DNA from: a virus
DNA: 64,000 bases
Reading direction: 5' to 3' (one strand)
IMG/VR virus record: IMGVR_UViG_3300035701_000010
Span: 1 to 64,000 of that record
Part shown: one piece after another, positions 1 through 64,000 of the stretch
Numbering within the stretch: position 1 is the stretch's first letter
How the letters are laid out: each line of letters begins with the position of its first letter
The notes under the pieces: generated by a model
What the model was told of the DNA's origin: nothing
Database searches by the model: none
Seen by the model: only the letters and a program-made list of their open reading frames with translations
Program-made: the position numbers and the translations under genes

Positions 1-433
1 CATCTTGTTTCCATTCAATGGTAGGTTCCAGAGTAGGAATTTCTTCATAGACCTTTCGCCACTGAGCCAATTTGTTTTCTAATGCCAAGAGCATAGTGGC
101 CGGAAGTTTAGGAAGAAACAAAGATTCGTTCAGGCTAACTTCCCCTGTAGCAAATTGGTTGGTAAACTCTTTCTGAGCAAGACAGTCAATATGGCGAATC
201 AAATGTTCAGCAACATATTCTAACTTGTCCTGAACCGTGGTGGTTAAAGCCTTTATTTCTTCCTGCCCTCTTTCTTCTTGCTTTCTAGCCTCATCGAACA
301 TGTCAAGCCGTTTATGGGTTCCTACAAAGTGTTCAGTCTTTTTGGTGAAGGTTATAATCGCCTCTTCACACACCTTCTTGGCCACCGCTTCTAAATCCCT
401 GTCTACTGCCAAAATCTCGTGCAATCTCGCCAT
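1..433 (-). CDS. Hypothetical phage protein, 3' end outside window
   Basis: The frame opens at an ATG at 433 preceded by AAGGAGG and stays open to the window edge, giving at least 144 residues. It begins MARLHEILAVDRDLEAVAKK, is rich in charged helical segments and has no recognisable motif, membrane segment or signal peptide. It is the last visible gene of the block that starts with the recombination genes upstream. No function is assigned; reality of the gene is well supported by its start and open frame. Confidence 0.75.
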   Translation of the reverse strand, partial: MARLHEILAVDRDLEAVAKKVCEEAIITFTKKTEHFVGTHKRLDMFDEARKQEERGQEEIKALTTTVQDKLEYVAEHLIRHIDCLAQKEFTNQFATGEVSLNESLFLPKLPATMLLALENKLAQWRKVYEEIPTLEPTIEWKQD

Positions 434-468
434 GTCAGTACCCTCCTTGTTAAGCTAAGAATGAATCG

Positions 469-1086
469 TTAAGCTGCTCTATGAATAACAAATTCCCTAA
501 ACATTTCAGCTTCCCATTTTTCTGCTGAGTTTGGATTTTTGATAAAAGCCTTCAGTGCTCTGCCGAATCGATAAAGGCAATAGGCGTCGCAAGCATTGTC
601 ATCTGAAAACTTCTTTCCCCATCGGTCTAAAACTGTTACCATTGTAACTGCCTTATGACCTTCTCCCAGAACGCCTCTCTTTGGGCCGAGGACAAATTTT
701 TTGAGGGTTGAGGGAGCGACGCACATATAGTATATACCGGACTCAAACAAAAGGAGTTTAATATTACCACCTAATTCCGCCAATTGGGTGATGCTGGCAT
801 TGTTTTTCCCCCAAGCGTAGTCTTCAATAAACACAACTGGACTGTGTTCTAGCTTGCTAAGCAGAACAAACAACTCCGTTTTAATAGCAGAAATTCTTTC
901 AATTAATGAAAGCTTTTTGCCTCCTTGAATCGTTACCGCATCGAGGGTTTTTGAATAGAAGCCGGTTAAGAACGTTCCTATATCGATCCCCACAATAGGT
1001 TTTTCCAATTGCTGTTTGGCGATTTTTGAATTGCTACTAAAAAAAATGTTTTGTTCTTCCTTGTTCAGTTTTTTACGACGAGCCAT
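469..1086 (-). CDS. RuvC-like Holliday junction resolvase
   Basis: About 205 residues. An RNase H-like fold is indicated by IVGIDIGT near residue 32 (first catalytic Asp), VVFIEDYAWG near residue 87 (Glu) and DDNACDAYCLY near residue 170 (late Asp pair), the arrangement of RuvC-type resolvases. The likely role is cutting branched recombination or replication intermediates before packaging. The ATG at 1086 has GGAG upstream and overlaps the stop of the preceding gene (TAATG), so a longer N-terminus reading back to 1155 is unlikely. Company with SbcCD and RecA fits the call. RuvC family membership is inferred from motifs, not from a search. Confidence 0.75.
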   Translation of the reverse strand: MARRKKLNKEEQNIFFSSNSKIAKQQLEKPIVGIDIGTFLTGFYSKTLDAVTIQGGKKLSLIERISAIKTELFVLLSKLEHSPVVFIEDYAWGKNNASITQLAELGGNIKLLLFESGIYYMCVAPSTLKKFVLGPKRGVLGEGHKAVTMVTVLDRWGKKFSDDNACDAYCLYRFGRALKAFIKNPNSAEKWEAEMFREFVIHRAA

Positions 1087-1298
1087 TATCTTCTTCTCCT
1101 CAAATCTTCTTGATGTAGTTTGCCTTGTTCCATTAAATCCAAGGCTTTGTTCCAAACAGCGGTTGGCGAAACACCTAATTCATAAGAGATGTCGTTGTAG
1201 GTTTTTCCACGGCTTCTGTATTCTTTAAAAAGCGTTTGCACGTTTTTAAATCCACGCTCCTTACACAGCTTTTTCCAGTTGGTAGAGACGCCAATCAT
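1086..1298 (-). CDS. Small helix-turn-helix protein
   Basis: A 70-residue protein starting at ATG 1298, two bases after the stop of the upstream gene. Residues around TYNDISYELGVSPTAVWNKA look like a helix-turn-helix, and the C-terminus is basic (RRRR). It could be a DNA-binding regulator or a resolvase accessory protein, since its stop overlaps the resolvase start and the two are probably co-translated. A start at 1331 is possible but lacks a ribosome binding site. Confidence 0.6.
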   Translation of the reverse strand: MIGVSTNWKKLCKERGFKNVQTLFKEYRSRGKTYNDISYELGVSPTAVWNKALDLMEQGKLHQEDLRRRR

Positions 1299-1300
1299 AG

Positions 1301-1915
1301 CTACGCCCCAACATACGAGCGGTATTCCCACCAGACTAGATTTTCATTAAGAATTCCAGCGGGTTCAGAGAAATAGGTCCATTCTAGTATCACTGTTTCT
1401 GGCTTTTCAAAGGTTGCTGCTTTCTGCATTAACATTCTGAACGGGTTTATAAGCCCAACAATTTCCGTATAGTCAAAAGAAACTTGAGAGTCTGCATCTC
1501 TGACCATTGCTCTAATTTCTTTTTGACAATACTCTATATCTGCAGAAATTGGTCTTCTCATTGGATTTCTGAAAACTACGATATTTCCAGCCCATCTTCC
1601 ATTGTCTGGAATTTCTGCATCCACCATACAATTGGATTGCCCAATTGCTTTGTTCAAAAGGTCTTTAATATCAAATGAAGGAACATCAACAAAATGAGTA
1701 GTTTCTAGAGTTTCATGATTCTCATTAAAGTTATAAGTTCGTATATTATAAATAGGATGACCAATAGTTTCGCACCATTCACAACAATCATTAATTCTTC
1801 CATTGTCTCCTTTTTTGATGTAAAACATGCGGGGGGTATTAAACCCCTTAGATTTCAATTCCTCTATCCGTGCTATCTTCTCTGATAATTCCTTGACCCT
1901 GATTGCCCATGCCAT
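1301..1915 (-). CDS. Hypothetical protein, 204 aa
   Basis: Begins MAWAIRVKELSEKIARIEEL and contains a Cys pair in NDCCEWCETIG near residue 45, possibly a metal or redox site. GGAGG lies about 11 bases before the ATG at 1915. It overlaps the end of the upstream small gene by 68 bases in another frame, more than usual here. No family was recognised. Confidence 0.6.
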   Translation of the reverse strand: MAWAIRVKELSEKIARIEELKSKGFNTPRMFYIKKGDNGRINDCCEWCETIGHPIYNIRTYNFNENHETLETTHFVDVPSFDIKDLLNKAIGQSNCMVDAEIPDNGRWAGNIVVFRNPMRRPISADIEYCQKEIRAMVRDADSQVSFDYTEIVGLINPFRMLMQKAATFEKPETVILEWTYFSEPAGILNENLVWWEYRSYVGA

Positions 1916-2099
1916 AAAGAACCATTGCCTCCGAAAGAATTTGAGATTTTATTTTTCCAGGTTCCCAGAAATCAACATTATGCACAATGCATCTTCCTTT
2001 TACCAGTTGTAAAAATCTATGATCGTTAGTGCCATAAAGCGCATGGACACTTCCCTTGCCTTGGTTTGCGAAATCGGTCATGTTTATCACCTCTCCCAT
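1848..2099 (-). CDS. Hypothetical protein, 83 aa
   Basis: Start chosen at ATG 2099, which follows AAAGGAGGTTTT. The protein begins MGEVINMTDFANQGKGSVHA and has no clear motif. The 3' end overlaps the following gene by 68 bases. Function unknown. Confidence 0.55.
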   Translation of the reverse strand: MGEVINMTDFANQGKGSVHALYGTNDHRFLQLVKGRCIVHNVDFWEPGKIKSQILSEAMVLYGMGNQGQGIIREDSTDRGIEI

Positions 2100-2134
2100 A
2101 AAACCTCCTTTAAATACCACATTAGATAGAAAAG

Positions 2135-2251
2135 TTACCAAGTTAAAATATAATTTCCGAGACGAACCGCAAAAGCCAATGTAATACAAGAGAAGATCAG
2201 AGCTATGATGATATATGCTGCAATTAGAATATTGTTAAGCAATTTTCTCAT
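2135..2251 (-). CDS. 38-aa single-pass membrane peptide
   Basis: ATG at 2251 follows the SbcC-like gene stop by one base. The peptide starts MRKLLNNILIAAYIIIALI and is dominated by one hydrophobic segment of about 22 residues with a basic N-terminus, then ends LGNYILTW. Such peptides can be membrane anchors or small phage membrane proteins; no family is assigned. Translational coupling to the upstream gene is likely, as no separate strong ribosome binding site is seen. Confidence 0.5.
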   Translation of the reverse strand: MRKLLNNILIAAYIIIALIFSCITLAFAVRLGNYILTW

Positions 2252-2252
2252 T

Positions 2253-4187
2253 CTATTCTCCGATTAAATGCAGAGTACTTTGCCCATGTTTAAGTTGAAC
2301 ATAGGCTTTGTTTTCGAATAGATTTTTCACATCTCTAGAATGTGAAAAGACGATAAACCGCTTGCCTTTTGTTTTTGATTCTTCTTCCAAGAGAAATTTA
2401 ATTTTGTTGATACCAATCTCGTCCACTCCATCAAACAGTTCGTCTAGAAATACTTCTGAAATTAAATTTTGTTCTATGCCCATTAGAGCAAAGCTTACGA
2501 TAATTTCTATCCTTTTCTTTTGACCCTTAGACCATTCTTTAAATGGCAGTCCTTTTTTGTTCATGTCTCCAATTTCAAATTCGAAAAGGTTTCGAACTTT
2601 CTTATTGCCTTGCGTTTTTTCTGTAAGTAATTGAATATCCACATGACCGTCAGTTAAAATTTCAGAAATTCGTTTAATGTCTTCGTTAAGATCTTCTACA
2701 GTAGTCTGTAGTGCCATTGTTTGAATTTCTTCCTTGCCGAATCCTGTAAGCCATGCTTTTTTGTAGCGATACCTGTTATGAGCAGATGAGAGTTCTTCGT
2801 TCAGTTGAGCAATAATCTTTTTTAATTGTACTTTCTCCGCATGAAGCCTTATTAATTGTCCATTAAAGCCCGTCGTGACATTTTTCAATTTTTGGATTTG
2901 TTCTTTGGAGTTAGAAATTTCTTCCCTAAGTTCTCTTTCAAGGGCTTCGAGCAGTTTGGCGTTGTACTGAATAAATGTTCTAATAGACTTTTGTTCTACT
3001 ACGAGATCTTGTTGCTTGCTTATCATTCTTTCGATTTCGTGAGTAAGCCATTGTCTTTTTTCGTTATGTGGGATAGTTTGAGAAACATAAATAGTTTCTT
3101 TTGCCATGTAACGAGCCATTTCTTTTTCTAATTTTTTGATGTGTTCGTGGAGATTTTTGCCTGTAATGACATTTCCACATGACTGGCAAGTTGTTCCAAT
3201 TCCTTCTTCGTTGTTTTTGGCTTCACGATAAGCTTTTCTACTTTGGCTAAAGCGGGTATTGGCTTTGGCTCGAAGATTTTCTAAACCATTTATTGCATCG
3301 ATTTTCGTTTTTCTTTCGTTTTCTAATTTCTGTAGAGTGATTGTTGTTTGCGGAAGAAGATCAAACTTAATGGCTTTGAGTTTTTTGGCATTTTGTGTTC
3401 TAACAAGTTCTCGTTCTTTTATTTTGCTATAGAGGTTTTCTTGTTTTTCTATGGTTTTTTGTTTTTCAGCTTTGATTTGCTTAACTCTTTGACCCTCAAA
3501 AAGTGTAATTTGTTCTTTCGTTTCACTAAGTTCTCTAAACACTCGCTGTTTAACTAGTTCTCTTTTTTCTATCTCTATTTTTAGTTGCGTTTCCTTTTGT
3601 TCAAGGCTTTCAGATTCAGCTTTGGCAATTTCGTAACATTTTTGAAAGATTTCAAACCCTTTCATTTGAGAGAGTAAACTCTTTCCATCTTTATCCCCTA
3701 AATAAATGAAGCGCGACCTTTCATCATCACTTTCAAAAATTGAAGTGTTGATAATTCGTCGATAGGATAACCCAAGAGTATCTAAGATCAAAGTATTGAG
3801 TTCCGATGGAGTGCCTTTTCCTTTTTCAACCCCATTAATTTTAAATTTAACTCCATTGCCATAGATAGAATGATTTCTATATCTTCTAATCCAAAATTGA
3901 GTGTCATTAAAATCTTTGAGTTTAAGGGTACAAGACATAGATTTGGCAAATTTTCCAATCAATAAATCCTTTTGGCTGTTGCGTGTGGTACGGTTCGTTA
4001 ATGCAAAGAGAATGGCTTGATAGATGATAGACTTACCAGCCCCGTTGTCATTAGCAAAAGAAACATCGTCATAATTTTTACCATAAATAAGCAAGATGTC
4101 ACTTTTTCTAAAAAGTTCATCGAAATCAAATATCTGATGTTTATAGGTGATAAAATTTTTAAGTTCTAGGCTTTGTATTTGAAGCAT
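2253..4187 (-). CDS. sbcC: SbcC/Rad50/gp46-like recombination ATPase
   Basis: A 644-residue SMC-like ATPase, the size of phage gp46 rather than the larger bacterial SbcC. Walker A is NDNGAGKS at residues 46-53, followed by long coiled coils with a CQSCG zinc-hook at 334-338. The ABC signature WSKGQKKR is at 552, Walker B VFLDELFDG at 579, and an FSHSRD H-loop near 617. With the SbcD-like subunit encoded just upstream it should form a nuclease that processes double-strand ends for RecA-dependent recombination and replication. The ATG at 4187 lies inside the preceding small gene, implying coupled translation. Confidence 0.93.
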   Translation of the reverse strand: MLQIQSLELKNFITYKHQIFDFDELFRKSDILLIYGKNYDDVSFANDNGAGKSIIYQAILFALTNRTTRNSQKDLLIGKFAKSMSCTLKLKDFNDTQFWIRRYRNHSIYGNGVKFKINGVEKGKGTPSELNTLILDTLGLSYRRIINTSIFESDDERSRFIYLGDKDGKSLLSQMKGFEIFQKCYEIAKAESESLEQKETQLKIEIEKRELVKQRVFRELSETKEQITLFEGQRVKQIKAEKQKTIEKQENLYSKIKERELVRTQNAKKLKAIKFDLLPQTTITLQKLENERKTKIDAINGLENLRAKANTRFSQSRKAYREAKNNEEGIGTTCQSCGNVITGKNLHEHIKKLEKEMARYMAKETIYVSQTIPHNEKRQWLTHEIERMISKQQDLVVEQKSIRTFIQYNAKLLEALERELREEISNSKEQIQKLKNVTTGFNGQLIRLHAEKVQLKKIIAQLNEELSSAHNRYRYKKAWLTGFGKEEIQTMALQTTVEDLNEDIKRISEILTDGHVDIQLLTEKTQGNKKVRNLFEFEIGDMNKKGLPFKEWSKGQKKRIEIIVSFALMGIEQNLISEVFLDELFDGVDEIGINKIKFLLEEESKTKGKRFIVFSHSRDVKNLFENKAYVQLKHGQSTLHLIGE

Positions 4188-4383
4188 GGTCGTACACCAG
4201 TCGTATTTGATTTGAGGTAATGCGAATAAAATATTTTAGTTCTTCATTATCTTCAAGAAAAGCTGTGACAATCAACCTTTTAATTAATTTCCAAATTTGG
4301 CGTTTATTCGAAAAAATCAAAGTTACACTATCCATTGCCCTAACGTTTATTCGAGAACAATCAACCTTTGGATCAATTGTCAT
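4159..4383 (-). CDS. Hypothetical protein between SbcC and SbcD, 74 aa
   Basis: Starts MTIDPKVDCSRINVRAMDSV at ATG 4383 behind AGAGGAGATGAAAA, within bases of the SbcD-like stop, and overlaps the SbcC-like start by 29 bases. The composition is that of a compact beta/alpha protein with no recognised motif. Position suggests a factor co-expressed with the nuclease pair; that is inference. Confidence 0.6.
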   Translation of the reverse strand: MTIDPKVDCSRINVRAMDSVTLIFSNKRQIWKLIKRLIVTAFLEDNEELKYFIRITSNQIRLVYDHASNTKPRT

Positions 4384-4386
4384 TTT

Positions 4387-5553
4387 TCATCTCCTCTGAT
4401 GAGCTACTCCCATTTCCATTTCCGCTTTGGTTAAAATTCTTAATCCCACTGATTGTACTTTTGATTTAGAAAGTTCAAATTTTTTGGCTAGAAATTTAGA
4501 ATAGCTTAATACAATCGATTTAACATTTTCTTTTTGATTGATTCTAATTTGACTATCCTCCTCCTTTCTTCTAGGAGCGTTTTTGAATGAAACAAATGAA
4601 GCGCCTAGATCTAGAAGCTTTTTTCTAAGCTGCTTCTTATCGAATAGTATATTGGGTTGGTCATTGGCCACGCAGATAATATTTTTCTCAGCTACTGTCT
4701 GAACAATAACATCTCCCATTTCTCTCACATAGCTAACTTCTAACTCTAGAAATTGAGGAGCACTGGCTGTGACAATAAAGTAGTGTTTGGCATTATCCAA
4801 ATCTACTATATGGAATCCGTGGTCTATGGTTTTTTCACCAAAACTTAATGGGATAAGCGATGACGTATAGAATCCTCTACCTTTACAAATTAACTGATAT
4901 TTGTGAACGTCGCTGGCGACGATAAGGTCAAAGTATTTGAAATATGGGTTGCCTTGGCTGAGTCCAGAACGACTGACATAGGCATTGCTAAAAAAGGAGC
5001 CAGAAAATGTGGCATGGATAAATAATACATTTCTATAGTCTCGATTTGTTTTTCGAGCTTGCTCTTTAATAGCTTGCAGGGCAACTACCTTGTTGCAAGA
5101 CGGGATAAAAGAAAAATGAGTCTTACCGTGTGAAAGAGTAACGCCATCAGGCTTAGAAAAAACGATATGGTTTTCATTGTGCCCATGCCTCACAAACGGC
5201 TTCAACACAGATACTTCTCCATCTAAGTCGTGGTTGCCAAGATTGACAAAAATAGTGACCTCTTTGAACTTTTTAAAGAATTGATAAAGTATGTCTCCAA
5301 CAGAGTGGTCTATGATTCCAGTATGAATAAGATCTCCATTGATAATAAGAGGATATTCACAAAGAGAAGCAGCGGTGGCCGCATTCCACAAATATCGTTT
5401 AATATCTTGAAGGCGTTCAGAAATTAATTCGGTTCTTGAACCATAGGGATAAGAATTATAAAGGTGAACATCTCCGACCGCCACAAACCCATGAGGGCTA
5501 TAGTCGTAAGAAGGCTCTTGCGTATCTAGAATCTTAATGGTTTTAAATTTCAT
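4387..5553 (-). CDS. sbcD: SbcD/Mre11/gp47-like nuclease
   Basis: A 388-residue calcineurin-like phosphoesterase. Metal-binding motifs appear in order: GDVHLYN at 27-33, NGD at 72-74, GNHD at 105-108, FIHATFSG with His180, and SDVHKY at 214-219. These match Mre11/SbcD nucleases. It is the catalytic partner of the SbcC-like ATPase and should resect or trim DNA ends. The C-terminal 100 residues are charged and probably contact the ATPase. It ends two bases before the small gene that separates it from SbcC. Confidence 0.92.
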   Translation of the reverse strand: MKFKTIKILDTQEPSYDYSPHGFVAVGDVHLYNSYPYGSRTELISERLQDIKRYLWNAATAASLCEYPLIINGDLIHTGIIDHSVGDILYQFFKKFKEVTIFVNLGNHDLDGEVSVLKPFVRHGHNENHIVFSKPDGVTLSHGKTHFSFIPSCNKVVALQAIKEQARKTNRDYRNVLFIHATFSGSFFSNAYVSRSGLSQGNPYFKYFDLIVASDVHKYQLICKGRGFYTSSLIPLSFGEKTIDHGFHIVDLDNAKHYFIVTASAPQFLELEVSYVREMGDVIVQTVAEKNIICVANDQPNILFDKKQLRKKLLDLGASFVSFKNAPRRKEEDSQIRINQKENVKSIVLSYSKFLAKKFELSKSKVQSVGLRILTKAEMEMGVAHQRR

Positions 5554-5555
5554 TA

Positions 5556-6662
5556 CTAATCCTTAGGATCAAGCTTTCGTTCTAAAATCCGTCTTATTTT
5601 GGGTGAGTTTTCAGTTAAGTCTCTTATCTTTTCAACCATTGCATTTTCGCCTTTGGCTGAGAGAACTATTATATCGTCATTTAGTCTATATTTGAGATTA
5701 AATCCTCCTGCCCCTCCTTTTATTTTCTTCAAAGCTTTAAGGGCTAGGAACATTGAACGGGCATAATCAATCCCTTTTCCAAAGATAATTGGGACCATAA
5801 CACTCTTGTAAGGGATCATTACTTTATTCTTAACTGTTTTGACAGTGGTTACGATGCCTATTGGATCAGATTCTTTTGAGAGTTTTATAAAATCAGAACG
5901 ATAAATATCCAGTCGAACAGACGCATGAAATTTGAGGGCCATCCCCCCTATCTCAGTCTTTTTGTCACCGTACATCACTCTGGTGTCTGTTTTGGTTTGG
6001 TTGGTGCAAGCAAGGCAAATTTCTTCTGAAGAGATTAGCCCACTAATATTTCTGAAGAATTTTGAAAGACGTCTAGCGTGAAGTCCCTGTGCTTGCTCTT
6101 TTTCGAATGAATCAGCTTCCCATTCTGCCTTGGGCGGAACTCCTGCAATACTGTCAAATCCTATGAACATGGGAACGTTCCAAGGTTTGTTGTATTTTTC
6201 AATGTATTCTCGTTTGGCTTCCTTAAATTGTTCAGCAAGCAGTTTAACCATATCTAACCCTTGCTCAAGATAATCGGGTTGAAATAGGACTAGTTCTTCC
6301 AAGTTAACATTTAACTGCTGAGCGTAATTTGGATCAAAAGCATGTTCCGTTTCAATTAAGGCAGCAAGACCACCCATGTGTTGAGTGCTTTTAATCACCT
6401 CAATAATCAGAGTGGTCTTGCCGCTGGCTTCTTTGCCACTGATTCCAACAATCCGCCCGCTAGGAAGACCATAACGACCATGTCCGTCTCTAGCCAAAAT
6501 TCTATCGAGAGAAGGTGATCCAGTTGATATGGTCTTGCTTACGATAGACTTGATGTCCTTTGAAGAAAGAAGTTGGGCACTTCCTTCCCCAAAAACTTTT
6601 GTTGAGTTTCTAATAATGTTTCCAATCAGCTTGGCTCTGACGTCAGCGGCGTTTGCTTCCAT
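5556..6662 (-). CDS. recA: RecA-family recombinase
   Basis: A 368-residue RecA/UvsX-type strand-exchange ATPase. Walker A GKEASGKTT spans 76-84, Walker B-like FIGFDSIAG lies near 167, and CTNQTKTDTRVMYGD plus EIGGMALKFHASVRLDI form the expected ATP-sensing and DNA-binding loop region around 220-250. It should assemble on SSB-covered DNA and drive recombination-dependent replication. Its stop is three bases before the SbcD start and its start abuts the VWA gene stop. Length and motif order resemble bacterial RecA more than T4 UvsX. Confidence 0.92.
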   Translation of the reverse strand: MEANAADVRAKLIGNIIRNSTKVFGEGSAQLLSSKDIKSIVSKTISTGSPSLDRILARDGHGRYGLPSGRIVGISGKEASGKTTLIIEVIKSTQHMGGLAALIETEHAFDPNYAQQLNVNLEELVLFQPDYLEQGLDMVKLLAEQFKEAKREYIEKYNKPWNVPMFIGFDSIAGVPPKAEWEADSFEKEQAQGLHARRLSKFFRNISGLISSEEICLACTNQTKTDTRVMYGDKKTEIGGMALKFHASVRLDIYRSDFIKLSKESDPIGIVTTVKTVKNKVMIPYKSVMVPIIFGKGIDYARSMFLALKALKKIKGGAGGFNLKYRLNDDIIVLSAKGENAMVEKIRDLTENSPKIRRILERKLDPKD

Positions 6663-7261
6663 TAGGCATGGTCTCCTGTTCTTATGCTCCTTGTATGAGA
6701 AGAAGCGTAGGTGTAGGCGTTAGAAACTCCTTGCGCATCAGCGGTAAAGTTAGTAGTAAGGTCTTTCTTAATTCCTAAGTTTCCAGCTTGTAAAAAAGAA
6801 TCTTGGTTGGCCCCCATGAAGATAAAATTCCACTTGTAAACCTTTTCCTGGAGGGTTATTTTCTCAAAAACTTGTTGTCTAGTAACCCTGTGGCTGTAGT
6901 TTTCTAGGCCATCGGTCATAATGGCGAAGATAACCTTTTCTGGTCTCTCTTCTTCCTTGGAATCATTTAATATTTTGCCAATACGGTCAATGACATCAGA
7001 AATCGTATCAAGCAAGGGTGTGAAATTATCAGGTCTGTACTGCTCGAGGCCCAAAGGCTTCATATCAGAAAGATTTATTCGGTCATACGCCCATGTGGTC
7101 ACCATTGAGTTGAAGAGAATTAAGCTCATCGTTGCGGTCCCAGGAACTTCCTTTTGTTCTCTAAGAAATCGATTAAAATTGTCAACCGCTTCGGTTTTGA
7201 TACCACCCATAGAACCACTCATATCAAGAATAAAAACAATTTCCGCATGTCCTGTCTTCAT
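6662..7261 (-). CDS. von Willebrand factor A domain protein
   Basis: 199 residues that are almost entirely one VWA domain. The metal-ion-dependent adhesion site is complete: DMSGSMG at 13-19, a Thr in FTPLLD near 80 and an Asp in MTDGLEN near 114. VWA domains mediate metal-dependent protein contacts. In phages such proteins sit near replication or chaperone genes, but their partner is unknown here. It overlaps the RecA start by one base, so the two are co-translated. Confidence 0.85.
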   Translation of the reverse strand: MKTGHAEIVFILDMSGSMGGIKTEAVDNFNRFLREQKEVPGTATMSLILFNSMVTTWAYDRINLSDMKPLGLEQYRPDNFTPLLDTISDVIDRIGKILNDSKEEERPEKVIFAIMTDGLENYSHRVTRQQVFEKITLQEKVYKWNFIFMGANQDSFLQAGNLGIKKDLTTNFTADAQGVSNAYTYASSHTRSIRTGDHA

Positions 7262-7270
7262 AAATTCCTC

Positions 7271-8602
7271 CTACTTTTTGTGCGCTTTGGCTTTTAGTTT
7301 TTCCTTAATTGATTCTTTTACGTCATCATCGTCGTCCTCTTCTTCTACGACTTTCTTTTTCTTCTTGGGTTTTTCATTGTCATCATCTTCTGCTAAAGAT
7401 TGTCGAATAGATTCCCTTATTTCATCATCTTCCATATCCTTAGTAACCTTTACTTCAAGATCGTTATTTTTGATGAAAGCCTTTAGCTCTGTTCGATCAA
7501 GAGATTCTAATATATCTTTTTCTTTAGAATTATCATCGTCATCATCGTCATCATCGTCTACGACCTTCTTTTTGGGCTTGTTATCATCGTCATCGTCGTC
7601 GTCATCTTCTTCTACGACCTTCTTGGCTTTCTTCTTGGGTTTGTCGTCATCATCGTCATCATCCTCTTCTTCTACAACTTTTTTGGCTTTCTTCTTTGGT
7701 TTGTCATCATCGTCACTATCTTTATCGATTTCCGTTTCTTCTGAACAAAGCTCAACAAATTCGCACTGTTTACACTTTTTCTTTTCTTCAAACTCACCAA
7801 AACATTCAGGCAAATCACCTTCATCTTGTTTGCCTTTCCATGATTCTTCTGTTTCCTGTGGGGTGGCTGGCTTAGTAATGTCAACAAGGTCTTTAAAATG
7901 TTCTGTGATATACTTTCTTATCGCTTTGGGAATTCTCCATTTGTATTCTTCCCCCGATTCAACGCTATAAGAGATGTTACCGAACGTTTTTCCCTTCTTA
8001 GTTACCTTGAAGTTCATGCCTTCTATGAGCGAAGTTGGATCAGTGTCGTCGCTAAAGTAATCTGCAACTTCGTCAATCCGCTTGCCACTTAACGCAGCAA
8101 TTTGAAGACCCCCTGCACAAGATTCGTTCCAAGAACAGCGTTGACATTTTCCAATAGGATCACCGTCCTCATCCTTTTCTATCTCACTCCAACATTCAGG
8201 GGGTGGGTTGTCTGCTACATAGTCTCCTTTTTCCGTCTTAGTGTAAAGTGGTGTTACATCCATCATCTGAAAAACGTTGCTGATGCTCACCTTTCTTCGG
8301 TCGGCAAGAAGTCGTTTTTTCTTGTCCTTGGATTGCGAGTCTACTTTGACCATCTTGCAAGAGTAGCAGTCCTTGCCAGTCCTGGTACAGGTTCCAACGC
8401 TTTTTGCGCTGGGTCCGAGATTAAAATGTTTTCTTTGAAGTTCCCATGGAAGATCGCGTCCTTCTGCTGGTGGCATCAGTCTAGCAAAATTGGCTCCACG
8501 CTTCCATTTAAAGTAAGTTGGCCCTCCTTCCCTTGATTGTTCTCTTCTTTGCTTGTCAGCAGAAACCGCCTTGACATCTGTTTTCCCCATTTTAATCGGC
8601 AT
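7271..8602 (-). CDS. Probable gp32-like ssDNA-binding protein with acidic/basic repeat tail
   Basis: 443 residues. Residues 27-85 (FKWKRGANFARLMPPAEG, then GPSAKSVGTC, C79, C82) resemble the zinc-bearing OB-fold start of phage gp32-type proteins. Two further cysteine modules, PECW...KCQRC...SC near 135-163 and PECFG...KCKQC...LC near 268-288, follow. From residue 290 the chain becomes alternating poly-Asp and KPKKKAKKVVEEE blocks, interrupted by a folded stretch (LESLDRTELKAFIKNN). An acidic tail is usual for SSBs, but this Lys-rich alternation is not. Neighbours RecA and a possible mediator support the call. The overall assignment is inferred. Confidence 0.65.
   Translation of the reverse strand: MPIKMGKTDVKAVSADKQRREQSREGGPTYFKWKRGANFARLMPPAEGRDLPWELQRKHFNLGPSAKSVGTCTRTGKDCYSCKMVKVDSQSKDKKKRLLADRRKVSISNVFQMMDVTPLYTKTEKGDYVADNPPPECWSEIEKDEDGDPIGKCQRCSWNESCAGGLQIAALSGKRIDEVADYFSDDTDPTSLIEGMNFKVTKKGKTFGNISYSVESGEEYKWRIPKAIRKYITEHFKDLVDITKPATPQETEESWKGKQDEGDLPECFGEFEEKKKCKQCEFVELCSEETEIDKDSDDDDKPKKKAKKVVEEEDDDDDDDKPKKKAKKVVEEDDDDDDDDNKPKKKVVDDDDDDDDDNSKEKDILESLDRTELKAFIKNNDLEVKVTKDMEDDEIRESIRQSLAEDDDNEKPKKKKKVVEEEDDDDDVKESIKEKLKAKAHKK
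7320..7730 (-). repeat. Low-complexity Asp/Lys coding repeat
   Basis: Imperfect repeats of roughly 60-65 bases encode poly-Asp followed by KPKKKAKKVVEEE. The same nucleotide pattern recurs at 23580-23815 and 24290-24560 in another gene, which makes recombination between the loci possible. Confidence 0.8.
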
Positions 8603-9113
8603 GTTTATCTCTCCTTTTTATTCGTTCCTTTACATAAGATTTGACATCTTTTTCTTCCCTCACTCCAAAATCTTCCACATAGGCTCTATACAGCTTATAA
8701 ATTCTGGTATGAACACTTTTGGCTTTAATTTCCAAAGCCTTGCCTCCTCCAAAGGTGAGTTGTTTTGAAAATTTGCGGTATTTGGAAATCTTAATCCGTT
8801 GGCTTAAAACCCAAGGATCAGATTCTATTTTTCTTTTGGCATCGTTGTCGGTATATCGTTTGGTGATAGCCCCTTTTAATTTTCCCCATTGTTCTCCCAT
8901 GTATGTGTCCAGTTTGGCGTCTAGTACATTGGCTTTGTGTTCGAACTCCGCTCCCAAAACAACACAAAAACCGTACATGACATGAGAACGCTCTAAATCC
9001 TCATCAACATCGTCTCTTGAAATTAATTCTTCATGAAGATCAATTGAAGGAATTTGTGATTCACTTTCCTTAAAATGAAGAGTCATAACCGTTTTTAGAT
9101 CTTCTTCTTTCAT
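8592..9113 (-). CDS. Hypothetical protein, possible recombination mediator
   Basis: 173 residues, highly charged and predicted helical, beginning MKEEDLKTVMTLHFKESES. The central part (KLDTYMGEQWGKLKGA, then SDPWVLSQRIKISKY) resembles in layout the small helical UvsY-type proteins that load recombinases on SSB-coated DNA. Its 3' end overlaps the start of the SSB-like gene by 11 bases, a neighbourhood consistent with that role. The resemblance is weak and unproven; another possibility is a general ssDNA-binding accessory protein. Confidence 0.5.
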   Translation of the reverse strand: MKEEDLKTVMTLHFKESESQIPSIDLHEELISRDDVDEDLERSHVMYGFCVVLGAEFEHKANVLDAKLDTYMGEQWGKLKGAITKRYTDNDAKRKIESDPWVLSQRIKISKYRKFSKQLTFGGGKALEIKAKSVHTRIYKLYRAYVEDFGVREEKDVKSYVKERIKRRDKHAD

Positions 9114-9193
9114 TTTATTCCTCTACGGCTTTAGGGTAGGTACAAGTTCAGGTAGCCAGACGCAATCAAAGAGGCTATTAATTCACAGACCAA

Positions 9194-9224
9194 AACTCCA
9201 CCGCAATGGGTATGCGGTGGAGTT
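9194..9224 (-). terminator. Strong hairpin terminator after HU-like gene
   Basis: A perfect 12-bp stem (AACTCCACCGCA paired with TGCGGTGGAGTT) with a 7-base loop, followed on the minus strand by TTTTGG-type sequence. It lies 22 bases after the stop of the HU-like gene and should end or attenuate that transcript. Confidence 0.75.
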
Positions 9225-9245
9225 CGGATTTCAGCTTGCTGTTTC

Positions 9246-9614
9246 TTACTTCTTTTTGGCTTTTTTGGCTGGTTTTTCCGGTGCTTTTGTTTCTGGCTTT
9301 TTGCCCTTTTTCTTTGCAAACGCTTCTTCAAGAGCTTGTTTCATCAGGTAGGAAGCTCTGAATTTTAGGACATGCTTTTCTGGAATTTGAATTTTCTCTT
9401 TGGTTTGGGGATTAAATCCCATTCTCGCTTGCTTTTTCAAAACTTTAAACGTTCCAACCTTTGGAATTTGGAGTGAAAAATCTGTTCCTTCTTTAAGAGC
9501 CATGTTTTTGATAACTTTAAACCCATCTCTTAGAACGCTAATCAGATCAGTAATCGGAACATTTTCATAACCCGCTTCTTCTTTCAAACTTTTTGCGATG
9601 TCTAAAAGTATCAT
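9246..9614 (-). CDS. HU/IHF-family DNA-binding protein
   Basis: 122 residues. The DNABII fold is indicated by KVGTFKVLKKQARMGFNP near 54-71, the beta-arm region with the conserved GFNPQT-type turn, and by KEKIQIPEKHVLKFRAS. The last 25 residues are Lys/Pro/Ala-rich (PEKPAKKAKKK), a histone-like tail absent from bacterial HU. It probably bends or compacts phage DNA. RBS AGGAGGGC precedes ATG 9614. Confidence 0.85.
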   Translation of the reverse strand: MILLDIAKSLKEEAGYENVPITDLISVLRDGFKVIKNMALKEGTDFSLQIPKVGTFKVLKKQARMGFNPQTKEKIQIPEKHVLKFRASYLMKQALEEAFAKKKGKKPETKAPEKPAKKAKKK

Positions 9615-9638
9615 ATAATGCCCTCCTAAATTTTGTTG

Positions 9639-9662
9639 GCATGGGAATTAGCAGACCCATGC
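9639..9662 (-). other. Intergenic hairpin before HU-like gene
   Basis: GCATGGG and CCCATGC form a 7-bp stem around a 10-base loop, between the stop at 9672 and the HU start at 9614. No U-run follows, so it may be an RNA-processing or stability element rather than a terminator. Confidence 0.4.
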
Positions 9663-9671
9663 AATCTGCTT

Positions 9672-10376
9672 TCATTGAAGTATTGCGCATTCGGGAAGCT
9701 GAAGAGGAGCGTTCCCCATCGGGGTCTTATTGGCTATTTTATAAAATTCTTTCTCATCAGCTTGTAGTAGCGTTTTCAATGCGATCATATTATCGGTTGG
9801 TGGATAAATTTGTTTCTCTTTAAGATGGATACAGAGATTGGTAATTTTGTCAGCTTTGATAAACTTATGTACCCCACTTCTATCAAGAATAAACGTGCCA
9901 GTTTGACCATGAAACATAAGCTTACCAGTTTCTTCATACTTCTTAAGTAGCTCTGGTCCAATGAGCTCTCCAAGAAGCAATTTGGCTACTTTTTCAGCCT
10001 TAATTAATTTCTGCTCTCTTTCCTTAATAGCCTTTTGCGCCGCTTGATATTGTCTCTCCCGATTTTCTTCTTGCGCTCTTCTCTGCTCCGCAAAAGCGGC
10101 GGCCTGTTCTCTGGTTAGCGTTACTTGTTCAACTTTTTTGTATGTTTTGGCTGACCACTCTGACCAGGCTTCTTCTGATGAAGGAACCCAGACATACTGA
10201 TTGTTTGAACAAGAAGTCGAAGTTGCTTGATGGACCCATTGGTTCCAGACAGGTTCTCTCATATGAATAGTTGAAGTAGTTCCAGGCTGTGAATTGGGGA
10301 CATCTGATACCCATCCAGTCCACACCGTGGAGGAACTTGCCGTGTATTGGTTTGAAGTGGTATAGTAGGTGGCCAT
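9672..10376 (-). CDS. Hypothetical protein with Ser/Thr/Trp-rich N-terminus and coiled coil
   Basis: 234 residues. The first 90 are rich in Ser, Thr, Gln and Trp (motifs such as WTGWVSDVPN). Residues 95-135 form a charged coiled coil (REQAAAFAEQRRAQEENRE). The C-terminal 95 residues hold a compact domain with LLGELIGPELLKKYEETG, MFHGQTGTFIL and a late NMIALKTLLQADE segment. That domain looks like one seen in other large phages and some cellular proteins, with unknown function. No signal peptide is visible. Confidence 0.65.
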   Translation of the reverse strand: MATYYTTSNQYTASSSTVWTGWVSDVPNSQPGTTSTIHMREPVWNQWVHQATSTSCSNNQYVWVPSSEEAWSEWSAKTYKKVEQVTLTREQAAAFAEQRRAQEENRERQYQAAQKAIKEREQKLIKAEKVAKLLLGELIGPELLKKYEETGKLMFHGQTGTFILDRSGVHKFIKADKITNLCIHLKEKQIYPPTDNMIALKTLLQADEKEFYKIANKTPMGNAPLQLPECAILQ

Positions 10377-10377
10377 A

Positions 10378-10608
10378 TTAACCTCCTACTAATCCAGGAG
10401 TCATGATGATCATTCCAGAATCTGGATCAAATTTCTTTATTTCTTTTCCTTTTTCTCCCTTTTTGTCAACACTAAACGCTCTATATCCTTTTTTAATTAG
10501 CCGATCAAACTGATCTTTTGCCGCCTCCGTTTCTGTATCGCTTTGGGTATCCCAAATTACTTTTAAATCTCCTTCATCGGTTAGCGCTCTTATTTCGCCT
10601 TTAGCCAT
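10378..10608 (-). CDS. Hypothetical protein, 76 aa
   Basis: Begins MAKGEIRALTDEGDLKVIWD; charged, with a GDLKVIWD beta segment and a Gly-rich end. The stop lies one base before the start of the next gene, indicating an operon. Function unknown. Confidence 0.6.
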   Translation of the reverse strand: MAKGEIRALTDEGDLKVIWDTQSDTETEAAKDQFDRLIKKGYRAFSVDKKGEKGKEIKKFDPDSGMIIMTPGLVGG

Positions 10609-10623
10609 AAATATTCCCTCCTT

Positions 10624-11232
10624 CTAGGTAAAAGAGTTAAAGCCATTCCGCCGTTCATCTTCCATCGTCTGTACTACTAATCCAAGAGATGTTATACTAT
10701 GAAATTGACCTCGTAGAATTTCTAGAGCCTTCTCGTAAATTGGCTTCACCGCTACGTTGCCCAACATGAGCTCCGTAAAACTAAAGAGCATGAGCTCAAA
10801 CTTATCCATAGCCTCAATGAGTTGTCCTTCTTTAGAATCATCTTTGGCTTGGCTCCAGACTTCTATATATTTTCTTGCAACCCTAGGATCTAATTCTGCG
10901 AAAAGCGTTTCTTCAACCACCTTGCAAATAACTTCAGAGAAATTGTATGAGCCGTGTTTAATAGGGTATAGAATATCACCAGTCACACATTCTTCTAAAT
11001 CATGAAGGATCGCCTTATAGAGAAGTTTCTTACAATCATAGAGTGGCTCGTCAAAATCGTAATCAGATGCTGAGATCCTTCTATTTTCTAGATCTGCAAA
11101 AAACAAAGCGTAGAAGGCGGTGTAGAATGAATGTTCCGCTACGTTGTACCGTTGAATGTGAAGAATGTTAGCACACCTTTCAATATTTGAAAGATTTCTA
11201 GTTCGCAATAAAAATTTTAGTTGGCCAATCAT
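10624..11232 (-). CDS. HD-domain phosphohydrolase (YfbR-like)
   Basis: 202 residues with the HD-superfamily pattern: VAEHSFY (His34), LHDLEE (His77-Asp78) and a distal Asp in IEAMDKFELM near 142. These match YfbR-type 5'-deoxynucleotidases, which dephosphorylate dNMPs, and fit a nucleotide-metabolism role beside a thymidylate-synthase-family gene in the same block. Substrate specificity cannot be read from the sequence. The ATG overlaps the preceding stop (ATGA), so it is translationally coupled. Confidence 0.75.
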   Translation of the reverse strand: MIGQLKFLLRTRNLSNIERCANILHIQRYNVAEHSFYTAFYALFFADLENRRISASDYDFDEPLYDCKKLLYKAILHDLEECVTGDILYPIKHGSYNFSEVICKVVEETLFAELDPRVARKYIEVWSQAKDDSKEGQLIEAMDKFELMLFSFTELMLGNVAVKPIYEKALEILRGQFHSITSLGLVVQTMEDERRNGFNSFT

Positions 11233-11411
11233 AATAACTCGTCATCAATCATGATTTTGGCTGGTTCGTCTTCTACTCCCTCATGTTTTTTGGTAACTGG
11301 ATTGTTGGGATGTTTAGAATTCCAGATTGCGGCGGCTTTAGCTTTAGCCTCCTCATCTTTCATCCCATCTTTTTTGAATTTATCTCTCATGTGTTCATAT
11401 CCTGCTGGCAT
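11229..11411 (-). CDS. Small phage protein, 60 aa
   Basis: Starts MPAGYEHMRDKFKKDGMKDE and contains KAKAAAIWNSKHP, a short charged helical pattern repeatedly seen in tiny phage proteins. It ends coupled to the HD phosphohydrolase. Function unknown. Confidence 0.6.
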   Translation of the reverse strand: MPAGYEHMRDKFKKDGMKDEEAKAKAAAIWNSKHPNNPVTKKHEGVEDEPAKIMIDDELL

Positions 11412-11449
11412 TTCTCACCTCTAAAATTAGCCTTGCCCTCCAAAGAAGG

Positions 11450-11956
11450 TTAAATTTCATCATCTTGAGAAAGATTTAGAAATTGACTCACTTTGAGTCC
11501 TGAAGCTGGCTTCGGTTTGAAATAAACCACCCATCCCATTGGTGTACCATTTACAACCGACTGAGCAGGATTAGTGCTTTCAGCCCATTCAGATGTTCTA
11601 TTAACGTTTCCATCTAAACATGGTGAATCGTAACAAGTTCTGGCTTTTAGCCTAAAATGCCCGCTCACTATTCGATTAAAAATTATTTCTTTCTGAGTTG
11701 TAATTCCAAGAGGATAGGTACTGACTACTTGAGCAGTCGCCCTACTTAGTCTTTCTGCTTTTACTTCAAAGTAGACTGGGGTTACAGTTCCATCCCAGTC
11801 CCATCCCATAGTACAGGAATTTCCTATCTCGTATAGGTTCCAGCTAAACCAGAGAATAAAAAGAAAGACTAAGAAATTATTTTTTCTCAAGGACTGGAAC
11901 TTCTTCCTCAAGGGCTGGTTCTTCTTCAGCGAGGTCAGATCTTTCTTGCCTTCCAT
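11450..11956 (-). CDS. Membrane-anchored or secreted hypothetical protein
   Basis: 168 residues. A basic N-terminus (KKFQSLRKNN) precedes a hydrophobic segment FLVFLFILWFSWNLYEIG near 30-47, then an extracytoplasmic part with a Cys pair (TCYDSPC) and beta-rich sequence. This suggests an anchored periplasmic or virion-surface protein. It lies next to an FN3 protein, so the pair may belong together. Confidence 0.55.
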   Translation of the reverse strand: MEGKKDLTSLKKNQPLRKKFQSLRKNNFLVFLFILWFSWNLYEIGNSCTMGWDWDGTVTPVYFEVKAERLSRATAQVVSTYPLGITTQKEIIFNRIVSGHFRLKARTCYDSPCLDGNVNRTSEWAESTNPAQSVVNGTPMGWVVYFKPKPASGLKVSQFLNLSQDDEI

Positions 11957-11998
11957 ATTTCACCTCCAGTTCTGCCATGAGAACATGCATCTTCTCAA

Positions 11999-12310
11999 TT
12001 AAACCTTTGACACTACGAGGTTGGTTGGCGGACGGGGGGCGACGAAATCGAAAGGGGATACTAGTACCGCCATATCACTTTCGTTTTCTTGTGAATCTAC
12101 AGCGGCAACCCCGAGTTGATAATTACCAGGAGTTGCAAATGTTCCGGCGGGAAAAGCACTGGGAATATCAACAAACAATCCAGTTGCCGTAACGTTGACC
12201 GAACTGTAGTCCAGAGTTGTTCCTTCTTTAGCCACATAGACCTTGTAGCTAACGATGTCTGTGTCTGGACTCGCATTCCATGAAAGACGCCGTGTTCTAA
12301 CTTTTGCCAT
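11999..12310 (-). CDS. Fibronectin type III-like domain protein
   Basis: 103 residues forming one Ig-like/FN3 beta-sandwich: RLSWNASPDTDIVSYKVYV at the start, then TPGNYQLGVAAVDSQENES before a C-terminal PTNLVVSKV that looks like the beginning of another domain. FN3 modules decorate phage virions and often bind carbohydrate. The start at 12310 follows GGAGGAACAGAAA. Confidence 0.75.
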   Translation of the reverse strand: MAKVRTRRLSWNASPDTDIVSYKVYVAKEGTTLDYSSVNVTATGLFVDIPSAFPAGTFATPGNYQLGVAAVDSQENESDMAVLVSPFDFVAPRPPTNLVVSKV

Positions 12311-12405
12311 TTTCTGTTCCTCCATTTAAACAAGTTAATAAAATATGAATTAAACCAGTAGTAGTTTATACAAGTTCTGAAACAAAAGAGCAACTTAAAT
12401 TTTTG

Positions 12406-12639
12406 TTATTCATCTTGAACTATTAGGATTGTCGTGATGGTTTTTTCATTATTTGGAAAGACTACGGCAAATGAAATTGCTTCTCCTTTCTTTAAAGCAT
12501 CTATAGATTCTTCACTTATAGAAAAACTAGCTCCTGAATCTTTAAAAAGGTGCTCATACGCTTCAACCATAAGCTTTATTTGGTGGTCAAGTTGTTCATC
12601 CGGAAATCGTGTAACTGTAGTCACAATTTGTTTTTTCAT
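12406..12639 (-). CDS. Hypothetical protein, 77 aa
   Basis: Starts MKKQIVTTVTRFPDEQLDHQ behind AAGGAGTTTCT. Mixed alpha/beta composition with no motif. It directly follows the polymerase gene and may be co-transcribed with it. Confidence 0.6.
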   Translation of the reverse strand: MKKQIVTTVTRFPDEQLDHQIKLMVEAYEHLFKDSGASFSISEESIDALKKGEAISFAVVFPNNEKTITTILIVQDE

Positions 12640-12648
12640 AGAAACTCC

Positions 12649-15600
12649 TTATTTGAGAATTTTAACGTAACATTCCTGTTCCTTTCCTAAAGTGATCTGT
12701 TCTTCACCCAGATAAGAACTTCCTTTAATGCCAGAAATTTTAACGGGCAATCCTTTTTCCAGTTTAATATGGTTTTCACTGAGTCGCTTCACCATATCGT
12801 TCCAAAGCACCACGTTATAGGTTTCTCCCATATCTGTTACTTTAAGAATAGACATTGCTCCTCGTTTGCTTTGAACATTTCTAATGTTGTCTATTGTTCC
12901 AGCAATGACTACTCGTTTGTGTTTTGATTTGGCTAAGAATTCATCGTAACTCATCACTGAGTTCATTTGAAATGGAAAGATTTCAGCAACGGACCGCTTG
13001 CCATAAGGAATTAAATTGCCCATTTCAAAATTCCATTCATCCTCTGTTCTAGGTTCAAATTTTTCATTTCTAAGTTTGGCTAATTTTTTCATAATTTCAT
13101 TTCTATCGCCAAATTTTCTAAAGGCATTAACCACCGTCAGCGCTTTGATGACTCTAATGTTTACAACTCTTTTATTCACTCTTTTATGGAAGTCCTTAAA
13201 CGATTCAAATGGTTGGGCGGCCATAATCGCTTTCGCTGCTTTAAAGCCTACCCCTTTAATACTGGCTAGAGCCCATACGATTTGGTTTCGATGTATAGTA
13301 AAGTGCGCTTTAGAGAGATTTATATGGGGCAGGATAAAAGAAACATCGTATTCACGAATGGCTACGCCTCTTATGGGATTGTATTCATCATCTGGTACTT
13401 GATCTAAAAAAGCACAGAAGAATTCTACAGGATAATGAACTTTAAGAAATTGAGTGGCGTTGGCGATGATCGCATAGCTGGTGGCATGTCCCTTAGGAAA
13501 AGCATACTGAGAAAATCCCATTAGGGCTTCCCAAATTCTGGCAGCCCTTCTTTCTATTCCTGGTTCGTGCTCCCATGTCTTAATAGCCCCTTGAATAAAG
13601 CGGTCTTTGAATTTGTCAAAATCTTCTTTGCTCTTAGCTTTGATAATTTTCCTCATCTTTTCAGAATCTATAGGATTCATTCCAGCGAAAGTTGAAGCGG
13701 TTCTCATAATATGTTCGCTGTAGGTAAGCACTCCAAGAGTGTCAGAAAGCACAGGCTTTAAAGAGTGATGATAATAGCTAACATCTTCTTCACCGTGCTT
13801 TCTGGCAGCGTATGAATCGAATGCTCCAGCCGCCATTGGCCCCGGACGATCCGCAGCAATGAGAAAGATTAAATCTTCAATTCGGTTAGGTTTGACCTTT
13901 TTAAAGAGTCCCCTAAGAGACTCCTTACCTAATTGAAAGAAGCCAATGTTTTCACCTTTAGAGAGGGAGTCATAAACCTTTTGGTCGTCTAATGGAATCG
14001 TATCTAACTTAAACGTTTTGCCATGTCTCTCTTCAATAAGCTTAATCGCCTCGGCAATTATGGTTAGCGTTTTGACCCCAAGAATATCTGCTACCATGAC
14101 TCCTCTTTCATTCAGATATTCATTTGACGTATGGGAATTTTCCCATTGGGTTGCGAAAACCCGCTCGCCTCCTTTGTCTTTGGAAAGTTTGTTGGTTCTT
14201 ACAGGGAGCCAATAATGATAAGGTTCTGGAGATATAACCACACCGGCGGGGTGAAGGGATTCGGCATACGCATTTCCTAAGATGGGTTCCACGTATCGCT
14301 TAACCCAATTTTCATTTTGCGTAAACCAGTCAGCAACAGAAGAGGTTTTAGCTTCTTCTAGGGTAGGAGGCATGGCTTTGGTGATTCTATTTATTTCTTG
14401 AAACGAAAAAGGTTTAAGCTTTTCTTCAAGAAGTCTAACCTTTTTGCTGTTATCATCTTCTTTTGCTTGGTCTATCTTTTTCTTTAAAGAGAAAGCTTCA
14501 GCTCTCGCAAGGCTTTTAATCGCTGCCTTCAATTGGGTTCTGTTAAAGCTACCGACAGAGCAAATATTTTCATTGCCATACTTTTCTTTCAGATAGTTAA
14601 TGGCCATGTCTCTAAATGTATGAGCGATGTCTAGATCTATATCTATATCGGCCATTTTCGCTTCTATTCTTGCAGAGCTAATGAACCGTTCGAATAGGAT
14701 ATCGAATTTAATGGGATCTACAATAGATAAACCAATGAGCCAGAGGGCCACACTTCCATTTGCAGAACCACGAAGAGAGCAAAGGCATCCTTTCTTTTTA
14801 AGAAAACGTACTAGATCATCATAAATTAAAATGTATGAAATAACATCCATTTTAACAAAAGCATCCACTTCTCTTTCTATCCTCTTAACGTACTCTTCTC
14901 TTGGAACAGAGAGTTCGCTGTTGGCTTCTCTTTTGGCCAATCCGAGTTTTATTCTGTGCCTAAGATATTCTTCCTCTGTAAACCCTTCTTTGTATTTTGG
15001 AAAATTAGTAATATTGATTTTAGGAATCCTAAGGCCGCCGGTAGGAATTTCAAAATCGCATTTGTTGGCAATCTCTGTTGTGGCATGAATCATGAAATCA
15101 AAATCTTTTTGGGAGATATAATTGCAACGTTCATTTCTTGTGTCTCTCATGTCTTCATAATTTTTAAACCAAATAGAATCACAATAGGTTTCTGCAAGGT
15201 CAGATTCTGATTTCATTTTGATTACCTTGCTTTGTACTCTACCCATCTCTTCTGTAAGATAATGAACATCATTGGTGACGACTGTTGCAATGTCTAACTT
15301 CTTTGAAAACTCTAACAGTGTTTGATTATAAAGGGCTTGAATATCTTTTTCTTCATCCATAATTTGGTGCATTTGAATCTCTAAATAGAGGTCGTCACCA
15401 AATAAAGTATGTAGCCAAACAAGCCTCTTTTGTGCTAAGTCGAGCCTCTCTCTGAGTACCTCTTTAGCAATTAAACCCTTTAGGCAAGCGGTAAGTACCA
15501 CTAAGCCCTCTCGATGCTGAGCCAAGGTTTTAAAGTCTATTCGAGGACGATAATAATAATGTTCGGCAGACCATGAAAATTTTTGAAGTTTTAAAATATT

Positions 15601-16242
15601 TCGATAGCCTTTGGCGTTTTTGGCTAAGAGGATGATGTGGTTAGAGGATCGATGATCTCCATCTTTGAGAGAAGCATCTTTGGTGATATAATTTTCTACA
15701 CCAAAAATGGGTTTCACTCCAAACTCTTTAGAACGCATTTGCAATTCCATATGCGAGGAGACATTTCCATGGTCGGTGATGGCAATGGCAGGCATTCCAA
15801 ATTCTTTTGCTTTAGAAAGATATGACTTGCATTGCGTGATTCCGTCAAGAGTGCTATAGTCCGTATGACAATGCAAATGAATAAACTGAGACTGGTAGGG
15901 TTCGACCAAAAACTTGAATGGTTCCAGAATGGCAAGGGGTATGGGAAGAATGACCAGCTTGAGTTTTCTATTAATCCTTGGTTCTTTTGGAATTTTATCT
16001 TTATCTATCCAAAATAAATTTTCCTTAAAAAGTATAATAAGCCTCTTGACTTCTTTAGGAAAAAGACCAAAGGTATGAATCGGGATGTTAGTTTCTTCCA
16101 ACTCTCTAAATTCGTATTTAGAAGAATAGAAACCGAACAGTCCCTTGTTGGTGGTCAACACGGAGGCTGTTCGGTCCAAAACATTTTCTTCTAAGATCTT
16201 AATTCCACCCCGCTTTAAAATTTCCAGTATGTGTTGGTTCAT
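12649..16242 (-). CDS. dnaE: DNA polymerase III alpha subunit (DnaE-type)
   Basis: 1197 residues, close to bacterial DnaE length. An N-terminal extension of about 118 residues precedes the PHP domain (FIHLHCHTDYSTLDG at 120). The palm carries ADIDIDLD near 531-538 (two catalytic Asp) and a third Asp in VADILGVKTL. A Gly/Ser nucleotide-binding motif lies in RGSANGSVALWLIG near 491. HhH and OB-type regions follow (VVIAGTIDNIRNV). It should be the replicative polymerase of the phage. No clamp or clamp loader is visible here, so host factors may be used. The start is three bases after the thymidylate-synthase-family stop. Confidence 0.95.
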   Translation of the reverse strand: MNQHILEILKRGGIKILEENVLDRTASVLTTNKGLFGFYSSKYEFRELEETNIPIHTFGLFPKEVKRLIILFKENLFWIDKDKIPKEPRINRKLKLVILPIPLAILEPFKFLVEPYQSQFIHLHCHTDYSTLDGITQCKSYLSKAKEFGMPAIAITDHGNVSSHMELQMRSKEFGVKPIFGVENYITKDASLKDGDHRSSNHIILLAKNAKGYRNILKLQKFSWSAEHYYYRPRIDFKTLAQHREGLVVLTACLKGLIAKEVLRERLDLAQKRLVWLHTLFGDDLYLEIQMHQIMDEEKDIQALYNQTLLEFSKKLDIATVVTNDVHYLTEEMGRVQSKVIKMKSESDLAETYCDSIWFKNYEDMRDTRNERCNYISQKDFDFMIHATTEIANKCDFEIPTGGLRIPKINITNFPKYKEGFTEEEYLRHRIKLGLAKREANSELSVPREEYVKRIEREVDAFVKMDVISYILIYDDLVRFLKKKGCLCSLRGSANGSVALWLIGLSIVDPIKFDILFERFISSARIEAKMADIDIDLDIAHTFRDMAINYLKEKYGNENICSVGSFNRTQLKAAIKSLARAEAFSLKKKIDQAKEDDNSKKVRLLEEKLKPFSFQEINRITKAMPPTLEEAKTSSVADWFTQNENWVKRYVEPILGNAYAESLHPAGVVISPEPYHYWLPVRTNKLSKDKGGERVFATQWENSHTSNEYLNERGVMVADILGVKTLTIIAEAIKLIEERHGKTFKLDTIPLDDQKVYDSLSKGENIGFFQLGKESLRGLFKKVKPNRIEDLIFLIAADRPGPMAAGAFDSYAARKHGEEDVSYYHHSLKPVLSDTLGVLTYSEHIMRTASTFAGMNPIDSEKMRKIIKAKSKEDFDKFKDRFIQGAIKTWEHEPGIERRAARIWEALMGFSQYAFPKGHATSYAIIANATQFLKVHYPVEFFCAFLDQVPDDEYNPIRGVAIREYDVSFILPHINLSKAHFTIHRNQIVWALASIKGVGFKAAKAIMAAQPFESFKDFHKRVNKRVVNIRVIKALTVVNAFRKFGDRNEIMKKLAKLRNEKFEPRTEDEWNFEMGNLIPYGKRSVAEIFPFQMNSVMSYDEFLAKSKHKRVVIAGTIDNIRNVQSKRGAMSILKVTDMGETYNVVLWNDMVKRLSENHIKLEKGLPVKISGIKGSSYLGEEQITLGKEQECYVKILK

Positions 16243-16245
16243 TCT

Positions 16246-17451
16246 TTATTTTTCCCATTGTTGGAGAATATATCTTTGATCGTTGTCATCAAGATCAAAA
16301 TTTTCGGCAATTAAAGCGGCTATAACATCAGTTTCGTTACAGCGTACTCTATCTCTGTGAAGAAACTCTAGGTGTGGAATATAATAGCTTGGTTCTGCAC
16401 TTTCTTGATTAAGAACAAGAAAAGCCATAGATTCTTTGTCCATTCCTTTTTTATGAAAAAGAAAAGACAACGGAATATTAAGAAAGGTAATGAAAGTTTT
16501 AGCTGATTGGGGGAGCCAATTGAAAAATTTCTGTTGTAATATCATAACTTCTTCAAAAGAAGTTCTTACTTCTGGATCAAATGCCCCCACATTAATGGCT
16601 TTTGATAGAATATCCATAGCTAGATTAACGGCGTAATAGAATACTGCCAATGAGCCAAAGCGGAAAGACCTTGGTTTGTTTTTGCCAGAGTACATATCGT
16701 ATTTGAAAGGGCAACTGATAATCTTTTTAGCTCTTTCAAGCATTGTATCATAAATATGAAAAGAAGTAGCGTTGTGATAATACGCCCCGACTTCTATTTC
16801 TAGTATGCCAGCTAAGATTTCTTGAAGAAAGGTCCACTCAAACACATTGATGTTAAAGGCTCCCCACACTATGTCATTGCTTCGCATTTTTGTAAAGCAA
16901 TGAAGGTTTTCGTCTCTGATAAGAAATTGAACGAAAATAGTGCATGGTCTATCTTTTGTGAGCAAAGTGTAATCATAATCTTCTGGTTCAGGAACCACAA
17001 TTAACGCTTCTCTAGTAAACCTATCCCTAATTAGCATCTGTTCAACGTTGTAGATTTGATCAAAATATCCAGGGGTAGGAAGACTTGGAATAAAGTTCAT
17101 AACCATTCCAGGCTCTGTAGCCATCGTTGCTCTAATTCTCGGGCCATAGGCTCCTCTCCATATCTTTAAATCATCACTATAGTCAAAACAATTCGGAAGA
17201 AAATGATGAAGGAATTCTAAATCATTTCTTCCTGCAAAAACCCAAAGGGTTTCAGCGATAGTGGCTGCGATGTTGTTATATCGATATGGCCTTGCAAGCG
17301 CACGTTTTTTGGGATTTGTAATTACGAATGAATGGTCAACGAGTTCTATTGTTTCCTTTCCCCTGACTGTAACCTCTTTTCCATTGGCCAAGAGGTATTC
17401 AAGATTATCCATAAACCCTTGGCCAACGTTATCAGAAATTGGACTATACAT
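16246..17451 (-). CDS. Thymidylate synthase family protein
   Basis: 401 residues, longer than ThyA. Recognisable ThyA-family elements are DRPCTIFVQF near 174 (catalytic Cys), TKMRSNDIVWGAFNINVFE near 192 and the ligand-region HNATSFHIYD near 230. The Asn of the GxFN element is kept, as in dUMP-specific enzymes; dCMP hydroxymethylases carry Asp there. It could still be a dUMP hydroxymethylase making a modified base. About 110 C-terminal residues have no assigned role. RBS is AAGGAGAAC-like before ATG 17451. Confidence 0.75.
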   Translation of the reverse strand: MYSPISDNVGQGFMDNLEYLLANGKEVTVRGKETIELVDHSFVITNPKKRALARPYRYNNIAATIAETLWVFAGRNDLEFLHHFLPNCFDYSDDLKIWRGAYGPRIRATMATEPGMVMNFIPSLPTPGYFDQIYNVEQMLIRDRFTREALIVVPEPEDYDYTLLTKDRPCTIFVQFLIRDENLHCFTKMRSNDIVWGAFNINVFEWTFLQEILAGILEIEVGAYYHNATSFHIYDTMLERAKKIISCPFKYDMYSGKNKPRSFRFGSLAVFYYAVNLAMDILSKAINVGAFDPEVRTSFEEVMILQQKFFNWLPQSAKTFITFLNIPLSFLFHKKGMDKESMAFLVLNQESAEPSYYIPHLEFLHRDRVRCNETDVIAALIAENFDLDDNDQRYILQQWEK

Positions 17452-17460
17452 AAGTTCTCC

Positions 17461-18486
17461 TTAGTGAGTGAATTGACTTGCTGATTGGAGCACAAGGCTT
17501 CCACAAAGTCCTTCGGTTTTTCTTCTTTCCAAATACGGTTGCCGCTTGGCTAACCGAGTGGTGACATCCAAGGCTTCGTACAGTGGCACCGTGAGGTTAA
17601 GAATCTTTTTTTCTTTCTCATCCTCTTCCATCACTGATTGAACCAGTGTTTCTTGTTTATCAAATTCATCAGTCCCTATAGAAAGTCGAAGTTTTTTCAT
17701 AATCGACTCACCTGTTCTAAGGGCGGCAATAGGATTGTCCTTCATGGCTTTGAATGTGTCAGTCAATCGTTGGCTATTGCTTTTTATAGCATTGAATCCA
17801 GAATTAAACCGAACGAGAAAGTCTTGTGGCGAAATAGCCTTAACTCTAGAAAGTACAAATCCTTGAACCAAAGGCGATTTCTCAGCCATCACCATTCCAT
17901 TGGTACAAATCAGCCTGTTTAGAAAGGGGATGCCACTGGTTGGAAAATGTCCAATGTCGCTGTGCATAACTTCGCTGCCTATTTCTACCAAATCACCCTT
18001 TTCTACTTTGATTGGTCTAATAGAACTGTCAGCACAGAGATATCTTATCCCATAGTCACTGTAATTGCCTCTTTTAAACTCAAGGTTTTCCAGCTTCATG
18101 GCGGTGAAAAGATCTTGGTGGGGTGGAGCTACGGCAATGCTTGGTCTGGAAACGGCACGCACTTCTTTCCCTTGCCAATAGGTCCACATTTGGCTGTCCT
18201 GTGTGAATTCTTTGTTCATTCTATTGACATCTCTAATCAACATGTCGGTTGGGGAGGTTTCATAGTAGAATGATACAGGCATGTGAAACAATTTGAGAAG
18301 GCTCTTCATTGCAGAGTCTCTCATCTCATAGGTTTTTTTGCCTACTTTGAGCCCGTCTTCAGTAAGCTCCCAGTCTGAAAAGTTAACCAACTCGGCTCGT
18401 TTCCCTGTATCCTGCTCTTTCACATGGGTTGTAAAGTCCTTCAAATTCTTGGTGCTAAACACTTCGTTGTCTTTCAGTTCGATCAT
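17461..18486 (-). CDS. DUF932-like phage protein
   Basis: 341 residues starting MIELKDNEVFSTKNLKDF. The layout (SMKSLLKLFHMPVSFYYE, RPSIAVAPPHQDLF, a central CTNGMV segment and a helical C-terminus) resembles the DUF932/phage-plasmid protein family of unknown function. The family call is moderate. GGAGGGCAAGGCC precedes the ATG, and a weak promoter-like motif lies just upstream. Confidence 0.55.
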   Translation of the reverse strand: MIELKDNEVFSTKNLKDFTTHVKEQDTGKRAELVNFSDWELTEDGLKVGKKTYEMRDSAMKSLLKLFHMPVSFYYETSPTDMLIRDVNRMNKEFTQDSQMWTYWQGKEVRAVSRPSIAVAPPHQDLFTAMKLENLEFKRGNYSDYGIRYLCADSSIRPIKVEKGDLVEIGSEVMHSDIGHFPTSGIPFLNRLICTNGMVMAEKSPLVQGFVLSRVKAISPQDFLVRFNSGFNAIKSNSQRLTDTFKAMKDNPIAALRTGESIMKKLRLSIGTDEFDKQETLVQSVMEEDEKEKKILNLTVPLYEALDVTTRLAKRQPYLERRKTEGLCGSLVLQSASQFTH

Positions 18487-18513
18487 GGCCTTGCCCTCCT
18501 TTAAAAGTTAGTC

Positions 18514-19056
18514 TTAGATTTGGTTTACCTTACGCCTACAATATACCACAGCGACTGCTTCTTGGCTATACTTTTTTAAACTAAATCCGTGAAACTGTAA
18601 GTTTAGTAATTTGAGGGAACGAGGTTTATTGCGAGCAGATTCTGCAATTGCGCACTTCCCCTCTCTTCCAGGAAGAACTGGATTAACACAAAACTGGCAA
18701 GAGCGATGAACTAAGAAGAGTAAGGCATCATAATTATCTCTTCTTAAATATTGTAGAAGAATGGGATAGGCTTTTTGCGAGATCTTAATGGTATTCACGT
18801 CCGCTAATCGTTTTCCATGAAGCTTAAGATCGCATTCAAAATGAAATGGTACGCTGCACCATGGACATTTAGAACTTGGATTAAAGTGGCCATTAAATTC
18901 GTAAATATCCATAAGCTTACCATCCAACCAATGGGTAAATAGTTCCTCACTAAAACCTCCCTCTTTGAAATTATATAGAAAACATCCTTTGGTTTCAAAT
19001 TGATCCACTTTAATCGTTGGATTTTTAATGAATAAGCGATCTGATAGGGTAAACAT
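18514..19056 (-). CDS. Hypothetical protein with Cys pairs
   Basis: 180 residues. CPWC near 64 and CQFC near 116 may form a zinc site. The rest is beta/alpha with basic patches (RRKVNQI at the end). The start overlaps the end of the neighbouring membrane protein gene by 32 bases. No family recognised. Confidence 0.55.
   Translation of the reverse strand: MFTLSDRLFIKNPTIKVDQFETKGCFLYNFKEGGFSEELFTHWLDGKLMDIYEFNGHFNPSSKCPWCSVPFHFECDLKLHGKRLADVNTIKISQKAYPILLQYLRRDNYDALLFLVHRSCQFCVNPVLPGREGKCAIAESARNKPRSLKLLNLQFHGFSLKKYSQEAVAVVYCRRKVNQI
18540..18568 (-). promoter_or_regulatory. Weak promoter-like motif upstream of DUF932-like gene
   Basis: A TATATT -10 preceded by GTGG, like the other promoters in this window, but without a good -35. 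It lies in the 3' end of the preceding gene. Confidence 0.3.
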
Positions 19057-19354
19057 TTTGTTCTCCTACTGGTTTTTTGAAATAAAAAGTAACATGGTCT
19101 GAGCTAATATGAACATGGTAGTATTCGAATCCATCTGCAATTGTTTTAGTCCAGTCATCAAAAAGAATATTAGAAATTGAATAGGTAAGCATTCGTATTT
19201 TGTTTTCTCTTTTGATTTTTTCTATATGCTCTAAAAATTCTAGTGGGAGTTCTCTTTCTTTATGTAGATGCATATAGATAGCCCAAACAGAAAGCAAGCT
19301 ACATCCAAGAATAAGAAATCCTAGAACAATAAGGAGTTGATAAAATTGGTTCAT
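19025..19354 (-). CDS. Single-pass membrane protein, 109 aa
   Basis: An N-terminal hydrophobic stretch LLIVLGFLILGCSLLSVWAI at 8-27 is followed by a cytoplasmic or periplasmic domain of about 80 residues with no motif. It could anchor a small soluble domain at the membrane. Unknown function. Confidence 0.55.
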   Translation of the reverse strand: MNQFYQLLIVLGFLILGCSLLSVWAIYMHLHKERELPLEFLEHIEKIKRENKIRMLTYSISNILFDDWTKTIADGFEYYHVHISSDHVTFYFKKPVGEQNVYPIRSLIH

Positions 19355-19360
19355 AGATTT

Positions 19361-19525
19361 TTATCCTTCGTCACATGCATCAGAATATCCGGCTCGGTAG
19401 CCATTTTTCCAACAATCCCACCACGGCCAATAGTCACCTTTATGTTTTAGAGATATTCCTTGTTCTTCAGCATACTTTATAAACTCATCCCATTGAAATT
19501 TATCTGCACTTTTTGGTCTACGCAT
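19361..19525 (-). CDS. Hypothetical protein, 54 aa
   Basis: ATG at 19525 overlaps the DUF4326 gene end. The protein begins MRRPKSADKFQWDEF and has a Trp-rich centre (YWPWWDCWKNGYRAGY), ending acidic. It is too short for family assignment; the open frame fills the gap between two genes exactly. Confidence 0.5.
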   Translation of the reverse strand: MRRPKSADKFQWDEFIKYAEEQGISLKHKGDYWPWWDCWKNGYRAGYSDACDEG

Positions 19526-19835
19526 TTTTTTTGCTCCTTTCTTTTAGGAGTTCTATAAAGACATCTCCATGACATGGCTTGGGTCTGCAAAAACATCCCA
19601 GCACCTTATCTTTAAGTTCATCAAGGTGCTCTAGAATCCATTTTCTTCGTTCTGGTTCTATTTCTTCTAAATCCTTATCTCCATTAAGCCATCGCCTACA
19701 ATCTTTGATCACTAATGGTCGATCTCTTTCTCGTTGCATGATGAAGGGATTTCCCCAATGCTTGTTTCCTCTTCTTCTCCCAATAAACACGTCGAACTGG
19801 TCTCCATTCTTAACGTTGACGACAGTGGTAGCCAT
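19518..19835 (-). CDS. DUF4326 domain protein
   Basis: 105 residues from ATG 19835 behind GGAGGAAAAC. The chain carries FIGRRRGNKHWGNPF near 16-30, an Arg/Glu-rich middle and the typical C-terminal CFCRPKPCHGDVF. This matches DUF4326, a small family common in phages with unknown, possibly nucleotide-related, function. The Cys/His cluster may bind metal. Confidence 0.8.
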   Translation of the reverse strand: MATTVVNVKNGDQFDVFIGRRRGNKHWGNPFIMQRERDRPLVIKDCRRWLNGDKDLEEIEPERRKWILEHLDELKDKVLGCFCRPKPCHGDVFIELLKERSKKNA

Positions 19836-19864
19836 GTTTTCCTCCATAGTTTTAGGCTAAAGAG

Positions 19865-20518
19865 TTAATTGTTTTTATGGCGGATTAGAAGCATGGTGAC
19901 GTTGGTAAGATAATTTTGGACAGGGTACTCGTATTCTATTCCAAGTTTTTTAAGCAATTCATAAACGTCTATTCCTATGGCTTCCAAGCTTGGCATTCCG
20001 CGATGTTTACAGGGAGGATTATCTCGGTTGGGGCATTTATGTCCACAAAGGTCACAGTGTCCTGGAATCAAAGCAAAGGCTCTGTATCCTTTCTCTTTGA
20101 AAATATTTCTATAGCCGTTCATAAGTTGGCTGATCGATCTGCTTTGTCCTGCTTCCGTACCTTTGAGCTGCTTGCCTTTCTTGGGTATTAGATTAATGTG
20201 GGACAACTCTTTCTTGTCAATCTTCCAAGATTTGCTGCCGTCATTTTTCCACACCAATAACACAGCCACTTCAAAACGGTCAAGAAAAGTTCTGGTGCTG
20301 GCAAGGGTAGCAAACCAAGGGTAGGTGAGCCAGAGATAGGGGGGACAGAGTATAGCTCGCTTATAAAGTCCGCATTGAAAGCATTTTAAACGAGCCGTTA
20401 AGCCGATTGGAATGATTGAAGGTTTTATGTACCTGATTTCAGAAAGTGATTCTGGAAATCCAAGTTCTTTTTGAACAATTCTCTCAATCTTTCGGTCTGG
20501 AAACATAATTGCATCCAT
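19865..20518 (-). CDS. DUF2284-like metal-binding protein
   Basis: 217 residues with a CFQCGLYKRAILCPP motif near 46-60 and CDLCGHKCPNRDNPPCKHRG near 155-174, followed by SLEAIGIDVYELL. The pattern is that of DUF2284, predicted metal or iron-sulfur proteins. Its 5' end overlaps the GIY-YIG reading frame by 94 bases and no clear ribosome binding site precedes ATG 20518 or the in-frame ATG 20506. Location beside a radical SAM gene hints at redox or cofactor work; that is inference. Confidence 0.7.
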   Translation of the reverse strand: MDAIMFPDRKIERIVQKELGFPESLSEIRYIKPSIIPIGLTARLKCFQCGLYKRAILCPPYLWLTYPWFATLASTRTFLDRFEVAVLLVWKNDGSKSWKIDKKELSHINLIPKKGKQLKGTEAGQSRSISQLMNGYRNIFKEKGYRAFALIPGHCDLCGHKCPNRDNPPCKHRGMPSLEAIGIDVYELLKKLGIEYEYPVQNYLTNVTMLLIRHKNN

Positions 20519-20787
20519 GAGTAAATGATAATAATTGCTGGTTTAATATCTTTCTTTGTTTCCTTTACCAAGTGTTCTAGTTTTAAAGCTTTTGATTGGG
20601 TCATGAAACAAGATACGCAAACAACGCTTTTCACTTTCTTGGCTCTGGTATATTTGGCTCCACGACCATCCATATGCTTCTTTAATCTATTAATAAAGTC
20701 GTTGGTCGCTCCACAGTAATAACTTCCATCTTCACATTCTAACAGATAGACTTGCCAATCTTGTATTTCTGTTTGATGGTTGATCAT
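20425..20787 (-). CDS. GIY-YIG nuclease-like protein
   Basis: 120 residues. WQVYLLECEDGSYYCGATND at 11-30 is a GIY-YIG variant (VYL...YYCG), followed by RLKKHMDGRGAKYT with a conserved Arg and a basic segment. Stand-alone members resemble the UvrC/YhbQ type and could cut DNA branches or act as a homing nuclease. The last 31 residues read into the DUF2284 gene and may not be conserved. ATG overlaps the radical SAM stop (ATGA). Confidence 0.75.
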   Translation of the reverse strand: MINHQTEIQDWQVYLLECEDGSYYCGATNDFINRLKKHMDGRGAKYTRAKKVKSVVCVSCFMTQSKALKLEHLVKETKKDIKPAIIIIYSWMQLCFQTERLRELFKKNLDFQNHFLKSGT

Positions 20788-21818
20788 CTTTCTAAGACTC
20801 TTTTGACTACAACCAATTTATCTCTTGGCATCCAAGATCGTTCAACATACTCTGTGTAGTGTGGTTCTTTTAAGGATTTTTCAATTACTCTCCATGTTTC
20901 TTTGGTTGGCTTTTCAAGCGTTTCCTTGCCCATTCGGTCTGGCAGTAAGCCTACTCTATAGGACCGTGTATTGCATCCGTAACAGGGACTGAATGTTCTA
21001 TATCCGTAGAACAAAGCTCTTCGAGCCGCTTTGAATTGAGGACCTTGCCAGATGTCATTGATTGACTGGTGCAAGACATTACCGCATTTATAGATACCAA
21101 CCCAATCCATGCAGCATAGAGCCACATTGCCATTCCATCGAATACTAACTTCTCTAAATGGTCTAGCGCATCGATCCCCTTGCAATGAAAAATCTCTTGG
21201 AAAAGCGCAAGCGGCATGGGTCATTAATTTTCCATGCGTTCCTCCTGATTCATGACTTACATCTTCTGTAATGACAGTATGGTGTTCGGAAGGCTTGCGT
21301 CTCCGATGCGGGTTAGCTTTTTGATCTTTTGGATAGTTGTAGAAAGGGTAAGGTCCTTTATATCTTGCCAGTATTCTTTCTACTGTTTTCATCCGATCAT
21401 AATTGTCTAAAAGAATAACATTAATCCCCGCATCCATCAAGGCATTGATTTCGATGGTTGTCGCACGCAACAGGCCTCCCCCATTGGTGGTGACCATAAG
21501 AGAAGATTTAGGAAGACGTTTTCTAAAAATAGAAACAAGCTTAGGAAGATCAGGATGCATGGTTGGTTCTCCATGCATCGCAAACTCTACCCTTGGGTTC
21601 CATCCTGCCTCAATGATTTGATGTGCAATTTCGATGGCCGTATTTATTTCCATAAATTTAAAAGGCCCGCTGTTGGTTCCATGAAATCTTTCAAGCCCAT
21701 TAGCTTCATTATCCCGAATACTCTGAATACCACAGAAGCTACAAGCCAGTTGGCAACCTTCTACGGGTTCGATTTGAACAGCGTTTGGCGAATCTTGATA
21801 AGTGGAAATTGATTTCAT
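20784..21818 (-). CDS. Radical SAM enzyme with SPASM-like C-terminus
   Basis: 344 residues. The [4Fe-4S] motif CQLACSFCG is at 22-30 (CxxxCxxC), EFAMHGEPTMHPDL follows as the GxP-type SAM-binding region, and a C-terminal Cys-rich stretch includes CARPFREVSIRWNGNVALCC and CYGCN, like SPASM auxiliary-cluster domains. It should generate a 5'-deoxyadenosyl radical to modify a nucleotide, peptide or sugar. Neighbours are a glycosyltransferase and a methyltransferase. The substrate is unknown. Confidence 0.85.
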   Translation of the reverse strand: MKSISTYQDSPNAVQIEPVEGCQLACSFCGIQSIRDNEANGLERFHGTNSGPFKFMEINTAIEIAHQIIEAGWNPRVEFAMHGEPTMHPDLPKLVSIFRKRLPKSSLMVTTNGGGLLRATTIEINALMDAGINVILLDNYDRMKTVERILARYKGPYPFYNYPKDQKANPHRRRKPSEHHTVITEDVSHESGGTHGKLMTHAACAFPRDFSLQGDRCARPFREVSIRWNGNVALCCMDWVGIYKCGNVLHQSINDIWQGPQFKAARRALFYGYRTFSPCYGCNTRSYRVGLLPDRMGKETLEKPTKETWRVIEKSLKEPHYTEYVERSWMPRDKLVVVKRVLER

Positions 21819-21834
21819 AAGATTTTCTCCAAAA

Positions 21835-22641
21835 TTAAGTTAGATCTTTTGAAGACTCGTAAGCTTTCTTCCATTGAATTCTTACATCGAATCGCTCGCG
21901 CATCCCGTCCCATCCCGTTTTGCTCACCTTAGTAACTACAGTTACAAAGTCTGGATGTAATTGTGCTAATCCTTTAGCGCATTGCTCTTGAAGCCTAGCA
22001 GTTCTATAAGTGCTGCACCCTCCAGGTTTGCCAATCATTTGATCTACCGTGCAATCGGTTAGAACCATATTTCTGTATCCTACTTCCAAAAATTGCAATG
22101 TAACGTCAAAGTCCTCCATTAATTGTAGCCGGTTAAAGACTGCTCCTATTTTGTGGTAGACCCTGACGTCGATGCCATGGACATTAAGCTGCCGTGTGCA
22201 GGTGACAAACTCTTTAGGGAACAATCTGTTGTTGCCAGACCGTTGGCTCACTCCGACCAATGGGTAGTCTTCTTCTCTTAATATTCTGAAAATTTCTTTA
22301 AGAGTTCTCCAAATTTCTTCTGGCTTCATATCACGAAGATGGTAAGACTTGTCTGACTTTCTAATGGCCCATTTGTTAAGATCATCATCCAACATGATAA
22401 TTCTCTTAACCCCGATTCTTTTAGCCCATCCCATAATCCATTGCCGCTTGTTGGTAATTCCTTCTGTTGGAGAAGCGACGGCCCAATAGCCTTTCTTTCT
22501 ATGCTTACTAATTTCTTCTTCAGGGCACACAAGAGTGACAGCATATCTTAACATGTCGCTTTCATTCCATTTAAGAATATCATAGGTGAGTTGGTTGCCA
22601 ACTCTTCCTCTTGTCGGAATCACTATGCGTTCTTCTGCCAT
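21835..22641 (-). CDS. GT-A-type glycosyltransferase-like protein
   Basis: 268 residues. RIVIPTRGRVGNQLTY at the N-terminus and RIIMLDDDLNKW near 85 (the DDD metal and sugar-nucleotide motif) indicate a GT-A fold. The C-terminal half has HKIGAVFNRLQLMEDFDVTL and CTVDQMIGKPGGCSTY. The arrangement recalls the phage DNA-modification glycosyltransferases described with TET/JBP systems, but this cannot be settled without a search. A target of host surface sugar is also possible. Confidence 0.65.
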   Translation of the reverse strand: MAEERIVIPTRGRVGNQLTYDILKWNESDMLRYAVTLVCPEEEISKHRKKGYWAVASPTEGITNKRQWIMGWAKRIGVKRIIMLDDDLNKWAIRKSDKSYHLRDMKPEEIWRTLKEIFRILREEDYPLVGVSQRSGNNRLFPKEFVTCTRQLNVHGIDVRVYHKIGAVFNRLQLMEDFDVTLQFLEVGYRNMVLTDCTVDQMIGKPGGCSTYRTARLQEQCAKGLAQLHPDFVTVVTKVSKTGWDGMRERFDVRIQWKKAYESSKDLT

Positions 22642-22644
22642 AAA

Positions 22645-23496
22645 TTACTCCGTTTTGAGCATTAAAGCCATCCATTGCCTACAATGAGATACATGGTAAG
22701 TCAGCCCTGCCATATTTCCAATGAAGGAAAATGGGAGTGAAGATTTTAATTCTCTGTATAGCGAATCTTTGATTGGTTTTCTTGGAAGGATGCCAACAAA
22801 TTCTCTAAAAATAAAATCCTCTTGAGCAAACTCTCTAAATTCTTCAAATTCCCATTCGTAGTGGTGGCTGCTTTCTGAGTCTTTCCATGCCCATTGTTCT
22901 CCTTTGTTTTTGTCTGGATTTGGAGAGGATAGAATAGCAATGCCATCGCTTTTAAGATTATTATAAATATTTTTCATAAAAGTAGAAGCTTTGTTCATAG
23001 GGATGTGTTCTAGAACTTCCATGGCGACAATGGCATCGGCTTTTTCTGGCATTTTAAGAGGATAACCAAGGTCTGCGATAACGGCATGGTATTCGTCATT
23101 GGCTTTGTGGGGGAGTTGTGGTTCCAATCTTCTATGGTCTGCATCGACACCGTAGTAGTGAAGTCTAGGCCATCCAAAATAATTGCCGTTGTTGCGCCAA
23201 AAGGTGTAAAGCTGACCCCTAGAGCACCCAAAGTCTACAAGCACTCTGTAATTGGCCTTGCTCTTGCTAAAGTATTCTCTAAGCCAATTTAAGGCAATAA
23301 TGAATCTAAAGAACTGAGCCACTTCAAATGTGTTAAACCATCGCATCTTAATTAGATTGAAGGTATTGTCATTTAATTTAGATTCAGTTTTGAAATACGT
23401 TTCTGAACGAAGGTCGAATAGTTCTGGTTGATAAGTTTCTAGCAGATGGAGTGGTTTGTCGGCAATGGCATGTCTTGGAGCAGGGTGTCTCTTCAT
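22645..23496 (-). CDS. Class I SAM-dependent methyltransferase
   Basis: 283 residues from ATG 23496, which follows GGAGGTTGT. Motif I is VLVDFGCSRGQLYTF near 85, an acidic motif II is YYGVDADHRRL near 117, and IVAMEVLEHIPMNKAS near 158 is motif IV/post-IV of small-molecule methyltransferases. It lacks DNA-methylase DPPY/NPPF motifs, so a nucleotide, sugar or protein substrate is more likely. It is the promoter-proximal member of the cluster with the glycosyltransferase and radical SAM enzyme, three bases from the next gene. Confidence 0.8.
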   Translation of the reverse strand: MKRHPAPRHAIADKPLHLLETYQPELFDLRSETYFKTESKLNDNTFNLIKMRWFNTFEVAQFFRFIIALNWLREYFSKSKANYRVLVDFGCSRGQLYTFWRNNGNYFGWPRLHYYGVDADHRRLEPQLPHKANDEYHAVIADLGYPLKMPEKADAIVAMEVLEHIPMNKASTFMKNIYNNLKSDGIAILSSPNPDKNKGEQWAWKDSESSHHYEWEFEEFREFAQEDFIFREFVGILPRKPIKDSLYRELKSSLPFSFIGNMAGLTYHVSHCRQWMALMLKTE

Positions 23497-23510
23497 ACAA
23501 CCTCCAAATC

Positions 23511-23546
23511 TTAAAAAGGGGCGGTGCTGTTCTGCACACGCCCCTT
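23511..23546 (-). terminator. Terminator after repeat-tailed protein gene
   Basis: A GC-rich stem (AAGGGGCG with CGCCCCTT, extended by GTGC with GCAC around one bulged base) closes on a 6-base loop and is followed on the minus strand by TTTTTAAG. It separates the gene ending at 23574 from the methyltransferase gene. Confidence 0.8.
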
Positions 23547-23573
23547 CGAGTTTAAGAAACACAAGATAATTGC

Positions 23574-24719
23574 TTAGTCGTCATCCTCTTCTTCAACTAC
23601 TTTTTTGGCTTTCTTCTTTGGTTTGTCATCATCATCATCGTCGTCATCTTCTACGACTTTTTTGGCTTTCTTCTTGGGTTTCTCATCCTCGTCATCATCC
23701 TCTTCAACTACTTTCTTCTTCTTAGGCTTATCGTCATCATCGTCCTCTTCTTCTTCTACGACTTTTTTGGCTTTCTTCTTGGGCTTGTCGTCATCGTCGT
23801 CGTCATCGTCGTCATCCTTCGCCTTGCCCTTTTTGGCCTTTTCTTGAAGTTTTTCAGCGAGGGCTTTGCCTTTGGCCTTTCGTTCCTTGGAGGCTTCGGT
23901 GGCTGCTTTCAAAGCAACCTTGATCATCTTGCCAAAGTTTTCTGGAAGTTCTTTTTCAAAAGCAAAGGCGGCGTACCCATCGTAAGGCTCTTTAGCTTTC
24001 TGCAGCTTTCCGAAAGGAACTGTTCCCTTCACTTCAAGCTCTTTCGGAGTCAATCTGTTAAAGAGAACAGCTAGACCAGACTCTGCACCTTTGGCTTTCA
24101 CGATGGACAGTACGATCACATTGTTTTGTTTGAAGATTGTGATAGAGGTTTTGTGGGTTACTTCGAGGTCGTAATCTTCAGCAATTTTGTCAACGGCTTT
24201 CTTGTACTTGATGGGGATGATGCCATTGTCGATGACGTCGGTACGAGTCTTTTTAAAAGACTTCATCTCTTTTGCGACCTTCTTCTTGGGCTTGTCATCA
24301 TCGTCATCGTCGTCGTCATCTTCTTCTACGACTTTCTTGGCTTTCTTCTTGGGTTTGTCATCATCATCGTCATCATCCTCTTCTTCTACGACTTTTTTGG
24401 CTTTCTTCTTGGGCTTGTCATCATCGTCATCGTCGTCGTCATCTTCTTCTACGACTTTCTTGGCTTTCTTCTTGGGTTTGTCATCGTCATCATCATCCTC
24501 TTCTTCTACGACTTTCTTCTTTGGCTTGTCATCGTCGTCATCGTCGTCATCGGCCTTTATTTTCTTGGCCGCAACTTTGGCGCATTTTGAATCTTCATCA
24601 CCGCCAAAGGCACATGCTTCCGTGCAGTCATCTTCATCTGCATCATACATTCCGAAGCACTGAGGTTTCTTCTCTTCCTTCTCTTCCTTGTCTTTTTTCT
24701 TGTCCTTGTCCTTAGCCAT
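23574..24719 (-). CDS. Repeat-tailed protein with CFG-Cys module
   Basis: 381 residues from ATG 24719 behind AGGAGGGAACAACA. Near residue 20 a PQCFGMYDADEDDC...C...C module resembles the cysteine modules of the SSB-like protein at 7271. Blocks of poly-Asp followed by KPKKKAKKVVEEE flank a central folded domain of about 150 residues (DVIDNGIIPIKYKKAVDKIA to KALAEKLQEKAK) and end the protein. It has its own promoter, 5' hairpin and terminator, suggesting high and separate expression. A nucleic-acid or scaffold role is possible; function is unknown. Confidence 0.65.
   Translation of the reverse strand: MAKDKDKKKDKEEKEEKKPQCFGMYDADEDDCTEACAFGGDEDSKCAKVAAKKIKADDDDDDDDKPKKKVVEEEDDDDDDKPKKKAKKVVEEDDDDDDDDDKPKKKAKKVVEEEDDDDDDDKPKKKAKKVVEEDDDDDDDDDKPKKKVAKEMKSFKKTRTDVIDNGIIPIKYKKAVDKIAEDYDLEVTHKTSITIFKQNNVIVLSIVKAKGAESGLAVLFNRLTPKELEVKGTVPFGKLQKAKEPYDGYAAFAFEKELPENFGKMIKVALKAATEASKERKAKGKALAEKLQEKAKKGKAKDDDDDDDDDDKPKKKAKKVVEEEEDDDDDKPKKKKVVEEDDDEDEKPKKKAKKVVEDDDDDDDDKPKKKAKKVVEEEDDD
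24290..24560 (-). repeat. Tandem Asp/Lys coding repeat
   Basis: Four to five near-identical units of about 60-66 bases encode poly-Asp plus KPKKKAKKVVEEE. A second set lies at about 23580-23815. The units closely match those in the SSB-like gene near 7.3-7.7 kb. Confidence 0.85.
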
Positions 24720-24751
24720 TGTTGTTCCCTCCTGAAAAAGTGTTTTAGTTT

Positions 24752-24769
24752 CGAGTAGCAAATTACTCG
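24752..24769 (-). promoter_or_regulatory. 5' UTR hairpin
   Basis: CGAGTA and TACTCG form a 6-bp stem with a 6-base loop just inside the transcript start expected from the promoter at 24779-24807. It may stabilise the 5' end of the mRNA for the repeat-tailed protein. Confidence 0.5.
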
Positions 24770-24778
24770 TTATGGCCT

Positions 24779-24807
24779 AATATACCGCAGACTCGACTAA
24801 TTTGCAA
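24779..24807 (-). promoter_or_regulatory. Sigma70-type promoter for repeat-tailed protein gene
   Basis: TTGCAA and TATATT are separated by exactly 17 bases, with GCGG directly before the -10. It sits in a 125-bp intergenic gap about 60 bases upstream of the ATG at 24719. Confidence 0.8.
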
Positions 24808-24844
24808 CAAAAAAACGCCTTTGATCCTTTTAAAGTAAAACGCC

Positions 24845-25918
24845 TCAAAACAGTAGACCTCCTTTGTTGAAGTTAAACGTTGTTTGCACTGGATATACTT
24901 TTCTATGGGCTATTATTTCAATAAAGTTTTTCCTCTCTGGAATATCATCTGGGTCTCCTGACAAAAGTCTTATAAAGGATATGCGACTATCACATTCGTT
25001 GGCTAATGTTTTTAGATTAGAAGTTAAGGTTTTGTCATCAACATCTGAATCTAGCATTAAGCATATCTCTTCTGATTCCTTATCTGAAAGTAATCTTGCT
25101 TGAGCGTTACTGATTCTGTTAGAACCAATGGCCACAGGATGAAATCCGAATAGAATGGTTCTAACACAATCAGTAAAGCCTTCATGGACAAATATTATTT
25201 TGCTATGCTTCTTTATGTGATTATAATTAAAAAGAAGGGTTGACATCATAGTTCCAGCAGGGTAAAGAACTTTCTTTTTAGCCTTTTGAAGCATCTTATT
25301 CTGTTTATTTTTTTTTGACAATTCTTTAAAGATTTTTAAAGCCTTTTTGGTTGATTGGCTATAAGCAAAGAAACTTTGGTTGTGATTTGTTTTAATAGGA
25401 ATAATGAGACGGCCTTCATAAAATCCAGAATCACAACGCCCCACTTTAAAATGCTTGATAATTGAAAATGGAATATTTCTGCGATTACAAAAGTTTGTGG
25501 TCACCCGTAGTCGCTGAAACTCTTTAGGTAGATCGATGATACATTCTTCATAACTGTCATCATCTATGCTTATGGTTAATGAATTTTTAGCTAAGTCCTG
25601 GGCTTGTTGCTTGGTGGAGATAAATGGATTTTCTTCTTTAGATAAAAGATGCCCAAAATTTTCCAATATCTCATGGTATGGGTAGCCATAGTAAACCACC
25701 AAAAACGCTTTATGATTGCCTTGAATGCCGCATCGATGGCAGATGAATCTTTTATCATGTTTAGGGTTGTTAGAACCGAGGTTGACAAACATGTGATCTT
25801 TTGGTTTGGGGCAATCACGAGCAATGCAGTCTATATTGAGTTCATCACCGTTTCGTCCTTTAAAGATTTTTCCTTTTGGAAATTCTTTCTTAAGAAAGTT
25901 TGCCCAATCAATCTTCAT
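24845..25918 (-). CDS. dnaG: DnaG-type primase
   Basis: 357 residues from ATG 25918 behind GGAGATGTAAA. An N-terminal zinc-binding domain has C31, C36, C60 and C63 (last pair in FICHRCG). The TOPRIM domain shows IIFVHEGFTD near 235 (catalytic Glu) and LMLDSDVDD near 286 (metal DxD). It is shorter than cellular DnaG and lacks an obvious C-terminal helicase-binding domain. It should make RNA primers for DnaE, with the helicase encoded nearby. Confidence 0.88.
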   Translation of the reverse strand: MKIDWANFLKKEFPKGKIFKGRNGDELNIDCIARDCPKPKDHMFVNLGSNNPKHDKRFICHRCGIQGNHKAFLVVYYGYPYHEILENFGHLLSKEENPFISTKQQAQDLAKNSLTISIDDDSYEECIIDLPKEFQRLRVTTNFCNRRNIPFSIIKHFKVGRCDSGFYEGRLIIPIKTNHNQSFFAYSQSTKKALKIFKELSKKNKQNKMLQKAKKKVLYPAGTMMSTLLFNYNHIKKHSKIIFVHEGFTDCVRTILFGFHPVAIGSNRISNAQARLLSDKESEEICLMLDSDVDDKTLTSNLKTLANECDSRISFIRLLSGDPDDIPERKNFIEIIAHRKVYPVQTTFNFNKGGLLF

Positions 25919-25919
25919 T

Positions 25920-26858
25920 TTACATCTCCATAAAAAGTTTAATTCTTTCCATAACTTTCTTAACTTCAAACATCCCAAAACAATTGTCATCTATATTTTC
26001 AAAAGGTTCGCATACTTCGTGTGTCTTAATTGGACATTTTGGATACGTGCAAGCAGACCTCAGTTGAGGGCTTCGTTGGGCCGTAAGCTTAATCAAGTGA
26101 TTAAATGAGCCCATTTCTATTGGATCTGTATTGGCAAAAAGTCCAATCGTTTTAGTTCCTACGGCAACAGATAGGTTAAGTAAAAATCCATCAAAAGAGA
26201 CAAAGACATCACAAAATTCTAAAGCTTGAGCAAGCAATACAGAATCTTCAATGTCCGTAAACAGAACCATTTGATTGCCAAAGGTTCTTTTAAGCATTAA
26301 AACTCTAACGTCATTAGAATTAGATCCAAATAACGCAATTTTTGCATTTGGAAAAGAAGTGTAGATTGCTTTTATAAGATCTTTTAGAAAAGAAAAAGGA
26401 GGTTTAACATAGGGGTTCGGACCTTCTCCAATGCAAATCCCAAAAAGCGGGTTAGGTCCTTTTTTTATTCTAGAATGAATAATGTCTATAGGATGAGCAG
26501 ATTTTTTGAAATAATAAAATTCTCCAAATGGTGGAGGAATAATGGTGGGTGGGGGAAAAGCGTATGGATATGAATGCCATTTTTCATAATTCTGAATAAA
26601 AGCTTGCCCCAATTCGGTATTGGCTCTACTTATGATTGATTCAAAGTGTTTGGCTAGAAGAATAAATATGTTTTCCATCGTAATTGGATAGATCTTTATA
26701 CTATCAGATTCTATCGTAGAAAAGAAGTCAAAACAATTTTCTTCTGTAAGAACACTAACCATCACGTCATCTGTTACACCAGTTCTTTTAAGAATATAGG
26801 TTGATTTAAATACCTCTTTCTTTTCACCAGTAGTCACAAACAAAACATCAGTTCGCAT
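25920..26858 (-). CDS. GT9 (heptosyltransferase-like) glycosyltransferase
   Basis: 312 residues. The C-terminal half matches the GT-B/GT9 nucleotide-sugar site: FGICIGEGPNP near 138, FPNAKIALFGSNSND near 170, LLAQALEFCDVFVSFDGF near 208 and AVGTKTIGLFANTDP near 233. The N-terminal half is divergent. Cellular relatives add heptose to lipopolysaccharide, so this could alter the host envelope, or modify phage DNA. It lies between primase and helicase and overlaps the helicase end by 11 bases, an odd place for an envelope gene. Confidence 0.75.
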   Translation of the reverse strand: MRTDVLFVTTGEKKEVFKSTYILKRTGVTDDVMVSVLTEENCFDFFSTIESDSIKIYPITMENIFILLAKHFESIISRANTELGQAFIQNYEKWHSYPYAFPPPTIIPPPFGEFYYFKKSAHPIDIIHSRIKKGPNPLFGICIGEGPNPYVKPPFSFLKDLIKAIYTSFPNAKIALFGSNSNDVRVLMLKRTFGNQMVLFTDIEDSVLLAQALEFCDVFVSFDGFLLNLSVAVGTKTIGLFANTDPIEMGSFNHLIKLTAQRSPQLRSACTYPKCPIKTHEVCEPFENIDDNCFGMFEVKKVMERIKLFMEM

Positions 26859-28185
26859 TTGTTCCCTCCCTTCTGGTTTCTACAACTTCTATAAATTTTA
26901 TGGTCATTATCCTAAAGAGTAAGTCTACGAGAATACCAATTTTACCTTCTTCATCTCTATTTTTATCAAGCCATAATTCTGCCTGCCTGTCATCTTCTTG
27001 TTCTTGGGTTTGACTGATAGTAATAACAATGTCAGAAAGTCTTGCCTTGTCATAGCTTTCACTGAAAGACTCTTGTCTTAGTCGAGTGCCCCTAGCAGAA
27101 GCTTTGGCATGGGTTGTGCAAAGGATTGGAATATCTCTTATTTCTGTCTGTCTTTTAATGTCGGTATAAACTCGCTTTACTCCTAATCTAAAGGATTCTT
27201 GATGTTTACTCGGAAGAAGATGGTCACCAGAATCGTAAATGATCATGTCTGGAATCCACCCTTCTCTTATTTGTATTGTTTTCAATAGCCCTTCAATATC
27301 TGCAACAGTAACGGTTTCTATAGGTGCGTGAATTACCTTCAAGTAGCCTTGCCTTAGTCGTCTTAGATTTCTCATAAGGTGGTTGGCTACAGCAAGGTCT
27401 GTCTTATTCCAGGAATAGTTTTTAAGAAGATGATACGGGTATCGAACAAACCGGCTATCATATCTAGCCAACGTTTGTTTCTCTGTATTTTCAAAAACAA
27501 AATGAGCTACTTTAAACCAAGAATTAACCGCAAAATACCCAAAGTTGACTGAAACGATAGATTTTCCAACCCCAGAAGTTCCCATAATGAGCACAAGGGT
27601 AGGAGTCTTGGCGGCAATGATTGCTCTTTCATCAAAAGGCCCAAATCCCATTTTAAGAAGCTTAGGTTTGGTGTCCAAAAAGGTATCTTTACGGGCACGT
27701 TGTCTTGTTTTCCACTCCTCGAATACAGAATGAACATTAAAATCGAGTCTAGAAATATCAAATAAGAATGAAGATTTAATCAAATTTTTGGCTTTGTCTA
27801 CTTCACCTTCAAACCCTAGGCTCGCGGCTTCCTCCAGCAATTTGCCGAATTGTTGTTTTTCGGCCCACTCGCCAACTTCTTTAATTAAATGTTTTGGCGA
27901 TTCAACTTCGCGTTCGAATAGTGGAATGATTTGATTGCGGTAGGCCGATTGAGTTTCTTCATCCTTGATATGCTTTTTGATGTCTATTAGAATAGATTTC
28001 TTTGAAGGTAATTCACCTTCAAATTCTTGGATATGCTCAAAGATTCTTTTGCATAAGAACCTATAAGCGGCAGTAGAAAATAGTGATGAGTCTATGACGG
28101 GCTGAAGAGTGTAAATGGATTGTTGATCTTTCAACATTAGTGAAAGAATATCTTTCTGTAAAATTTTCTCTAATTTTCCACTCAT
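26848..28185 (-). CDS. dnaB: DnaB-type replicative helicase
   Basis: 445 residues. An N-terminal helical domain (about 1-130) precedes the RecA-like core with Walker A GTSGVGKS at 202-209, Walker B MIIYDSGD near 300 and a THAKASARGTRL segment near 340 as in motif H3. It should unwind DNA at the fork with the DnaC-like loader encoded about 1.5 kb upstream. The start overlaps the uracil-DNA glycosylase stop. Confidence 0.9.
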   Translation of the reverse strand: MSGKLEKILQKDILSLMLKDQQSIYTLQPVIDSSLFSTAAYRFLCKRIFEHIQEFEGELPSKKSILIDIKKHIKDEETQSAYRNQIIPLFEREVESPKHLIKEVGEWAEKQQFGKLLEEAASLGFEGEVDKAKNLIKSSFLFDISRLDFNVHSVFEEWKTRQRARKDTFLDTKPKLLKMGFGPFDERAIIAAKTPTLVLIMGTSGVGKSIVSVNFGYFAVNSWFKVAHFVFENTEKQTLARYDSRFVRYPYHLLKNYSWNKTDLAVANHLMRNLRRLRQGYLKVIHAPIETVTVADIEGLLKTIQIREGWIPDMIIYDSGDHLLPSKHQESFRLGVKRVYTDIKRQTEIRDIPILCTTHAKASARGTRLRQESFSESYDKARLSDIVITISQTQEQEDDRQAELWLDKNRDEEGKIGILVDLLFRIMTIKFIEVVETRREGTNAN

Positions 28186-28736
28186 TTCCTTATCCCAGCT
28201 ATCGCTTTAGCTTTTTTAAGATCCTTAATAAATTCTTTCAAACGGTCTTTGTCATGTGATCTGGCCAAAAAAGAAGGATGGTAGGTATAAAGCAAGAGTT
28301 GGTTATGCCATTTCTCTGTCTTGCCTCTGTTTTGAATAACAGGTTCCTCTTTTCCAGTTAAGAATTTCCAAGGCACACGCCCCAATACTACTATCACCCG
28401 TAGGTTAGGAAGCGCATCGATTTGGCGATAGAGGTACTTGCTACAAGCTTCGAATTCAGATGGTAACGGAGGTCTATTTTGTGGCGGTCTGCATTTCACC
28501 AAATTGAGAATAATTACCTTTCTTTTAAGACGCAGAAGCCCTAAAATTTTTCTTAGCAGTCGGCCAGCTTTTCCAACGAAGGCAATGCCTGTTTCATCTT
28601 CTTCTCTTCCTGGGCCTTCACCTATGAACCCAAGTTGAGCGGTTGGAAATCCGTCACCCCATACGACTTGCGTTCTTGTTTTCCAAAGAATACAGTCCCT
28701 ACACTGATAATTGACAACGTCTTTAGGATATTTCAT
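28182..28736 (-). CDS. Family 4-type uracil-DNA glycosylase
   Basis: 184 residues. The active-site motif GEGPGREEDETGIAFVGKAG at 39-58 and HPSFLAR near 154 match iron-sulfur UDGs. Cys11 and Cys14 (CRDC) with C81 and C97 (VKCRP, EACSKY) would hold the [4Fe-4S] cluster. It removes uracil from DNA, so the phage genome is presumably not uracil-substituted. It is coupled to helicase and DnaJ-like genes by short overlaps. Confidence 0.9.
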   Translation of the reverse strand: MKYPKDVVNYQCRDCILWKTRTQVVWGDGFPTAQLGFIGEGPGREEDETGIAFVGKAGRLLRKILGLLRLKRKVIILNLVKCRPPQNRPPLPSEFEACSKYLYRQIDALPNLRVIVVLGRVPWKFLTGKEEPVIQNRGKTEKWHNQLLLYTYHPSFLARSHDKDRLKEFIKDLKKAKAIAGIRK

Positions 28737-29392
28737 AGATGTTCTCTGAAAATGATACCCAAATTGTATAATGGTTCATTCATTCTGTCAGATACCATTC
28801 CGCCCGCTTTAAATTCTATTCTTGCAGGAGTTCTAATAATCCCTTGTTCATATTCTTCGAGTAATGTAAGCAGTTTTGTCAACCGACTAAGAGTATGCTT
28901 CTGGGCTTCATTTATATCTAGCACTTCTTTTTTAAGAAGATTATAGCTGGCCTTAAAACAATCTATCTTTGTTTTAGAAGTTTTCTTGCGCCTGATGGCT
29001 TTCATATTATTTTTTAATTCTTCAAGAAGGATCTTATTAGCTTCAATAGTTTCCGACACCTCAAGAATATCCTTCTTTACCTTTTTGTGGATTAGATTAT
29101 AATTGACTGGAAGGTGGCTATTGGTTGATTCAAAAAGAAAGATTCTGAAAAGGGTGATCAGTTCATTAATCGTTTCAGCTTCTTTTGAAGATGGATAGAC
29201 CCCCGTTTCATCATAGTCTTTTCTTTTATTTTGATCTGTTAAGAATGCATAGGCTTCGTTAATCTGTTTAAACTTTTCTTCATTTCCTCCCTCTACGTCC
29301 GGATGGTGTTGTTTGGCTAGTGTTCTGTACGCCTCCTTAATTTCTTCTTCGGTGGCATTTTTCTTAACGCCCAATGTTTTGTACGGATTCAC
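28733..29392 (-). CDS. DnaJ-domain protein
   Basis: 219 residues from a GTG at 29392, chosen because AAAGGAG precedes it and its first bases overlap the stop of a small upstream gene (GTGA). The J domain fills residues 1-65 (NPYKTLGVKKNATEEEIKEAY, HPD near 30, then FKQINEAYAFL). The remainder is a helical, charged region without Gly/Phe or zinc-finger parts. It may recruit host DnaK to disassemble or activate replication complexes, as lambda recruits host DnaJ/DnaK; this is inference. Confidence 0.85.
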   Translation of the reverse strand: MNPYKTLGVKKNATEEEIKEAYRTLAKQHHPDVEGGNEEKFKQINEAYAFLTDQNKRKDYDETGVYPSSKEAETINELITLFRIFLFESTNSHLPVNYNLIHKKVKKDILEVSETIEANKILLEELKNNMKAIRRKKTSKTKIDCFKASYNLLKKEVLDINEAQKHTLSRLTKLLTLLEEYEQGIIRTPARIEFKAGGMVSDRMNEPLYNLGIIFREHL

Positions 29393-29562
29393 TGTTTGCT
29401 CCTTTCTCCCATTTTTTCCAATGCTGTGCAAACTCTTCTTTTTCTGAGTTCTAACAGTCGTTCTCTATCTTTCAATGCTGTACGAATTTCGTTTAATGTT
29501 GCTCCGTTATCAAAATCTCTTTTACTTAGCCGGTCAAATTTTTTTACAGTCATTGCTTCCAT
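29389..29562 (-). CDS. Small basic protein, 57 aa
   Basis: ATG at 29562 follows AAGGGGAACTCA. The peptide begins MEAMTVKKFDRLSKRDF, is helical and basic (LELRKRRV), and its TGA overlaps the GTG of the DnaJ-like gene. Its open frame fits exactly between promoter and next gene. Function unknown. Confidence 0.55.
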   Translation of the reverse strand: MEAMTVKKFDRLSKRDFDNGATLNEIRTALKDRERLLELRKRRVCTALEKMGERSKQ

Positions 29563-29592
29563 TGAGTTCCCCTTTTTAGTAAGTTGCTAATG

Positions 29593-29620
29593 GCTATACC
29601 ATACAGGGTTGGAAATTAAA
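29593..29620 (-). promoter_or_regulatory. Possible promoter for dnaJ-UDG-helicase genes
   Basis: TATGGTATAGC resembles the extended -10 of other promoters here, but the -35 (TTTTAA or TTTAAT) is weak. It lies in the gap between stop 29640 and start 29562. Confidence 0.4.
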
Positions 29621-29639
29621 AGTAAAGGGCAAACTATGG

Positions 29640-30428
29640 CTATTCAAAGAATTGCTTCATAAACTCAAACTTGTCAGTCCGTAGATCATGCCCTTTAAAC
29701 TTAAATGAAAGAAAGGCTTCGTTCATTAAGCTTTCCATCGGAGCTCCAAAATTGGTAAAGATTTCATCGGTGGTTTGATAATTAGAGATGAGCAAGGTGG
29801 GCAATCCACTTTCAAAGCGTTGCTTACAGAGGCTAGTAAATTCTGCCACCATATGAGGAGTGACTCTTCCTACTAAAGAAAGTTCATCAATAATCAAGAA
29901 ATCTACTTCAATAATCTCTTCAAAGAGCAATTTTTTTGATTGATCTTCATAAGATTGGATTAAAAGACTGATTAGATCTTTGAAGAAAATATAAAATCCA
30001 TCGACTCGTTGTTTTAGAAGATTAAGAAGGATGTAGATGGCTGCCGTGGTCTTTCCAGTTCCCGCATCGCCAAAAAACATCATGCCTAGCCCTCGTTCTC
30101 TAGCTTCTTGAAACTTGGCAAGGTATCCGGCAACCACTTTTGTATAAAGGGGAACTCTTTTATTAGTAAAGAGATTAATTACGGCTCGCCTTTTGAGTGG
30201 AGTGGTAAGAAGATCTTGATGCTTTCTAGGAATGTTGGCAAGGACATAACTCTTTTTCTTCATAAAGAGTTTTTTGCATTTGCAGGTTCTTGTTTCAAAG
30301 GTAAATTTGTCAATCATTTTTCCAGTAGGATAAAACTCATATCCTTTACATATAGAGCACTCTTTGATAATTGGTTTGAGCCGAACAATTCGATGTTGAT
30401 AAGCCAGATATCGCATTTCTCTAGACAT
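29640..30428 (-). CDS. DnaC/IstB-type helicase loader ATPase
   Basis: 262 residues. Cys24, Cys27, Cys49 and Cys51 form a probable N-terminal zinc site. Walker A FGDAGTGKTT is at 119-128 and Walker B FLIIDELS near 176, with LISNYQTTDEI as sensor-1 region. This is the layout of DnaC/DnaI-type loaders. It should place the DnaB-like helicase on SSB-coated DNA. An IstB transposition role is unlikely since no transposase is nearby. Confidence 0.88.
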   Translation of the reverse strand: MSREMRYLAYQHRIVRLKPIIKECSICKGYEFYPTGKMIDKFTFETRTCKCKKLFMKKKSYVLANIPRKHQDLLTTPLKRRAVINLFTNKRVPLYTKVVAGYLAKFQEARERGLGMMFFGDAGTGKTTAAIYILLNLLKQRVDGFYIFFKDLISLLIQSYEDQSKKLLFEEIIEVDFLIIDELSLVGRVTPHMVAEFTSLCKQRFESGLPTLLISNYQTTDEIFTNFGAPMESLMNEAFLSFKFKGHDLRTDKFEFMKQFFE

Positions 30429-30682
30429 TATAACTCCCTATCCTTAAATCGTTCATCGATAGCAAGAGAAACTTGTTCTCTAATTAAATTTTTAATGGTT
30501 TTTTCACGAAAACAAATTGACAACTCAATAATTATAATTAATTCTGCAAGCGAAACATCTGTTTCAGACTGAGGATATTCGCCACGCATCCATTTGCTTT
30601 GACATGCTTTTTCTTTGGCAAGTTGAAACCGCAATGATTTTATTTGTTTTCCAATATTTTTCCAGGAGGTTACCTCATTCAT
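30428..30682 (-). CDS. Hypothetical protein, 84 aa
   Basis: Starts MNEVTSWKNIGKQIKSLRFQ; helical with a hydrophobic centre (ELIIIIELSI). Both ends overlap neighbouring genes by a few bases, including one shared base with the helicase-loader start, so it may be a loader partner. No family recognised. Confidence 0.55.
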   Translation of the reverse strand: MNEVTSWKNIGKQIKSLRFQLAKEKACQSKWMRGEYPQSETDVSLAELIIIIELSICFREKTIKNLIREQVSLAIDERFKDREL

Positions 30683-31365
30683 TTCTTAGGCACTCCCGGC
30701 ATGGTGAGGAACCATTTTCGTACTTCTTTTGTCCAATGATTAGCACATCCTTCTGCTTCATCGTCCTCATAGAACCAAGGAAACTTGTCAACCCACTCCT
30801 CCCACTCCTTGCGTGTGGGCTTCGGTGGCTCCTGTTTGATGGTTCTTGTAGCCTTGTCATAAACCAATCGGCTGTTACCAGACTTTCGTTCAGGCTGCGG
30901 TGGCGGAAGATGAGAATCAATCATCGTTCCAAATTCATCTGACTCCTTCCCATGCATCTTGAGCCAGAGGACGGGGTCCATTGGAAAAGGCTGCTCATTC
31001 TCCGTGCCATCAGGGACAATGGTTCCACGTGTTCGCCTAATATCCTCTGGACTTGGCTGCTCCTTCTCCGTGCCTTTCTTGTCATAATTATCCTTGCAGA
31101 TTTTGCACGAAGGATCACTGTTTCCAGCAAAACATACACCTTGTTCTAAAACAGCAGGGCATGGCCTATTTTCTAGTGTCTTAGGTTGCTCCTTCTCCGT
31201 ACCGTGGAGTAGAATGTCAATGGCTCTGTCCAGCCTGTCAGGATAATCCCTAGAAAGGATATCCCAAATAGCCGGAAGTCGCTTCTTCAACTCGGACTCG
31301 GTGAATTCAATTACTTCAAACACTGAGTTTTGAGTTATTTCCAACCTAAACATTCTATCTCCCAT
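30679..31365 (-). CDS. Hypothetical protein with GTEKEQP repeats
   Basis: 228 residues. Three spaced copies of GTE(K/N)EQP separate short segments, one of which carries a Cys cluster (ENRPCPAVLEQGVCFAG, CKICKDN) typical of small metal sites. The C-terminal part is Trp-rich (EWVDKFPWFYEDD). It looks like a modular linker-rich protein. No function assigned. Confidence 0.55.
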   Translation of the reverse strand: MGDRMFRLEITQNSVFEVIEFTESELKKRLPAIWDILSRDYPDRLDRAIDILLHGTEKEQPKTLENRPCPAVLEQGVCFAGNSDPSCKICKDNYDKKGTEKEQPSPEDIRRTRGTIVPDGTENEQPFPMDPVLWLKMHGKESDEFGTMIDSHLPPPQPERKSGNSRLVYDKATRTIKQEPPKPTRKEWEEWVDKFPWFYEDDEAEGCANHWTKEVRKWFLTMPGVPKK

Positions 31366-31366
31366 G

Positions 31367-31516
31367 TCACTCCTCCTCTGCTACCTCATAAGCCGCATCA
31401 CGTTCTTCTGGAGACAAATCATAAAAATTATCTACTCCGGCTCGCTCACAGGCTGTCTCCGTTATGACTGCTCTCTCATCTGGATGTAAGTCCCAAAAAC
31501 CGTGATTGACTTTCAT
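31367..31516 (-). CDS. Hypothetical protein, 49 aa
   Basis: Start at ATG 31516 behind CAAAGGAGGAGTAAA. Begins MKVNHGFWDLHPDERAVITE and contains DLSPEERDAAYEVAEEE, an acidic helical tail. The preceding gene ends one base before its start. Unknown function. Confidence 0.55.
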   Translation of the reverse strand: MKVNHGFWDLHPDERAVITETACERAGVDNFYDLSPEERDAAYEVAEEE

Positions 31517-31517
31517 T

Positions 31518-31691
31518 TTACTCCTCCTTTGAGTTATCTTTGATAACTGAGTTATCTTTGATAACCTTTGTGGCAAGTTTCACTAAACCCATCTGCTCCT
31601 TTATTTGTTTTCGTAGGCGTTTTATTTCTGAAGCTGGAACGTAGCCCAATCTTGGATGGTAGTCATTGATTCCGAGTTTCTTTAACTTCAT
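31518..31691 (-). CDS. Small protein, 57 aa, with VIKDNS tandem repeat
   Basis: ATG at 31691 behind GAGGAGTGACA. A basic protein starting MKLKKLGINDYHPRLGYVP. Its C-terminus holds two copies of VIKDNS, encoded by two tandem GTTATCAAAGATAAC palindromes. Function unknown. Confidence 0.5.
   Translation of the reverse strand: MKLKKLGINDYHPRLGYVPASEIKRLRKQIKEQMGLVKLATKVIKDNSVIKDNSKEE
31535..31570 (-). repeat. Tandem palindromes
   Basis: Two copies of the 15-bp palindrome GTTATC-NNN-GATAAC in direct tandem. They are translated as VIKDNSVIKDNS, but their symmetry would also suit a dimeric repressor site just upstream of the next ribosome binding site. Confidence 0.55.
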
Positions 31692-31812
31692 TGTCACTCC
31701 TCATACGTATTTGTGCAGCAGCTTGTATAGCCGCCACAACTGCTTCCATCAACGCTTCTATGATACGCTGTTCAGCTTTCCACTGCTGTTCTCTCTTTGT
31801 TAGTCCAAACAT
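31663..31812 (-). CDS. Small helical protein, 49 aa
   Basis: ATG at 31812 behind GGAGGAGTAACA. Starts MFGLTKREQQWKAEQRIIEA with an Ala-rich amphipathic helix. It overlaps both neighbouring genes, by 41 and 29 bases. Unknown function. Confidence 0.45.
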   Translation of the reverse strand: MFGLTKREQQWKAEQRIIEALMEAVVAAIQAAAQIRMRSDNEVKETRNQ

Positions 31813-32002
31813 TGTTACTCCTCCTTATCTTGTCATATTCTTCCCGCCTATTTGGTCCTATAGAAAACGCATACTTATGCTGTATCCTATGGATTACTGA
31901 TCCGCTTGCACCTGTCCTTTCCTCTATATGGTATGGGTTTACGCCTTGCTCAAGGAGTTGCTTGATCCTGAGTTCCCTGGCTTCTATCTCTTTTTTTCGC
32001 AT
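31772..32002 (-). CDS. Small helix-turn-helix protein
   Basis: 76 residues. RIKQLLEQGVNPYHIEERTGASGSVIHRIQHKY is a plausible helix-turn-helix of the homeodomain-like kind. AAGGGAAGAGT precedes the ATG. It could be a regulator; the 3' end overlaps the next small gene by 41 bases. Confidence 0.5.
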   Translation of the reverse strand: MRKKEIEARELRIKQLLEQGVNPYHIEERTGASGSVIHRIQHKYAFSIGPNRREEYDKIRRSNNVWTNKERTAVES

Positions 32003-32032
32003 ACTCTTCCCTTAGGTTGTGGCGGCTTTCGC

Positions 32033-32251
32033 CTAATTATCCCACGCCCCTAGCTGCTTGAGAAATACCGAATACTTTTCCCCGCAGTCGCCACATAGTT
32101 TTCTTGCGTATCTGTGCCAGAAAGGATAACGGCCAACATAGGTATTTGCCCCACACCCGCAACAGATCGTTCCAGCTCTATTTTTCAAAAAATCTTCATC
32201 TGATTTCAGTATTTGTTCCAGAAAAGAAATAACAACTGGTACTTGCATCAT
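32033..32251 (-). CDS. Zinc-ribbon protein, 72 aa
   Basis: TICCGCGANTYVGRYPF and LCGDCGEKYSV supply two CxxC knuckles about 22 residues apart, a compact zinc ribbon. GGAGGGAC precedes ATG 32251. Its start is just downstream of the structured RNA region, so it is probably the first protein translated after it. Confidence 0.65.
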   Translation of the reverse strand: MMQVPVVISFLEQILKSDEDFLKNRAGTICCGCGANTYVGRYPFWHRYARKLCGDCGEKYSVFLKQLGAWDN

Positions 32252-32281
32252 GTCCCTCCACCGCCACGAATATTGGGGCTT

Positions 32282-32505
32282 GGGGTGGGCCTCTTCCCCG
32301 GATTAAGCAGAATCACCGTCTTTACCGACCTGTCTAGCAGATCGTCCTCTCTGCCCCACCCCTCACCCCGTAAGGCTTGTGGGTTTCACTGCCCTTGCGA
32401 AGCTATTCAGCGTTCGTAGGGTTCTTACGTTAATCCCCACAAGCATCCCGCAGGTCGGTTTGCACGTATTCCGACTTTCGTATGCTCACCCCTTTTCGGG
32501 CTGCG
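32282..32505 (-). ncRNA. Candidate structured noncoding RNA with pseudoknot
   Basis: A GC-rich 220-base gap that stands out from the AT-rich surroundings. Read on the minus strand, ACCGACCTG (32459-32451) can pair with CAGGTCGGT (32332-32324), enclosing GCTTGTGGG with CCCACAAGC (32443-32435 with 32383-32375). GGGGTGGG (near 32361-32354) pairs with CCCACCCC (32289-32282), and GCAGA with TCTGC makes a local hairpin. The first and third long pairings cross, giving a pseudoknot. No open frame fills it. It resembles the ornate RNAs known in phages in style only; no named family is assigned. The 5' boundary is uncertain. Confidence 0.6.
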
Positions 32506-32510
32506 AGAAT

Positions 32511-33062
32511 TTATAAATGCTTATTAATTCGTTGTTTTACTTCCTCTGACATCAATGGATATCTGACAATTTTATCTTTTATTCCCAAGGTCTGGGCCTT
32601 AAGAGAGGTTTTGATTCCCCAAACCTGATGGTAATCATCTGGCCATCTCGAGTTCTTACGTCGCCATAAAAGGGGACGGGTAGCAATAAACCGTGCGAAG
32701 CGTTCGATATTAAAATCGCTGCATAAGAACCCAACAAAATTGCTATAGTCCCTTTGCCGCTTTTGCCAATGTAAATATTGATAGGTAGAAAAGTAGACAA
32801 AAGCACTATAGAAATTGATTGGAATATGATAAACGTTTTCAAGTTCTAATCGAAATTTTTTAAGTCTAATCAAATGCCATTTCGGCCAGAAACGAACCTT
32901 GGTGGCTTCATAGACCAAAGTAAGAAGCCAATTGTTTTTGTAGAGGGTAAACTTTTTCTTTCTGAGAAACTTTTTCTTTTCAGCCTCTCTCATCAATTTC
33001 CAGCGCATCATGGTTTTACGATTGTCATAAATGGTTTCTTTTTTGACTGGTGTTCGCTTCAT
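32511..33062 (-). CDS. Basic hypothetical protein, 183 aa
   Basis: Very basic, with a KKKFLRKKKFTLYK N-terminal segment and several aromatic residues (FYSAFVYFSTYQYLHW). No motif is recognised. It may bind nucleic acid. It overlaps the UvsW-like gene end by four bases. Confidence 0.6.
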   Translation of the reverse strand: MKRTPVKKETIYDNRKTMMRWKLMREAEKKKFLRKKKFTLYKNNWLLTLVYEATKVRFWPKWHLIRLKKFRLELENVYHIPINFYSAFVYFSTYQYLHWQKRQRDYSNFVGFLCSDFNIERFARFIATRPLLWRRKNSRWPDDYHQVWGIKTSLKAQTLGIKDKIVRYPLMSEEVKQRINKHL

Positions 33063-34711
33063 CTTGCCCTTTTCTCTTTGATTAATCTCACGTGAGGAAG
33101 TCGGTTCTTTACCAGTTGTTCCAGTTTTGCAAGAGAGTTCACAAATTTGAGTTCAAATTCTTCTTCAGATTCATATGTTTTAATTCTTTCTAAAGAGTGT
33201 TTAGCCAACTTTCCACTGTGTGTATCGCATAAATCAACCCAAAAAATTCTTTGCTCATCTTTTCTATCGATATCTTTTGATAGGGGTGATTTATATTTTC
33301 TTAAAATCCGCCCAAGCTGTTGTATAATACCGCCTTCAAATTTCTGACCCAACGCCCGAATACCAGCATTCGCTTCTGGAAAATCTATCCCCTCGTTGAG
33401 TATTCTAGTACAAATGAGAATTCGAACTTCGCCCTTTTTGAAAGCTTTTAGGGCTGGCTTTCGCACTATAATTTGGCTGTCCTGGCCTGTTAAATAGAGT
33501 ACCTTTTTTGGATCTATATCAGAACTAGAACAGATTAATTTCTTAATGAATTCTCCTTGTGCTTTTTCTTGCACAAAAAGAACGGTACTTAATTCGTACT
33601 TATAAAACAATACGGCGATGCGAGCCAGCACCGCATTTCTTTTTTGGTTGGCAGAAATGCCCTCTTTATATTCGGAATGCCATTCCATAGTTTTTTCTTC
33701 ATCTTCTATTTCTTTACCAGAAAATTCAAAAAGAATTAATGTGGGCTTGGCCAAATAGCCATTTCTAATCATCCAGGATAAACTTTTCTTAAAAAGAACT
33801 TTCCCAGTCACGGCCCGAAGAAGCATTCCTTCTCCACTGCTTCTCATATACGTTGCCGTTGTTCCAATTCTATAAACCGCATTGGTTGTTTTATAGAATA
33901 CAGCTTTGAATGTCTTAGCCGGAGAGTGGTGAGCTTCATCTAAATAGACAGCATTTGCGTTGACTAAAAGGTCATGAACTATCTCAGTTTTCATCGCAGG
34001 GACAAGAGTTTGATTTTTTGAAAATCGTTTTGGTGGAATAAGATAGTGATAAAGGCTTTCCACACTGGCCACAGTGATTCTTTTAATATCCCATTGACCT
34101 TCGCCAACAAACCCCACAGGTTCTCCTTGAAATTTTTCTATTTCTTCCTTGAGTTGTGAAAGAAGAGAAATTCCACTGGTCACGATAAGATGCTTAAAAG
34201 TGGGTTGATTTAGATCAAGACAAGAGATAATTAAATTGATAATTAATGTCTTACCAGAGCCAGTAGGAATATTAATAACTCCTGTTCTATTTTCTAATGC
34301 TGACTTTAAAGCTTGGAGTTGGTATGGTCTAGGAATGATCTGCGGATGATTAGATAAAACTTTTTGAATGGTGCCTTCTAAAATTTCGAGGGTTTTTCTC
34401 GTATCTTTTATCTGAAAAGAAAGATCCCGACTCTTTAGGGCTTTCAGAACTCTGCTTAACATTCCGGTTGGAAAAGTTTGAGATTTAGAGTTATAAAGGC
34501 GAATATAACCATCCCACCAATCATTTCTAAATGCGGCAGAGTATTGCGCTCCAGCTTGGAAATATCTTAATTCCTTATCTATGGCTTCGGTAGCTACAGG
34601 AGATAGACGACCATAGATTTTAGAATAAACGTTGCCTACGATAATTTGTAGAAGTTTATCAGACTTCAGACTGGCAACTTTAGAATTAGCAATTTTTTCT
34701 AGGATAGACAT
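33059..34711 (-). CDS. UvsW-like SF2 helicase
   Basis: 550 residues with the SF2 motif series: Q-like PRPYQLQAL near 127, motif I PTGSGKT at 149-155, motif II YLDEAHH near 255, motif III GTTAT near 280, and motif VI QQLGRILRKY near 460. An N-terminal domain of about 120 residues resembles the DNA-binding part of UvsW/RadD-like helicases. It should remodel branched recombination or replication intermediates (branch migration, R-loop removal). The start overlaps the stop of the upstream gene by one base. Confidence 0.88.
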   Translation of the reverse strand: MSILEKIANSKVASLKSDKLLQIIVGNVYSKIYGRLSPVATEAIDKELRYFQAGAQYSAAFRNDWWDGYIRLYNSKSQTFPTGMLSRVLKALKSRDLSFQIKDTRKTLEILEGTIQKVLSNHPQIIPRPYQLQALKSALENRTGVINIPTGSGKTLIINLIISCLDLNQPTFKHLIVTSGISLLSQLKEEIEKFQGEPVGFVGEGQWDIKRITVASVESLYHYLIPPKRFSKNQTLVPAMKTEIVHDLLVNANAVYLDEAHHSPAKTFKAVFYKTTNAVYRIGTTATYMRSSGEGMLLRAVTGKVLFKKSLSWMIRNGYLAKPTLILFEFSGKEIEDEEKTMEWHSEYKEGISANQKRNAVLARIAVLFYKYELSTVLFVQEKAQGEFIKKLICSSSDIDPKKVLYLTGQDSQIIVRKPALKAFKKGEVRILICTRILNEGIDFPEANAGIRALGQKFEGGIIQQLGRILRKYKSPLSKDIDRKDEQRIFWVDLCDTHSGKLAKHSLERIKTYESEEEFELKFVNSLAKLEQLVKNRLPHVRLIKEKRAR

Positions 34712-34968
34712 TAGTCTTTTCCTTTATTGAGGCCGGAGAAATCTACTCTTATGATTAATTCCGAACCTTTACGTTCAAAAGTAAAATATTCTAAAACAGA
34801 AGCGGCTATTGCTCCGGTTTGTTTTCTTATTTTATCTTCTACACGAGCACTGGCTTCTTTGGCTACTTCATTTACGATTTTAGCAACTTCTTGGTTGATT
34901 GCGGAAATAATTGAAGACACAATAGAATCGCTGGATGAACACTTGGTATCTGATATTCCTAGTCCCAT
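34711..34968 (-). CDS. Hypothetical protein, 85 aa
   Basis: Start at ATG 34968 behind AGGAGGAAAT. Helical centre (NQEVAKIVNEVAKEASARVE) and a beta-like end. It directly precedes the helicase gene with shared bases, so it may be a helicase partner. Unknown. Confidence 0.55.
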   Translation of the reverse strand: MGLGISDTKCSSSDSIVSSIISAINQEVAKIVNEVAKEASARVEDKIRKQTGAIAASVLEYFTFERKGSELIIRVDFSGLNKGKD

Positions 34969-34976
34969 ATTTCCTC

Positions 34977-35192
34977 CTATAGACAACAGTGATATATTCC
35001 TCTTTGAATAATCCACCATTCGTTAATCATAGCGGTGCCTTCTCCTTTTTCTCTATCAAACGTAATTGATTTCTTGTCTACATCCGTATAAGCGATTTTC
35101 ATTTCTATTCCATCAATCTTGAGGGTGGCTGTGTGTTCCCAATCTACATTGCGAATCACTTCTTCAATTCTAACCAGAACTTTTTTAGCCAT
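34977..35192 (-). CDS. Hypothetical protein, 71 aa
   Basis: Begins MAKKVLVRIEEVIRNVDWEH after AGGAGGATTA. A beta-rich small protein (ATLKIDGIEMKIAYTDVD). It is the first gene after a promoter-like site and ends nine bases before the next start. Confidence 0.6.
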   Translation of the reverse strand: MAKKVLVRIEEVIRNVDWEHTATLKIDGIEMKIAYTDVDKKSITFDREKGEGTAMINEWWIIQRGIYHCCL

Positions 35193-35214
35193 TTAATCCT
35201 CCTGTTGTAACAAA

Positions 35215-35245
35215 GTTATATACCACGCAAGATGGTCAGAGCATT
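35215..35245 (-). promoter_or_regulatory. Possible promoter upstream of 34.7-35.2 kb genes
   Basis: GCGTGGTATATAA provides an extended -10; the -35 is poor. It lies at the edge of the noncoding stretch that follows. Confidence 0.4.
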
Positions 35246-35493
35246 AAGAAAAAATATTTTAAGGTGAAAGAGAGAATACAAAATCTTTTTGTTGTATCAT
35301 TAGTCTCTAAAACTGTATAGTTTCACTAGCAACGTTCAGAGAAAAACAATAATATAATAAGACTCTTCTTTTCTTCTCTTTCTTTATCTTTCTTCCTTTC
35401 TACACCTTCTTCTATGACTTTTTTGAATCACGGACTCTTCTCCAATCTCTCATCTAGCTTGATTCAAAATTTGATTACTTTTAAGCCTTTCTT
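35246..35493. other. Purine-rich noncoding gap
   Basis: No open frame longer than about 15 codons was found on either strand. On the minus strand it is purine-rich (AGAAGAAAAG type) and carries a weak hairpin (GATACAA with TTGTATTC). I see no clear promoter or RNA gene. Confidence 0.5.
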
Positions 35494-35697
35494 TTATTCC
35501 TTTTCCTTCAAGGTTTCGATCGCATCGTCTATAGTTCTATTAATAAACCAATCATCATCATTCCACTGGACTGGGATGGTCATCTTAGGCGGTCTTCTTT
35601 CAGCGCACATGGCAGCCACCCTGTGTTGGCATTCCTTCAATCTTTCTAGAAGAGAGCCAGATTCCCTTACTTGGTCAACTAATTGTTTCTTTCTCAT
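35494..35697 (-). CDS. Hypothetical protein, 67 aa
   Basis: Start at ATG 35697 behind AGGAGGAAGCTA. Begins MRKKQLVDQVRESGSLLERL and ends with an acidic helix (IDDAIETLKEKE). Overlaps the upstream gene end by 23 bases. Unknown. Confidence 0.5.
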   Translation of the reverse strand: MRKKQLVDQVRESGSLLERLKECQHRVAAMCAERRPPKMTIPVQWNDDDWFINRTIDDAIETLKEKE

Positions 35698-35923
35698 TAG
35701 CTTCCTCCTCGATAGGGGTGACCTGTGACAAATCGCCATAGTCAAAAACGTTATCATCATAATCTACCAAATAAATTCTATGGCAACACGTTAAAATAAC
35801 CTCACGCTGATAATTTGGATGATCTTTATCCCAATCAGAGATCGCTTGTGGCTTAATCTTAACGGCCCGTATTTGGCCCTTACAGATAGGACACGGAACC
35901 TTTAAAATGCTTTCTGCAATCAT
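35675..35923 (-). CDS. Hypothetical zinc-ribbon-like protein, 82 aa
   Basis: CPICKG near residue 11 and a second Cys pair in ILTCCHRIY near 46 suggest a metal-binding ribbon. The C-terminus is acidic. ATG overlaps the preceding stop (TAAATGA). Confidence 0.5.
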   Translation of the reverse strand: MIAESILKVPCPICKGQIRAVKIKPQAISDWDKDHPNYQREVILTCCHRIYLVDYDDNVFDYGDLSQVTPIEEEANEKETIS

Positions 35924-36201
35924 TTAGCAGTCCCTCCTTCTCCACAACATTCGTTAAAAAAGTTTTCGTTTTCTTCTTTCTCCCATGGAATGACCTTTTC
36001 TCCCACCACGGCATTAAAATCAATAACCTGTTGAAAATCTCCAGAATTTGACATAAGCCATTGAGTGACTTGCTTTCTGGTTACGGGCAGGCCCATGCTC
36101 AGGACGGCCCCTCTTGTGAGTTCGTAGGTCATCGTGGCTTTTCCGCCGATCCAAAGCAATCCCACCACCTCAATCCAATTTCTTTCAACCACAAATTTCA
36201 T
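35920..36201 (-). CDS. Hypothetical protein, 93 aa
   Basis: Start at ATG 36201 behind AAAGGAGGACCAA. Begins MKFVVERNWIEVVGLLWIGG; acidic C-terminus with two Cys. No motif recognised. Confidence 0.55.
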   Translation of the reverse strand: MKFVVERNWIEVVGLLWIGGKATMTYELTRGAVLSMGLPVTRKQVTQWLMSNSGDFQQVIDFNAVVGEKVIPWEKEENENFFNECCGEGGTAK

Positions 36202-36376
36202 TTGGTCCTCCTTTTTTATAATACACCTTTTTGCAATCATGACAGGAAAAATAAACGGGAATTAATGGAATATAAATTCTTCCAAATAATAATTTTCCAT
36301 TGGAAACGGAAAATTGACGATGAAAATGAAAAAGACAATGAGCTTGTAACTTAATCCAAGCCACAAGAAATTTCAT
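36185..36376 (-). CDS. Hypothetical protein, 63 aa
   Basis: Behind AGGGAGGAAATAACA. Begins MKFLVAWIKLQAHCLFHFHR, hydrophobic and aromatic, with a CHDCKK pair near the end. Overlaps the next gene start by 17 bases. Confidence 0.5.
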   Translation of the reverse strand: MKFLVAWIKLQAHCLFHFHRQFSVSNGKLLFGRIYIPLIPVYFSCHDCKKVYYKKGGPNEICG

Positions 36377-36378
36377 TG

Positions 36379-36699
36379 TTATTTCCTCCCTTTAGGGCTG
36401 TTTAAGGTCCAGCATACAGTCTTGCAGACAGGACAAATAGGATGCCCCATATAGTTATCGACCTTTGACAGATCAAAGGTATGAAAGTTAGAGCAGCGAC
36501 TTATCGTTTGATTCTTTCTTCTTGAAGGATTTGGAACTTGACACCTAGAATGTCTTTCTTTCTTAAGGGGGGCAGAATCAAAAGCTTCGGGATAGACATC
36601 GCTTACGGCTTTTTCTGCTCTTTTTAGTTCTTCGGTGGTCGGAGTCCGGTTAAGAATTTCCATTAACGCAATGAAAATGTATTTATGAAGAATAGTCAT
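36379..36699 (-). CDS. Cys-rich hypothetical protein, 106 aa
   Basis: An N-terminal helical half (ILNRTPTTEELKRAEKAVSD) and a C-terminal half with SRCQVPN, SRCSNFH and CPVCKTVCW, probably zinc-binding. AAAAGGAGAACGTA precedes the ATG. Unknown function. Confidence 0.55.
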   Translation of the reverse strand: MTILHKYIFIALMEILNRTPTTEELKRAEKAVSDVYPEAFDSAPLKKERHSRCQVPNPSRRKNQTISRCSNFHTFDLSKVDNYMGHPICPVCKTVCWTLNSPKGRK

Positions 36700-36890
36700 T
36701 ACGTTCTCCTTTTGCTTACTTTCTTAGGGTACATTTTCATTTCTATATCTGCAAAAACATCAATTCTCTTTTTCGCCGCTTCTATTGTCTTCCACGTTTT
36801 TAGACCATAAGTGATGATTACATCTTTTGAAATACTGATAGCTCTATCTCTATAATAAATCGTATTGCCTTGCTTGCCTTTTAGTGTCAT
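36699..36890 (-). CDS. Hypothetical protein, 63 aa
   Basis: Start at ATG 36890 behind GGAGGAAAATC. Begins MTLKGKQGNTIYYRDRAISI and ends KKVSKRRT. Basic, mixed alpha/beta, unknown. Confidence 0.5.
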   Translation of the reverse strand: MTLKGKQGNTIYYRDRAISISKDVIITYGLKTWKTIEAAKKRIDVFADIEMKMYPKKVSKRRT

Positions 36891-37090
36891 GATTTTCCTC
36901 CTTGTTTTTGAACCCATCGCTTTCTACATGCCCCTAAGGATTTTTGGTTGGGACAAGTTGGGCACTTCACGTTCCACTTATCTGCTCGATGCCAAAAGGT
37001 GCGCTTACATCGGTGACAAAACATCGTATGCTGGTTAACAACGGGGGTCCAAATAGTGTCTATGAGACTAATCTGATGCTCATCGAGCAC
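36887..37090 (-). CDS. Zinc-ribbon protein, 67 aa
   Basis: FCHRCKRTFWHRADKWNVKC and CPTCPNQ form two CxxC knuckles 17 residues apart, a classic ribbon. A GTG start at 37090 with GAGG upstream is used. The C-terminus is basic and may bind nucleic acid. Confidence 0.6.
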   Translation of the reverse strand: MLDEHQISLIDTIWTPVVNQHTMFCHRCKRTFWHRADKWNVKCPTCPNQKSLGACRKRWVQKQGGKS

Positions 37091-37295
37091 TTTTTTTATC
37101 CTCTTTGTAGGTGCTGTTCCATCGCTGGCCGGTCTTAATATAGTGGATCGTTTGTTTAGAAATATGGTATTGATTAGCCAGCCTTGTTTGAATCCCCCAA
37201 TGCGGAAGGCTGGAGTGTAACGCTTCTCTTATTTCGTTGACTTGTGCTTGGGTCAATTTAGCACTACAATTCTTTTCGCCTTTTCTTTGGTACAT
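37080..37295 (-). CDS. Small helix-turn-helix protein
   Basis: 71 residues. KLTQAQVNEIREALHSSLPH followed by LANQYHISKQTIHYIKTGQRW is a homeodomain-like helix-turn-helix of the type found at the C-terminus of phage HNH nucleases and as stand-alone regulators. Start at 37295 is spaced five bases from AAAGGAG; two further in-frame start codons lie just upstream. Confidence 0.65.
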   Translation of the reverse strand: MYQRKGEKNCSAKLTQAQVNEIREALHSSLPHWGIQTRLANQYHISKQTIHYIKTGQRWNSTYKEDKKSAR

Positions 37296-37297
37296 CA

Positions 37298-37519
37298 TCA
37301 CTCCTTTGTCGTACCGGATATTATTTCTATTAAAAGAGCGTCACATGAGGAACATGCGAAGGGATTAGATGAAGCAATCCAAGAAGTCGAACCTTTCTTA
37401 TCAGCTACTGGAGTTCCATCTGGTTCAAACATTCGAAATCTGTCTCCGGTAACTAATTCAGAAAAATCTATCTTCATCCATCGTTCGTTAACCCATACTT
37501 CTACTTTTCTTTGGGACAT
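37298..37519 (-). CDS. Hypothetical protein, 73 aa
   Basis: Start at ATG 37519 behind AAAGGAGCAGTT. Begins MSQRKVEVWVNERWMKIDFS, contains LVTGDRFRMFEPDG and a CSSCDA pair. The GDRFRMFEPDG pattern occurs in other small phage proteins of unknown function. Confidence 0.55.
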   Translation of the reverse strand: MSQRKVEVWVNERWMKIDFSELVTGDRFRMFEPDGTPVADKKGSTSWIASSNPFACSSCDALLIEIISGTTKE

Positions 37520-38349
37520 AACTGCTCCTTTAGAAAACCAAAGAGAACCTTTATGGTTACATCTATTTTGATATGTTCTGGAATCGCTGGCACTTGACAT
37601 GGTTCAGCAGTCAATTCAGTGAATTGTGGATCCTTTTCAATTTTTGAAGTATGATCAACTTCTTTAGTCAGTTCAGATTGAAGATTTTCTTTGGCGGATT
37701 CATCAGAAATGGTAATGGCTATTGGAGGATCTCTGAACGGTTTTGTTTTCTTGCCTATTTTCGGAATAATTTCAGTATTTGATTTTCTTTCTAATCTTTC
37801 TTTTCTTGATAAGATGATGTTTAAACTTCGAAAGGTGCCAACGGCATCTTCAACTGTTTGATCATCAAAAACGATGTGATATTCATAAACGTTAGCAGAG
37901 TTTGCTCGTCGCAACATGGTTGGAGGATGTTTGGTTGCGTTTAGGATCTTATATATTCTTGAATTCAAAGCAGTGACACTTGGATAGTGCCCTCCAATGG
38001 CCTTATAGAGTTGTGAAGTCGTAAACCACTGTTCTTTATCTTTGAAGTAAAATTCTAAAATCTGCCTTAGTGCATTTTTTTGTCTTTCTTCTGCCATTTT
38101 CGCTACCTCCTCCTGCGAATAGATTTTTGTGCTAATTACCCCCTTCGGACAATTTTCCCATTTAGTTTTTCTGTAGTGAGATATAATCTTTTTTGTTTCT
38201 CTTGTTGATTTTTTGACCTCTTTTTCAATTTCAGAAGTTTTTTCTTTTTCATCTTCTCCTTTCAAAAACTCCTTAAGAGAGATGGTCTTGCCGCCAATAC
38301 AGATGTTAATGCCATCCTTAGGATCTTGGCTCCCTTTTGGGTTTTCCAT
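37501..38349 (-). CDS. Hypothetical protein, possible winged helix
   Basis: 282 residues. Charged N-terminal 75 residues, then a globular region (QILEFYFKDKEQWFTTSQLY, ALNSRIYKIL) resembling a winged-helix module near 95-145, then a long low-complexity tail. It may bind DNA. The 5' end overlaps the coiled-coil gene by 32 bases. Confidence 0.5.
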   Translation of the reverse strand: MENPKGSQDPKDGINICIGGKTISLKEFLKGEDEKEKTSEIEKEVKKSTRETKKIISHYRKTKWENCPKGVISTKIYSQEEVAKMAEERQKNALRQILEFYFKDKEQWFTTSQLYKAIGGHYPSVTALNSRIYKILNATKHPPTMLRRANSANVYEYHIVFDDQTVEDAVGTFRSLNIILSRKERLERKSNTEIIPKIGKKTKPFRDPPIAITISDESAKENLQSELTKEVDHTSKIEKDPQFTELTAEPCQVPAIPEHIKIDVTIKVLFGFLKEQLCPKEK

Positions 38350-38824
38350 TTTCGTTCTCCTGGGTTACTGGCTTTTCCATTAATAAGATTTCTTCATCTC
38401 CTTTCAGTTTGCCATAAAAACTCACTCTCCATCCGCTATCATAAAGAACTAGAATCTTACTCACTTCTATTTCAGATCCAACAAACTTTTTAACCTTCCA
38501 ACGAACTTTTTTGTCTATGTGCGATTTAACAACACTATGAGCAATCGATTCTATCATGGAGAATAACTGGTTGGTTGCTTTGTTCATAATGTCGTCATGA
38601 ACTTGCTGCATCATTGCGTCAAGAGCTTTCAAAGCAGTTCTTTTTAATTTCTTTTCAATGAATTCTGTCATAGCGGCTCTGATCTTTTCGTCAAGAGATT
38701 GATTATCTGCTTCTAGTTGAAGAATTCTTGCTTTGGCTGTTTTTAGTCTCGTTGAAAGAGTTTCAATTTGACCTTCAAGGTCTGTTTTAACGGCTTCTAG
38801 TTCTTTTGCTTTGACCAGTAACAT
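38318..38824 (-). CDS. Coiled-coil protein, 168 aa
   Basis: Residues 5-55 (AVKTDLEGQIETLSTRLKTA) are a clear heptad-type coiled coil. The remainder is helical, then beta-like. It overlaps the 3' end of the sigma factor gene by 38 bases and could be a sigma partner or anti-sigma, which is speculative. Confidence 0.55.
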   Translation of the reverse strand: MLLVKAKELEAVKTDLEGQIETLSTRLKTAKARILQLEADNQSLDEKIRAAMTEFIEKKLKRTALKALDAMMQQVHDDIMNKATNQLFSMIESIAHSVVKSHIDKKVRWKVKKFVGSEIEVSKILVLYDSGWRVSFYGKLKGDEEILLMEKPVTQENENGKPKREPRS

Positions 38825-39656
38825 AAATAGTTCCCTCCTCAGACATTTGAATTCCTGTTTGGATGATTGTGTGTTCTATGATTTTAAACGCTTGGTTAAT
38901 CACTCGTTTGTCTACTTTAAAATAAGTCGCCATAGCTCCTATGGTTGGTGTAACTAGAAATGGTCTCCTTGAATCATAAGACTGGTTAGCCTTCCTTGCT
39001 CTGCATCTAAAATCAAACATAATTATTTCTTCAAAGCGACTGTTGGTTTTATATAGAGTATCGAAAACTTTTCTTACGAAACTTCTTTTTCTTCTAATAA
39101 ATCCAGTAGGTGTGTAGCGACTCGCGTCAAGTTTCTTCTTTACTCTTTTAAGGAGTTGCGAATATGAAAGTTTGAATTCAGGATTTTCTATATGAGAATC
39201 TTGAATTACGTCTTGAAGAAAATAGGATGAATTCGGTTGCTCTAAATCTACCCTATCATTAAAAATACCAGATCCTTCATTTGCATCAGGTCTAACTCCT
39301 TTCCAGAAGAACCCAAAATTCGTTTCAAAAATTGACCGGACTGGAAAAACTTTATTATCTATCTTTGGGATTTTGTCTCCTGTAGTTAAATGAGAGCGTT
39401 GATTAATAAAAAAGTTCTTAGCGATTTTCTTGATAAAGGTGGCTAAGCTGCTTACTTCCGGGTTATAGCTGGGAAGATTATTTAGCAGCTTAATTCTTAA
39501 ATCTTGACATAAATCATCAGTTTCTATAGAGTAATCGAAAAAGAATGATGTAACCCATTTGGAACAAATACTTTCTATTAAAGGATTGTATTGGATAAGA
39601 AGTTGTTTGACCGAAACCCGTTTGAGTTTTCCATTTTCTCTGATCAGTAATTTCAT
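38787..39656 (-). CDS. Sigma70-family RNA polymerase sigma factor
   Basis: 289 residues. Region 2 is visible at about 27-90: ESICSKWVTSFF, DDLCQDLRIKLLNN, SSLATFIKKIAKNFFINQRS. A C-terminal helix-turn-helix (IGAMATYFKVDKRVINQAFK near 235) is the region 4 equivalent. It should direct host RNA polymerase to phage promoters, likely for late genes. Divergence from housekeeping sigma in the -10 recognition helix suggests a different promoter set. ATG 39656 lacks a strong ribosome binding site. Confidence 0.78.
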   Translation of the reverse strand: MKLLIRENGKLKRVSVKQLLIQYNPLIESICSKWVTSFFFDYSIETDDLCQDLRIKLLNNLPSYNPEVSSLATFIKKIAKNFFINQRSHLTTGDKIPKIDNKVFPVRSIFETNFGFFWKGVRPDANEGSGIFNDRVDLEQPNSSYFLQDVIQDSHIENPEFKLSYSQLLKRVKKKLDASRYTPTGFIRRKRSFVRKVFDTLYKTNSRFEEIIMFDFRCRARKANQSYDSRRPFLVTPTIGAMATYFKVDKRVINQAFKIIEHTIIQTGIQMSEEGTIYVTGQSKRTRSR

Positions 39657-39677
39657 AGATTCTCCGCATATTTAACC

Positions 39678-40361
39678 TCATTTCGAGAGTTCATTGCTTC
39701 TTTTAAAGAGTTCCGAAGCCAGTTGTTCTTCTGTTATTTCAGGATTTTTGGTCATTATTTCTTCAGCAAGAGCATTCAGCTTGTGCGTTGCTTTTAATCT
39801 TAAAGTTTTGGCCATGCCAGCAAGGAGAGCTGAAAACTTAGAGAGGTTGATTTGGGCAGGAGGCGGTTCAATTTCATCAACGTAGAGAATATTTTGAGAA
39901 GTTAAATATCGATCCCATTCCTTATCTGTGGAATGCGGGCATTTAGAGATAAGGCGTAGACAATCAGAACAAATCATTGCTCGAATTCTAATTTCTATTT
40001 CATGAAAGTTTCTAACTACTAGAGTATCTGTATCAAAGTGATAGTTAATTTCTACATTTGAGATAAATGTCGTGTGTTCAAAAAATAGACAAAACTGAGC
40101 ATAAAGCAATTTTGGTTCTTTAAGAGAAATTCTATCACATCCAATATTCGGAGATACTCTTATCTCTGCGTCAGCAATGTACCACCAACGATCTTGTTGG
40201 TTTGCAGGTGGCCAGACAGAAAACGTGTTGGAAGGCATTTTATGAAATATTGTTTCTATTTCTTTGTTAGAGCTTAGTAAGTTGTATATTCTTGGCTGTA
40301 GCGCCTTAAATAAAGGTGGTTGATCATTAACATACAAGATTTTAATTTTCTTTTCTGACAT
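39678..40361 (-). CDS. Hypothetical protein, 227 aa
   Basis: Begins MSEKKIKILYVNDQPPLFKA. A beta-rich middle, a Cys group in MICSDCLRLISKCPHS near 130, and a helical C-terminal region from about 170. Overlaps the upstream gene by 20 bases. No family recognised. Confidence 0.55.
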   Translation of the reverse strand: MSEKKIKILYVNDQPPLFKALQPRIYNLLSSNKEIETIFHKMPSNTFSVWPPANQQDRWWYIADAEIRVSPNIGCDRISLKEPKLLYAQFCLFFEHTTFISNVEINYHFDTDTLVVRNFHEIEIRIRAMICSDCLRLISKCPHSTDKEWDRYLTSQNILYVDEIEPPPAQINLSKFSALLAGMAKTLRLKATHKLNALAEEIMTKNPEITEEQLASELFKRSNELSK

Positions 40362-40635
40362 AGTCCACCCCCAGAGAATCTCTTACGGTACTCTGTATGT
40401 CCTCTTCGCTCCATCCTTCCTCCCTTAAATCTTTAACATAATCGTCGACGATTTCTGATAGGGTGACGTCTAAACACTCGTCAATGTCTTCTAATTTTCC
40501 TTCTTTTTCTTTTTGAATCTCTCGTAATTTTTCTTCAGTTAAGAGTTTATAGTAGATTGATTTTACGAAAAGGCTCGTTTTTTCGTAAACTTCCATAAGC
40601 CACCACTTCACTATAATCTTAAGATCAGTTATCAT
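40342..40635 (-). CDS. Hypothetical acidic protein, 97 aa
   Basis: Start at ATG 40635, chosen because GGAG lies nine bases before it and it overlaps the stop of the zinc-ribbon gene by 11 bases. Begins MITDLKIIVKWWLMEVYEKT and is acidic after residue 40. Unknown. Confidence 0.5.
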   Translation of the reverse strand: MITDLKIIVKWWLMEVYEKTSLFVKSIYYKLLTEEKLREIQKEKEGKLEDIDECLDVTLSEIVDDYVKDLREEGWSEEDIQSTVRDSLGVDYVRKEN

Positions 40636-40798
40636 GTGGCATTTCTCCATCCTCCCCATTAAGATTTGGTCCGGTGTCTAACAAATCCAAACTGGCACCA
40701 CAATTGGTGCAGAAAGTTGCACCCAAAATCATAAAAGAAGGGTCTTCATCATAAGAATCCTTATGGTCGCACACTGGACATTTGATCGTCATCCCCAT
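40625..40798 (-). CDS. Zinc-ribbon protein, 57 aa
   Basis: Begins MGMTIKCPVCDHKDSYDEDP with a second knuckle FCTNCGASLD, giving CxxC pairs about 23 residues apart. ATG 40798 is the first start downstream of the promoter at 40823-40851. Typical small nucleic-acid or protein-binding ribbon. Confidence 0.6.
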   Translation of the reverse strand: MGMTIKCPVCDHKDSYDEDPSFMILGATFCTNCGASLDLLDTGPNLNGEDGEMPHDN

Positions 40799-40822
40799 AT
40801 CAACACCCCCGCCTTTTTATTT

Positions 40823-40851
40823 ATTGTACTATAAAGAAATGCCAGATGCAA
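40823..40851 (-). promoter_or_regulatory. Sigma70-type promoter
   Basis: TTGCAT and TACAAT are separated by 17 bases. The -35 lies within a hairpin (GAAATGC-GCCAG pairing with CTGGCATTTC) that follows the upstream gene, so termination and initiation overlap. Confidence 0.75.
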
Positions 40852-40870
40852 TAAAAAACTGGCGCATTTC

Positions 40871-41236
40871 CTATGCCAAAAAAGGAGTTTTGGTTTCTTG
40901 CCATGTTTGAGAAATTAGTTCGTCACTGACCCTTAACCATTTTCTTATATCTCTAATGGCGTCTTGATCAAAATCTGTGACAATAATCGCTCCGCAATTA
41001 GAACACGCCATGATTCCACGAATCATATTGTTGCCTATAACGAGTACTGAACTGTGGAGAATACTATAGCATTGGCCGCATCCAGATTCTCCAATATCTT
41101 CAATCGCATGGAGCGAAAGATAAGTTCTTGCTTTAAAGGTAATGAAATACGTTTTTCCAATATTAACCACATCGTATCCACCTCTCGGGATAAGATCAGT
41201 TACATGATATGAAATTTTAGATTTAGATGTTGACAT
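40871..41236 (-). CDS. Hypothetical zinc-binding protein, 121 aa
   Basis: Two Cys pairs, CGQCYS near 53 and CSNCG near 78, about 25 residues apart. The rest is beta-rich with an acidic helix at the end. Unknown function; ends directly at the hairpin/promoter region. Confidence 0.55.
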   Translation of the reverse strand: MSTSKSKISYHVTDLIPRGGYDVVNIGKTYFITFKARTYLSLHAIEDIGESGCGQCYSILHSSVLVIGNNMIRGIMACSNCGAIIVTDFDQDAIRDIRKWLRVSDELISQTWQETKTPFLA

Positions 41237-41237
41237 A

Positions 41238-41453
41238 TTATTTTACAATAAACAAGTGTTTCACTGATCGAAGTAGATAGGTCGCTTTTGGATCATTTAG
41301 CTTCAAATCCATCGCTTTTAATCCTTGAGCAATAAGATCTTTCGTTTCTTCCATAGAAAGGTTATCACTAGATATAACCCAAAGATAATTTTCTTTGTCA
41401 ACGAAGATCTTTACTTCGGCTATTGCTTCTGGAATGATTGCTTTGCTGCTCAT
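41238..41453 (-). CDS. Hypothetical protein, 71 aa
   Basis: Begins MSSKAIIPEAIAEVKIFVDK; alpha/beta, no motif. It is coupled to the ligase gene by a 4-base overlap and to the next gene with one base between. Confidence 0.55.
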   Translation of the reverse strand: MSSKAIIPEAIAEVKIFVDKENYLWVISSDNLSMEETKDLIAQGLKAMDLKLNDPKATYLLRSVKHLFIVK

Positions 41454-43303
41454 CCGCTCACCATTTTCATCAGCTGCTCTTCATTAATCATTTTAATTTT
41501 CAAGAACCTTGCTTTGGCGGCTTTTGACGAGATGCTATTTTGATCTGCAATCACTAGATAGTCTAGATTTCTAGAAACGCTCACAATTTTTCCGCCATTT
41601 TGTTCAACCAGTTTAATCAACTCTTCTCTTGGTCTCGAGGCGGCTCCAGTGAATTGAAAGGTTTTTCCTTTTAAGATGTTAGTCTTCTCTACTTCAAGAA
41701 ATCTTAATCCTTTACCTTTGAGAAAGGTGTAAAGTTCGTTATAGTCTGGGATGTTGTCTATGAAAGCGGAAGCAACGCTTGGTCCTATTCCTTTAACGGC
41801 AATGAGTTTATTGAACATCTCATTGATTGGCATTGTGAACATTCTGCCGAATCCGTTGCGAGCTAAGGTGTCTACAATTATTTTAGCATTCTTGATGGCG
41901 ATTCCAGGAATGCCAAAAGCGGCAAGAAGATTTTCTTCTGTGGTATTCAGAGTCTTCTTTCTTTCTTCTAAAATTTTATCTGCGGATATTTCTCCCAATC
42001 CAACAGCCTTTGCAATTTGTTCCTTAGTTAAATCATAGAAATCTTCAACTACTAGAATATTAAGCTTTTCCAACGTTGGCGTTCGAATTCCTTCTGCTCC
42101 TAGAGTTCGGATAAAATACTCTACAAATGCGAGGGCTTGTCCTTTACAGGTCAATTGGGAGTTAGGGCATATTAAATCTACACCATCTTTCTTAAGAGTC
42201 TCTTGGCAGGATGGGCAATTGGTTGGTTGGTGAAGGACTTTGGCTTTTTTGACCACGCCTGTGATATATGGAATGACATCGCCAGAACGAACAATACTGA
42301 TCACCGCCCCCCTGTCAATCATTCGCTCTGCAAGCCATTGAGCATTGTGTCCGGTAGGGTGTTGAATTTCAACTCCTTGGGTTTCAATTGCATCCACATG
42401 GACGACAGGAACAACTCTTCCGGTGCGAGTAACATTCCATTCTATTTCTGTGACCTTTGTAGATATTGGAGCATCTGAAACTTTGAAGGCTACTTTGTTT
42501 TCAGGAATTTCAACATTCTCTCGTGGAGCATGGTCGGCCATAATGACCAATCCATCCATGTCATAAGTCAAATCGCCCTTGGTTTTAATTTTATTGACCC
42601 ATTTTTCAATCAGCCGATCTGTTTGCGAGATTGTTTCTTTTAAGATTCTAAACCAAGGAGTGACTTTAAAGCCGAGGAGATTAATTTGGTTGATTCGATC
42701 AAATTGAGAGGGGATTTCTTGAGGCCATTCAATGAGTTCATGAAACCAAATAGAGATTCGCTCCATGCCTTGAAGATCATCTCTATTCATGATTCCAGCA
42801 GCGGCATTTCTTTTTGTTTTATAGCCAACCGGAACAGTTCCGGTGATAATTGCTTCTCCTCGCATGGCCACTCTTCCAGATTCACGAATGCTCATGATGG
42901 GAGTTTTGGTGATGGCTTTGGCTTTCCATAAAAGGTCTTGCCCAATATGTCCATCCCCTCGGGTACAGAAGGTAGTTAACTTGCCCTTGTTCCATTCAGC
43001 GTAGATGGAAATACCATCCAGTTTGAAGGAAGCACAAAGGTCATCTTTTTGGTGGGCACGGAGCCACTTACCGGCGTCGGCTGGTCCAATTTTATTCAGG
43101 CTACCAAGAACATAGGGCAGATGAATTTTGGAGCGTTTTACGGGCGCACCTACTTTGGCAAGCAGTTGACTGTCTGGCTTCAGTTTCTTAAGCTTGTCTA
43201 TCAATTGGTCGAACTCTTGGTCTGAAATTTCGGGCTGTTGGTTGTAATACAATTCTCTGTGATGGGTAATTCTTTCTTCTAGTTTGGCAATACGATCAAC
43301 CAT
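41450..43303 (-). CDS. ligA: NAD-dependent DNA ligase
   Basis: 617 residues, slightly shorter than bacterial LigA. The adenylation Lys is K94 in SFKLDGIS, followed by RGDGHIGQD. An OB domain, a Cys4 zinc finger (CPSCQETL...CPNSQLTC near 370-395), helix-hairpin-helix repeats (VKGIGPSVASAF) and a C-terminal BRCT domain (FQFTGAASRPREEL to the end) are all present. It should seal Okazaki fragments and repair nicks with the phage DnaE and UDG. GGAGGGAACAA precedes ATG 43303. Confidence 0.95.
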   Translation of the reverse strand: MVDRIAKLEERITHHRELYYNQQPEISDQEFDQLIDKLKKLKPDSQLLAKVGAPVKRSKIHLPYVLGSLNKIGPADAGKWLRAHQKDDLCASFKLDGISIYAEWNKGKLTTFCTRGDGHIGQDLLWKAKAITKTPIMSIRESGRVAMRGEAIITGTVPVGYKTKRNAAAGIMNRDDLQGMERISIWFHELIEWPQEIPSQFDRINQINLLGFKVTPWFRILKETISQTDRLIEKWVNKIKTKGDLTYDMDGLVIMADHAPRENVEIPENKVAFKVSDAPISTKVTEIEWNVTRTGRVVPVVHVDAIETQGVEIQHPTGHNAQWLAERMIDRGAVISIVRSGDVIPYITGVVKKAKVLHQPTNCPSCQETLKKDGVDLICPNSQLTCKGQALAFVEYFIRTLGAEGIRTPTLEKLNILVVEDFYDLTKEQIAKAVGLGEISADKILEERKKTLNTTEENLLAAFGIPGIAIKNAKIIVDTLARNGFGRMFTMPINEMFNKLIAVKGIGPSVASAFIDNIPDYNELYTFLKGKGLRFLEVEKTNILKGKTFQFTGAASRPREELIKLVEQNGGKIVSVSRNLDYLVIADQNSISSKAAKARFLKIKMINEEQLMKMVSG

Positions 43304-43322
43304 TTGTTCCCTCCTTGAACGG

Positions 43323-43607
43323 CTATTGTTTTGTCCATCCTCTTGCTTCCATGCACCGAGTCATTGCGTTATTGAAGCTTAATGCTTCGGTAATTCCTGC
43401 TCCGATTCCGGAACCCATTGCCCCTCCCAACGTGGCAGGGGTCATCGTTGACCCGCTAAAAGAAGCGGCGTAACTGCGAGCAGTCATTTCGCATCCAAAT
43501 TTATCACTTTCAAAATCTGCTGTGGTGGCTCCAGATTTGGCGAACATAACTTTTCCCCCACACCCAAGACACGATAACACAATCAACAGCATCAATATAC
43601 TTTTCAT
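43323..43607 (-). CDS. Lipoprotein with glycine-zipper segment
   Basis: 94 residues from ATG 43607 behind GGAGGAGCAAGA. A signal peptide ends at lipobox LSCLGC. The mature part has DKFGCEMTARSYA, a Gly-rich transmembrane-like stretch GGAMGSGIGAG, and CMEARGW near the end. This pattern resembles small outer-membrane lipoproteins of Gram-negative hosts, and may be a lysis or superinfection-related protein. Confidence 0.75.
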   Translation of the reverse strand: MKSILMLLIVLSCLGCGGKVMFAKSGATTADFESDKFGCEMTARSYAASFSGSTMTPATLGGAMGSGIGAGITEALSFNNAMTRCMEARGWTKQ

Positions 43608-44128
43608 TCTTGCTCCTCCTCCCACTTCTTTAAAAGGTTAAAGGTCTTTTTGAAGAGTAAATAGGTCACCATCTTGATGCCAGGAATAGAGCTTTCTCTT
43701 GGACCGGCCACATTGATAACGAGTGGGGCTTTCACGATCCCATAAATATATTTAATGGTTCCTGCAATGTGATACTCCTGCATCTTATGCGTCGGGCTGT
43801 AGACGAGAAGACGATGCTTTCTTAACTCTTCAGCCAATTTGCCTGTTAATTTGGTTCCAGGACCTCCTTTCTGATCAGGATCAATAATGATTGTGAGATC
43901 TGAATCTTGAACATTTTGTTTAGTTCTGGGTGACCATTTTTCAGAAGCATGTTCTTTCAGACCATAAATAGATCCAAGTTTAGGGCTAGGTCCATCTTCA
44001 GTCTTAAACCCTTTAGGTGCCGTTCCGCCTGTTTTTAATCCACTTTTCTTGGCTGCTTTTAAAGCTCCGAAGTCAACCCCTGTTTGGCCGCCGGATATAA
44101 TTCTTCTAATGTATTTTGTGGTTCCCAT
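43604..44128 (-). CDS. YpsA-related SLOG-type protein (putative molybdenum carrier family)
   Basis: 174 residues with IISGGQTGVDFGALKAA near 10-26, TGGTAPKGFKTEDGPSP, LTIIIDPDQKGGPGTKLT and the C-terminal INVAGPRES, the hallmark of the circularly permuted YpsA/SLOG family that binds nucleotide-like ligands. Pfam calls relatives molybdenum carrier proteins without proof. In phages it may process or sense nucleotides. It overlaps the lipoprotein gene start by four bases. Confidence 0.8.
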   Translation of the reverse strand: MGTTKYIRRIISGGQTGVDFGALKAAKKSGLKTGGTAPKGFKTEDGPSPKLGSIYGLKEHASEKWSPRTKQNVQDSDLTIIIDPDQKGGPGTKLTGKLAEELRKHRLLVYSPTHKMQEYHIAGTIKYIYGIVKAPLVINVAGPRESSIPGIKMVTYLLFKKTFNLLKKWEEEQE

Positions 44129-44388
44129 TCTATCCTCATTGCTTGTGGAAGTAAATGAACTGTATCTCCACTCATTGGCTTCACGGCCATTTTAGCTGGA
44201 GCAAAAAAATCATTTCTTGGAGAAGAAACTATTATTCCATTAATACGAGTCTTTTGACCAATTGTCCAATTGGCTTTGGAAGTGTTAGAAATCCATCCTT
44301 CAGATGCAAGAGCGAATTGCACCCATCTCGGTTCGCTTAAAGAACCATCATTAAATATTAAGTGTATCTTAAACTTTGGAAATTTCAT
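44059..44388 (-). CDS. Hypothetical protein, 109 aa
   Basis: Start at ATG 44388 behind AGGAGCGTTCTAAG. Beta-rich, starts MKFPKFKIHLIFNDGSLSEP, with a TIGQKTRINGIIVSSP core. It overlaps the SLOG gene start by 70 bases in another frame. Unknown. Confidence 0.5.
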   Translation of the reverse strand: MKFPKFKIHLIFNDGSLSEPRWVQFALASEGWISNTSKANWTIGQKTRINGIIVSSPRNDFFAPAKMAVKPMSGDTVHLLPQAMRIEWEPQNTLEELYPAAKQGLTSEL

Positions 44389-44389
44389 C

Positions 44390-44632
44390 TTAGAACGCTC
44401 CTGAATTTGAAAAAGAATCTCTCTGTTTTTCAAAGAAACGAAACTTCAGATTGAGTATTCCATTTTTGGCTTTGAAATAAGCAAGTTCTTGGCTATAGTA
44501 GTCTGGGATGTCAGAAACTTTAATGTGCCAATCTGTTTTTGCTCTAAGTTCTTTGATCAAGTTTTTAATGGACTTTTTAGCCCCGTGATCAAATAACTCA
44601 AGCTGAATTTCAATAGTGATTTCTGGGATCAA
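44390..44632 (-). CDS. Hypothetical protein, 80 aa, TTG start
   Basis: TTG at 44632 is chosen because AGGAGGTGCGTCAAA precedes it at proper spacing. The protein begins (M)IPEITIEIQLELFDHGA and has an alternating beta/alpha pattern like a small RNA- or DNA-binding fold. No family recognised. Confidence 0.5.
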   Translation of the reverse strand: MIPEITIEIQLELFDHGAKKSIKNLIKELRAKTDWHIKVSDIPDYYSQELAYFKAKNGILNLKFRFFEKQRDSFSNSGAF

Positions 44633-44651
44633 TTTGACGCACCTCCTTTCT

Positions 44652-44927
44652 CTAGTCTTTTGTATCGATGGCGTTGAGCAGCATCCATTCCTTATCCATA
44701 TCAATCACTGTAAGTTGGCCGAAAATTTGTTGGTTAATGAGCCATAAGCATTTTCTAAAGCGAGCCGCTCCTTTTGAATCTAAGAGTCGTGTTGAAAATT
44801 CAGGTTTAATTCTAAAATCCATAGCAGAGTTGGTTCTGTTTTCTTTGAGTATTTCGATAAGACGATTGGCCATTGCAATCGTATTCACCGGCAATGCTGT
44901 TTCATGGATTGTTTCCTCAATGTTCAT
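44652..44927 (-). CDS. Hypothetical protein, 91 aa
   Basis: Begins MNIEETIHETALPVNTIAMA after AAAAGGAGGAATAC. Alpha/beta with a QQIFGQLTVIDMDKEWMLL end. No motif. Ends before the TTG-start gene. Confidence 0.55.
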   Translation of the reverse strand: MNIEETIHETALPVNTIAMANRLIEILKENRTNSAMDFRIKPEFSTRLLDSKGAARFRKCLWLINQQIFGQLTVIDMDKEWMLLNAIDTKD

Positions 44928-45346
44928 GTATTCCTCCTTTTCATTCGCTTAGGGGTTCTTATTATGGGTTGAACCTTTTTGACTGGGAATCTTCTAATCT
45001 TAGGAACTCTAGTCACCTCCTTTGCTTTTCGTATTCTCCATTCAAACTTAATCTTTTTCTTTAAGAAAGAAATGGTTTCTCTGACTTTTTTGTTCCAAAC
45101 AAATTGAAAAGTTCCCAGTTTAAATTGATGCTTATCCCATTCCTGCCATGAAAGTTTTTTGTAATCACCTTTTCGGTCAATAAGATATACGAAGAGGTAA
45201 GTGGCTAGAGCCACAAGAAAATATTTTTGGTTGATTTCGACAACTGTTCCAAGTCGGCAATGGTGCCTTTGTTCTGTTTGAGAAATTCTGTAAGAACGTT
45301 TTCTTTTTTCTGAACGAAGTGGATCAATAAATCTTTTTCTTGGCAT
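44924..45346 (-). CDS. Very basic hypothetical protein, 140 aa
   Basis: Start at ATG 45346 after GAGGTTGGCG. Begins MPRKRFIDPLRSEKRKRSYR; a hydrophobic beta core (YFLVALATYLFVYLIDRKGD) is followed by a strongly basic C-terminus (RFPVKKVQPIIRTPKRMKRR). Suggests nucleic acid or RNA binding; unproven. Confidence 0.55.
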   Translation of the reverse strand: MPRKRFIDPLRSEKRKRSYRISQTEQRHHCRLGTVVEINQKYFLVALATYLFVYLIDRKGDYKKLSWQEWDKHQFKLGTFQFVWNKKVRETISFLKKKIKFEWRIRKAKEVTRVPKIRRFPVKKVQPIIRTPKRMKRRNT

Positions 45347-45355
45347 CGCCAACCT

Positions 45356-45646
45356 CTATATATGGGGCAGGTAGAATAGATTACTATTGACACTAGTCAT
45401 AATTTCCTTAGCCAGGTTACATGTCTGTTCATTTCTTAAATCGTACCAGCCCTTGTCATATTTGTCTGCCCACAGTTTGATGCAGGAAAGAAAACATTCC
45501 ATAATTGATTGCTGTAAGGTTGGATGAAGTTTCATAATTTCATCCGCAAATTCTTTTTCGTGAGTATCTGTTGAGTTAACCAAGTGAGCCAGTGAATCGA
45601 CTACGTTCATCACCTCTTGATTGATTTCTACTAACTTTTTCTTCAT
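45356..45646 (-). CDS. Hypothetical helical protein, 96 aa
   Basis: Begins MKKKLVEINQEVMNVVDSLA behind AAAGGAGAATCAGAG. Almost entirely helical with Cys residues, ending FYLPHI. Overlaps the upstream small gene by 71 bases. Unknown. Confidence 0.5.
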   Translation of the reverse strand: MKKKLVEINQEVMNVVDSLAHLVNSTDTHEKEFADEIMKLHPTLQQSIMECFLSCIKLWADKYDKGWYDLRNEQTCNLAKEIMTSVNSNLFYLPHI

Positions 45647-45776
45647 CTCTGATTCTCCTTTCCCATTCTAAAATTTCTTCCTTACTTGGTTTTTTATGAG
45701 AAACTCCTACGTATCCTCTCGTTTTTCCGCTAACGTGAGATCGATGAGTTTTGAATGCGTTGCGCTTCCTTGCCAT
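45576..45776 (-). CDS. Hypothetical basic protein, 66 aa
   Basis: Begins MARKRNAFKTHRSHVSGKTR and contains KKPSKEEILEWERRIRDEE. It is the first gene after the promoter at 45791-45819, but its 3' part overlaps the next gene heavily, so its reality is moderate. Confidence 0.45.
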   Translation of the reverse strand: MARKRNAFKTHRSHVSGKTRGYVGVSHKKPSKEEILEWERRIRDEEKVSRNQSRGDERSRFTGSLG

Positions 45777-45790
45777 GTTTTTCTCCCTAA

Positions 45791-45819
45791 ATTATACCGC
45801 AAGAGAACTCAAGATGCAA
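45791..45819 (-). promoter_or_regulatory. Consensus-like sigma70 promoter
   Basis: TTGCAT and TATAAT with a 17-base spacer and GCGG before the -10; among the best matches in the window. Confidence 0.85.
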
Positions 45820-45842
45820 AGGCCAAACATGCCATTTCCCCC

Positions 45843-46091
45843 TTATAGCGGGATTAATCCTTTTTTGCAGAGGGTATGACTTAAGAAGGCTCCAGTTGCA
45901 AAGACTTGCTTGTTCAATACAATTTCTCCATTTGTTTTGATTACTAAGAAATCTGGATCGTCAGGGAAATGAATTTCCAAACCATCCCATTCATCAGTTA
46001 GGATGGCAATTTTGCCTGACCGCTTCAAAATTTGCGCTTCGAAATTTCGCTCATTTATGCCGGTAATTTTTAGTCCACATTTTCCTTTCAC
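45843..46091 (-). CDS. Hypothetical protein, 82 aa, GTG start
   Basis: GTG at 46091 follows AAGGAGGTAAGTC. A beta-rich domain (ILKRSGKIAILTDEWDGLEI) and a short Cys-containing end. Lies between the transglycosylase gene and the next promoter. Unknown. Confidence 0.55.
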   Translation of the reverse strand: MKGKCGLKITGINERNFEAQILKRSGKIAILTDEWDGLEIHFPDDPDFLVIKTNGEIVLNKQVFATGAFLSHTLCKKGLIPL

Positions 46092-46102
46092 GACTTACCT
46101 CC

Positions 46103-46723
46103 TTATGGCTTTCCAAAACTCATGGTCATAACCATCTCCCCTACTGTTTTCATTACGGTATCGTAGTACCGATCGACCTCTTTTGAACCGAAGTAATAGG
46201 CGAGGGCGTCTTTGGTGGTTTTGTAATCTCTACACAGCTTGCAAAGAATAGCAGTTCCTAATTCTATATTGGGTTTTATTTGATAGAGGTGCATTTTGTC
46301 AGTAATCCCAAGATCTTTAGCTTCCTTAGATCCAATCCAACTTTCCATAATCTGCATCAACCCTATGGCTCCTTTTTTGCTTACGGCCATTTGATTGTAA
46401 TTTGATTCTACTTCTATAATGGCGAGAATGACTAGGGCGGAAACTCTTTTTCTTTCTCCAGCTTCTATTACATGATTAGCGATAATGAGAGCGACCATTG
46501 GATCTAATCTAGGTTGGCGAGCTAAGATGATTGGAAGGAGTTGTGGAACAGTAAGATCTGGAAGATAAACAATTCGGTCTACGTATTCAATTCTTGGATT
46601 GTTCATGAGATCTGTAATGATAGAATTTTTGATTTGTTGCTCGTAAATGGAGTAAATGATGATTACAATAAGAAGCATGGCTAAGAAAATTGGTCTGACT
46701 TGCTCGTACATCGGATGTCTCAT
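46103..46723 (-). CDS. Membrane-anchored lytic transglycosylase
   Basis: 206 residues from ATG 46723 behind GGAGGAAATTGCA. A transmembrane segment IFLAMLLIVIIIYSIY lies near 11-27. The SLT domain carries VILAIIEVESNYNQMAVS with the catalytic Glu near residue 106, then KKGAIGLMQIM and NIELGTAILCKL. It cuts peptidoglycan beta-1,4 bonds between MurNAc and GlcNAc. As a lone membrane-bound enzyme it may aid DNA entry or host lysis; no holin was identified next to it. Confidence 0.85.
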   Translation of the reverse strand: MRHPMYEQVRPIFLAMLLIVIIIYSIYEQQIKNSIITDLMNNPRIEYVDRIVYLPDLTVPQLLPIILARQPRLDPMVALIIANHVIEAGERKRVSALVILAIIEVESNYNQMAVSKKGAIGLMQIMESWIGSKEAKDLGITDKMHLYQIKPNIELGTAILCKLCRDYKTTKDALAYYFGSKEVDRYYDTVMKTVGEMVMTMSFGKP

Positions 46724-46751
46724 TGCAATTTCCTCCTTTAATGGTTTATTC

Positions 46752-46979
46752 TTACTCAATCACAAAAACCATGATGGGTTCTGGATAGTCTAGTTTGGTG
46801 TTTTCTATGGCATCTATCTCTACTAATTTTCTACCGTAGAGTTCCTTGTATTCTTCTTTAAGGATCTTGACTGGTCGGCCTTTGACAAATTCATAGAGTT
46901 CTTGCCCCATCGAATCCTCATCACTTAAGAAAACAAGATACCGTCTGCTTTTGAATTTTTCCTGTTTGGTCTTCGCCAT
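46752..46979 (-). CDS. Hypothetical protein, 75 aa
   Basis: Begins MAKTKQEKFKSRRYLVFLSD; alpha/beta with EYKELYGRKLVEIDAIEN and a hydrophobic end. Unknown; overlaps the longer upstream reading of the transglycosylase frame, supporting the later transglycosylase start. Confidence 0.5.
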   Translation of the reverse strand: MAKTKQEKFKSRRYLVFLSDEDSMGQELYEFVKGRPVKILKEEYKELYGRKLVEIDAIENTKLDYPEPIMVFVIE

Positions 46980-46991
46980 AAGCCATCTCCT

Positions 46992-47246
46992 TTATTTCAA
47001 TGTTACGCTTTCTAGCAGTTCAACTTCATTGTGATTGGTTGGGCTATTCCATTCTTCGATTCCAATGTAGCAAATTACTCCTCCAGTAAAGGAAAAATCT
47101 GCTGTGTGAACATAGGGTCTGAAGAATGTAATTTCTCCATCCTTAATTTGTTTCACCACACTGTCCTGAAAGGCGGGAGATGGTTTTTCAGGGTCCCAAA
47201 ATCTGATCCTATCTCCCAATTTTAATTCTTTCATTTTAACTTTCAT
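46992..47246 (-). CDS. Hypothetical protein, 84 aa
   Basis: Start at ATG 47246 behind GGAGGGACAA; it overlaps the preceding stop (ATGA). Contains LKLGDRIRFWDPEKPSP, a short beta-barrel-like pattern found in small phage proteins. Function unknown. Confidence 0.55.
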   Translation of the reverse strand: MKVKMKELKLGDRIRFWDPEKPSPAFQDSVVKQIKDGEITFFRPYVHTADFSFTGGVICYIGIEEWNSPTNHNEVELLESVTLK

Positions 47247-47530
47247 TTGTCCCTCCATACTCTGTATTCATGGTCAGCGACCTTTCTGACAATGAAGTGC
47301 TTGTTGGGAAACTTCTTGTGGTAGAGGGCAATGGACCCGTAAATCGTGTTTCGCAACACATTTTCTTTCTTTTTAGGATTGTTAATGGCAAAGGAATCTC
47401 CAACTTTCATTTCTGAAAATGGATATTTTATTCCGTTTCTCATCCTTTGCTCTGGCACTTTGATTCCCTTTTCAATGCCGCCCACATACGTTCCATTACT
47501 CTCTTCGGTTGTTGCTGGTGTTCTTTTCAT
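47243..47530 (-). CDS. Small phage protein of a recurrent family, 95 aa
   Basis: Contains GIKYPFSEMKVGDSFAI near 34 and KKFPNKHFIVRKVADHEYRV near the end. This pattern is common in small proteins of large phages, with no known role. GGAGGACCAAATG-type RBS. Confidence 0.6.
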   Translation of the reverse strand: MKRTPATTEESNGTYVGGIEKGIKVPEQRMRNGIKYPFSEMKVGDSFAINNPKKKENVLRNTIYGSIALYHKKFPNKHFIVRKVADHEYRVWRDK

Positions 47531-47540
47531 TTGGTCCTCC

Positions 47541-48065
47541 TTAACGGCTTCCTAAGCATCTAGACTTAGGATCCTTGAAAGCGGTTAGTCTTAAGGTCTC
47601 CAATATTCCCAGTTCACTCGCTCCTCCAATACTTTTCTCTCCTTGCCATAATCCCCATTCGTTCAATTTCCAATTTCTGGATTTAGCCACCCTGCGACAA
47701 TAGATGTTAAACTCCTTGTCTCCTGTAAAATGGAGTATGGAGGCTCCGATAGAGAATTTGTTGGTGATCAGAAAATCGAATTGGACATGGTTGTGAATAA
47801 GAGATACTTTCTTATCGCCAGCCGAAATAATTTGATCTGCAAAGGCTCTTAGGTTGTGAAGAAAGACATCAAGAATCTTTGGGATCACTACAAAATCTAG
47901 ATCATGGACTATTCGCTCTTCTCTCCTGTAAGAACCGCAGGCGATAAGATTGACGGAATAAGTGGCAAATCTATGTCTTATTTCTTCAACAGCCATTTGC
48001 GCTTCATCTAATGTTAACGTTCTTACTTCGTCAATGGGGTCGATTTGTTGATGGATTGTTTCCAT
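47541..48065 (-). CDS. DNA polymerase X-like nucleotidyltransferase
   Basis: 174 residues. CGSYRREERIVHDLDFVVIP near 43-62 gives the GS-helix turn and DxD catalytic pair (Asp55, Asp57), with a third Asp in VQFDFLITN (Asp97). The C-terminus (ILHFTGDKEFNIYCRRVAKS, NEWGLW) matches the thumb of Pol beta/X enzymes. It lacks the 8-kDa and fingers domains, so it is a minimal polymerase, possibly for gap filling with the UDG and ligase encoded in this window. Confidence 0.8.
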   Translation of the reverse strand: METIHQQIDPIDEVRTLTLDEAQMAVEEIRHRFATYSVNLIACGSYRREERIVHDLDFVVIPKILDVFLHNLRAFADQIISAGDKKVSLIHNHVQFDFLITNKFSIGASILHFTGDKEFNIYCRRVAKSRNWKLNEWGLWQGEKSIGGASELGILETLRLTAFKDPKSRCLGSR

Positions 48066-48077
48066 TAGTCACCTCCT

Positions 48078-48281
48078 TTATTTTAAATTGTTTGGAGCAT
48101 CTCTCCTGAATTTAATTCCTGGCTGCGTGTGGGGTGGGGTCAAGCCCACAAAGACACTTTCTTCAGAAATTCTAGTCCAGGCTCCATGAGTCCATTCGAT
48201 CCAATCCTGGCCTTGGATAAGTTCGGTGTCTTCTAATTCCCTAGTCATTTCAAAAAACAATGGTCCTTTATTTAACATCAT
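48078..48281 (-). CDS. Hypothetical protein, 67 aa
   Basis: Start at ATG 48281 behind AAAGGAGAA. Begins MMLNKGPLFFEMTRELED with DWIEWTHGAWTRISEESV. Overlaps the upstream zinc protein end by 14 bases. Unknown. Confidence 0.5.
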   Translation of the reverse strand: MMLNKGPLFFEMTRELEDTELIQGQDWIEWTHGAWTRISEESVFVGLTPPHTQPGIKFRRDAPNNLK

Positions 48282-48531
48282 TTCTCCTTTCTTCTTCACT
48301 TTTACCATCTCTAAGATGAGCGAAAATGAAGATGTCTGATGAACAATTGTAACATAGGTCTAGATTTTTTGTTTTGGTATCTGTAATTTGTTGAAGACTA
48401 AAGGTGACTTCTACCAACTTATCTTTTCCTTTATCTTTCAATAATCCATGGGCGCTGCGTCTAGTTTTTCCATCAATAAACCCATCCAGCGTAATCTCTT
48501 CCCCACATCGATCACAAAAATTCTTTTTCAT
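48268..48531 (-). CDS. Zinc-finger-like protein, 87 aa
   Basis: Start at ATG 48531 behind AAAAAGGAGAAAACA. FCDRCGEEITLDGFID and LDLCYNCSSD supply two CxxC knuckles about 50 residues apart. It ends with a charged KSEEERR tail. Probably a small metal-stabilised adaptor. Confidence 0.6.
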   Translation of the reverse strand: MKKNFCDRCGEEITLDGFIDGKTRRSAHGLLKDKGKDKLVEVTFSLQQITDTKTKNLDLCYNCSSDIFIFAHLRDGKSEEERRNDVK

Positions 48532-48544
48532 TGTTTTCTCCTTT

Positions 48545-48769
48545 TTAATTGTTGATTTGTGAAACGACAGCCACATATTGAGGCAATAGTTTTTCTGCTT
48601 CTTTTCTGGTTTTGAAATAACATGATTCGCGGGAATAGGGTCCGCATTTGCACCAAGTTCCTATATAAAATCCAGCATTAGAATGCAGAACTTTTGGGTT
48701 TAGAACTGTTTTACAATCTGGGCAGATACTTTCAGCTCCGGTTAAAATTGTTTCTTTAGAAACAGCCAT
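48545..48769 (-). CDS. Zinc-ribbon protein, 74 aa
   Basis: ICPDCKTVLN and WCKCGPYSRESC give a Cys cluster. GGAGGATGGAACA precedes ATG 48769. Part of a row of tiny Cys-rich genes. Confidence 0.6.
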   Translation of the reverse strand: MAVSKETILTGAESICPDCKTVLNPKVLHSNAGFYIGTWCKCGPYSRESCYFKTRKEAEKLLPQYVAVVSQINN

Positions 48770-48809
48770 TGTTCCATCCTCCTTGTTGTTGAAATTGATA
48801 ATGGTTTGT

Positions 48810-48959
48810 TTATTTATTTTTCACTTCGTTATCAATAATTTTTATTAGAAGAATAATAGCGCATATCCACCCTAAAAGGGCATTCCAATTTTTAGCATAG
48901 GCACTTGCAATGATGTCTGCTATGAATAAAATTGCTAATATGATATATGTTACCATCAT
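48810..48959 (-). CDS. Two-segment membrane peptide, 49 aa
   Basis: Start at ATG 48959 behind GTGAGAAC. MMVTYIILAILFIADIIASA and NALLGWICAIILLIKI are two hydrophobic segments with a short charged tail (DNEVKNK). Size and topology fit a small membrane protein such as a holin, but without neighbours that prove it. Confidence 0.45.
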   Translation of the reverse strand: MMVTYIILAILFIADIIASAYAKNWNALLGWICAIILLIKIIDNEVKNK

Positions 48960-48981
48960 GTTCTCACCCACATGCTTCCTT

Positions 48982-49248
48982 TTAAAAGTCATATTCTTGT
49001 TCAGAACATCCACAGGTATATTGAATGTATTGAACATAGAAACCTTGATCAAAGTAGAAATAATTTGCGGACCATTGTCTCCTTGGAATGCTATGGTCTA
49101 CAGTAAAATATTCAATTTCATCAGGATCGCCATTTTCTTTTAACATATTGGCGATTAGATCATCACAGTCTGTGCATCCTAAAGGACCATTGTCCCCGCC
49201 ACAGGAGGCCATTAGTAAGAGAAGAATAACAATAAGAAAAGTTTTCAT
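48982..49248 (-). CDS. Small lipoprotein, 88 aa
   Basis: Signal peptide MKTFLIVILLLLMASCGG with lipobox LMASC; the mature part has CTDCDD and a TCGCSEQE end with several Cys. Suggests an envelope-located lipoprotein of a Gram-negative host. Possible lysis or exclusion role. Confidence 0.7.
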   Translation of the reverse strand: MKTFLIVILLLLMASCGGDNGPLGCTDCDDLIANMLKENGDPDEIEYFTVDHSIPRRQWSANYFYFDQGFYVQYIQYTCGCSEQEYDF

Positions 49249-49257
49249 TGAACTCTC

Positions 49258-49602
49258 CTAATCTTCAAAGATTTGAGGAAGTTTGCTCATGAATTCATAG
49301 GCTTTCTCTGCCGCTTCGGTGTGGGTAAGATTTGGTTCTTTGTTCCTATAGGCGTTGCAGGTCTCTGCGACGAAGTCGACATAGCGGATTCTTTTGATTT
49401 TTTCGTCATCGGTTTTGACAAGAACTTGGGTGGCACATCTTCCAATAATGGATTTAACGATGCTGGTATCTGTACTTGAAACATAGTCTAATTGTTCTAC
49501 AAACCTTTTCTTCATGGTCATGACGGTTATAAGGTAAGCCTCTTTTTCAAGAGGAACTTTGAGCAATCCTTTTTGTGTCTTGATTGATTCTGCATTCTTC
49601 AT
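49258..49602 (-). CDS. Hypothetical protein, 114 aa
   Basis: Start at ATG 49602 (spacing 8 from AAGGAG), alternatively ATG 49608. Helical and charged, with MTMKKRFVEQLDYVSSTDTS and a THTEAAEKAYEFMSKLP end. Overlaps the upstream gene by about 56 bases. Unknown. Confidence 0.5.
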   Translation of the reverse strand: MKNAESIKTQKGLLKVPLEKEAYLITVMTMKKRFVEQLDYVSSTDTSIVKSIIGRCATQVLVKTDDEKIKRIRYVDFVAETCNAYRNKEPNLTHTEAAEKAYEFMSKLPQIFED

Positions 49603-49768
49603 TTTCATGTCTCCTTTTTGCGCTTTCTGGAACTCTCCACCATTCTGAATCTTCATCTCGAATCAAGATTCTTCCGCATTGATGGCACCACCAGTGGTCA
49701 ATATACGAATCGTCATGATTTTGATGAATAAGATCCATTTCCTCATTCTTTCCGCATTGGCATTCCAT
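49547..49768 (-). CDS. Zinc-ribbon protein, 73 aa
   Basis: Begins MECQCGKNEEMDLIHQNHDD, then WWCHQCGRILIRDEDSEWW. Two CxC/CxxC knuckles about 25 residues apart. The last third reads across the next gene start. Confidence 0.55.
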   Translation of the reverse strand: MECQCGKNEEMDLIHQNHDDSYIDHWWCHQCGRILIRDEDSEWWRVPESAKRRHENEECRINQDTKRIAQSSS

Positions 49769-49956
49769 TATTCCTCCTTGGTGTTGAAACTCAAAAGGGT
49801 TTGTTCAGTCATTTCCATATCATCTACCTCTATTCCATCAATTGTTGAAATGAATCCGTAGTCCATCTCATTCACGCACTTGGTCAATTCTGTAACCGTT
49901 TTGGGTTCTTCATGTCTAAAACCGAGTTTGATTGTGACATAGACGGTTGATTTCAT
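49768..49956 (-). CDS. Hypothetical protein, 62 aa
   Basis: Begins MKSTVYVTIKLGFRHEEPKT; alternating beta strands with an acidic end. Overlaps its neighbours by one to four bases on each side. Unknown function. Confidence 0.5.
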   Translation of the reverse strand: MKSTVYVTIKLGFRHEEPKTVTELTKCVNEMDYGFISTIDGIEVDDMEMTEQTLLSFNTKEE

Positions 49957-50261
49957 GCTTCTTCTCCTTTCTTTATTTGTTGGTCAATCTCAAAAATCAG
50001 ATCTCTTAAATTCTTCATCGCCTTTTTCACAAAAAATGGAAATTTACTCCAACCGGAGTGGCAACAAGCTTCCCATAAAAGCATAGTCATTAAAAAGTAA
50101 GATTTAAAGATAGGATCTTTTCGTATCATCTTATTTAACAAGAAAAGATGATACGTTTCTTCAGGTTCCAGTTCTATATCTGGCATGTTAGAACTGATAA
50201 GATTTTCTACTCCTTCATAAGCTTCAATCGCTTCAATCAGTTGTTGTTGTGTCATTCCCAT
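49953..50261 (-). CDS. Hypothetical helical protein, 102 aa
   Basis: Begins MGMTQQQLIEAIEAYEGVEN; helical with aromatic residues (YFLMTMLLWEACCHSGWSKF). Overlaps the coiled-coil gene end by 29 bases. Unknown. Confidence 0.5.
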   Translation of the reverse strand: MGMTQQQLIEAIEAYEGVENLISSNMPDIELEPEETYHLFLLNKMIRKDPIFKSYFLMTMLLWEACCHSGWSKFPFFVKKAMKNLRDLIFEIDQQIKKGEEA

Positions 50262-50481
50262 TTTTCTTCTTTCTCCTTTTGGGGATAGATAGGTGTCTTA
50301 TTTCCATGTTGAGCAAACTCAGTTTTTCTTTCAGCGCATCGGCTTTCGCTTGCATAATTCTCATCTTCTTTTCAAATTCATTCACCTGTCGTACCGAAGC
50401 TTGAAGATCAATTTTCAACTTTCGCATTTGTTCTACCAATGCTCTAACTTTCAGCCACCGCTCTTTTATATCTATAATCAT
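50233..50481 (-). CDS. Coiled-coil protein, 82 aa
   Basis: Begins MIIDIKERWLKVRALVEQMR; a continuous heptad-like helix to about residue 65, then a KRRKKKNGN basic tail. First gene after a promoter at 50505-50533. Unknown. Confidence 0.5.
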   Translation of the reverse strand: MIIDIKERWLKVRALVEQMRKLKIDLQASVRQVNEFEKKMRIMQAKADALKEKLSLLNMEIRHLSIPKRRKKKNGNDTTTTD

Positions 50482-50504
50482 AGGGGTGCCCTAAAACTAG
50501 GTAA

Positions 50505-50533
50505 ATGCTACCATAACGATTTGTTTGATGCCA
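50505..50533 (-). promoter_or_regulatory. Phage promoter, TGGCAT-type -35
   Basis: TGGCAT and TAGCAT with 17-base spacer; TTGC precedes the -35 and TATGG precedes the -10, matching the promoter at 52622-52650 closely. Confidence 0.6.
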
Positions 50534-50568
50534 GCAAAAACCATAGGCTTTCTGTGAAAGCTTTGAGT

Positions 50569-50895
50569 CTACAAGTTAACAAATCGCATAGGTTCTCTGT
50601 TTACCACTTCTAATTTTTCTCTAGTTCTAGATTCATTCAAGGTGGCAAGAGTGGCCGCACAGGTGGATAGGGCAACGGCATCGCGTCTAATATCGTCTGC
50701 ACGCAGATACATCCTGATATTATTTTTCCCTTCCATATCTTTTCTCACTTCAGAAACTCTTGCTTCTCTTACTTCAGAGAGATGTCTTGAAATACTTTCT
50801 ATCAGAAGTCCGACAGCCATGTTTGCCGTGAAAATCATCGCTTCGAAATCTAACTTCGCAACATCGGCACATAAATCATTCTTTGTATTGTTCAT
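50569..50895 (-). CDS. Hypothetical helical protein, 108 aa
   Basis: Begins MNNTKNDLCADVAKLDFEAM after GGAGGACAAAAA. Helical throughout, with TREKLEVVNREPMRFVNL at the end. No motif. The ATG overlaps the zinc protein stop. Confidence 0.5.
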   Translation of the reverse strand: MNNTKNDLCADVAKLDFEAMIFTANMAVGLLIESISRHLSEVREARVSEVRKDMEGKNNIRMYLRADDIRRDAVALSTCAATLATLNESRTREKLEVVNREPMRFVNL

Positions 50896-51593
50896 TTTTT
50901 GTCCTCCTCTAATTCTTTTTTAGCCATTTCATGGAGTGTGGGTTGAAGAGCCGCCCCGATGTTATGAAGCTGCTCTATGGTCGGCGCAGGATGATCTATT
51001 AATTTTTCTAATCCTGCACTGTGAATACAAGGTCCGCAAATGTTAAATTGATTTGAGAGAAAGATGGTGTTGATAAAGAGAGGAATTTTTAGATCAGAAT
51101 GTAAATTTTTAAAAAGTGTCTTGACAGTCTCCTCTCCAAACTGTTCTTTCACCACATTCAAAATAAAGGTGAATATTGGTAAATCTTTTTCTGTCATGAA
51201 CTTTTTGATCTTGGTATGAAATTCAGGATCAAAAAAGTGGGTGGGTTCGTCAATGAGGGAAAGTTTTTCCAGAGTGATTGCCATCTTGAGATAGAAGTCT
51301 CTTACATCTATTCCCTCTTTTTTGCAACAGAAACATTTAGGAGCATTGAAGACAAATTCTTCCTTACGGCTTCTGTTCATCTTACGATCTTTTTTCTGCT
51401 CCGCTTTGATTTCTGGGGTGACTTTCTTTTGAATTTGTTCTTTTATGAACTTCTCATTCAAAGCTGCTGCTTCAGGGTGAATTTTGCAGATGCGATCCTT
51501 TGGATTGATCGGAACTGTAGATCGTCGATTGAGTACATGACCACAAAGTGAACAGGTTACGGTTTTTGGTCTAAACAATCCTTTCTTTTCCAT
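50892..51593 (-). CDS. Cys-rich hypothetical protein, 233 aa
   Basis: Begins MEKKGLFRPKTVTCSLCGHV with C-x2-C, has CFCCKKEGIDVRDFY near 87 and CGPCIHSAG near 192. A basic central region (KAEQKKDRKMNRSRKEE) suggests nucleic-acid contact. Possible multi-zinc protein. Function unknown. Confidence 0.55.
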   Translation of the reverse strand: MEKKGLFRPKTVTCSLCGHVLNRRSTVPINPKDRICKIHPEAAALNEKFIKEQIQKKVTPEIKAEQKKDRKMNRSRKEEFVFNAPKCFCCKKEGIDVRDFYLKMAITLEKLSLIDEPTHFFDPEFHTKIKKFMTEKDLPIFTFILNVVKEQFGEETVKTLFKNLHSDLKIPLFINTIFLSNQFNICGPCIHSAGLEKLIDHPAPTIEQLHNIGAALQPTLHEMAKKELEEDKK

Positions 51594-51608
51594 CTCGTCC
51601 TCCTTTTA

Positions 51609-52016
51609 TTATATAGGATCAAACCCATAAACTTCTTTTACAAGGTATCTCATTTCTTGAATAAGGAAATATTTCCGGGCTACATCAGACGGAACTTTTT
51701 TGGGATAATCTCCTATCTGGATCATACTTCCTATCCTCCAGCATGGACAAATGGTTGTGATATGAAATTGATGAAAGAATTGCGTTTCGTCATAACCTGA
51801 TAGGAAGTTGACTAGGTTAGAAAGTCCTAGGCATGTGGCTTTGCATAATCTATCTCTATCCCAAGATGTAATTAGCTGATGCCATTTTTGAAATGGACAT
51901 GTAGAAAGGAATTCAGAATCTTTTTTAGTAGCAACAAACCATTCTCTGGCTAGTTGATCTCTTTCTTTAAGAACACTGTCTATAGCCTCTCGTATTTCTA
52001 TATATTTCACTTCCAT
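51609..52016 (-). CDS. Hypothetical Cys/His-containing protein, 135 aa
   Basis: Start at ATG 52016 behind GAGGAGGGATAAG. Begins MEVKYIEIREAIDSVLKERD, with CPFQKWH, CKATCLG and ICPCWR. No family recognised; immediately downstream of the 21-residue peptide. Confidence 0.55.
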   Translation of the reverse strand: MEVKYIEIREAIDSVLKERDQLAREWFVATKKDSEFLSTCPFQKWHQLITSWDRDRLCKATCLGLSNLVNFLSGYDETQFFHQFHITTICPCWRIGSMIQIGDYPKKVPSDVARKYFLIQEMRYLVKEVYGFDPI

Positions 52017-52030
52017 CTTATCCCTCCTCA

Positions 52031-52096
52031 TCAGTTTAGAAGAATAGCGGCCATGATCCAGAATCCTAACCAGAACCATGCTTGTCTTCTTGCCAT
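52031..52096 (-). CDS. 21-aa membrane peptide
   Basis: Excellent RBS AAGGAGGTGACTT before ATG 52096. The peptide MARRQAWFWLGFWIMAAILL plus one residue is one Trp-rich hydrophobic helix with a basic start. Its stop is 15 bases before the next start. Could be a membrane peptide or a regulatory leader. Confidence 0.45.
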   Translation of the reverse strand: MARRQAWFWLGFWIMAAILLN

Positions 52097-52124
52097 AAGT
52101 CACCTCCTTTTAAGAGATTATAGT

Positions 52125-52283
52125 TTATTTCTCAGTCCTTTCGATGTCTATGTAAAATCTTTTTTTGTCATCCGATGTATAAGCACTCAAGATTACCCAT
52201 TTAATAACAGGATTAGAAAATATTTCAATTTCTGCGTCCATCGGAACCTCTGCCAAATCTTGAAGTAACTCTTTTTTGTTCAT
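52125..52283 (-). CDS. Hypothetical protein, 52 aa
   Basis: ATG at 52283. Begins MNKKELLQDLAEVPMDAEIE and continues as a compact alpha/beta domain (WVILSAYTSDDKKRF). The pattern LLQDLAEVPMDAEI suits small phage proteins resembling DNA-binding accessory domains. Unknown. Confidence 0.5.
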   Translation of the reverse strand: MNKKELLQDLAEVPMDAEIEIFSNPVIKWVILSAYTSDDKKRFYIDIERTEK

Positions 52284-52294
52284 CTTTACTCCTT

Positions 52295-52588
52295 TTATTC
52301 GTCATCTTTGTCTTCTGGCTGAACAGATTTGGGACTGTCAAATCGTAGGTTGGCTGTGAATCCTATTGCAGATTCACGTCTCAGAACGGCTCTTACAAAA
52401 GCCAGATTAGTACGAAAAATTTCCACGCTGCCATCCTTATTGGTCAATCCAGGACGTCCCAAATACCTTTCCACATCCCCTTGTCGTCTAGCGCAATGAA
52501 TACACTGGTTGAAAAATCCGATCTTTTGTTTCATTTTTTCATCAGGATCAAACTCTTCATCGCAATCCCTACACTTCAAATGCATCAT
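52295..52588 (-). CDS. Zinc-ribbon protein, 97 aa
   Basis: HLKCRDCDEEFDPDEKM and FNQCIHCARRQGD supply two CxxC knuckles about 20 residues apart; the C-terminal half is Arg-rich then acidic. An in-frame GTG lies one codon upstream. First gene after a good promoter. Confidence 0.6.
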   Translation of the reverse strand: MMHLKCRDCDEEFDPDEKMKQKIGFFNQCIHCARRQGDVERYLGRPGLTNKDGSVEIFRTNLAFVRAVLRRESAIGFTANLRFDSPKSVQPEDKDDE

Positions 52589-52621
52589 CACCCCCCTGTC
52601 ATAAAAGGTTAGCTATGGGTA

Positions 52622-52650
52622 ACTATACCATAGCGAATTAGATGATGCCA
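52622..52650 (-). promoter_or_regulatory. Phage promoter, TGGCAT-type -35
   Basis: TGGCAT and TATAGT with 17-base spacer; GCTATGG directly precedes the -10. Lies in the gap between the 52671 gene end and the 52588 start. Confidence 0.7.
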
Positions 52651-52670
52651 GCAAAATACTACCCTATTCC

Positions 52671-52973
52671 CTACCAGCCATACCACTCAAAAGGAAAAGC
52701 TTTTTTCCTGAGTTCACTATCTTTCTTCCTATCTCTCTTCCTAAAGGCTTCAACATCTACTTTTTCTAGGTTAGAATGAGTTTCGAAATAACAATCTGCT
52801 GCGAGCTCAAAAACATCAGATCGTTTGATACTTTTAGACATGTCTGGTCTTCCCATTTCGTCAGATAGAATCTCATCGCCAATGGCTTGCCAGACTGCTC
52901 TCAAGCCGCGAATCCATCGCTCTTCTTGCGTAATCCCTTTCATTTCAAAGCTCTTTTTAATTTTTGCTTTCAT
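52671..52973 (-). CDS. Hypothetical protein, 100 aa
   Basis: Begins MKAKIKKSFEMKGITQEERW; helical and basic, with a KRDRKKDSELRKKAF segment. No motif. Ends at the promoter region. Confidence 0.5.
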   Translation of the reverse strand: MKAKIKKSFEMKGITQEERWIRGLRAVWQAIGDEILSDEMGRPDMSKSIKRSDVFELAADCYFETHSNLEKVDVEAFRKRDRKKDSELRKKAFPFEWYGW

Positions 52974-52983
52974 TTTTCACCTC

Positions 52984-53178
52984 CTATCTATTTCTTACTG
53001 CTTTGATAATCCATGCCCCGTCTTTGAGAGTAATGTCTTGTTCGGAAAGACCCCAAATCGCTTGCCTTTTTTCATAAACTCCAAGAAGATGAGTTTTGAC
53101 TCCTTCCGTTCCATGAACTAGAATTTCACTTTTCATGGAAGCTCTCTTAAGTTTCTTGATCAATTCTTCTGCCGTCAT
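52984..53178 (-). CDS. Hypothetical protein, 64 aa
   Basis: Begins MTAEELIKKLKRASMKSEIL; small alpha/beta domain ending WIIKAVRNR. Overlaps the next gene by four bases. Unknown. Confidence 0.5.
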   Translation of the reverse strand: MTAEELIKKLKRASMKSEILVHGTEGVKTHLLGVYEKRQAIWGLSEQDITLKDGAWIIKAVRNR

Positions 53179-53375
53179 TTTTCACCTCGCTTTTCTGCTT
53201 TAAGAATTTCTTCCCAAACATCTTCTCCAAGCCCTTCTGCTGAAGAATAGTTACCATCGGTGTAATAGTTGTGTTCTGGATCTGCATCGAGATCTTCTAT
53301 ATCAAAATCTATCTTGTGTCCGATGCTCCAGAAGCAGATAATCTCACCATCATCATTAGTCAGGGTAAGTTTCAC
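53175..53375 (-). CDS. Hypothetical acidic protein, 66 aa
   Basis: Begins MKLTLTNDDGEIICFWSIGH; acidic with DIEDLDADPEHNYYTDGN. Overlaps the zinc-ribbon gene end by 20 bases. Unknown. Confidence 0.5.
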   Translation of the reverse strand: MKLTLTNDDGEIICFWSIGHKIDFDIEDLDADPEHNYYTDGNYSSAEGLGEDVWEEILKAEKRGEK

Positions 53376-53574
53376 TTTGCTTATCCTCCTCTAATTCTAG
53401 AACACAAAAGATGGTTTGATGACAAAATTGACATTCTTTTTCTATCACGGTTAATGGTTCTGTTGACTTATCCAAGATAAAGATATTGGATTTTGAGCAA
53501 TGAGGGCAACTAGTGACGAAAGTTATGCCACTCGTTTCAGTAGATTGAACAGTTTGTTTTTCAGGAATCTTCAT
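53356..53574 (-). CDS. Zinc-ribbon protein, 72 aa
   Basis: TSCPHCSKSNIFILD and ECQFCHQTIFC form two CxxC knuckles about 26 residues apart. Acidic C-terminus. One base from the upstream stop. Confidence 0.6.
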   Translation of the reverse strand: MKIPEKQTVQSTETSGITFVTSCPHCSKSNIFILDKSTEPLTVIEKECQFCHQTIFCVLELEEDKQSETYPD

Positions 53575-53575
53575 T

Positions 53576-53869
53576 TCATACCTCCAATTTTTTAAATCCC
53601 ATTGTGGTGAGAAAAGCTTCTCCTAACGTTTCTTGAAATGAAGAGACCAACAGCCTGTAGAATGCTGGAGTATGGCTTGCTTCCATTTGCCAGATGGTAC
53701 CGTCGTCTTCTGCTTCAGGATTCAAATGAATCTCCATTCCCTGAGCATCGGCTATGAGAAAATAGTTTTTGCCTTCACCAATTAAGGGATCAGAGTCTGG
53801 TTCTTTAAACCTTTCTGCTCCAGCAAAGGCATACCAATCCGTTTTATCAAATTCTTTAAGATCCATCAT
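53576..53869 (-). CDS. Hypothetical protein, 97 aa
   Basis: Begins MMDLKEFDKTDWYAFAGAER after AAGGAGGACT. Acidic alpha/beta protein with a NYFLIADAQGMEIHLNPE strand pattern. No family recognised. Confidence 0.55.
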   Translation of the reverse strand: MMDLKEFDKTDWYAFAGAERFKEPDSDPLIGEGKNYFLIADAQGMEIHLNPEAEDDGTIWQMEASHTPAFYRLLVSSFQETLGEAFLTTMGFKKLEV

Positions 53870-53894
53870 AGTCCTCCTTTCAGATTATCATCAT

Positions 53895-54290
53895 CTAAGG
53901 CATTTCTTCTTCAAATTGCTCTTCTTTAAAAAGGATTGCTTCGCAGCCACAATAGAAATATTTTTGCTTTTTGGTCAATATAGAACCATCGATACATTGA
54001 TACTCGTCATCAAAAACTTCCATACAGACATTGTTTGGATAAAACTTTCCACAGTTCCAACACCAGAATCCAGATCCGCCACAGAGTTGTTTTTGATGTT
54101 TGTGGATAAATTCAGTGTTCGCCTTAGCACAGTCCGGACCCGTCTTTGTACACTCGCAAAAGTAATTCAGATCTTTACTTCCTGGACCGCAATGCGATCT
54201 TATCCACCATTCTTTTGGATCTTTGATTTGTTTTTCAATATACCAATTAACGATAAGACCTTGGTCATTTTTAAAATTTCCCTTTCTCAT
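53895..54290 (-). CDS. Cys-rich hypothetical protein, 131 aa
   Basis: Thirteen Cys, including HCGPGSKDLNYFCECTKTGP, FWCWNCGKFYPNNVC and YFYCGCEA. Probably two metal sites. Begins MRKGNFKNDQGLIVNWYIEK after GGAGGAAGTA. Unknown role. Confidence 0.55.
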   Translation of the reverse strand: MRKGNFKNDQGLIVNWYIEKQIKDPKEWWIRSHCGPGSKDLNYFCECTKTGPDCAKANTEFIHKHQKQLCGGSGFWCWNCGKFYPNNVCMEVFDDEYQCIDGSILTKKQKYFYCGCEAILFKEEQFEEEMP

Positions 54291-54388
54291 TACTTCCTCC
54301 CTCTTTCAATGTTCATGATCTCTGCCATCGCCATAAGATGGGCTACTAATCCCCTTCCTTTTGGAGGGGGCGTTGAACGATGCTCTGT

Positions 54389-54469
54389 TTATCTATGCCT
54401 GTTCTTTTCACGTTTCAATGCAGAAGCTTTCCGTTCTTCAAACGTTCCTCGACGCTTCGCTTGTCCCAT
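54389..54469 (-). CDS. 26-aa basic peptide (MGQAKRRG type)
   Basis: ATG at 54469. The peptide MGQAKRRGTFEERKASALKR continues six residues to a stop. Longer proteins beginning this way are common in bacteria and phages, so this may be a truncated relative. The 98 bases after its stop hold only a possible 14-codon frame. Confidence 0.45.
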   Translation of the reverse strand: MGQAKRRGTFEERKASALKREKNRHR

Positions 54470-54488
54470 TTAAAATGGTCACCTCCTT

Positions 54489-54686
54489 TTAATATTCTAC
54501 ATCCACGTTTGCCGCCCCATATTCCTGGCATCGCTTGCATTTTACACGATGTTTTGATTCAAAAGCTTCTCCAATTTCATCGGTGGGTGCGCCCATCGCT
54601 TGGGTCATTGGATCGTTTAGTAACGTATCCCAGAATTTTCTCACTTCTGGACACCCTGGGTCTACTGGAGTTATCCATCTTGCCAT
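54489..54686 (-). CDS. Small protein with CxxC, 65 aa
   Basis: Begins MARWITPVDPGCPEVRKFWD and has VKCKRCQEYG near the end. A lone CxxC plus upstream Cys may bind metal. Unknown. Confidence 0.5.
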   Translation of the reverse strand: MARWITPVDPGCPEVRKFWDTLLNDPMTQAMGAPTDEIGEAFESKHRVKCKRCQEYGAANVDVEY

Positions 54687-54687
54687 C

Positions 54688-54984
54688 TTAGTCTCCTTTT
54701 CTGTTTTTCTTGTAGTCTCTGGCCATTTCTTGGCACATCTTTCTTTCTCGTTTAAGGAATTCCTTTTCTTTCTTTTGGTATTCTTTGAAGCTGGCTTTCT
54801 GTTCCTTGGTCCTCACCAATCCATGCTTTTCATAGCATTTTGGATCGCCATACGAAGAACACTTGGGACATTCTTGACAGATGCAGTCATCTGTAAATTT
54901 CCCACAGACTTCGCATGGACGGTCTGGCGGATCAATATCATTCATGCTCACTCCTGGGGGTAAACTCCATCCAAAAATTCCCAT
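54688..54984 (-). CDS. Cys-rich zinc-binding-like protein, 98 aa
   Basis: RPCEVCGKFTDDCICQECPK gives a tight cluster of CxxC and CxC, followed by a charged coiled helix (KEYQKKEKEFLKRERKM). GGAGGTGACCT precedes ATG 54984. Confidence 0.6.
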   Translation of the reverse strand: MGIFGWSLPPGVSMNDIDPPDRPCEVCGKFTDDCICQECPKCSSYGDPKCYEKHGLVRTKEQKASFKEYQKKEKEFLKRERKMCQEMARDYKKNRKGD

Positions 54985-54999
54985 AGGTCACCTCCTTTC

Positions 55000-55239
55000 T
55001 TATTTTTCTTCTGTTAACTCTCGTGTGAGTTGCCTTCTTATATCATCATCAACGGATTGGCCCTCCGGCACTTCGTCATCTTTTTCGTCTGGACTTTCCG
55101 CAGGGTAGAAAGATTTCCATAGATACCCTTCCCATTTGATGTTACACTTTTCACATACCATTTCTACAGAGATGGTATGAGCAGCAGGGAAGAACTCTTC
55201 TTCTTCAACGCACTCTGTTCCACAATAAGGACACAACAT
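55000..55239 (-). CDS. Zinc-ribbon protein, 79 aa
   Basis: Begins MLCPYCGTECVEEEEFFPAA, with VCEKCNIKWEG near 30 as second knuckle. A strongly acidic/charged C-terminus follows. Similar in style to neighbouring ribbons. Confidence 0.6.
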   Translation of the reverse strand: MLCPYCGTECVEEEEFFPAAHTISVEMVCEKCNIKWEGYLWKSFYPAESPDEKDDEVPEGQSVDDDIRRQLTRELTEEK

Positions 55240-55255
55240 AGGTCAACTCCTTTCT

Positions 55256-55708
55256 TTATTTTCTCTCTTTTCGCCAGCGTTCAATGTATTCCTTTATTTC
55301 TTTTTTGAACGATTTTCTATAGTCCTCCTCTAAATTGGGTTTATCTCCAAAATTCCAAATCTCTATAAGGTCTTCAGCAAATGGATTAGTTTCCATTTCC
55401 GCTGCATAGAGATCAAAGACAGGAAAGAGGATGATTTGGCCAGACAATTCTGTTACGAAATCGAAATCCTCTATTCCTTTCTCGTATCCAGTAACGTATC
55501 TTGGTACTTCAATTCCTACGGTTTTCAGGTAGTCAATAATCCAATCAAAATAGATATCCTGGCAAGAAATATCGCTATCGATCCCCACCTTGTTCAGCCA
55601 ACCTTTTCTGGTGTGATGTTTTTCCAATTCGCGGACTTTGACTTTAAGAAAATCAAAGATTTTGTCCTGGTCCTGAGTAATCTTTTTGATCACAGTTTTT
55701 ACATCCAT
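55256..55708 (-). CDS. Hypothetical protein, 150 aa
   Basis: Begins MDVKTVIKKITQDQDKIFDF. Alpha/beta with acidic patches (LIEIWNFGDKPNLEEDY) and a basic helical end (EYIERWRKERK). No motif or family recognised. Confidence 0.55.
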   Translation of the reverse strand: MDVKTVIKKITQDQDKIFDFLKVKVRELEKHHTRKGWLNKVGIDSDISCQDIYFDWIIDYLKTVGIEVPRYVTGYEKGIEDFDFVTELSGQIILFPVFDLYAAEMETNPFAEDLIEIWNFGDKPNLEEDYRKSFKKEIKEYIERWRKERK

Positions 55709-55711
55709 ATC

Positions 55712-56065
55712 TCAACTCCTTTTTTTATGTTTCCATGGATCACACTTGTCATCACAGATGACCCTATAGAATTCAAGAAGCCCAAACCCGATGTTTTCAT
55801 TAACGACTTCAGAGATGAGCGGACTTTTGCAAGAACAGAACCAGATACGGTTGAAGTGGGCAGGGGCTAGAGTGTCACTGACCATGCAATGTTCTTTCCC
55901 GAAAACGATATGGTGAGCCACACGGTTGTCATCATCAAAGAATCCTTGGTCCAAATCTACAGCGAAGTATCGCCAATGCTTCTTGCATTTTTCACAAATG
56001 ACATCCGATTCAGGATAGAACTCACCATCTCTCAAATATGAACGATCAAGCTTCCATCTGGGCAT
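55712..56065 (-). CDS. Zinc-binding hypothetical protein, 117 aa
   Basis: VICEKCKKHWRYFAVDLDQG and WFCSCKSPLIS supply Cys pairs, with a terminal CDDKCDPW. GGAGACAATA precedes the ATG. Unknown. Confidence 0.55.
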   Translation of the reverse strand: MPRWKLDRSYLRDGEFYPESDVICEKCKKHWRYFAVDLDQGFFDDDNRVAHHIVFGKEHCMVSDTLAPAHFNRIWFCSCKSPLISEVVNENIGFGLLEFYRVICDDKCDPWKHKKRS

Positions 56066-56090
56066 TATTGTCTCCTATCCTTCTTTATGA

Positions 56091-56429
56091 TTAAAGTCCT
56101 TCTTTTTCAATCCGTTTGAGTTCATCAATAATTTTTGAATATTTCTTGGGGTTTTTGCTTGACAGAATTTTGATGATATAACGGTTGATAAAGCTGGTTT
56201 CATCATGCGTGTTGCCTTCATACTCTACAAGCCTTGTATATTCACAGTAATTGTCCCAAGGGTCATAAATTCCATCATAAAAGATTTCTGACTTCAGCCC
56301 GTCGAAGTCGGCTCGCGCAAAGGTATCTCCATAGTTGATGATGGCTTTGTTGATGAACGGTCTATACTTCTTGGTCAGATTCATCACGACCTGAAGTTGC
56401 TCTGATCGTTTCCTAACGTTAATCAGCAT
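56091..56429 (-). CDS. Hypothetical protein, 112 aa
   Basis: Begins MLINVRKRSEQLQVVMNLTK after GGAGACAATC. Helical and charged, with YCEYTRLVEYEGNTHDE. No motif; same RBS type as its neighbours. Confidence 0.5.
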   Translation of the reverse strand: MLINVRKRSEQLQVVMNLTKKYRPFINKAIINYGDTFARADFDGLKSEIFYDGIYDPWDNYCEYTRLVEYEGNTHDETSFINRYIIKILSSKNPKKYSKIIDELKRIEKEGL

Positions 56430-56441
56430 GATTGTCTCCTT

Positions 56442-56642
56442 TTAATACTCGCCGCCGTTTTCCCTCTTGTCAGCACATGAATTGCAATAATCGTACTCCG
56501 GTTTGATGATCACTGTTCTACCACATCCAGAACAGACTTTCTTCACTGATTTCAAGTGTGTTTTTCGGTAGAATTTCACCATTTCAGGATCATCCATGTT
56601 TTCCCACACGCCATAATTGTCGTCTATGAATACTCTGCTCAT
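56442..56642 (-). CDS. Zinc-ribbon protein, 66 aa
   Basis: KVCSGCGRTVIIKPEYDYCN then SCADKRENG form a CxxC/CxxC ribbon. Begins MSRVFIDDNYGVWENMDDPE. Starts right after the terminator at 56654-56682. Confidence 0.6.
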   Translation of the reverse strand: MSRVFIDDNYGVWENMDDPEMVKFYRKTHLKSVKKVCSGCGRTVIIKPEYDYCNSCADKRENGGEY

Positions 56643-56653
56643 GGTAGTCTCCT

Positions 56654-56682
56654 AAGAAAAGGGCGGACCTTGCGATCCGCCC
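56654..56682 (-). terminator. Rho-independent terminator
   Basis: GGGCGGA and TCCGCCC (7 bp) close on loop TCGCAAGG, followed on the minus strand by TTTTCTT. Ends the transcript of the gene stopping at 56705. Confidence 0.85.
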
Positions 56683-56704
56683 CCGATTCTATGGTAGATC
56701 TTGT

Positions 56705-56896
56705 TTACTTCTCGGTCAGCACCACCGTCACTTCATCAGGGATTTCCATGCCCTTTTTGAAGTACAGATTGCCGACCACTCCCTGCTCCATGTCCTCGAT
56801 GATGTAGGGGTGATAGCGTTTGCTGTCCACGCCCTTGTACTTCATGTTGACGGTCAGGGTGCTCTTGCCTTTCTTCGCCGGTGTTTTCTCAGCCAT
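56705..56896 (-). CDS. Hypothetical protein, 63 aa
   Basis: Begins MAEKTPAKKGKSTLTVNMKY after AAAGGAGAAGAGAA. Beta-rich after a basic N-terminus (NLYFKKGMEIPDEVTVVLTEK). It has its own terminator, so it may be a separately and highly expressed gene. A 13-codon frame starting at a preceding ATG overlaps its start. Confidence 0.65.
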   Translation of the reverse strand: MAEKTPAKKGKSTLTVNMKYKGVDSKRYHPYIIEDMEQGVVGNLYFKKGMEIPDEVTVVLTEK

Positions 56897-57005
56897 TTCT
56901 CTTCTCCTTTATCATTGTTTGTTTCAACATAACTCCACCTTAAGACTCTTCTTCACGCTCTCTGTTGGTTTCTTCCTATCGGGTTACTGGTTCGTCACCT
57001 CCTTT

Positions 57006-57206
57006 CTAGCCCTGATACTTCGGGTCAGGGTTTGGAATTTCAGTCGCGCTTAAGTAATAGATCTTCTTCAATTCCTCCTTTGTCTCACAAGAATAGAATG
57101 TAATGGGGACCCACTCGTCATCCAAATTCGGCTGAATATGACTAGTCGAAAAGAAGAAACGTTCTGTTTCTTCGGAACCACCATCCGCAAAAACAATCAA
57201 TCTCAT
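57006..57206 (-). CDS. Hypothetical protein, 66 aa
   Basis: Start at ATG 57206 behind AAAGGAGAAGTAAG, far better than upstream starts. Begins MRLIVFADGGSEETERFFFS; beta/alpha with an acidic end. Unknown function. Confidence 0.55.
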   Translation of the reverse strand: MRLIVFADGGSEETERFFFSTSHIQPNLDDEWVPITFYSCETKEELKKIYYLSATEIPNPDPKYQG

Positions 57207-57220
57207 CTTACTTCTCCTTT

Positions 57221-57586
57221 CTATGCAAGGTTCACCTTGGTGTGACACCCTGCTCCTTTCTTTCTCCAAATGAGTTTGCTCGCTACCCATTCCAAAAGGC
57301 GATAGTAGAGTTTGTACCGCCCCCTGAAAGGTCCGTATGTTTGACACATGAGCTCTGTAAGGTCCAACAGAGCCATCTCCATACTCTCTTCGAGACTCTG
57401 TTGGTCGTCAGACCAGAGTGGCTTATTGGGATCAGGATCTTTCCATGCATCTGTTTCCCACGGGTCTTTGGTTTTCAAAAATTGGGCGATGGCTTCATCC
57501 CGCTCTTCCTCGCTGATGAGCCCGCTTAGACAGGCCCAATCCGCGTCAATCCGTTCTCCACCTGGATCCAATCCAATTCTTCCCAT
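57221..57586 (-). CDS. Hypothetical protein, 121 aa
   Basis: Begins MGRIGLDPGGERIDADWACL. An acidic N-terminal half (KDPWETDAWKDPDPNKP) and a basic C-terminal half (KLYYRLLEWVASKLIWRKKG). No motif recognised; GGAGGATAAAG precedes the ATG. Confidence 0.55.
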   Translation of the reverse strand: MGRIGLDPGGERIDADWACLSGLISEEERDEAIAQFLKTKDPWETDAWKDPDPNKPLWSDDQQSLEESMEMALLDLTELMCQTYGPFRGRYKLYYRLLEWVASKLIWRKKGAGCHTKVNLA

Positions 57587-57599
57587 CTTTATCCTCCTC

Positions 57600-57824
57600 T
57601 TAAGGGTGTATTCTTTTCCTGCTCTTTAGCATCGCAAAGAGATTCTCCTCCTCTCCAAAGCTAATGTATCCCATTTCTGCCATCATCTTGAGTTGACTCT
57701 CCAGGTCGTAGACCGATCCCTCCGTCAAGCATTGTCTAACCGCTTTCTGTTCTCTCACCCTCTTTTTGAGGTCTTCAAGAATCTCATGCTTCGCTCCTTC
57801 CGATAGACTCAGAATTCTTCCCAT
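57600..57824 (-). CDS. Hypothetical protein, 74 aa
   Basis: Start at ATG 57824 behind AGAGGAGGAGACAC. Begins MGRILSLSEGAKHEILEDLK; charged and helical, ending with a basic MLKSRKRIHP. Unknown. Confidence 0.55.
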   Translation of the reverse strand: MGRILSLSEGAKHEILEDLKKRVREQKAVRQCLTEGSVYDLESQLKMMAEMGYISFGEEENLFAMLKSRKRIHP

Positions 57825-57882
57825 GTGTCTCCTCCTCTCTTTCCAGTTCTCTTCGAACAAATCTTCTTCTCTTCATTTCCCC

Positions 57883-58371
57883 TTACTTCCCCTTGACTGT
57901 GATGTGATTAACCTCCTTGGGTGACCATAAGGGTGAAGGGGTAGGGGTAAAGTGAAGTAGATAAGAGTCTACAGATTTCCGTAAGGGTTGTACTCGGTGT
58001 CCGGCTAGAAACAGATGGGGCGTTAGGAGACTGATGATCAGGTCTACGGATTGTTGAGGGGGTTGCGCTCGGTGTCCGGCTAGAAACAGAGAAAAGATCG
58101 GAAACGTGGAGGGACCTCGAATTCCTGATTCTAGGGATTCCCCTGTGGAATCTATTCCATCGTTTCTTGCAGGATTAGAAGTTAAAGAAAAGAGAAACGA
58201 AAAAGTCAGAGTCTGTCCTTTCGCTTCAACGGCCAGTACGCCCAGGGTTATTTTTCGTTTTTTCTTCAGGTTCATGATCAATCTAAAAGGGGTGGATAGG
58301 GTCAATGGGTGAGATAGGTCCCAGTTCTTGGGGGGTAATGAAAAAATGAACTTATGTTTCGGGATTCGCAT
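57883..58371 (-). CDS. Questionable ORF with 25-residue tandem repeats
   Basis: An open frame of 162 residues begins at ATG 58371, five bases after a GGAG that directly follows the terminator at 58379-58413. Two copies of a LFLAGHR.QP...SVD unit are produced by a 75-bp DNA repeat. The composition is unlike the neighbours, and the frame may be an accident of structured or repeat DNA. No promoter was found upstream. Confidence 0.3.
   Translation of the reverse strand: MRIPKHKFIFSLPPKNWDLSHPLTLSTPFRLIMNLKKKRKITLGVLAVEAKGQTLTFSFLFSLTSNPARNDGIDSTGESLESGIRGPSTFPIFSLFLAGHRAQPPQQSVDLIISLLTPHLFLAGHRVQPLRKSVDSYLLHFTPTPSPLWSPKEVNHITVKGK
57967..58090 (-). repeat. 75-bp-period tandem repeat
   Basis: A 23-bp identical core (starting CTCGGTGTCCGGCTAG) occurs at 57993-58015 and 58068-58090, with GTCTAC(A/G)GATT upstream in each unit. 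Two copies, 75 bases apart. Confidence 0.7.
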
Positions 58372-58378
58372 ATGGCTC

Positions 58379-58413
58379 CAAAAAAGTCGGGTGGACCTTG
58401 CGATCCACCCGAC
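58379..58413 (-). terminator. Rho-independent terminator
   Basis: GTCGGGTGGA with TCCACCCGAC (10 bp) and loop TCGCAAGG, followed on the minus strand by TTTTTT. The loop is identical to that of the terminator at 56654. Confidence 0.9.
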
Positions 58414-58431
58414 GGGTTGCGAAACGTGGAA

Positions 58432-59034
58432 CTACTTGCTGGCGACGAGGGCGACGGCCTTCCTGATCGCCTTGGCTGGAGTCTTGGCCGCTTTCTTCTC
58501 GACCAACTCCGCTTTCACTGCCTTCCCCTCTCGCTTGAGGGCGGTCTTCTTGACGCCTGCCTCATCCGAGGCTTTGGCCATTCTGGCTTTCGCGGCGGCG
58601 GCTTTCTTGACCAGACCAGCCTCGTCCTCACGTCCCTTGTAGAGGGACGTATGGTAATCGGCACGAGTCATCGGGTCGTTGGCCCGACCAATGAGCATCT
58701 CAGCCGTGACCTTGTCGAAGGGGACTTGGCTCAGATCATCCCATTTCCCGCCGCTGATCTGGAAGATGCGCTTCCGATCCTTGCCCTTCCCTTCGTACAT
58801 GGGGCGAGTGATGATCGCATTGCCGTCACTCCGAGCGGAGAACAGAAGACCCCGCCCGTCCTTGACCTGGATGGCCCCATGAGCATTTTCAACCAGCGTC
58901 AATCCCTTCACCTTGGTGAGAACGCTGTTGAAAATCTTTCGGATGTTGGTATAATCCGGAGCCACTTTGACCGCGACGGTCTTCATGACCTTCTTGGTCG
59001 CCTCTACCGATTTGACACTGTTTGCCTTAGCCAT
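58432..59034 (-). CDS. Lys/Ala-tailed basic protein, 200 aa
   Basis: Begins MAKANSVKSVEATKKVMKTV. A middle domain (YTNIRKIFNSVLTKVKGLTL, then IITRPMYEGKGKDRKRIFQI) and an Ala/Lys-rich tail (AAAKARMAKASDEAG, AKTPAKAIRKAVALVASK) resembling histone-like tails. The region is less AT-rich than the rest of the window. Flanked by a strong terminator. Possible DNA-binding or packaging accessory protein; unproven. Confidence 0.6.
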   Translation of the reverse strand: MAKANSVKSVEATKKVMKTVAVKVAPDYTNIRKIFNSVLTKVKGLTLVENAHGAIQVKDGRGLLFSARSDGNAIITRPMYEGKGKDRKRIFQISGGKWDDLSQVPFDKVTAEMLIGRANDPMTRADYHTSLYKGREDEAGLVKKAAAAKARMAKASDEAGVKKTALKREGKAVKAELVEKKAAKTPAKAIRKAVALVASK

Positions 59035-59387
59035 GAGAATTCCTCCTTCTTGGCTTTCTTAAGTCCAGCCATCTCTTTACGAATGGCTGTCATCGGGGGC
59101 CTCCACGTCTTCTTAAGTGCCTTGGTCAAGTCAGCCCTTAACTTGTCCTTGGGTCGGTCAATCCCATACGTTTGACGGTATAGGGCGACCGATGTCTCTA
59201 GGTCTTCCATGAACATTTCCTCAGTCCTCGCGACGACCCAAACCCGCCAGAAATCTTGATCCCCCTCCCGAGCGATGATGTCTCTGGCGTCTCTGGTATC
59301 TTGGCTGGTCGCAAACATCCGACTCCAGCCTCCATTCCTCTCCAACGCTTTGATTACGCTGAGCGTTGGACTTGGGTAGTCGCTCAT
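59004..59387 (-). CDS. Hypothetical protein, 127 aa
   Basis: ATG at 59387 behind GGAGGTGGTTGTT. Begins MSDYPSPTLSVIKALERNGG; charged, with a helical end (RKEMAGLKKAKKEEF). It overlaps the start of the next gene by 31 bases. A short upstream frame ends overlapping its ATG. Unknown. Confidence 0.6.
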   Translation of the reverse strand: MSDYPSPTLSVIKALERNGGWSRMFATSQDTRDARDIIAREGDQDFWRVWVVARTEEMFMEDLETSVALYRQTYGIDRPKDKLRADLTKALKKTWRPPMTAIRKEMAGLKKAKKEEFSWLRQTVSNR

Positions 59388-59416
59388 AACAACCACCTCC
59401 TTTCTTGTTTGACCAT
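59384..59416 (-). CDS. 10-codon leader peptide
   Basis: ATG 59416 follows GGAGGAGCGCA and encodes MVKQERRWLL, whose TGA overlaps the next ATG. It contains the ribosome binding site of the following gene, so it could couple or tune its translation. Confidence 0.4.
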   Translation of the reverse strand: MVKQERRWLL

Positions 59417-59461
59417 TGCGCTCCTCCTGTATCCTCGCTGCCTTGCTTATGCCCTATACAC

Positions 59462-59477
59462 TGCAAACACCATGCCA
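59462..59477 (-). promoter_or_regulatory. Sigma54-type -24/-12 promoter match
   Basis: TGGCATGGTGTTTGCA fits TGGCAYRNNNNTTGCW at every fixed base, about 75 bases upstream of the ATG 59387 genes. A chance match is possible in a window this size. Confidence 0.45.
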
Positions 59478-59607
59478 ATTGATGAACGCTGATATCTTAT
59501 TCATAACCTATTGGTTTTATTGCCTTTTTTAAGTCCTTAAAACATCGCTGTTTATTGAGGGCTTAAAGATGTGTTAATAGTGCCGCACTTGCCTATTCAT
59601 TGGGTAT

Positions 59608-59636
59608 ATTTTACCACAACGAGAGGCTTGACGCAA
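59608..59636 (-). promoter_or_regulatory. Sigma70-type promoter
   Basis: TTGCGT and TAAAAT with 17-base spacer and TGTGG before the -10. It also drives the genes below 59.4 kb. Confidence 0.65.
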
Positions 59637-59639
59637 GCA

Positions 59640-60133
59640 AAAAGTACTCGGTTTCCTTTGCTGGCAGTTTTGGCCTATGGACTGGACGTGATAGGGAATC
59701 CACGAACAAAAAACTCATTGTCTTTCATGTTATAGGAAACAGATAGAAGTTTTTTCATTTGGCCACGGCTGGGGGGAGTAGCAAACGATGGGAACGCACG
59801 AGGGGCGAGGGGTGTACGAATAAGTCAGAGATTCTCATGTGCCCTCAGGTTCTGGCCCTCTAGTTCTGAGATGAAACGCAGGTTCAAAAAGTAGGAATTG
59901 GAAAGAGATTAGACCACGCCGTTCCGCCGTCAACGAATAGGATTAGGAAACGCAGAACGTGGAATAGGAAAAAGGGGAAGCCCTGAAAAATCGCGAACTC
60001 GCGAAATGAGGAAACCCCCGCCCCCTCGATGATAATAGACTACACCGTTCCGCCGTCAACGATTTATAGGGGCATCTAGCCCTTTAGTCTCCCCAGAACC
60101 CTTTCAAATTCTGGGGAGGTAAAAGGTTAGAAA
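59640..60133. other. Noncoding stretch with direct repeats
   Basis: About 490 bases without a convincing gene on either strand. It contains two copies of an 18-bp core (CCGTTCCGCCGTCAACGA) at 59919-59936 and 60045-60062, each preceded by TAGAC.ACA.C, plus a TCGCGA repeat near 59990 and a strong hairpin at 60089-60118. Candidate origin, packaging or regulatory region. Confidence 0.55.
60089..60118 (-). terminator. Perfect 10-bp hairpin after zinc-protein gene
   Basis: CTCCCCAGAA with TTCTGGGGAG around a 10-base loop, 16 bases past the stop at 60134. No U-run follows, so terminator function is uncertain. Confidence 0.5.
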
Positions 60134-60304
60134 CTAGCCTTTGATCTCAGGGTCAAAATGTTGGGGTTGCTTATTCTTGTATTCTTTTTCGAGTTCTGAG
60201 AGATATGGACAGTCATCGTCGTGTTGGCTGAATGCAACTTCTGCCTCATATTCATCTCGACCTTTAAATTCTTTTCCGCATTCTTTACATCTGAAAATGA
60301 TCAT
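60134..60304 (-). CDS. Zinc-finger-like protein, 56 aa
   Basis: Start at ATG 60304. MIIFRCKECGKEFKGRDEYE has a CxxC typical of ribbon or C2H2-like fingers, with later H and C (QHDDDCPY). Ends at the noncoding region. Probably nucleic acid or protein binding. Confidence 0.6.
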   Translation of the reverse strand: MIIFRCKECGKEFKGRDEYEAEVAFSQHDDDCPYLSELEKEYKNKQPQHFDPEIKG

Positions 60305-60316
60305 AGTTGTCTCCAT

Positions 60317-60514
60317 CTAATTCTTGTTTGTCAGTTCAGCAAAGAGTTCCTGAATCACAGCCCCTTTGAACTCATTCTTGCCACAGATGTACGAAGGTCC
60401 CATCACTCGCATGGCTTCTCTAACGTACTTCTTAACATGCGGATTGATCTTACCTTCTCCACATCTTCCCTTCTCTCTAGAGAAGGCTCTACATTGTCTG
60501 CATTTTACTATCAT
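60317..60514 (-). CDS. Cys-containing small protein, 65 aa
   Basis: Begins MIVKCRQCRAFSREKGRCGE with a CxxC plus a further Cys, then CGKNEFKGAVIQ. AGGAGGTGACTT precedes ATG 60514. Unknown. Confidence 0.6.
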   Translation of the reverse strand: MIVKCRQCRAFSREKGRCGEGKINPHVKKYVREAMRVMGPSYICGKNEFKGAVIQELFAELTNKN

Positions 60515-60524
60515 AAGTCACCTC

Positions 60525-60887
60525 CTATAGTTCATTTTTGCCACAGACTGTCGGATAACGTTTTTCAAGAATGGCTATGGCTTCTACAATGGCTTCTTTG
60601 AAGGTAAGGATCGCATTCTTATCTATCCTTACCTTATCACCACATCGGCTAGAGATTTCAATAGCGAGGTCTCCAGGGCGATCAATGACTTTGATTACTC
60701 CATAGGTCAGCCTGTTCCCTTCACGCTCTGTAGATGGCCCAACGGCATAGATAATCTCTTCTATGCACGCCACTTCATTGCCAATACAATTGACTAGTTC
60801 AGTTGAAGTGATTAGTCCTACGTGATGCTGCTCGCAGAACCGTTTGATGTTCGTGATCGCTTGCTTATTAGGATCTTTGTTTACCAT
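60525..60887 (-). CDS. Hypothetical protein, 120 aa
   Basis: ATG 60887 behind CAAGGAGAAGATTT, inside the trailing edge of a 45-bp repeat. Begins MVNKDPNKQAITNIKRFCEQ; alpha/beta with Cys residues (CIGNEVACIEE, RCGDKV). No family recognised. The preceding repeat is shared with an unrelated gene at 62999. Confidence 0.55.
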   Translation of the reverse strand: MVNKDPNKQAITNIKRFCEQHHVGLITSTELVNCIGNEVACIEEIIYAVGPSTEREGNRLTYGVIKVIDRPGDLAIEISSRCGDKVRIDKNAILTFKEAIVEAIAILEKRYPTVCGKNEL

Positions 60888-60893
60888 AAATCT

Positions 60894-60938
60894 TCTCCTT
60901 GAGCAGTTTAATGTCATGCTCAGGACGGTTAAGGGTTA
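60894..60938 (-). repeat. 45-bp direct repeat, copy 1
   Basis: Identical to 63006-63050. It runs from the stop of the upstream gene through TGAGCA...TGCTCA (a 6-bp stem) to AAGGAG, forming the 5' leader of the gene that starts at 60887. Confidence 0.9.
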
Positions 60939-61178
60939 ATAGTAGCACGACACCTTGCTGGTTTCAAAATCAATGCCTCTAAACATTTTGCATTTGTAAT
61001 TAGTGAAGAGTGGCTGATCGTGTGGAGCAACGCTCATGCCTCTGCAAATGCAATCTTGCATACTTTCTACAAGCCAATCAGGTTGCGGTTGAAACAGTCC
61101 AACAGGGCAGTCATTCCAATCAGTGCAGATGGCTATGCTGCTGTCATCAACTCGGATATACGCCTTTATTATCGCCAT
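60936..61178 (-). CDS. Hypothetical protein, 80 aa
   Basis: Start at ATG 61178 behind GGGGGTGGTAACT. Begins MAIIKAYIRVDDSSIAICTD; Cys at several positions (DCPVG, DCICRG, YKCKMF). Its stop is in the 45-bp repeat. Unknown. Confidence 0.55.
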   Translation of the reverse strand: MAIIKAYIRVDDSSIAICTDWNDCPVGLFQPQPDWLVESMQDCICRGMSVAPHDQPLFTNYKCKMFRGIDFETSKVSCYY

Positions 61179-61180
61179 AG

Positions 61181-61534
61181 TTACCACCCCCTTAGTGTGT
61201 CTGCAGAAACGCCGAATTTGTCAAATTGAAGTATGATTTCCTTTCCTTCAAAAGTCTTGCCTGTGTTGATTCTGGTTCGTTGAATAGCTTCCGTGACTGC
61301 CTTACAAGAAGGCAATCCCCTAAACCCAGTCCTTCCAGATTGACGCCATTTGCCGACTACCCAAATGTAGATGATTGGATAGCCGTAGCCTTCTTTGCCG
61401 TCAGACACAACGGCCTTGAGGATACATGGGTTGTCCTTGCTAGGATCACATCCCCCATATTCCTCTTTGACAATCTTGTCAATGATGCTGATCATAAGAT
61501 TGTCAGCCTGTGTGGGGTTCATCAAATCGCACAT
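61181..61534 (-). CDS. Hypothetical protein, 117 aa
   Basis: Begins MCDLMNPTQADNLMISIIDK after AGGAGACATCT. Mixed alpha/beta (GYGYPIIYIWVVGKWRQSG), ending LQFDKFGVSADTLRGW. No motif recognised. Confidence 0.55.
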   Translation of the reverse strand: MCDLMNPTQADNLMISIIDKIVKEEYGGCDPSKDNPCILKAVVSDGKEGYGYPIIYIWVVGKWRQSGRTGFRGLPSCKAVTEAIQRTRINTGKTFEGKEIILQFDKFGVSADTLRGW

Positions 61535-61550
61535 AGATGTCTCCTAATTT

Positions 61551-61570
61551 GGGGAGCCCGAAGGCTCCCC
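61551..61570 (-). terminator. UUCG-loop hairpin after 61.6-62.3 kb gene
   Basis: GGGGAGCC and GGCTCCCC pair around TTCG, 11 bases past the stop at 61581, with only AAATT following. A stable hairpin, but not a clear terminator. Confidence 0.55.
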
Positions 61571-61580
61571 GGAAAGTTGG

Positions 61581-62273
61581 TTAGTTACCGGCAACTGCCT
61601 CAACCGCTGCCAGAATAGCAGGGGTAGCGGTTGCAACGACCTTAGCCTTTTTCTTGGCCTTGGGTTTGGCCGTTTGCTTGGCCAACTGCATTTTGATTGC
61701 AGCGAGCTCATTCTCTACTCTCTTACGGCGGGCCTCCAAGTCCTCCGGTTGAGCCTTGCCAGCCTGAGCTCTCGGTGCAAAGCCAAGCTGTTTCGCCCAT
61801 GCGGTCGAAGCCACCTTGTCCTTCAAGGCTTTTCTAAACGCCTTGTCCAGATTGGGGTCGTCATATTTCAGGATGGTGACATACACCCAACGTCCAGGAG
61901 CCTGAGCACCAAAGCCGAGTTCCGATTGCGGAAGGTAGGCAACGATGTCGTTCGATCTCACTGCCACCTTGATCCCAACTCCGGTAAACGCTTGAAGTGC
62001 GCCAAGCCCAGACTTGGAATCGGCCTTGGCAGAAACTCTGCGTGGAGGAGCCATCTTCAACTCCTTGCAGATGTCAATCAGGATCTGCTCTGCCCTTTGG
62101 CGACCAGTCAACGGAGTCACATCCTTCTTGGCCTTGGGCTTGGGAGTTCCCTTGGCAATCGCTCTGGTTTTCGCGATCAGTTCCGGATTGCTCTTTTTCG
62201 TGGCTTCGTAGTCTGCGGTCATCTTCGTAGCCATTTCCTCAGCCGTCATTTCCTTGCCATTAAGATCTACCAT
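61581..62273 (-). CDS. Basic Ala/Lys-rich protein, paralogue of 63420 gene
   Basis: 230 residues. A 60-residue Ala/Lys/Thr-rich N-terminal arm is followed by a domain of about 110 residues: AEQILIDICKELKMAPPRRV, SKSGLGALQAF, VKVAVRSNDIVAYLPQSELG, WVYVTILKYDDPNLDKAFRK. A helical KAKKK-rich end follows. The domain aligns by eye with the gene at 63420. The function is unknown; the basic ends suggest DNA binding. GGAGGATTCT precedes the ATG. Confidence 0.65.
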   Translation of the reverse strand: MVDLNGKEMTAEEMATKMTADYEATKKSNPELIAKTRAIAKGTPKPKAKKDVTPLTGRQRAEQILIDICKELKMAPPRRVSAKADSKSGLGALQAFTGVGIKVAVRSNDIVAYLPQSELGFGAQAPGRWVYVTILKYDDPNLDKAFRKALKDKVASTAWAKQLGFAPRAQAGKAQPEDLEARRKRVENELAAIKMQLAKQTAKPKAKKKAKVVATATPAILAAVEAVAGN

Positions 62274-62387
62274 AGAATCCTCCGAGAATCTTTGTAACGA
62301 ACGTTAGTAAGACCGGCCAGTGTATCTCCCAACCCTCTGAACAAGACAGAGTGGGCCTTAGCCGTGGTTAGCGTTCAGCGCCTAGAA

Positions 62388-62741
62388 CTAGCATGGTCTA
62401 GCTCCCTTGCGCTGCATGTCTTTAAGATGGTTTTGAAGATAGTTAGTCAGATACTCTTCTTGAGTTTTCAGATCAAACCTTCTAGGGTTACGGGTTTTAT
62501 TGAAGTTAAAGTATTTTCTTGAATGGTCTTCATGCTGACAATGGCCGTGGTTGATGGCTCCAAGGCATGGACAATCCAAGAAGACTTCGGCTTCAACTTT
62601 ACGAACTCTAACTAGATAGCGATGCTTCTTTACATCCTCATCTCTAAAGACAAGAATATAACCAGGCTTCTCCAAGTAGTAGAGTTCATACCAATCGACT
62701 CTTGTTCTGGTTCTTGGTATGAAGTACCTAGCCTTTTGCAA
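62388..62741 (-). CDS. SWIM-like zinc-binding protein, TTG start
   Basis: 117 residues. DCPCLGAINHGHCQHEDHSR near 55-74 fits the SWIM pattern CxCxnCxH. TTG at 62741 is chosen because GGGAGG lies at correct spacing; a GTG three codons earlier is too close to it. SWIM fingers bind DNA or proteins. Basic overall. Confidence 0.55.
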   Translation of the reverse strand: MQKARYFIPRTRTRVDWYELYYLEKPGYILVFRDEDVKKHRYLVRVRKVEAEVFLDCPCLGAINHGHCQHEDHSRKYFNFNKTRNPRRFDLKTQEEYLTNYLQNHLKDMQRKGARPC

Positions 62742-62756
62742 ATGGTTCACCTCCCT

Positions 62757-62999
62757 TCAGGGCATATCGCAATCATTGAATTGCGAACCAGCATACTGGT
62801 CCAGTTCATCCGCCAGGGCAGGATGGAAGACACAGTTCTGGAAGTAATACATTCCAGGGGGAGGGAGTGGAAGCCCAGACATCTCCCTTCCTTGCCAGCC
62901 ATGCGAAAACTTGAAGTAATGGTGTTTAATAATCGGAAGCGATTCAAATACATCAGCTTCCACCTCTACCAGCATACAAGGGACTTGAAGCAATGGCAT
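62757..62999 (-). CDS. Hypothetical protein, 80 aa
   Basis: Start at ATG 62999 behind AAGGAGATGTAAA within the shared 5' leader repeat. Begins MPLLQVPCMLVEVEADVFES; beta-rich, with PPPG and a DELDQYAGSQFNDCDMP end. Unknown. Confidence 0.55.
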   Translation of the reverse strand: MPLLQVPCMLVEVEADVFESLPIIKHHYFKFSHGWQGREMSGLPLPPPGMYYFQNCVFHPALADELDQYAGSQFNDCDMP

Positions 63000-63005
63000 T
63001 TTACA

Positions 63006-63050
63006 TCTCCTTGAGCAGTTTAATGTCATGCTCAGGACGGTTAAGGGTTA
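63006..63050 (-). repeat. 45-bp direct repeat, copy 2
   Basis: Identical to 60894-60938, 2112 bases away; includes the stop of the upstream gene, a 6-bp stem and the ribosome binding site for the 62999 start. Confidence 0.9.
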
Positions 63051-63356
63051 CGGTTCAATTTGATCTTGGTCCAGTTGAAGGGTATAGCCCAATACAGACA
63101 GTTTGTGACTAGTACTGAATTGAGCAGTGATTGGTCGTCCACATTCACAGATTACCATTTGAATTTCTCCACTGTCTTCTTTAGAGAAAGTATACTCTTT
63201 TGCAAATTCTAGGGTTCGTGTGTTAAGGGCATGAAGCTTAATCCCATCATCCAGAATGCGATAGGGTCTCATGCATTGGCACGCCAATTCATAATCTTGC
63301 ATCAAAGGCTGTGCTTCCATCAACGCATTGAACATTTTCATATCATCATTAGTCAT
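63048..63356 (-). CDS. Hypothetical protein, 102 aa
   Basis: Begins MTNDDMKMFNALMEAQPLMQ. CQCMRPY near 26 and ICECGRPITAQ near 70 give Cys pairs. Its stop is in copy 2 of the 45-bp repeat. The ribosome binding site is weak. Unknown function. Confidence 0.5.
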   Translation of the reverse strand: MTNDDMKMFNALMEAQPLMQDYELACQCMRPYRILDDGIKLHALNTRTLEFAKEYTFSKEDSGEIQMVICECGRPITAQFSTSHKLSVLGYTLQLDQDQIEP

Positions 63357-63419
63357 AAATCATTTTCTTTCTTTGTTTAATTCTGTGCGTGTAGGATGCG
63401 CACCCCCCATTAAAGATGG

Positions 63420-63911
63420 TTACGCCGTGACGGGTTCCTGAGTTGTGATTACGGCTTTGGGTTTGGCTCGTTTCTTTGCCAAGGCAGACTTTGTTGCTTT
63501 CAGTTCAGCCTGCAACTGCTTGGCCTTCTGTTCCAGAGACAGGGCATTCTGGATCTTGGTCGCAACAACCTTCCGAGCAAAGCCAAGTTCCTTTGCCCAT
63601 GTTGCTCCGGATCGTGTATCTTTGAGAGCCTTGCGGAAGGCTTTCTCCAGATCAGCATCATCCCACCGCATTTGCGAGCAATAGACCCAAGGATCTTTCG
63701 ACTGACGTCCGTATCCCAATGCCTTTTGCGGCATGTAGAATACGATGTCGTGGTCCCGGACTGCGACCTTGACCCCACCAGCCACACCATGAGCCTGGAA
63801 TGCTCCGATGCCAGACTTAGAAGTGGACTTAGCCTGGATGCGTGTGACCGACAGTTTCATCTCCTTGCAAACCTTCGCAAGGAGGGCTTCAGCATGTGTT
63901 CTAGCACTCAT
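63420..63911 (-). CDS. Paralogue of the 61581 basic protein
   Basis: 163 residues from ATG 63911 behind AAAGGAGGTGACTATT. The domain carries AEALLAKVCKEMKLSVTRIQ, SKSGIGAFQAHG, VKVAVRDHDIVFYMPQKALG and ADLEKAFRKALKD, matching the gene at 61581. The C-terminus is Lys-rich (SALAKKRAKPKAV). The frame is open upstream to the window edge, so an N-terminal extension cannot be excluded. Confidence 0.6.
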   Translation of the reverse strand: MSARTHAEALLAKVCKEMKLSVTRIQAKSTSKSGIGAFQAHGVAGGVKVAVRDHDIVFYMPQKALGYGRQSKDPWVYCSQMRWDDADLEKAFRKALKDTRSGATWAKELGFARKVVATKIQNALSLEQKAKQLQAELKATKSALAKKRAKPKAVITTQEPVTA

Positions 63912-64000
63912 AATAGTCACCTCCTTTCTTGTGGTTTTGGACACTTTTTCGGTCTTTTTGACCGAAATTGACCGCTTTTTCTTCAGTTCGTTATACTCTT
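63912..64000 (-). other. Right-edge sequence before last gene
   Basis: Contains TTTCGGTC and GACCGAAA (8-bp stem, loop AAAAA). An upstream gene in another frame could end at about 63983, but the edge prevents a decision. Confidence 0.35.

Follow-up and report, generated by a model that had tools for sequence, protein, structure and literature searches.

A viral locus pairing a TAGT glycosyltransferase with a BtrN-like radical SAM enzyme: a probable module for sugar-bearing DNA bases

Phages of the M6/ViI type hypermodify thymidine in their DNA: a thymidylate synthase (TS) homologue yields 5-hydroxymethyldeoxyuridine (5-hmdU), which is altered after replication. The locus described here shares the PHROG type of its TS homologue with these phages, but it differs in having a TAGT-family glycosyltransferase and a BtrN-like radical SAM enzyme (rSAM), and in having no HMUDK_hel in its record (PF18723, 0 matches at E 1 in a possibly incomplete record; relatives have this kinase-type partner). 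In pelagiphage clusters of the HTVC023P type, a TS, an aG/PT-PPlase1, a 5'-deoxynucleotidase and a beta-glucosyl-HMC-alpha-glucosyltransferase occur together (PMC9599517). Their TS, nucleotidase and TAGT-type glycosyltransferase lie near PolA, as in many of the rSAM loci that we surveyed; however, the parts of that paper drawn on here mention no radical SAM, and our locus is without an aG/PT-PPlase/HMUDK_hel-type gene. T6-type TAGTs, with which our enzyme has PF20691 and the GT-A fold in common, act on glucosylated 5-hydroxymethylcytosine (PMC13216743), whereas our TAGT is paired with a dUMP-type TS homologue and an rSAM. In 2019, according to the section cited, glucosylated 5hmdU was unreported in phage genomes (PMC6449724). 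TET/JBP-TAGT systems share the TAGT family, but our record has a TS homologue in place of TET/JBP (PF12851, 0 matches at E 1, the record being possibly incomplete). In base J of kinetoplastids, the counterpart of our proposed intermediate is likewise a glycosylated 5-hydroxymethyluracil, although it is made by JBP1/2 and JGT and not by the TS/TAGT route proposed below. BtrN is a radical SAM dehydrogenase of butirosin synthesis, which converts a cyclitol alcohol to a ketone.

The window, i.e. the whole stretch of 64,000 nucleotides that was analysed, comprises positions 1 to 64,000 of IMG/VR virus record IMGVR_UViG_3300035701_000010. Its relevant features are as follows.

10624..11232, minus strand: YfbR-like HD 5'-deoxynucleotidase (PF12917, 4.5e-24)
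16246..17451, minus strand: TS homologue of the phage dUMP-hydroxymethylase type, proposed maker of 5-hmdUMP (PF00303, 1e-18; phrog_5131, 6.8e-54; phrog_3676, 4.5e-53; active-site residues)
17461..18486, minus strand: 341-aa ORF with weak phrog_1362 and DUF6046 matches (47% identity to L134:14232-15254)
19865..20518, minus strand: DUF2284, Cys-rich predicted metal-binding protein (PF10050, 7.3e-23)
20425..20787, minus strand: GIY-YIG nuclease-domain ORF (PF01541, 6.6e-16; homologue in L134)
20784..21818, minus strand: BtrN-like radical SAM/SPASM (twitch) enzyme, proposed sugar dehydrogenase (PF04055, 7e-9; PF13186, 1.9e-13)
21835..22641, minus strand: TAGT-family GT-A glycosyltransferase (PF20691, 1.5e-18; phrog_842, 3.5e-46; AlphaFold2 pLDDT 93.7)
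22645..23562, minus strand: Hen1-like methyltransferase, proposed sugar O-methyltransferase (Methyltransf_23, PF13489, 1.3e-11; Hen1 structures, 2.4e-6)
25920..26858, minus strand: GT9-like ORF (heptosyltransferase family), possible second glycosyltransferase (PF01075, 2.4e-5; 24.2 bits against a cut-off of 22)

The earlier note had named six of these genes (TS, DUF2284, GIY-YIG, rSAM, glycosyltransferase and methyltransferase), and each was found in its place on the minus strand and passed its curated Pfam cut-off. The tight packing described there was also observed: 3 bp separate the methyltransferase from the glycosyltransferase and 16 bp the glycosyltransferase from the rSAM, and the rSAM and GIY-YIG genes overlap by 4 bp. 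The GIY-YIG and DUF2284 ORFs overlap by 94 bp. The order TS then DUF2284 holds, but four ORFs that had gone unmentioned lie between them (the 341-aa ORF, two without an assigned family and a DUF4326). Likewise, the methyltransferase end given as 23496 is near an in-frame ATG (position 23499), but the ORF extends to a GTG at 23562. The 341-aa ORF adjoins the TS in the relative L134, too. On the other side, 3 bp downstream of the TS, is an ORF that, judged by eye, looks like the alpha chain of a DNA polymerase III. No match to 12 kb of the window's DNA was found among 50,697 phage records by megablast, nor to the rSAM or the methyltransferase by tblastn; single-sequence scans of viral contigs found no relatives of the TS and none of the methyltransferase.

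That the locus is a DNA-base modification module, as had been suggested earlier, we consider very probable; it is supported by the TAGT, the hydroxymethylase-type TS and the conservation of the rSAM's partners in other viruses. From these genes we infer each chemical step of the following scheme. The TS homologue would make 5-hydroxymethyl-dUMP, which would be built into the phage's DNA as 5-hydroxymethyluracil. Once the DNA is replicated, the TAGT would add a sugar to the hydroxymethyl group and so form a glycosyl-hydroxymethyluracil resembling base J. The rSAM, with a 5'-deoxyadenosyl radical and an auxiliary iron-sulphur cluster, would then oxidise a sugar hydroxyl to a ketone or aldehyde, and in this phage the Hen1-like enzyme may O-methylate a sugar hydroxyl. 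The end product would protect the phage's genome from nucleases of the host as well as from enzymes recognising DNA with simple glucosylation. As a whole (hydroxymethyluracil DNA, glycosylation by TAGT, sugar oxidation by the rSAM and possible methylation), this is the explanation that we favour, with moderate confidence.

For the glycosyltransferase, a comparison with TAGT profiles had been proposed in the earlier note, and the protein indeed matched PF20691 with 67.9 bits (E 1.5e-18; cut-off 27.5). Its predicted structure matched GT-A enzymes, and D85 and D86 of the acidic donor-binding motif were invariant in 27 relatives. The structure matches included no solved TAGT; this does not weigh against its place in that family. 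It presumably transfers a sugar to a hydroxymethyl group in DNA.

For the rSAM, the closest solved relative is BtrN, both by sequence profile and by predicted fold. The predicted structure, which is of moderate quality, aligned with BtrN at Z 21.4 over 230 residues (3.0 A), and the next protein reached Z 14.2. The identity is about 21-24% over the aligned residues, and the gene context differs from that of BtrN. Nevertheless, the fold is shared, and so are the cysteines of the radical cluster (C22, C26 and C29 of the CxxxCxxC motif) and the four of the auxiliary cluster (C217, C235, C279 and C282); all seven align to BtrN and are invariant in 48 of 48 rSAMs. None of the NCBIfam rSAM models reached its cut-off with the window's enzyme. 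It is probably a BtrN-like twitch dehydrogenase that alters a sugar; taken by itself, action on the sugar seems to us an evenly balanced call.

In IMG/VR we found 151 relatives of the rSAM and kept 80. The partners were surveyed in 87 rSAM loci. A TS-type or TET/JBP gene was present in 83 of them, and in 84 when L109 was counted by a search of its whole record for its hydroxymethyl-pyrimidine enzyme; by lineage, and with the same addition, the figure was 40 of 41. TAGT was present in 70 of the 87 loci. The nearest glycosyltransferase-type gene was at most 250 bp from the rSAM in 64 of 87 loci, and the two genes shared a strand in 81 of 81. In the relative L134, the methyltransferase, TAGT, rSAM and TS are retained together at 38-48% identity. 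These gene families, together with the conserved active-site residues and the conserved linkage, are direct observations. Two results count against the favoured scheme. By lineage, the link between TAGT and rSAM had only P = 0.035 at 70% and P = 0.25 at 60%. In a TS-centred control, glycosyltransferase-type genes of any kind were equally common in lineages without the rSAM (16 of 19) and with it (9 of 9). It is only partly supported that TAGT-negative rSAM loci always carry another glycosyltransferase: L128 and L109 match Glycos_transf_1 and L158 matches TAGT, each below the respective cut-off. Two further groups, GTB1 and GTB3, were called by eye from motifs; neither matched anything in Pfam, PHROGs or the PDB. 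In the window's record, a search that had no positive control gave no GTB1-type protein.

The rSAM might instead act on the base in the same module, either oxidising the hydroxymethyl group itself to 5-formyluracil or installing or rearranging another base group, with the TAGT working in parallel. Carbinols in general suit BtrN-type chemistry, and radical SAM isomerases occur in M6-like pathways. The survey also lends something to this reading: only the hydroxymethyl-pyrimidine enzyme, TS-type or TET, is a constant companion of the rSAM (84/87), the glycosyltransferase type changes between relatives, and four TET-type loci had no glycosyltransferase by the profiles used. However, in 65 of 79 loci the glycosyltransferase, and not TS/TET, was the nearer neighbour of the rSAM gene, and in all 11 loci where the TS was more than 3 kb away the glycosyltransferase was 0-720 bp from the rSAM. 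TAGT and rSAM were found paired away from the TS, and in L151 the pair was duplicated together. Kinship with M6 gp53, which we take to be the radical SAM gene of M6, was rejected, with no significant match to our rSAM (best 0.024). We regard action on the base as unlikely.

The tight pairing with the glycosyltransferase would also fit an rSAM that alters the nucleotide-sugar donor before transfer, e.g. UDP-glucose to a keto-sugar nucleotide, the TAGT then moving the altered sugar to DNA. SpeY and DesII, which work in sugar and cyclitol pathways, are among the lower-scoring solved relatives of the rSAM. However, TAGTs without an rSAM are common (L002-L011), and these therefore use ordinary donors. 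We regard a role on the donor as improbable.

Oxidation of a DNA-attached sugar is our preferred role for the rSAM. The TS homologue belongs to the TS fold family (PF00303, 67.9 bits; cut-off 24.3) and keeps Glu58, the catalytic Cys146, His207 and Tyr209 in the alignment. It scored much better with phrog_5131 and phrog_3676, which collect the enzymes of SPO1, M6 and PhiW-14, than with phrog_160 (3.8e-34), which collects ThyA and T4 gp42. The TS tree, with weak support (86/68), did not place the window's enzyme firmly. Asn177, noticed earlier as typical of dUMP enzymes, is indeed present, and Trp80 is absent, as in SPO1 and PhiW-14. Because of the PHROG sorting with phage dUMP hydroxymethylases, the retained Asn177 and the missing Trp80, 5-hydroxymethyl-dUMP is the likely product, and 5-hmdU is to our minds quite likely the modified base. 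In relatives of the window's rSAM, the TS had 42% identity to M6 gp58 (336 residues), and PolA and an HD nucleotidase adjoined it. YfbR-type genes adjoin the TS in relatives, and such a nucleotidase often accompanies phage modification clusters of the TS type. No thymidylate kinase or dUTPase family member was found in the window's record.

Some features of the same enzyme would fit cytosine, the TS then making 5-hydroxymethyl-dCMP and the module building glycosylated 5-hydroxymethylcytosine. Its best solved relatives are CMP 5-hydroxymethylases (4.6e-24, against 1.3e-7 for plain TS), which also speaks for a hydroxymethylase as such. Position 147 is Thr, as in T4 gp42, so that cytosine has to be considered; SPO1, M6-type relatives and PhiW-14 have Asn there. 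The substrate of T6-type TAGTs points in the same direction, and the relative in LuckyBarnes was termed a predicted dCMP-hydroxymethylase by its authors (PMC6588365). However, a change from Asn to Asp at position 177 is the known dUMP-to-dCMP switch (PMC8670742), and our enzyme, which sorts with dUMP enzymes in PHROGs, keeps Asn, unlike T4 gp42 and its relative L012. We give cytosine a small chance.

The methyltransferase is the weakest assignment. It matched Hen1 structures, and its ExxEH and HxxEW motifs, presumably the metal-binding motifs of Hen1, aligned to Hen1 chains and were both retained in L134. The NCBIfam equivalog bacter_Hen1 was not reached (31.9 bits against a cut-off of 340), which indicates a related domain. 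That it acts on the sugar is doubtful. The GT9-like ORF, retained in L134 and L109, is possibly a second glycosyltransferase. The GIY-YIG and DUF2284 genes, which had been counted as module parts, were rejected as core members; DUF2284 was above the cut-off in only 2 of 46 other rSAM-bearing records. DUF2284 may be an accessory protein, possibly a redox partner, and the GIY-YIG ORF is probably outside the pathway.

It is very improbable that the glycosyltransferase, rSAM and methyltransferase modify a host surface glycan or lipid while the TS merely supplies dTMP. In favour of such a role are the nearby GT9-like ORF, which is the sole hint among the family matches, the distance of 3.3 kb between TS and rSAM in the window, and radical SAM and glycosyltransferase genes reported as auxiliary genes of marine phages, with no DNA link in the part of the source used (PMC7150976). 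Against it stand the TAGT identity of the glycosyltransferase, the hydroxymethylase-type TS and the presence of TS or TET in nearly all rSAM lineages. The matches to surface-polysaccharide proteins that would have spoken against the earlier note were absent for all three enzymes in Pfam, PHROGs, NCBIfam and PDB.

Judging from its genes, this phage appears to replace some of its DNA bases with sugar-bearing ones. Compared with known hypermodification, the new point is the rSAM and its recurring partners across many uncultured phages. As the rSAM family adjoins TET in some records, one tailoring family would join TS-based and TET/JBP-based systems. We tentatively propose that a widespread viral pair of glycosyltransferase and BtrN-like rSAM oxidises sugars on the 5-hydroxymethyluracil of DNA to the keto or aldehyde form, giving viruses a base-J-like base. 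The rSAM would then be the first radical enzyme to tailor a DNA-attached sugar, in a family also serving TET/JBP systems. Many phage genomes carry a solitary TAGT (288 of 753; PMC13216743), and the rSAM partner offers a testable chemistry for part of these. If the proposal is true, oxidised sugars would be added to the known DNA bases, giving candidate counter-defence modifications and enzymes for selective DNA labelling.

The full virus record is 97,656 bases long, and the window covers its bases 1-64000. The earlier note had proposed a modification module here, and we recovered all of the genes that it named on the minus strand at the coordinates it gave, with curated family cut-offs exceeded. 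Along the direction of transcription, the block reads:

22645-23562, minus strand, methyltransferase (MT)
21835-22641, minus strand, TAGT glycosyltransferase
20784-21818, minus strand, radical SAM/SPASM enzyme (rSAM)
GIY-YIG gene, then DUF2284 gene
19518-19847, DUF4326 protein, between the DUF2284 gene and TS (DUF4326, 4e-19; phrog_464, 1.5e-21)
two unknown ORFs, then a 341-aa ORF
16246-17451, minus strand, thymidylate-synthase homologue (TS)
3 bp beyond TS along transcription, ORF of 1,197 aa, DNA polymerase III alpha chain by eye

Replication genes surround the block: a Toprim-like ORF (family match) and DnaB-like and RecA-like ORFs (by eye). A uracil-DNA glycosylase superfamily gene (28182-28736; PF03167, 2e-32) is noteworthy since the phage may carry modified uracil. 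A cpYpsA SLOG-family protein is encoded at 43604-44128 (4.5e-33), and at 47541-48065 lies the gene for a DNA polymerase beta palm-thumb protein (thumb 4.9e-13). Two ORFs (23574-24761 and 7271-8602) have long Asp/Lys repeats (DDDDKPKKKAKKVVEE-like), and their portions outside the repeats are conserved in relatives.

The TS homologue had PHROGs 5131 and 3676 as its top matches. One or the other was also top for SPO1L5, PhiW-14, Molly, M6 gp58 and the TS of a related locus (L028) in the same library, where ThyA and T4 gp42 matched PHROG 160 best. Its closest solved relatives were CMP 5-hydroxymethylases (4.6e-24), followed by plain thymidylate synthases (1.3e-7). Glu58, Cys146, His207, Tyr209 and Asn177 are retained, residue 147 is Thr, and Trp80 is missing, as in SPO1 and PhiW-14. 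Asn177 to Asp is the known dUMP-to-dCMP switch, and in a metagenome study the two positions most strongly associated with modification state were 177 and 147 (PMC8670742). The TS tree did not fix the exact position of the window protein. Judged by these residues and matches, it is likely of the dUMP-hydroxymethylase type, with 5-hmdU the likely base of the module.

The glycosyltransferase matched TAGT (PF20691) at 67.9 bits (cut-off 27.5) and phrog_842, a beta-glucosyl-HMC-alpha-glucosyltransferase, at 3.5e-46. D85 and D86 were invariant among 27 aligned sequences, and the AlphaFold2 model (pLDDT 93.7) matched GT-A enzymes.

Radical SAM isomerases occur in M6-like pathways. For the window rSAM, the closest solved protein was BtrN, whether by single sequence (4.5e-7), by profile (1.3e-20) or by Foldseek with a predicted model of moderate quality (pLDDT 77.6, pTM 0.82; 2.6e-12). 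In VIA the model aligned with BtrN over 230 residues at 3.0 A with Z 21.4, against 14.2 for the runner-up. BtrN oxidizes 2-deoxy-scyllo-inosamine to a ketone (PMC9012708). Eight cysteines (22, 26, 29, 217, 235, 236, 279 and 282) were present in 48/48 sequences. No rSAM relative was found among 50,697 phage records (tblastn, 1e-5), and the genome collection (84,980 species) encoded the family at only two loci, on an Actinomadura rayongensis contig (L082) and a Patescibacteria MAG contig (L081). One of these rSAM genes lies near TET, a TET/JBP-type oxygenase, and the other near TS and the kinase-type partner HMUDK_hel; both contigs may be proviral or phage. In IMG/VR, a single-sequence scan gave 47 loci. 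With a profile, 156 stretches matched and 151 of these encode a relative; 80 of the 151 were kept for examination.

Together with four loci from the single-sequence scan (L064-L067), both genome loci and the window itself, these 80 brought the rSAM loci that we examined to 87. With our profiles, 68 had TAGT and TS, eight TET alone, six TS alone, one TAGT alone, one TAGT and TET, and three none. When three further GT-type (glycosyltransferase-like) groups were added within a 10 kb limit, the counts became 74 with GT and TS, five with GT and TET, four with TET without GT, two with GT without TS or TET, and two with neither. TS and TET never occurred together in one of the 87 loci. Among the four TS/TET-negative loci, L109 has TS elsewhere on its record; whole-record searches found neither enzyme in L105 and L137, which stop 35-40 bases past rSAM, or in L066, a 4.5-kb contig. 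These three were also the exceptions when Pfam TET exceeded its cut-off in 6/9 records tested. By lineage (70% identity, n = 41), TS accompanied 34, TET five and neither two, L109 being one of the latter.

Within these neighborhoods, rSAM usually lay closer to the glycosyltransferase than to TS or TET, in favor of the sugar over the base as its target. The nearest GT-type gene lay within 250 bp in 64/87 loci and, where found, shared the rSAM strand in 81/81. In the 79 loci with both, it was closer to rSAM than TS or TET in 65, farther in nine and tied in five (by lineage, n = 37: 30, six and one). Where TS was more than 3 kb away (11 loci), a GT-type gene was 0-720 bp off in 11/11. L064 has one TAGT adjoining rSAM and a second adjoining TS. 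In L109, a relative of the window in whose record no TAGT was found, the conserved rSAM adjoins a GT-B-like gene and no MT. In L151 (7989-9908), a tandem pair of rSAM genes accompanies a pair of TAGT genes, which suggests two consecutive sugar steps. A GT-B-looking family (L155:8954-9955, L111:8921-9961, L130:4837-5841, L067:6938-7975) adjoins rSAM, TS or TET genes; it had no match in Pfam, PHROG or PDB and is possibly a new DNA glycosyltransferase family.

As a control, a TS-centred scan matched at least 600 stretches; among the matches listed, 80 loci were kept and 50 of them had flanks of at least 4 kb on each side. Among these listed matches, TAGT was near TS in 17/20 loci with rSAM vs 4/30 without (P = 7e-7, the loci being related to each other), and in 6/9 vs 4/19 lineages (P = 0.035 at 70% identity, 0.25 at 60%). 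Thus, the special TAGT-rSAM link is moderate once kinship is considered. Any GT-type gene occurred in 9/9 lineages with rSAM and 16/19 without among the matches listed, which is no difference, so glycosyltransferases seem usual in TS clusters. TAGT with TS is also common without rSAM (L002-L011); therefore, tailoring by rSAM seems optional. HMUDK_hel, as a stand-alone protein without a kinase domain (for example L028:8043-8936), joined TS in 50/50 flank-filtered loci among the matches listed, and two copies lie in tandem at L122:5483-7215. It was not found in the window.

The nearest relative, L134, keeps the window order: a GT9-like ORF (32%), primase (50%), acidic repeat protein, MT (39%), TAGT (47%), rSAM (48%), GIY-YIG (45%), DUF2284 (59%), a 180-aa ORF (45%), a 341-aa ORF (47%) and TS (38%), followed by polymerase, HD nucleotidase and RecA-like genes. 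MT, TAGT, rSAM and TS thus remain linked despite large divergence. MT had no match in the phage collection; its solved relatives were Hen1 proteins (2.4e-6), with the ExxEH and HxxEW motifs aligned and conserved in L134. Hen1 methylates an RNA ribose hydroxyl, so by analogy a sugar O-methyltransferase is a fair guess for MT, but an RNA role is equally possible.

TS, aG/PT-PPlase1, a 5'-deoxynucleotidase and a TAGT-type glucosyltransferase are described together in pelagiphages (PMC9599517), in a text from which the word 'radical' is absent. Other papers report radical SAM cassettes in pelagimyophages (PMC7029224), radical SAM and glycosyltransferase genes as marine-phage auxiliary genes with no DNA-glycosylation link drawn (PMC7150976), and, in 2019, glucosylated 5hmdU as not yet reported from phage genomes (PMC6449724). 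Our literature search, with the most relevant works (Iyer 2013, Lee 2022) outside its scope, showed, among the papers listed, no radical SAM enzyme paired with DNA glycosylation in phages and no glucosylated hydroxymethyluracil there. Among cultured phages, the closest TS (41%) belongs to Maribacter phage Molly_1. Its adjacent genes (L078:4288-9047) encode a UDP-glucose/GDP-mannose dehydrogenase, an NAD-dependent epimerase, a beta-glucosyltransferase and TS, a candidate set for a uronic-acid-bearing base.

Families and linkage together give good support to a DNA-base hypermodification module. Against the literature compared (Iyer 2013 and Lee 2022 outside it), the radical SAM enzyme is its new component. 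In the proposed chemistry, this enzyme would most likely oxidize the attached sugar.

Follow-up and report, generated by a model that had tools for sequence, protein, structure and literature searches.

A pseudoknot-capable candidate leader RNA at one end of a mosaic insert in an AT-rich phage genome

Phage genomes are mosaic, and short gene-boundary sequences are known as sites at which they exchange DNA. GOLLD and ROOL are phage-encoded, structured, pseudoknotted and noncoding RNAs of several hundred nucleotides, many GOLLD RNAs being longer than 800 nt, and both are often located near tRNA islands (PMC12286853). Other described systems are the 5′ leaders and riboswitches that sequester a Shine-Dalgarno sequence, and the orphan candidates of the GC-IGR surveys, in which the GC-rich gaps of AT-rich genomes were found to be enriched in structured RNAs (PMC6429828). 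The locus we describe here resembles each of these in part. The candidate would share the general character of GOLLD and ROOL, but it is a single RNA of ~250 nt with no tRNA nearby. Like the Shine-Dalgarno-sequestering leaders, it stands before a start codon and has an arm predicted to pair either with an upstream partner or around the Shine-Dalgarno, but it matches no known aptamer class and the gene downstream is an orphan Zn ribbon. Like the orphans of the GC-IGR surveys, it has stable stems and fills a long gap that is rich in GC while the genome is AT-rich, but the candidates of those surveys rest on several homologs whereas ours is one sequence. Lastly, as at gene-boundary exchange sites, a 37-nt block at the gene start is common to phages that are otherwise unrelated, each with its own gene behind it, although only two phages are concerned here and recombination is presumed.

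The candidate is encoded in an environmental viral record of 97,656 bases with 40% GC (IMGVR_UViG_3300035701_000010), the first 64,000 nucleotides of which form the window analyzed here; nearly all genes, up to ~72 kb of the record, are on the minus strand. It occupies a 253-nt noncoding gap (32258..32510, minus strand, with RNA position 1 at 32510) between a 183-aa core gene upstream (32511..33062, minus strand) and a 72-aa CxxC...CxxC Zn-ribbon-like ORF (32033..32251, minus strand), which is the gene that a leader would serve. The surrounding same-strand gene array is tightly packed, and the gap immediately precedes a start codon that has a good Shine-Dalgarno. A first-pass annotation had proposed that the gap holds no competing gene and contrasts with its surroundings in base composition, and both points stood: the ORF listing has no minus-strand ORF of at least 40 aa in the gap, the plus-strand ORFs that cross it are short and unsupported, and its GC content of 0.56 (versus a genome mean of 0.40) is the highest among the ~30 gaps of at least 150 nt in a rough gene set. 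We found no promoter-like site close upstream of the gap and no terminator, including an intrinsic terminator at the ends of the candidate.

Several other features of the genome may be recorded here. Two genes of the window (7321-7715 and 23577-24551) contain long related low-complexity repeats, whose identity reaches 93% over 168 bp. A TET-associated glycosyltransferase (PF20691; 21835-22641) and a thymidylate-synthase-like gene (16246-17451) together suggest that the phage DNA is modified. Tandem-like repeats of ~50 nt (AGAATTTCAGAAAGGCGGAGTAGTC) run up to the last base of the record (L009:13990-14656, record positions 96990-97656), and the contig therefore probably stops within a repeat.

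The minus strand of the gap can form three helices of perfect Watson-Crick pairing. Helix C (9 bp) joins ACCGACCUG (32451..32459, RNA 52-60) to CAGGUCGGU (32324..32332, RNA 179-187); helix A (9 bp) joins GCUUGUGGG (32436..32444, RNA 67-75) to CCCACAAGC (32375..32383, RNA 128-136); and helix B (8 bp) joins GGGGUGGG (32355..32362, RNA 149-156) to CCCACCCC (32282..32289, RNA 222-229). Helix A is nested in helix C and has a further stem-loop within it (CCCU..CGAA..GCU / AGC..UUCG..AGGG, 32392..32421, minus strand) that appears in both the MFE and centroid structures, whereas helix B crosses helix C. Thus three pairs of 9, 9 and 8 bp with a local hairpin, two of the pairings crossing so that a pseudoknot can form, were recovered just as the first-pass annotation had described them. 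Two smaller minus-strand elements accompany them: a hairpin, GCAGA/UCUGC (32337..32354), that directly follows the 5′ arm of helix B on its 3′ side and is predicted in constrained folds with helix C enforced, and a 5′ hairpin, CUCGC..CCC/GGG..GUGAG (32485..32507), in the MFE of the 5′ end. Two further matches, CGUAAG/CUUACG (RNA 82-87/137-142) and GGAUUAA/UUAAUCC (RNA 75-81/205-211), were dropped as short enough to arise by chance. Each 9-bp arm has a single occurrence in the genome; for the 5′ arm of helix C, the 9-mer and its complement each occur once in the 97.7-kb record.

How far does this structure exceed what chance would provide? At least two Watson-Crick stems of at least 9 bp were obtained in 5 of 1000 dinucleotide shuffles, and at least three of at least 8 bp in 4 of 1000. 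A crossing pair equally strong arose in 2 of 2000 composition-preserving shuffles, and one with a third disjoint helix in none of the 2000; the crossing-pair score was, however, picked post hoc with the sequence already known, and ~30 gaps were candidates for selection. Compared with 975 genome windows of 253 nt, the gap was matched by no other in the hydrogen bonds of its long stems, and three stems of at least 8 bp were present in 12 of them. On either strand the whole gap has a mildly low folding energy (z -1.99 for the minus strand and -2.32 for the plus strand), so that energy does not settle the choice of strand; we infer the minus strand from the direction of the operon, nothing else in the sequence picking one. 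Locally, the hairpin of helix A stands out most strongly (z -3.1). Because the score was chosen post hoc and any of ~30 gaps could have been picked, we grade the evidence for structure, after correction for that number, as moderate. A fold of C and A with B free has an energy of -79.2 kcal/mol; addition of the B duplex, less an estimated pseudoknot penalty, brings it close to the MFE of -92.7 kcal/mol, so that the pseudoknotted fold is estimated to be roughly level with the nested one.

Known RNA families do not account for the gap. A cmscan of 4227 Rfam families gave no match to it at the gathering threshold, and at E 10 the only match in the gap was a chance one to ZEB2_AS1_3 (E 7.8), which agrees with the view of the first-pass annotation, which had asked for an Rfam run, that no named class fits. 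Its comparison with GOLLD and ROOL did not hold up: these RNAs are several times larger, the Rfam covariance models of GOLLD and ROOL, as well as raiA and OLE, gave no match to the gap, and the window contains neither tRNA nor tmRNA. No model matched for a tmRNA, RNase P RNA or a group I or II intron, and the record lacks an RT; a group I intron had been considered for a similar P3/P7-like crossing, and inspection by eye revealed no recognizable P7. We also dropped RNase P, attC, retron and group II elements, either on such inspection or because RT is absent. No model match was obtained for an IscB guide (HEARO) RNA, and the downstream gene is the 72-aa Zn ribbon; the record holds no TnpB (PF07282), which argues against a TnpB guide RNA.

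Searches for homologs were equally empty. Blastn of the gap against 50,697 phages returned one 27-nt chance match within a coding gene, and against plasmids no match. An IMG/VR pattern scan with GTGAAACCCACAAGCC gave four matches, all by chance, three of them clearly in reading frames and none of the four with flanking similarity. Overall, no homolog of the RNA was found in phages, plasmids, two IMG/VR pattern scans and 11 related or linked viral records, and a covariance model of the 136-nt core searched against 12 viral records found itself only. Protein queries gave no match either, whether in IMG/VR single-protein searches (the 183-aa, helicase and Pol III proteins) or in GTDB scans (the 72-aa protein and the 228/267-aa alignment). 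The RNA is thus an orphan across all databases searched, and the suggestion of a new or diverged RNA family was not borne out by these viral, phage, plasmid and related-phage searches.

The setting of the gap became clearer on comparison with a 114,591-base relative, G010, reached through an alignment of the terminase (58% identical). G010 keeps the order of the replication cluster, namely ligase, sigma-like factor, SF2 helicase (42-44% identical), the 183-aa homolog (37%), DnaC-like (50%), UDG (45%), DnaB-like (58%) and primase-like (43%) genes. In G010 the 183-aa homolog and the beginning of the DnaC-like gene share 4 bases, so that the homolog of the next core gene, the DnaC-like helicase loader of our phage (29640..30428, minus strand), follows directly. 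In the window these two genes are separated by a segment of 2,082 bases (30429..32510, minus strand) that carries small orphan genes and is absent from the syntenic G010 site. The RNA candidate forms the upstream end of this 2.08-kb segment, in which GC is 0.43 overall and 0.56 in the gap, versus ~0.37 on both sides. The simplest reading is that the segment was inserted in the lineage of the window, and its loss in G010 is possible.

Parts of the same segment recur, differently arranged, in a second phage, G001 (IMGVR_UViG_3300032894_000334, 68,760 bases), which is otherwise unrelated, with only one further small protein match beyond them. Four near-identical DNA blocks of 37 to 233 bp are common to the two. 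A 233-bp block with the 72-aa gene (32025..32257, minus strand) is 95.7% identical to G001 57189-57421, the gene copy itself being 94% identical, and a 37-nt ribosome-binding-site block ending in the Shine-Dalgarno (GGTGGAGG; 32255..32291, minus strand) is 97% identical to G001 1304-1339. Two more, of 78 bp (30988-31065, 93.6% identical) and 37 bp (30795-30831, 100% identical), lie inside a 228/267-aa protein whose two versions are 36-40% identical overall. In the 228-aa ORF there are also three in-frame imperfect 40-nt repeats encoding GTE(K/N)EQP (30969-31203), with similar motifs in the G001 homolog. A weak relative of the 72-aa Zn ribbon (48% over 37 aa) occurs in another virus (L003:4001-4123), in a record that has no similar RNA.

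The 37-nt block carries the Shine-Dalgarno at one end and the 3′ arm of helix B at the other. In G001 it precedes a different gene, of 58 aa, and the 72-aa gene is ~56 kb away with other sequence upstream; identity between the phages breaks exactly at the Shine-Dalgarno. The G001 copy of the arm has one C fewer, and none of GGGGTGGG, GGGTGGG and GGGTGG, which would be its partner in helix B, is found in the 461 nt upstream of the block. Helix B is therefore not conserved in G001, because the block is used there without its partner arm, and the remainder of the RNA is missing there rather than altered. The 3′ arm of helix B appears to lead an existence of its own, apart from the leader.

We tentatively favor, as one possible reading among several, a structured 5′ leader that would act in cis on an accessory operon acquired recently. 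The leader would be transcribed on the minus strand within an early transcript and would carry the stable helix A hairpin, while the long-range helices C and B could exist together only as a pseudoknot and would otherwise compete. Without helix B, CCCACCCC would become available for pairing around the Shine-Dalgarno of the Zn-ribbon gene; with helix B formed, the Shine-Dalgarno would be less paired, and the state of the upstream fold would thus control translation of the 72-aa gene. In predicted folds, pairing of the Shine-Dalgarno bases (32259-32255) falls to ~0.5 once helix B forms, from values that lie mostly at ~0.77-0.93 (one base 0.07) if helix B is blocked or only helix C is present. 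The 37-nt block folded alone is also predicted to pair its CCACC-type bases around the Shine-Dalgarno, at ~0.9 over most bases. That it would hide the Shine-Dalgarno alone and is conserved before another gene in G001 suggests a portable translation-start unit.

Several considerations favor a leader: a position in a packed same-strand array, before a start codon whose Shine-Dalgarno is good and could, in predicted folds, be masked by arms in a candidate 5′ UTR; three strong helices beyond those of shuffles; the predicted shift of Shine-Dalgarno pairing with helix B; and the apparent portability of the 37-nt block. We also counted in its favor the enrichment of structured RNAs in GC-rich gaps of AT-rich genomes (PMC6429828). 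It is weakened by the lack of a homolog, and hence of covariation, by the use of the 37-nt block in G001 without the rest of the leader, by a whole-ensemble energy of only z -2 with no clear energetic advantage of the pseudoknot over the nested fold, by a Shine-Dalgarno effect that is a modest model result, and by the want of a promoter-like site close upstream and of a terminator. The candidate is thus an orphan of leader type, unproven as a new RNA class, whose transcription, strand, switching, any ligand and any function are presumed.

A serious rival, and one that could quite possibly be correct, is that there is no RNA function at all: the gap would be imported GC-rich DNA at the border of a mosaic insert, long complementary words come about more readily in such DNA, and a conspicuous gap would have been singled out of many. 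That the segment is foreign to the syntenic G010, that the 3′ end of the gap is a block common to G001 apart from the rest, that the two strands give a folding z of only about -2, that 12 of 975 genome windows have three such stems, and that neither homolog nor covariation was found all suit such an origin. The crossing pair with its third helix, unmatched in 2000 composition-matched shuffles, argues against it, as do the uniqueness of each 9-bp arm and the standing of the gap as the most GC-rich, without an ORF.

Might the segment instead encode a discrete trans-acting noncoding RNA of ~200-250 nt with a pseudoknot core? Its topology with a nested hairpin and its GC-rich composition would fit, and the 72-aa gene does not require it, the G001 copy having different upstream sequence. 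However, its ends have neither a promoter-like site nor an intrinsic terminator, and it has no Rfam match, no tRNA neighbors and no relatives; we consider this doubtful. Unlikely, too, is an element acting as DNA through its inverted repeats, whether it marks where a mobile or recombining module ends or joins, or serves as a site of replication or recombination. It would suit a position at one boundary of the 2.08-kb insert, adjoining replication genes (helicase, DnaC-like, UDG, DnaB-like), and exchange at short gene-boundary sequences would be expected to produce the abrupt break of G001 identity at the Shine-Dalgarno. However, searches revealed no transposase, integrase, RT or TnpB with the segment, the stretches compared at its two ends show no direct repeat of 7-14 bp flanking the insert, and GC skew does not switch at the gap. 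The most ambitious extension of the leader treats it as a new class of small phage RNA, borne on a mobile accessory operon, in which a pseudoknot senses a signal and sets Zn-ribbon translation via the portable 37-nt ribosome-binding-site hairpin; we regard this as distinctly unlikely.

What our analysis establishes more firmly is the mosaic setting: the conserved replication cluster contains a 2.08-kb insert, and this insert has near-identical blocks, down to 37 bp, in common with an otherwise unrelated phage. A real leader would amount to an orphan structured RNA moving between unrelated phages with a small set of accessory genes, and it would offer a simple case of translation control in which a pseudoknot is set against the masking of a Shine-Dalgarno.
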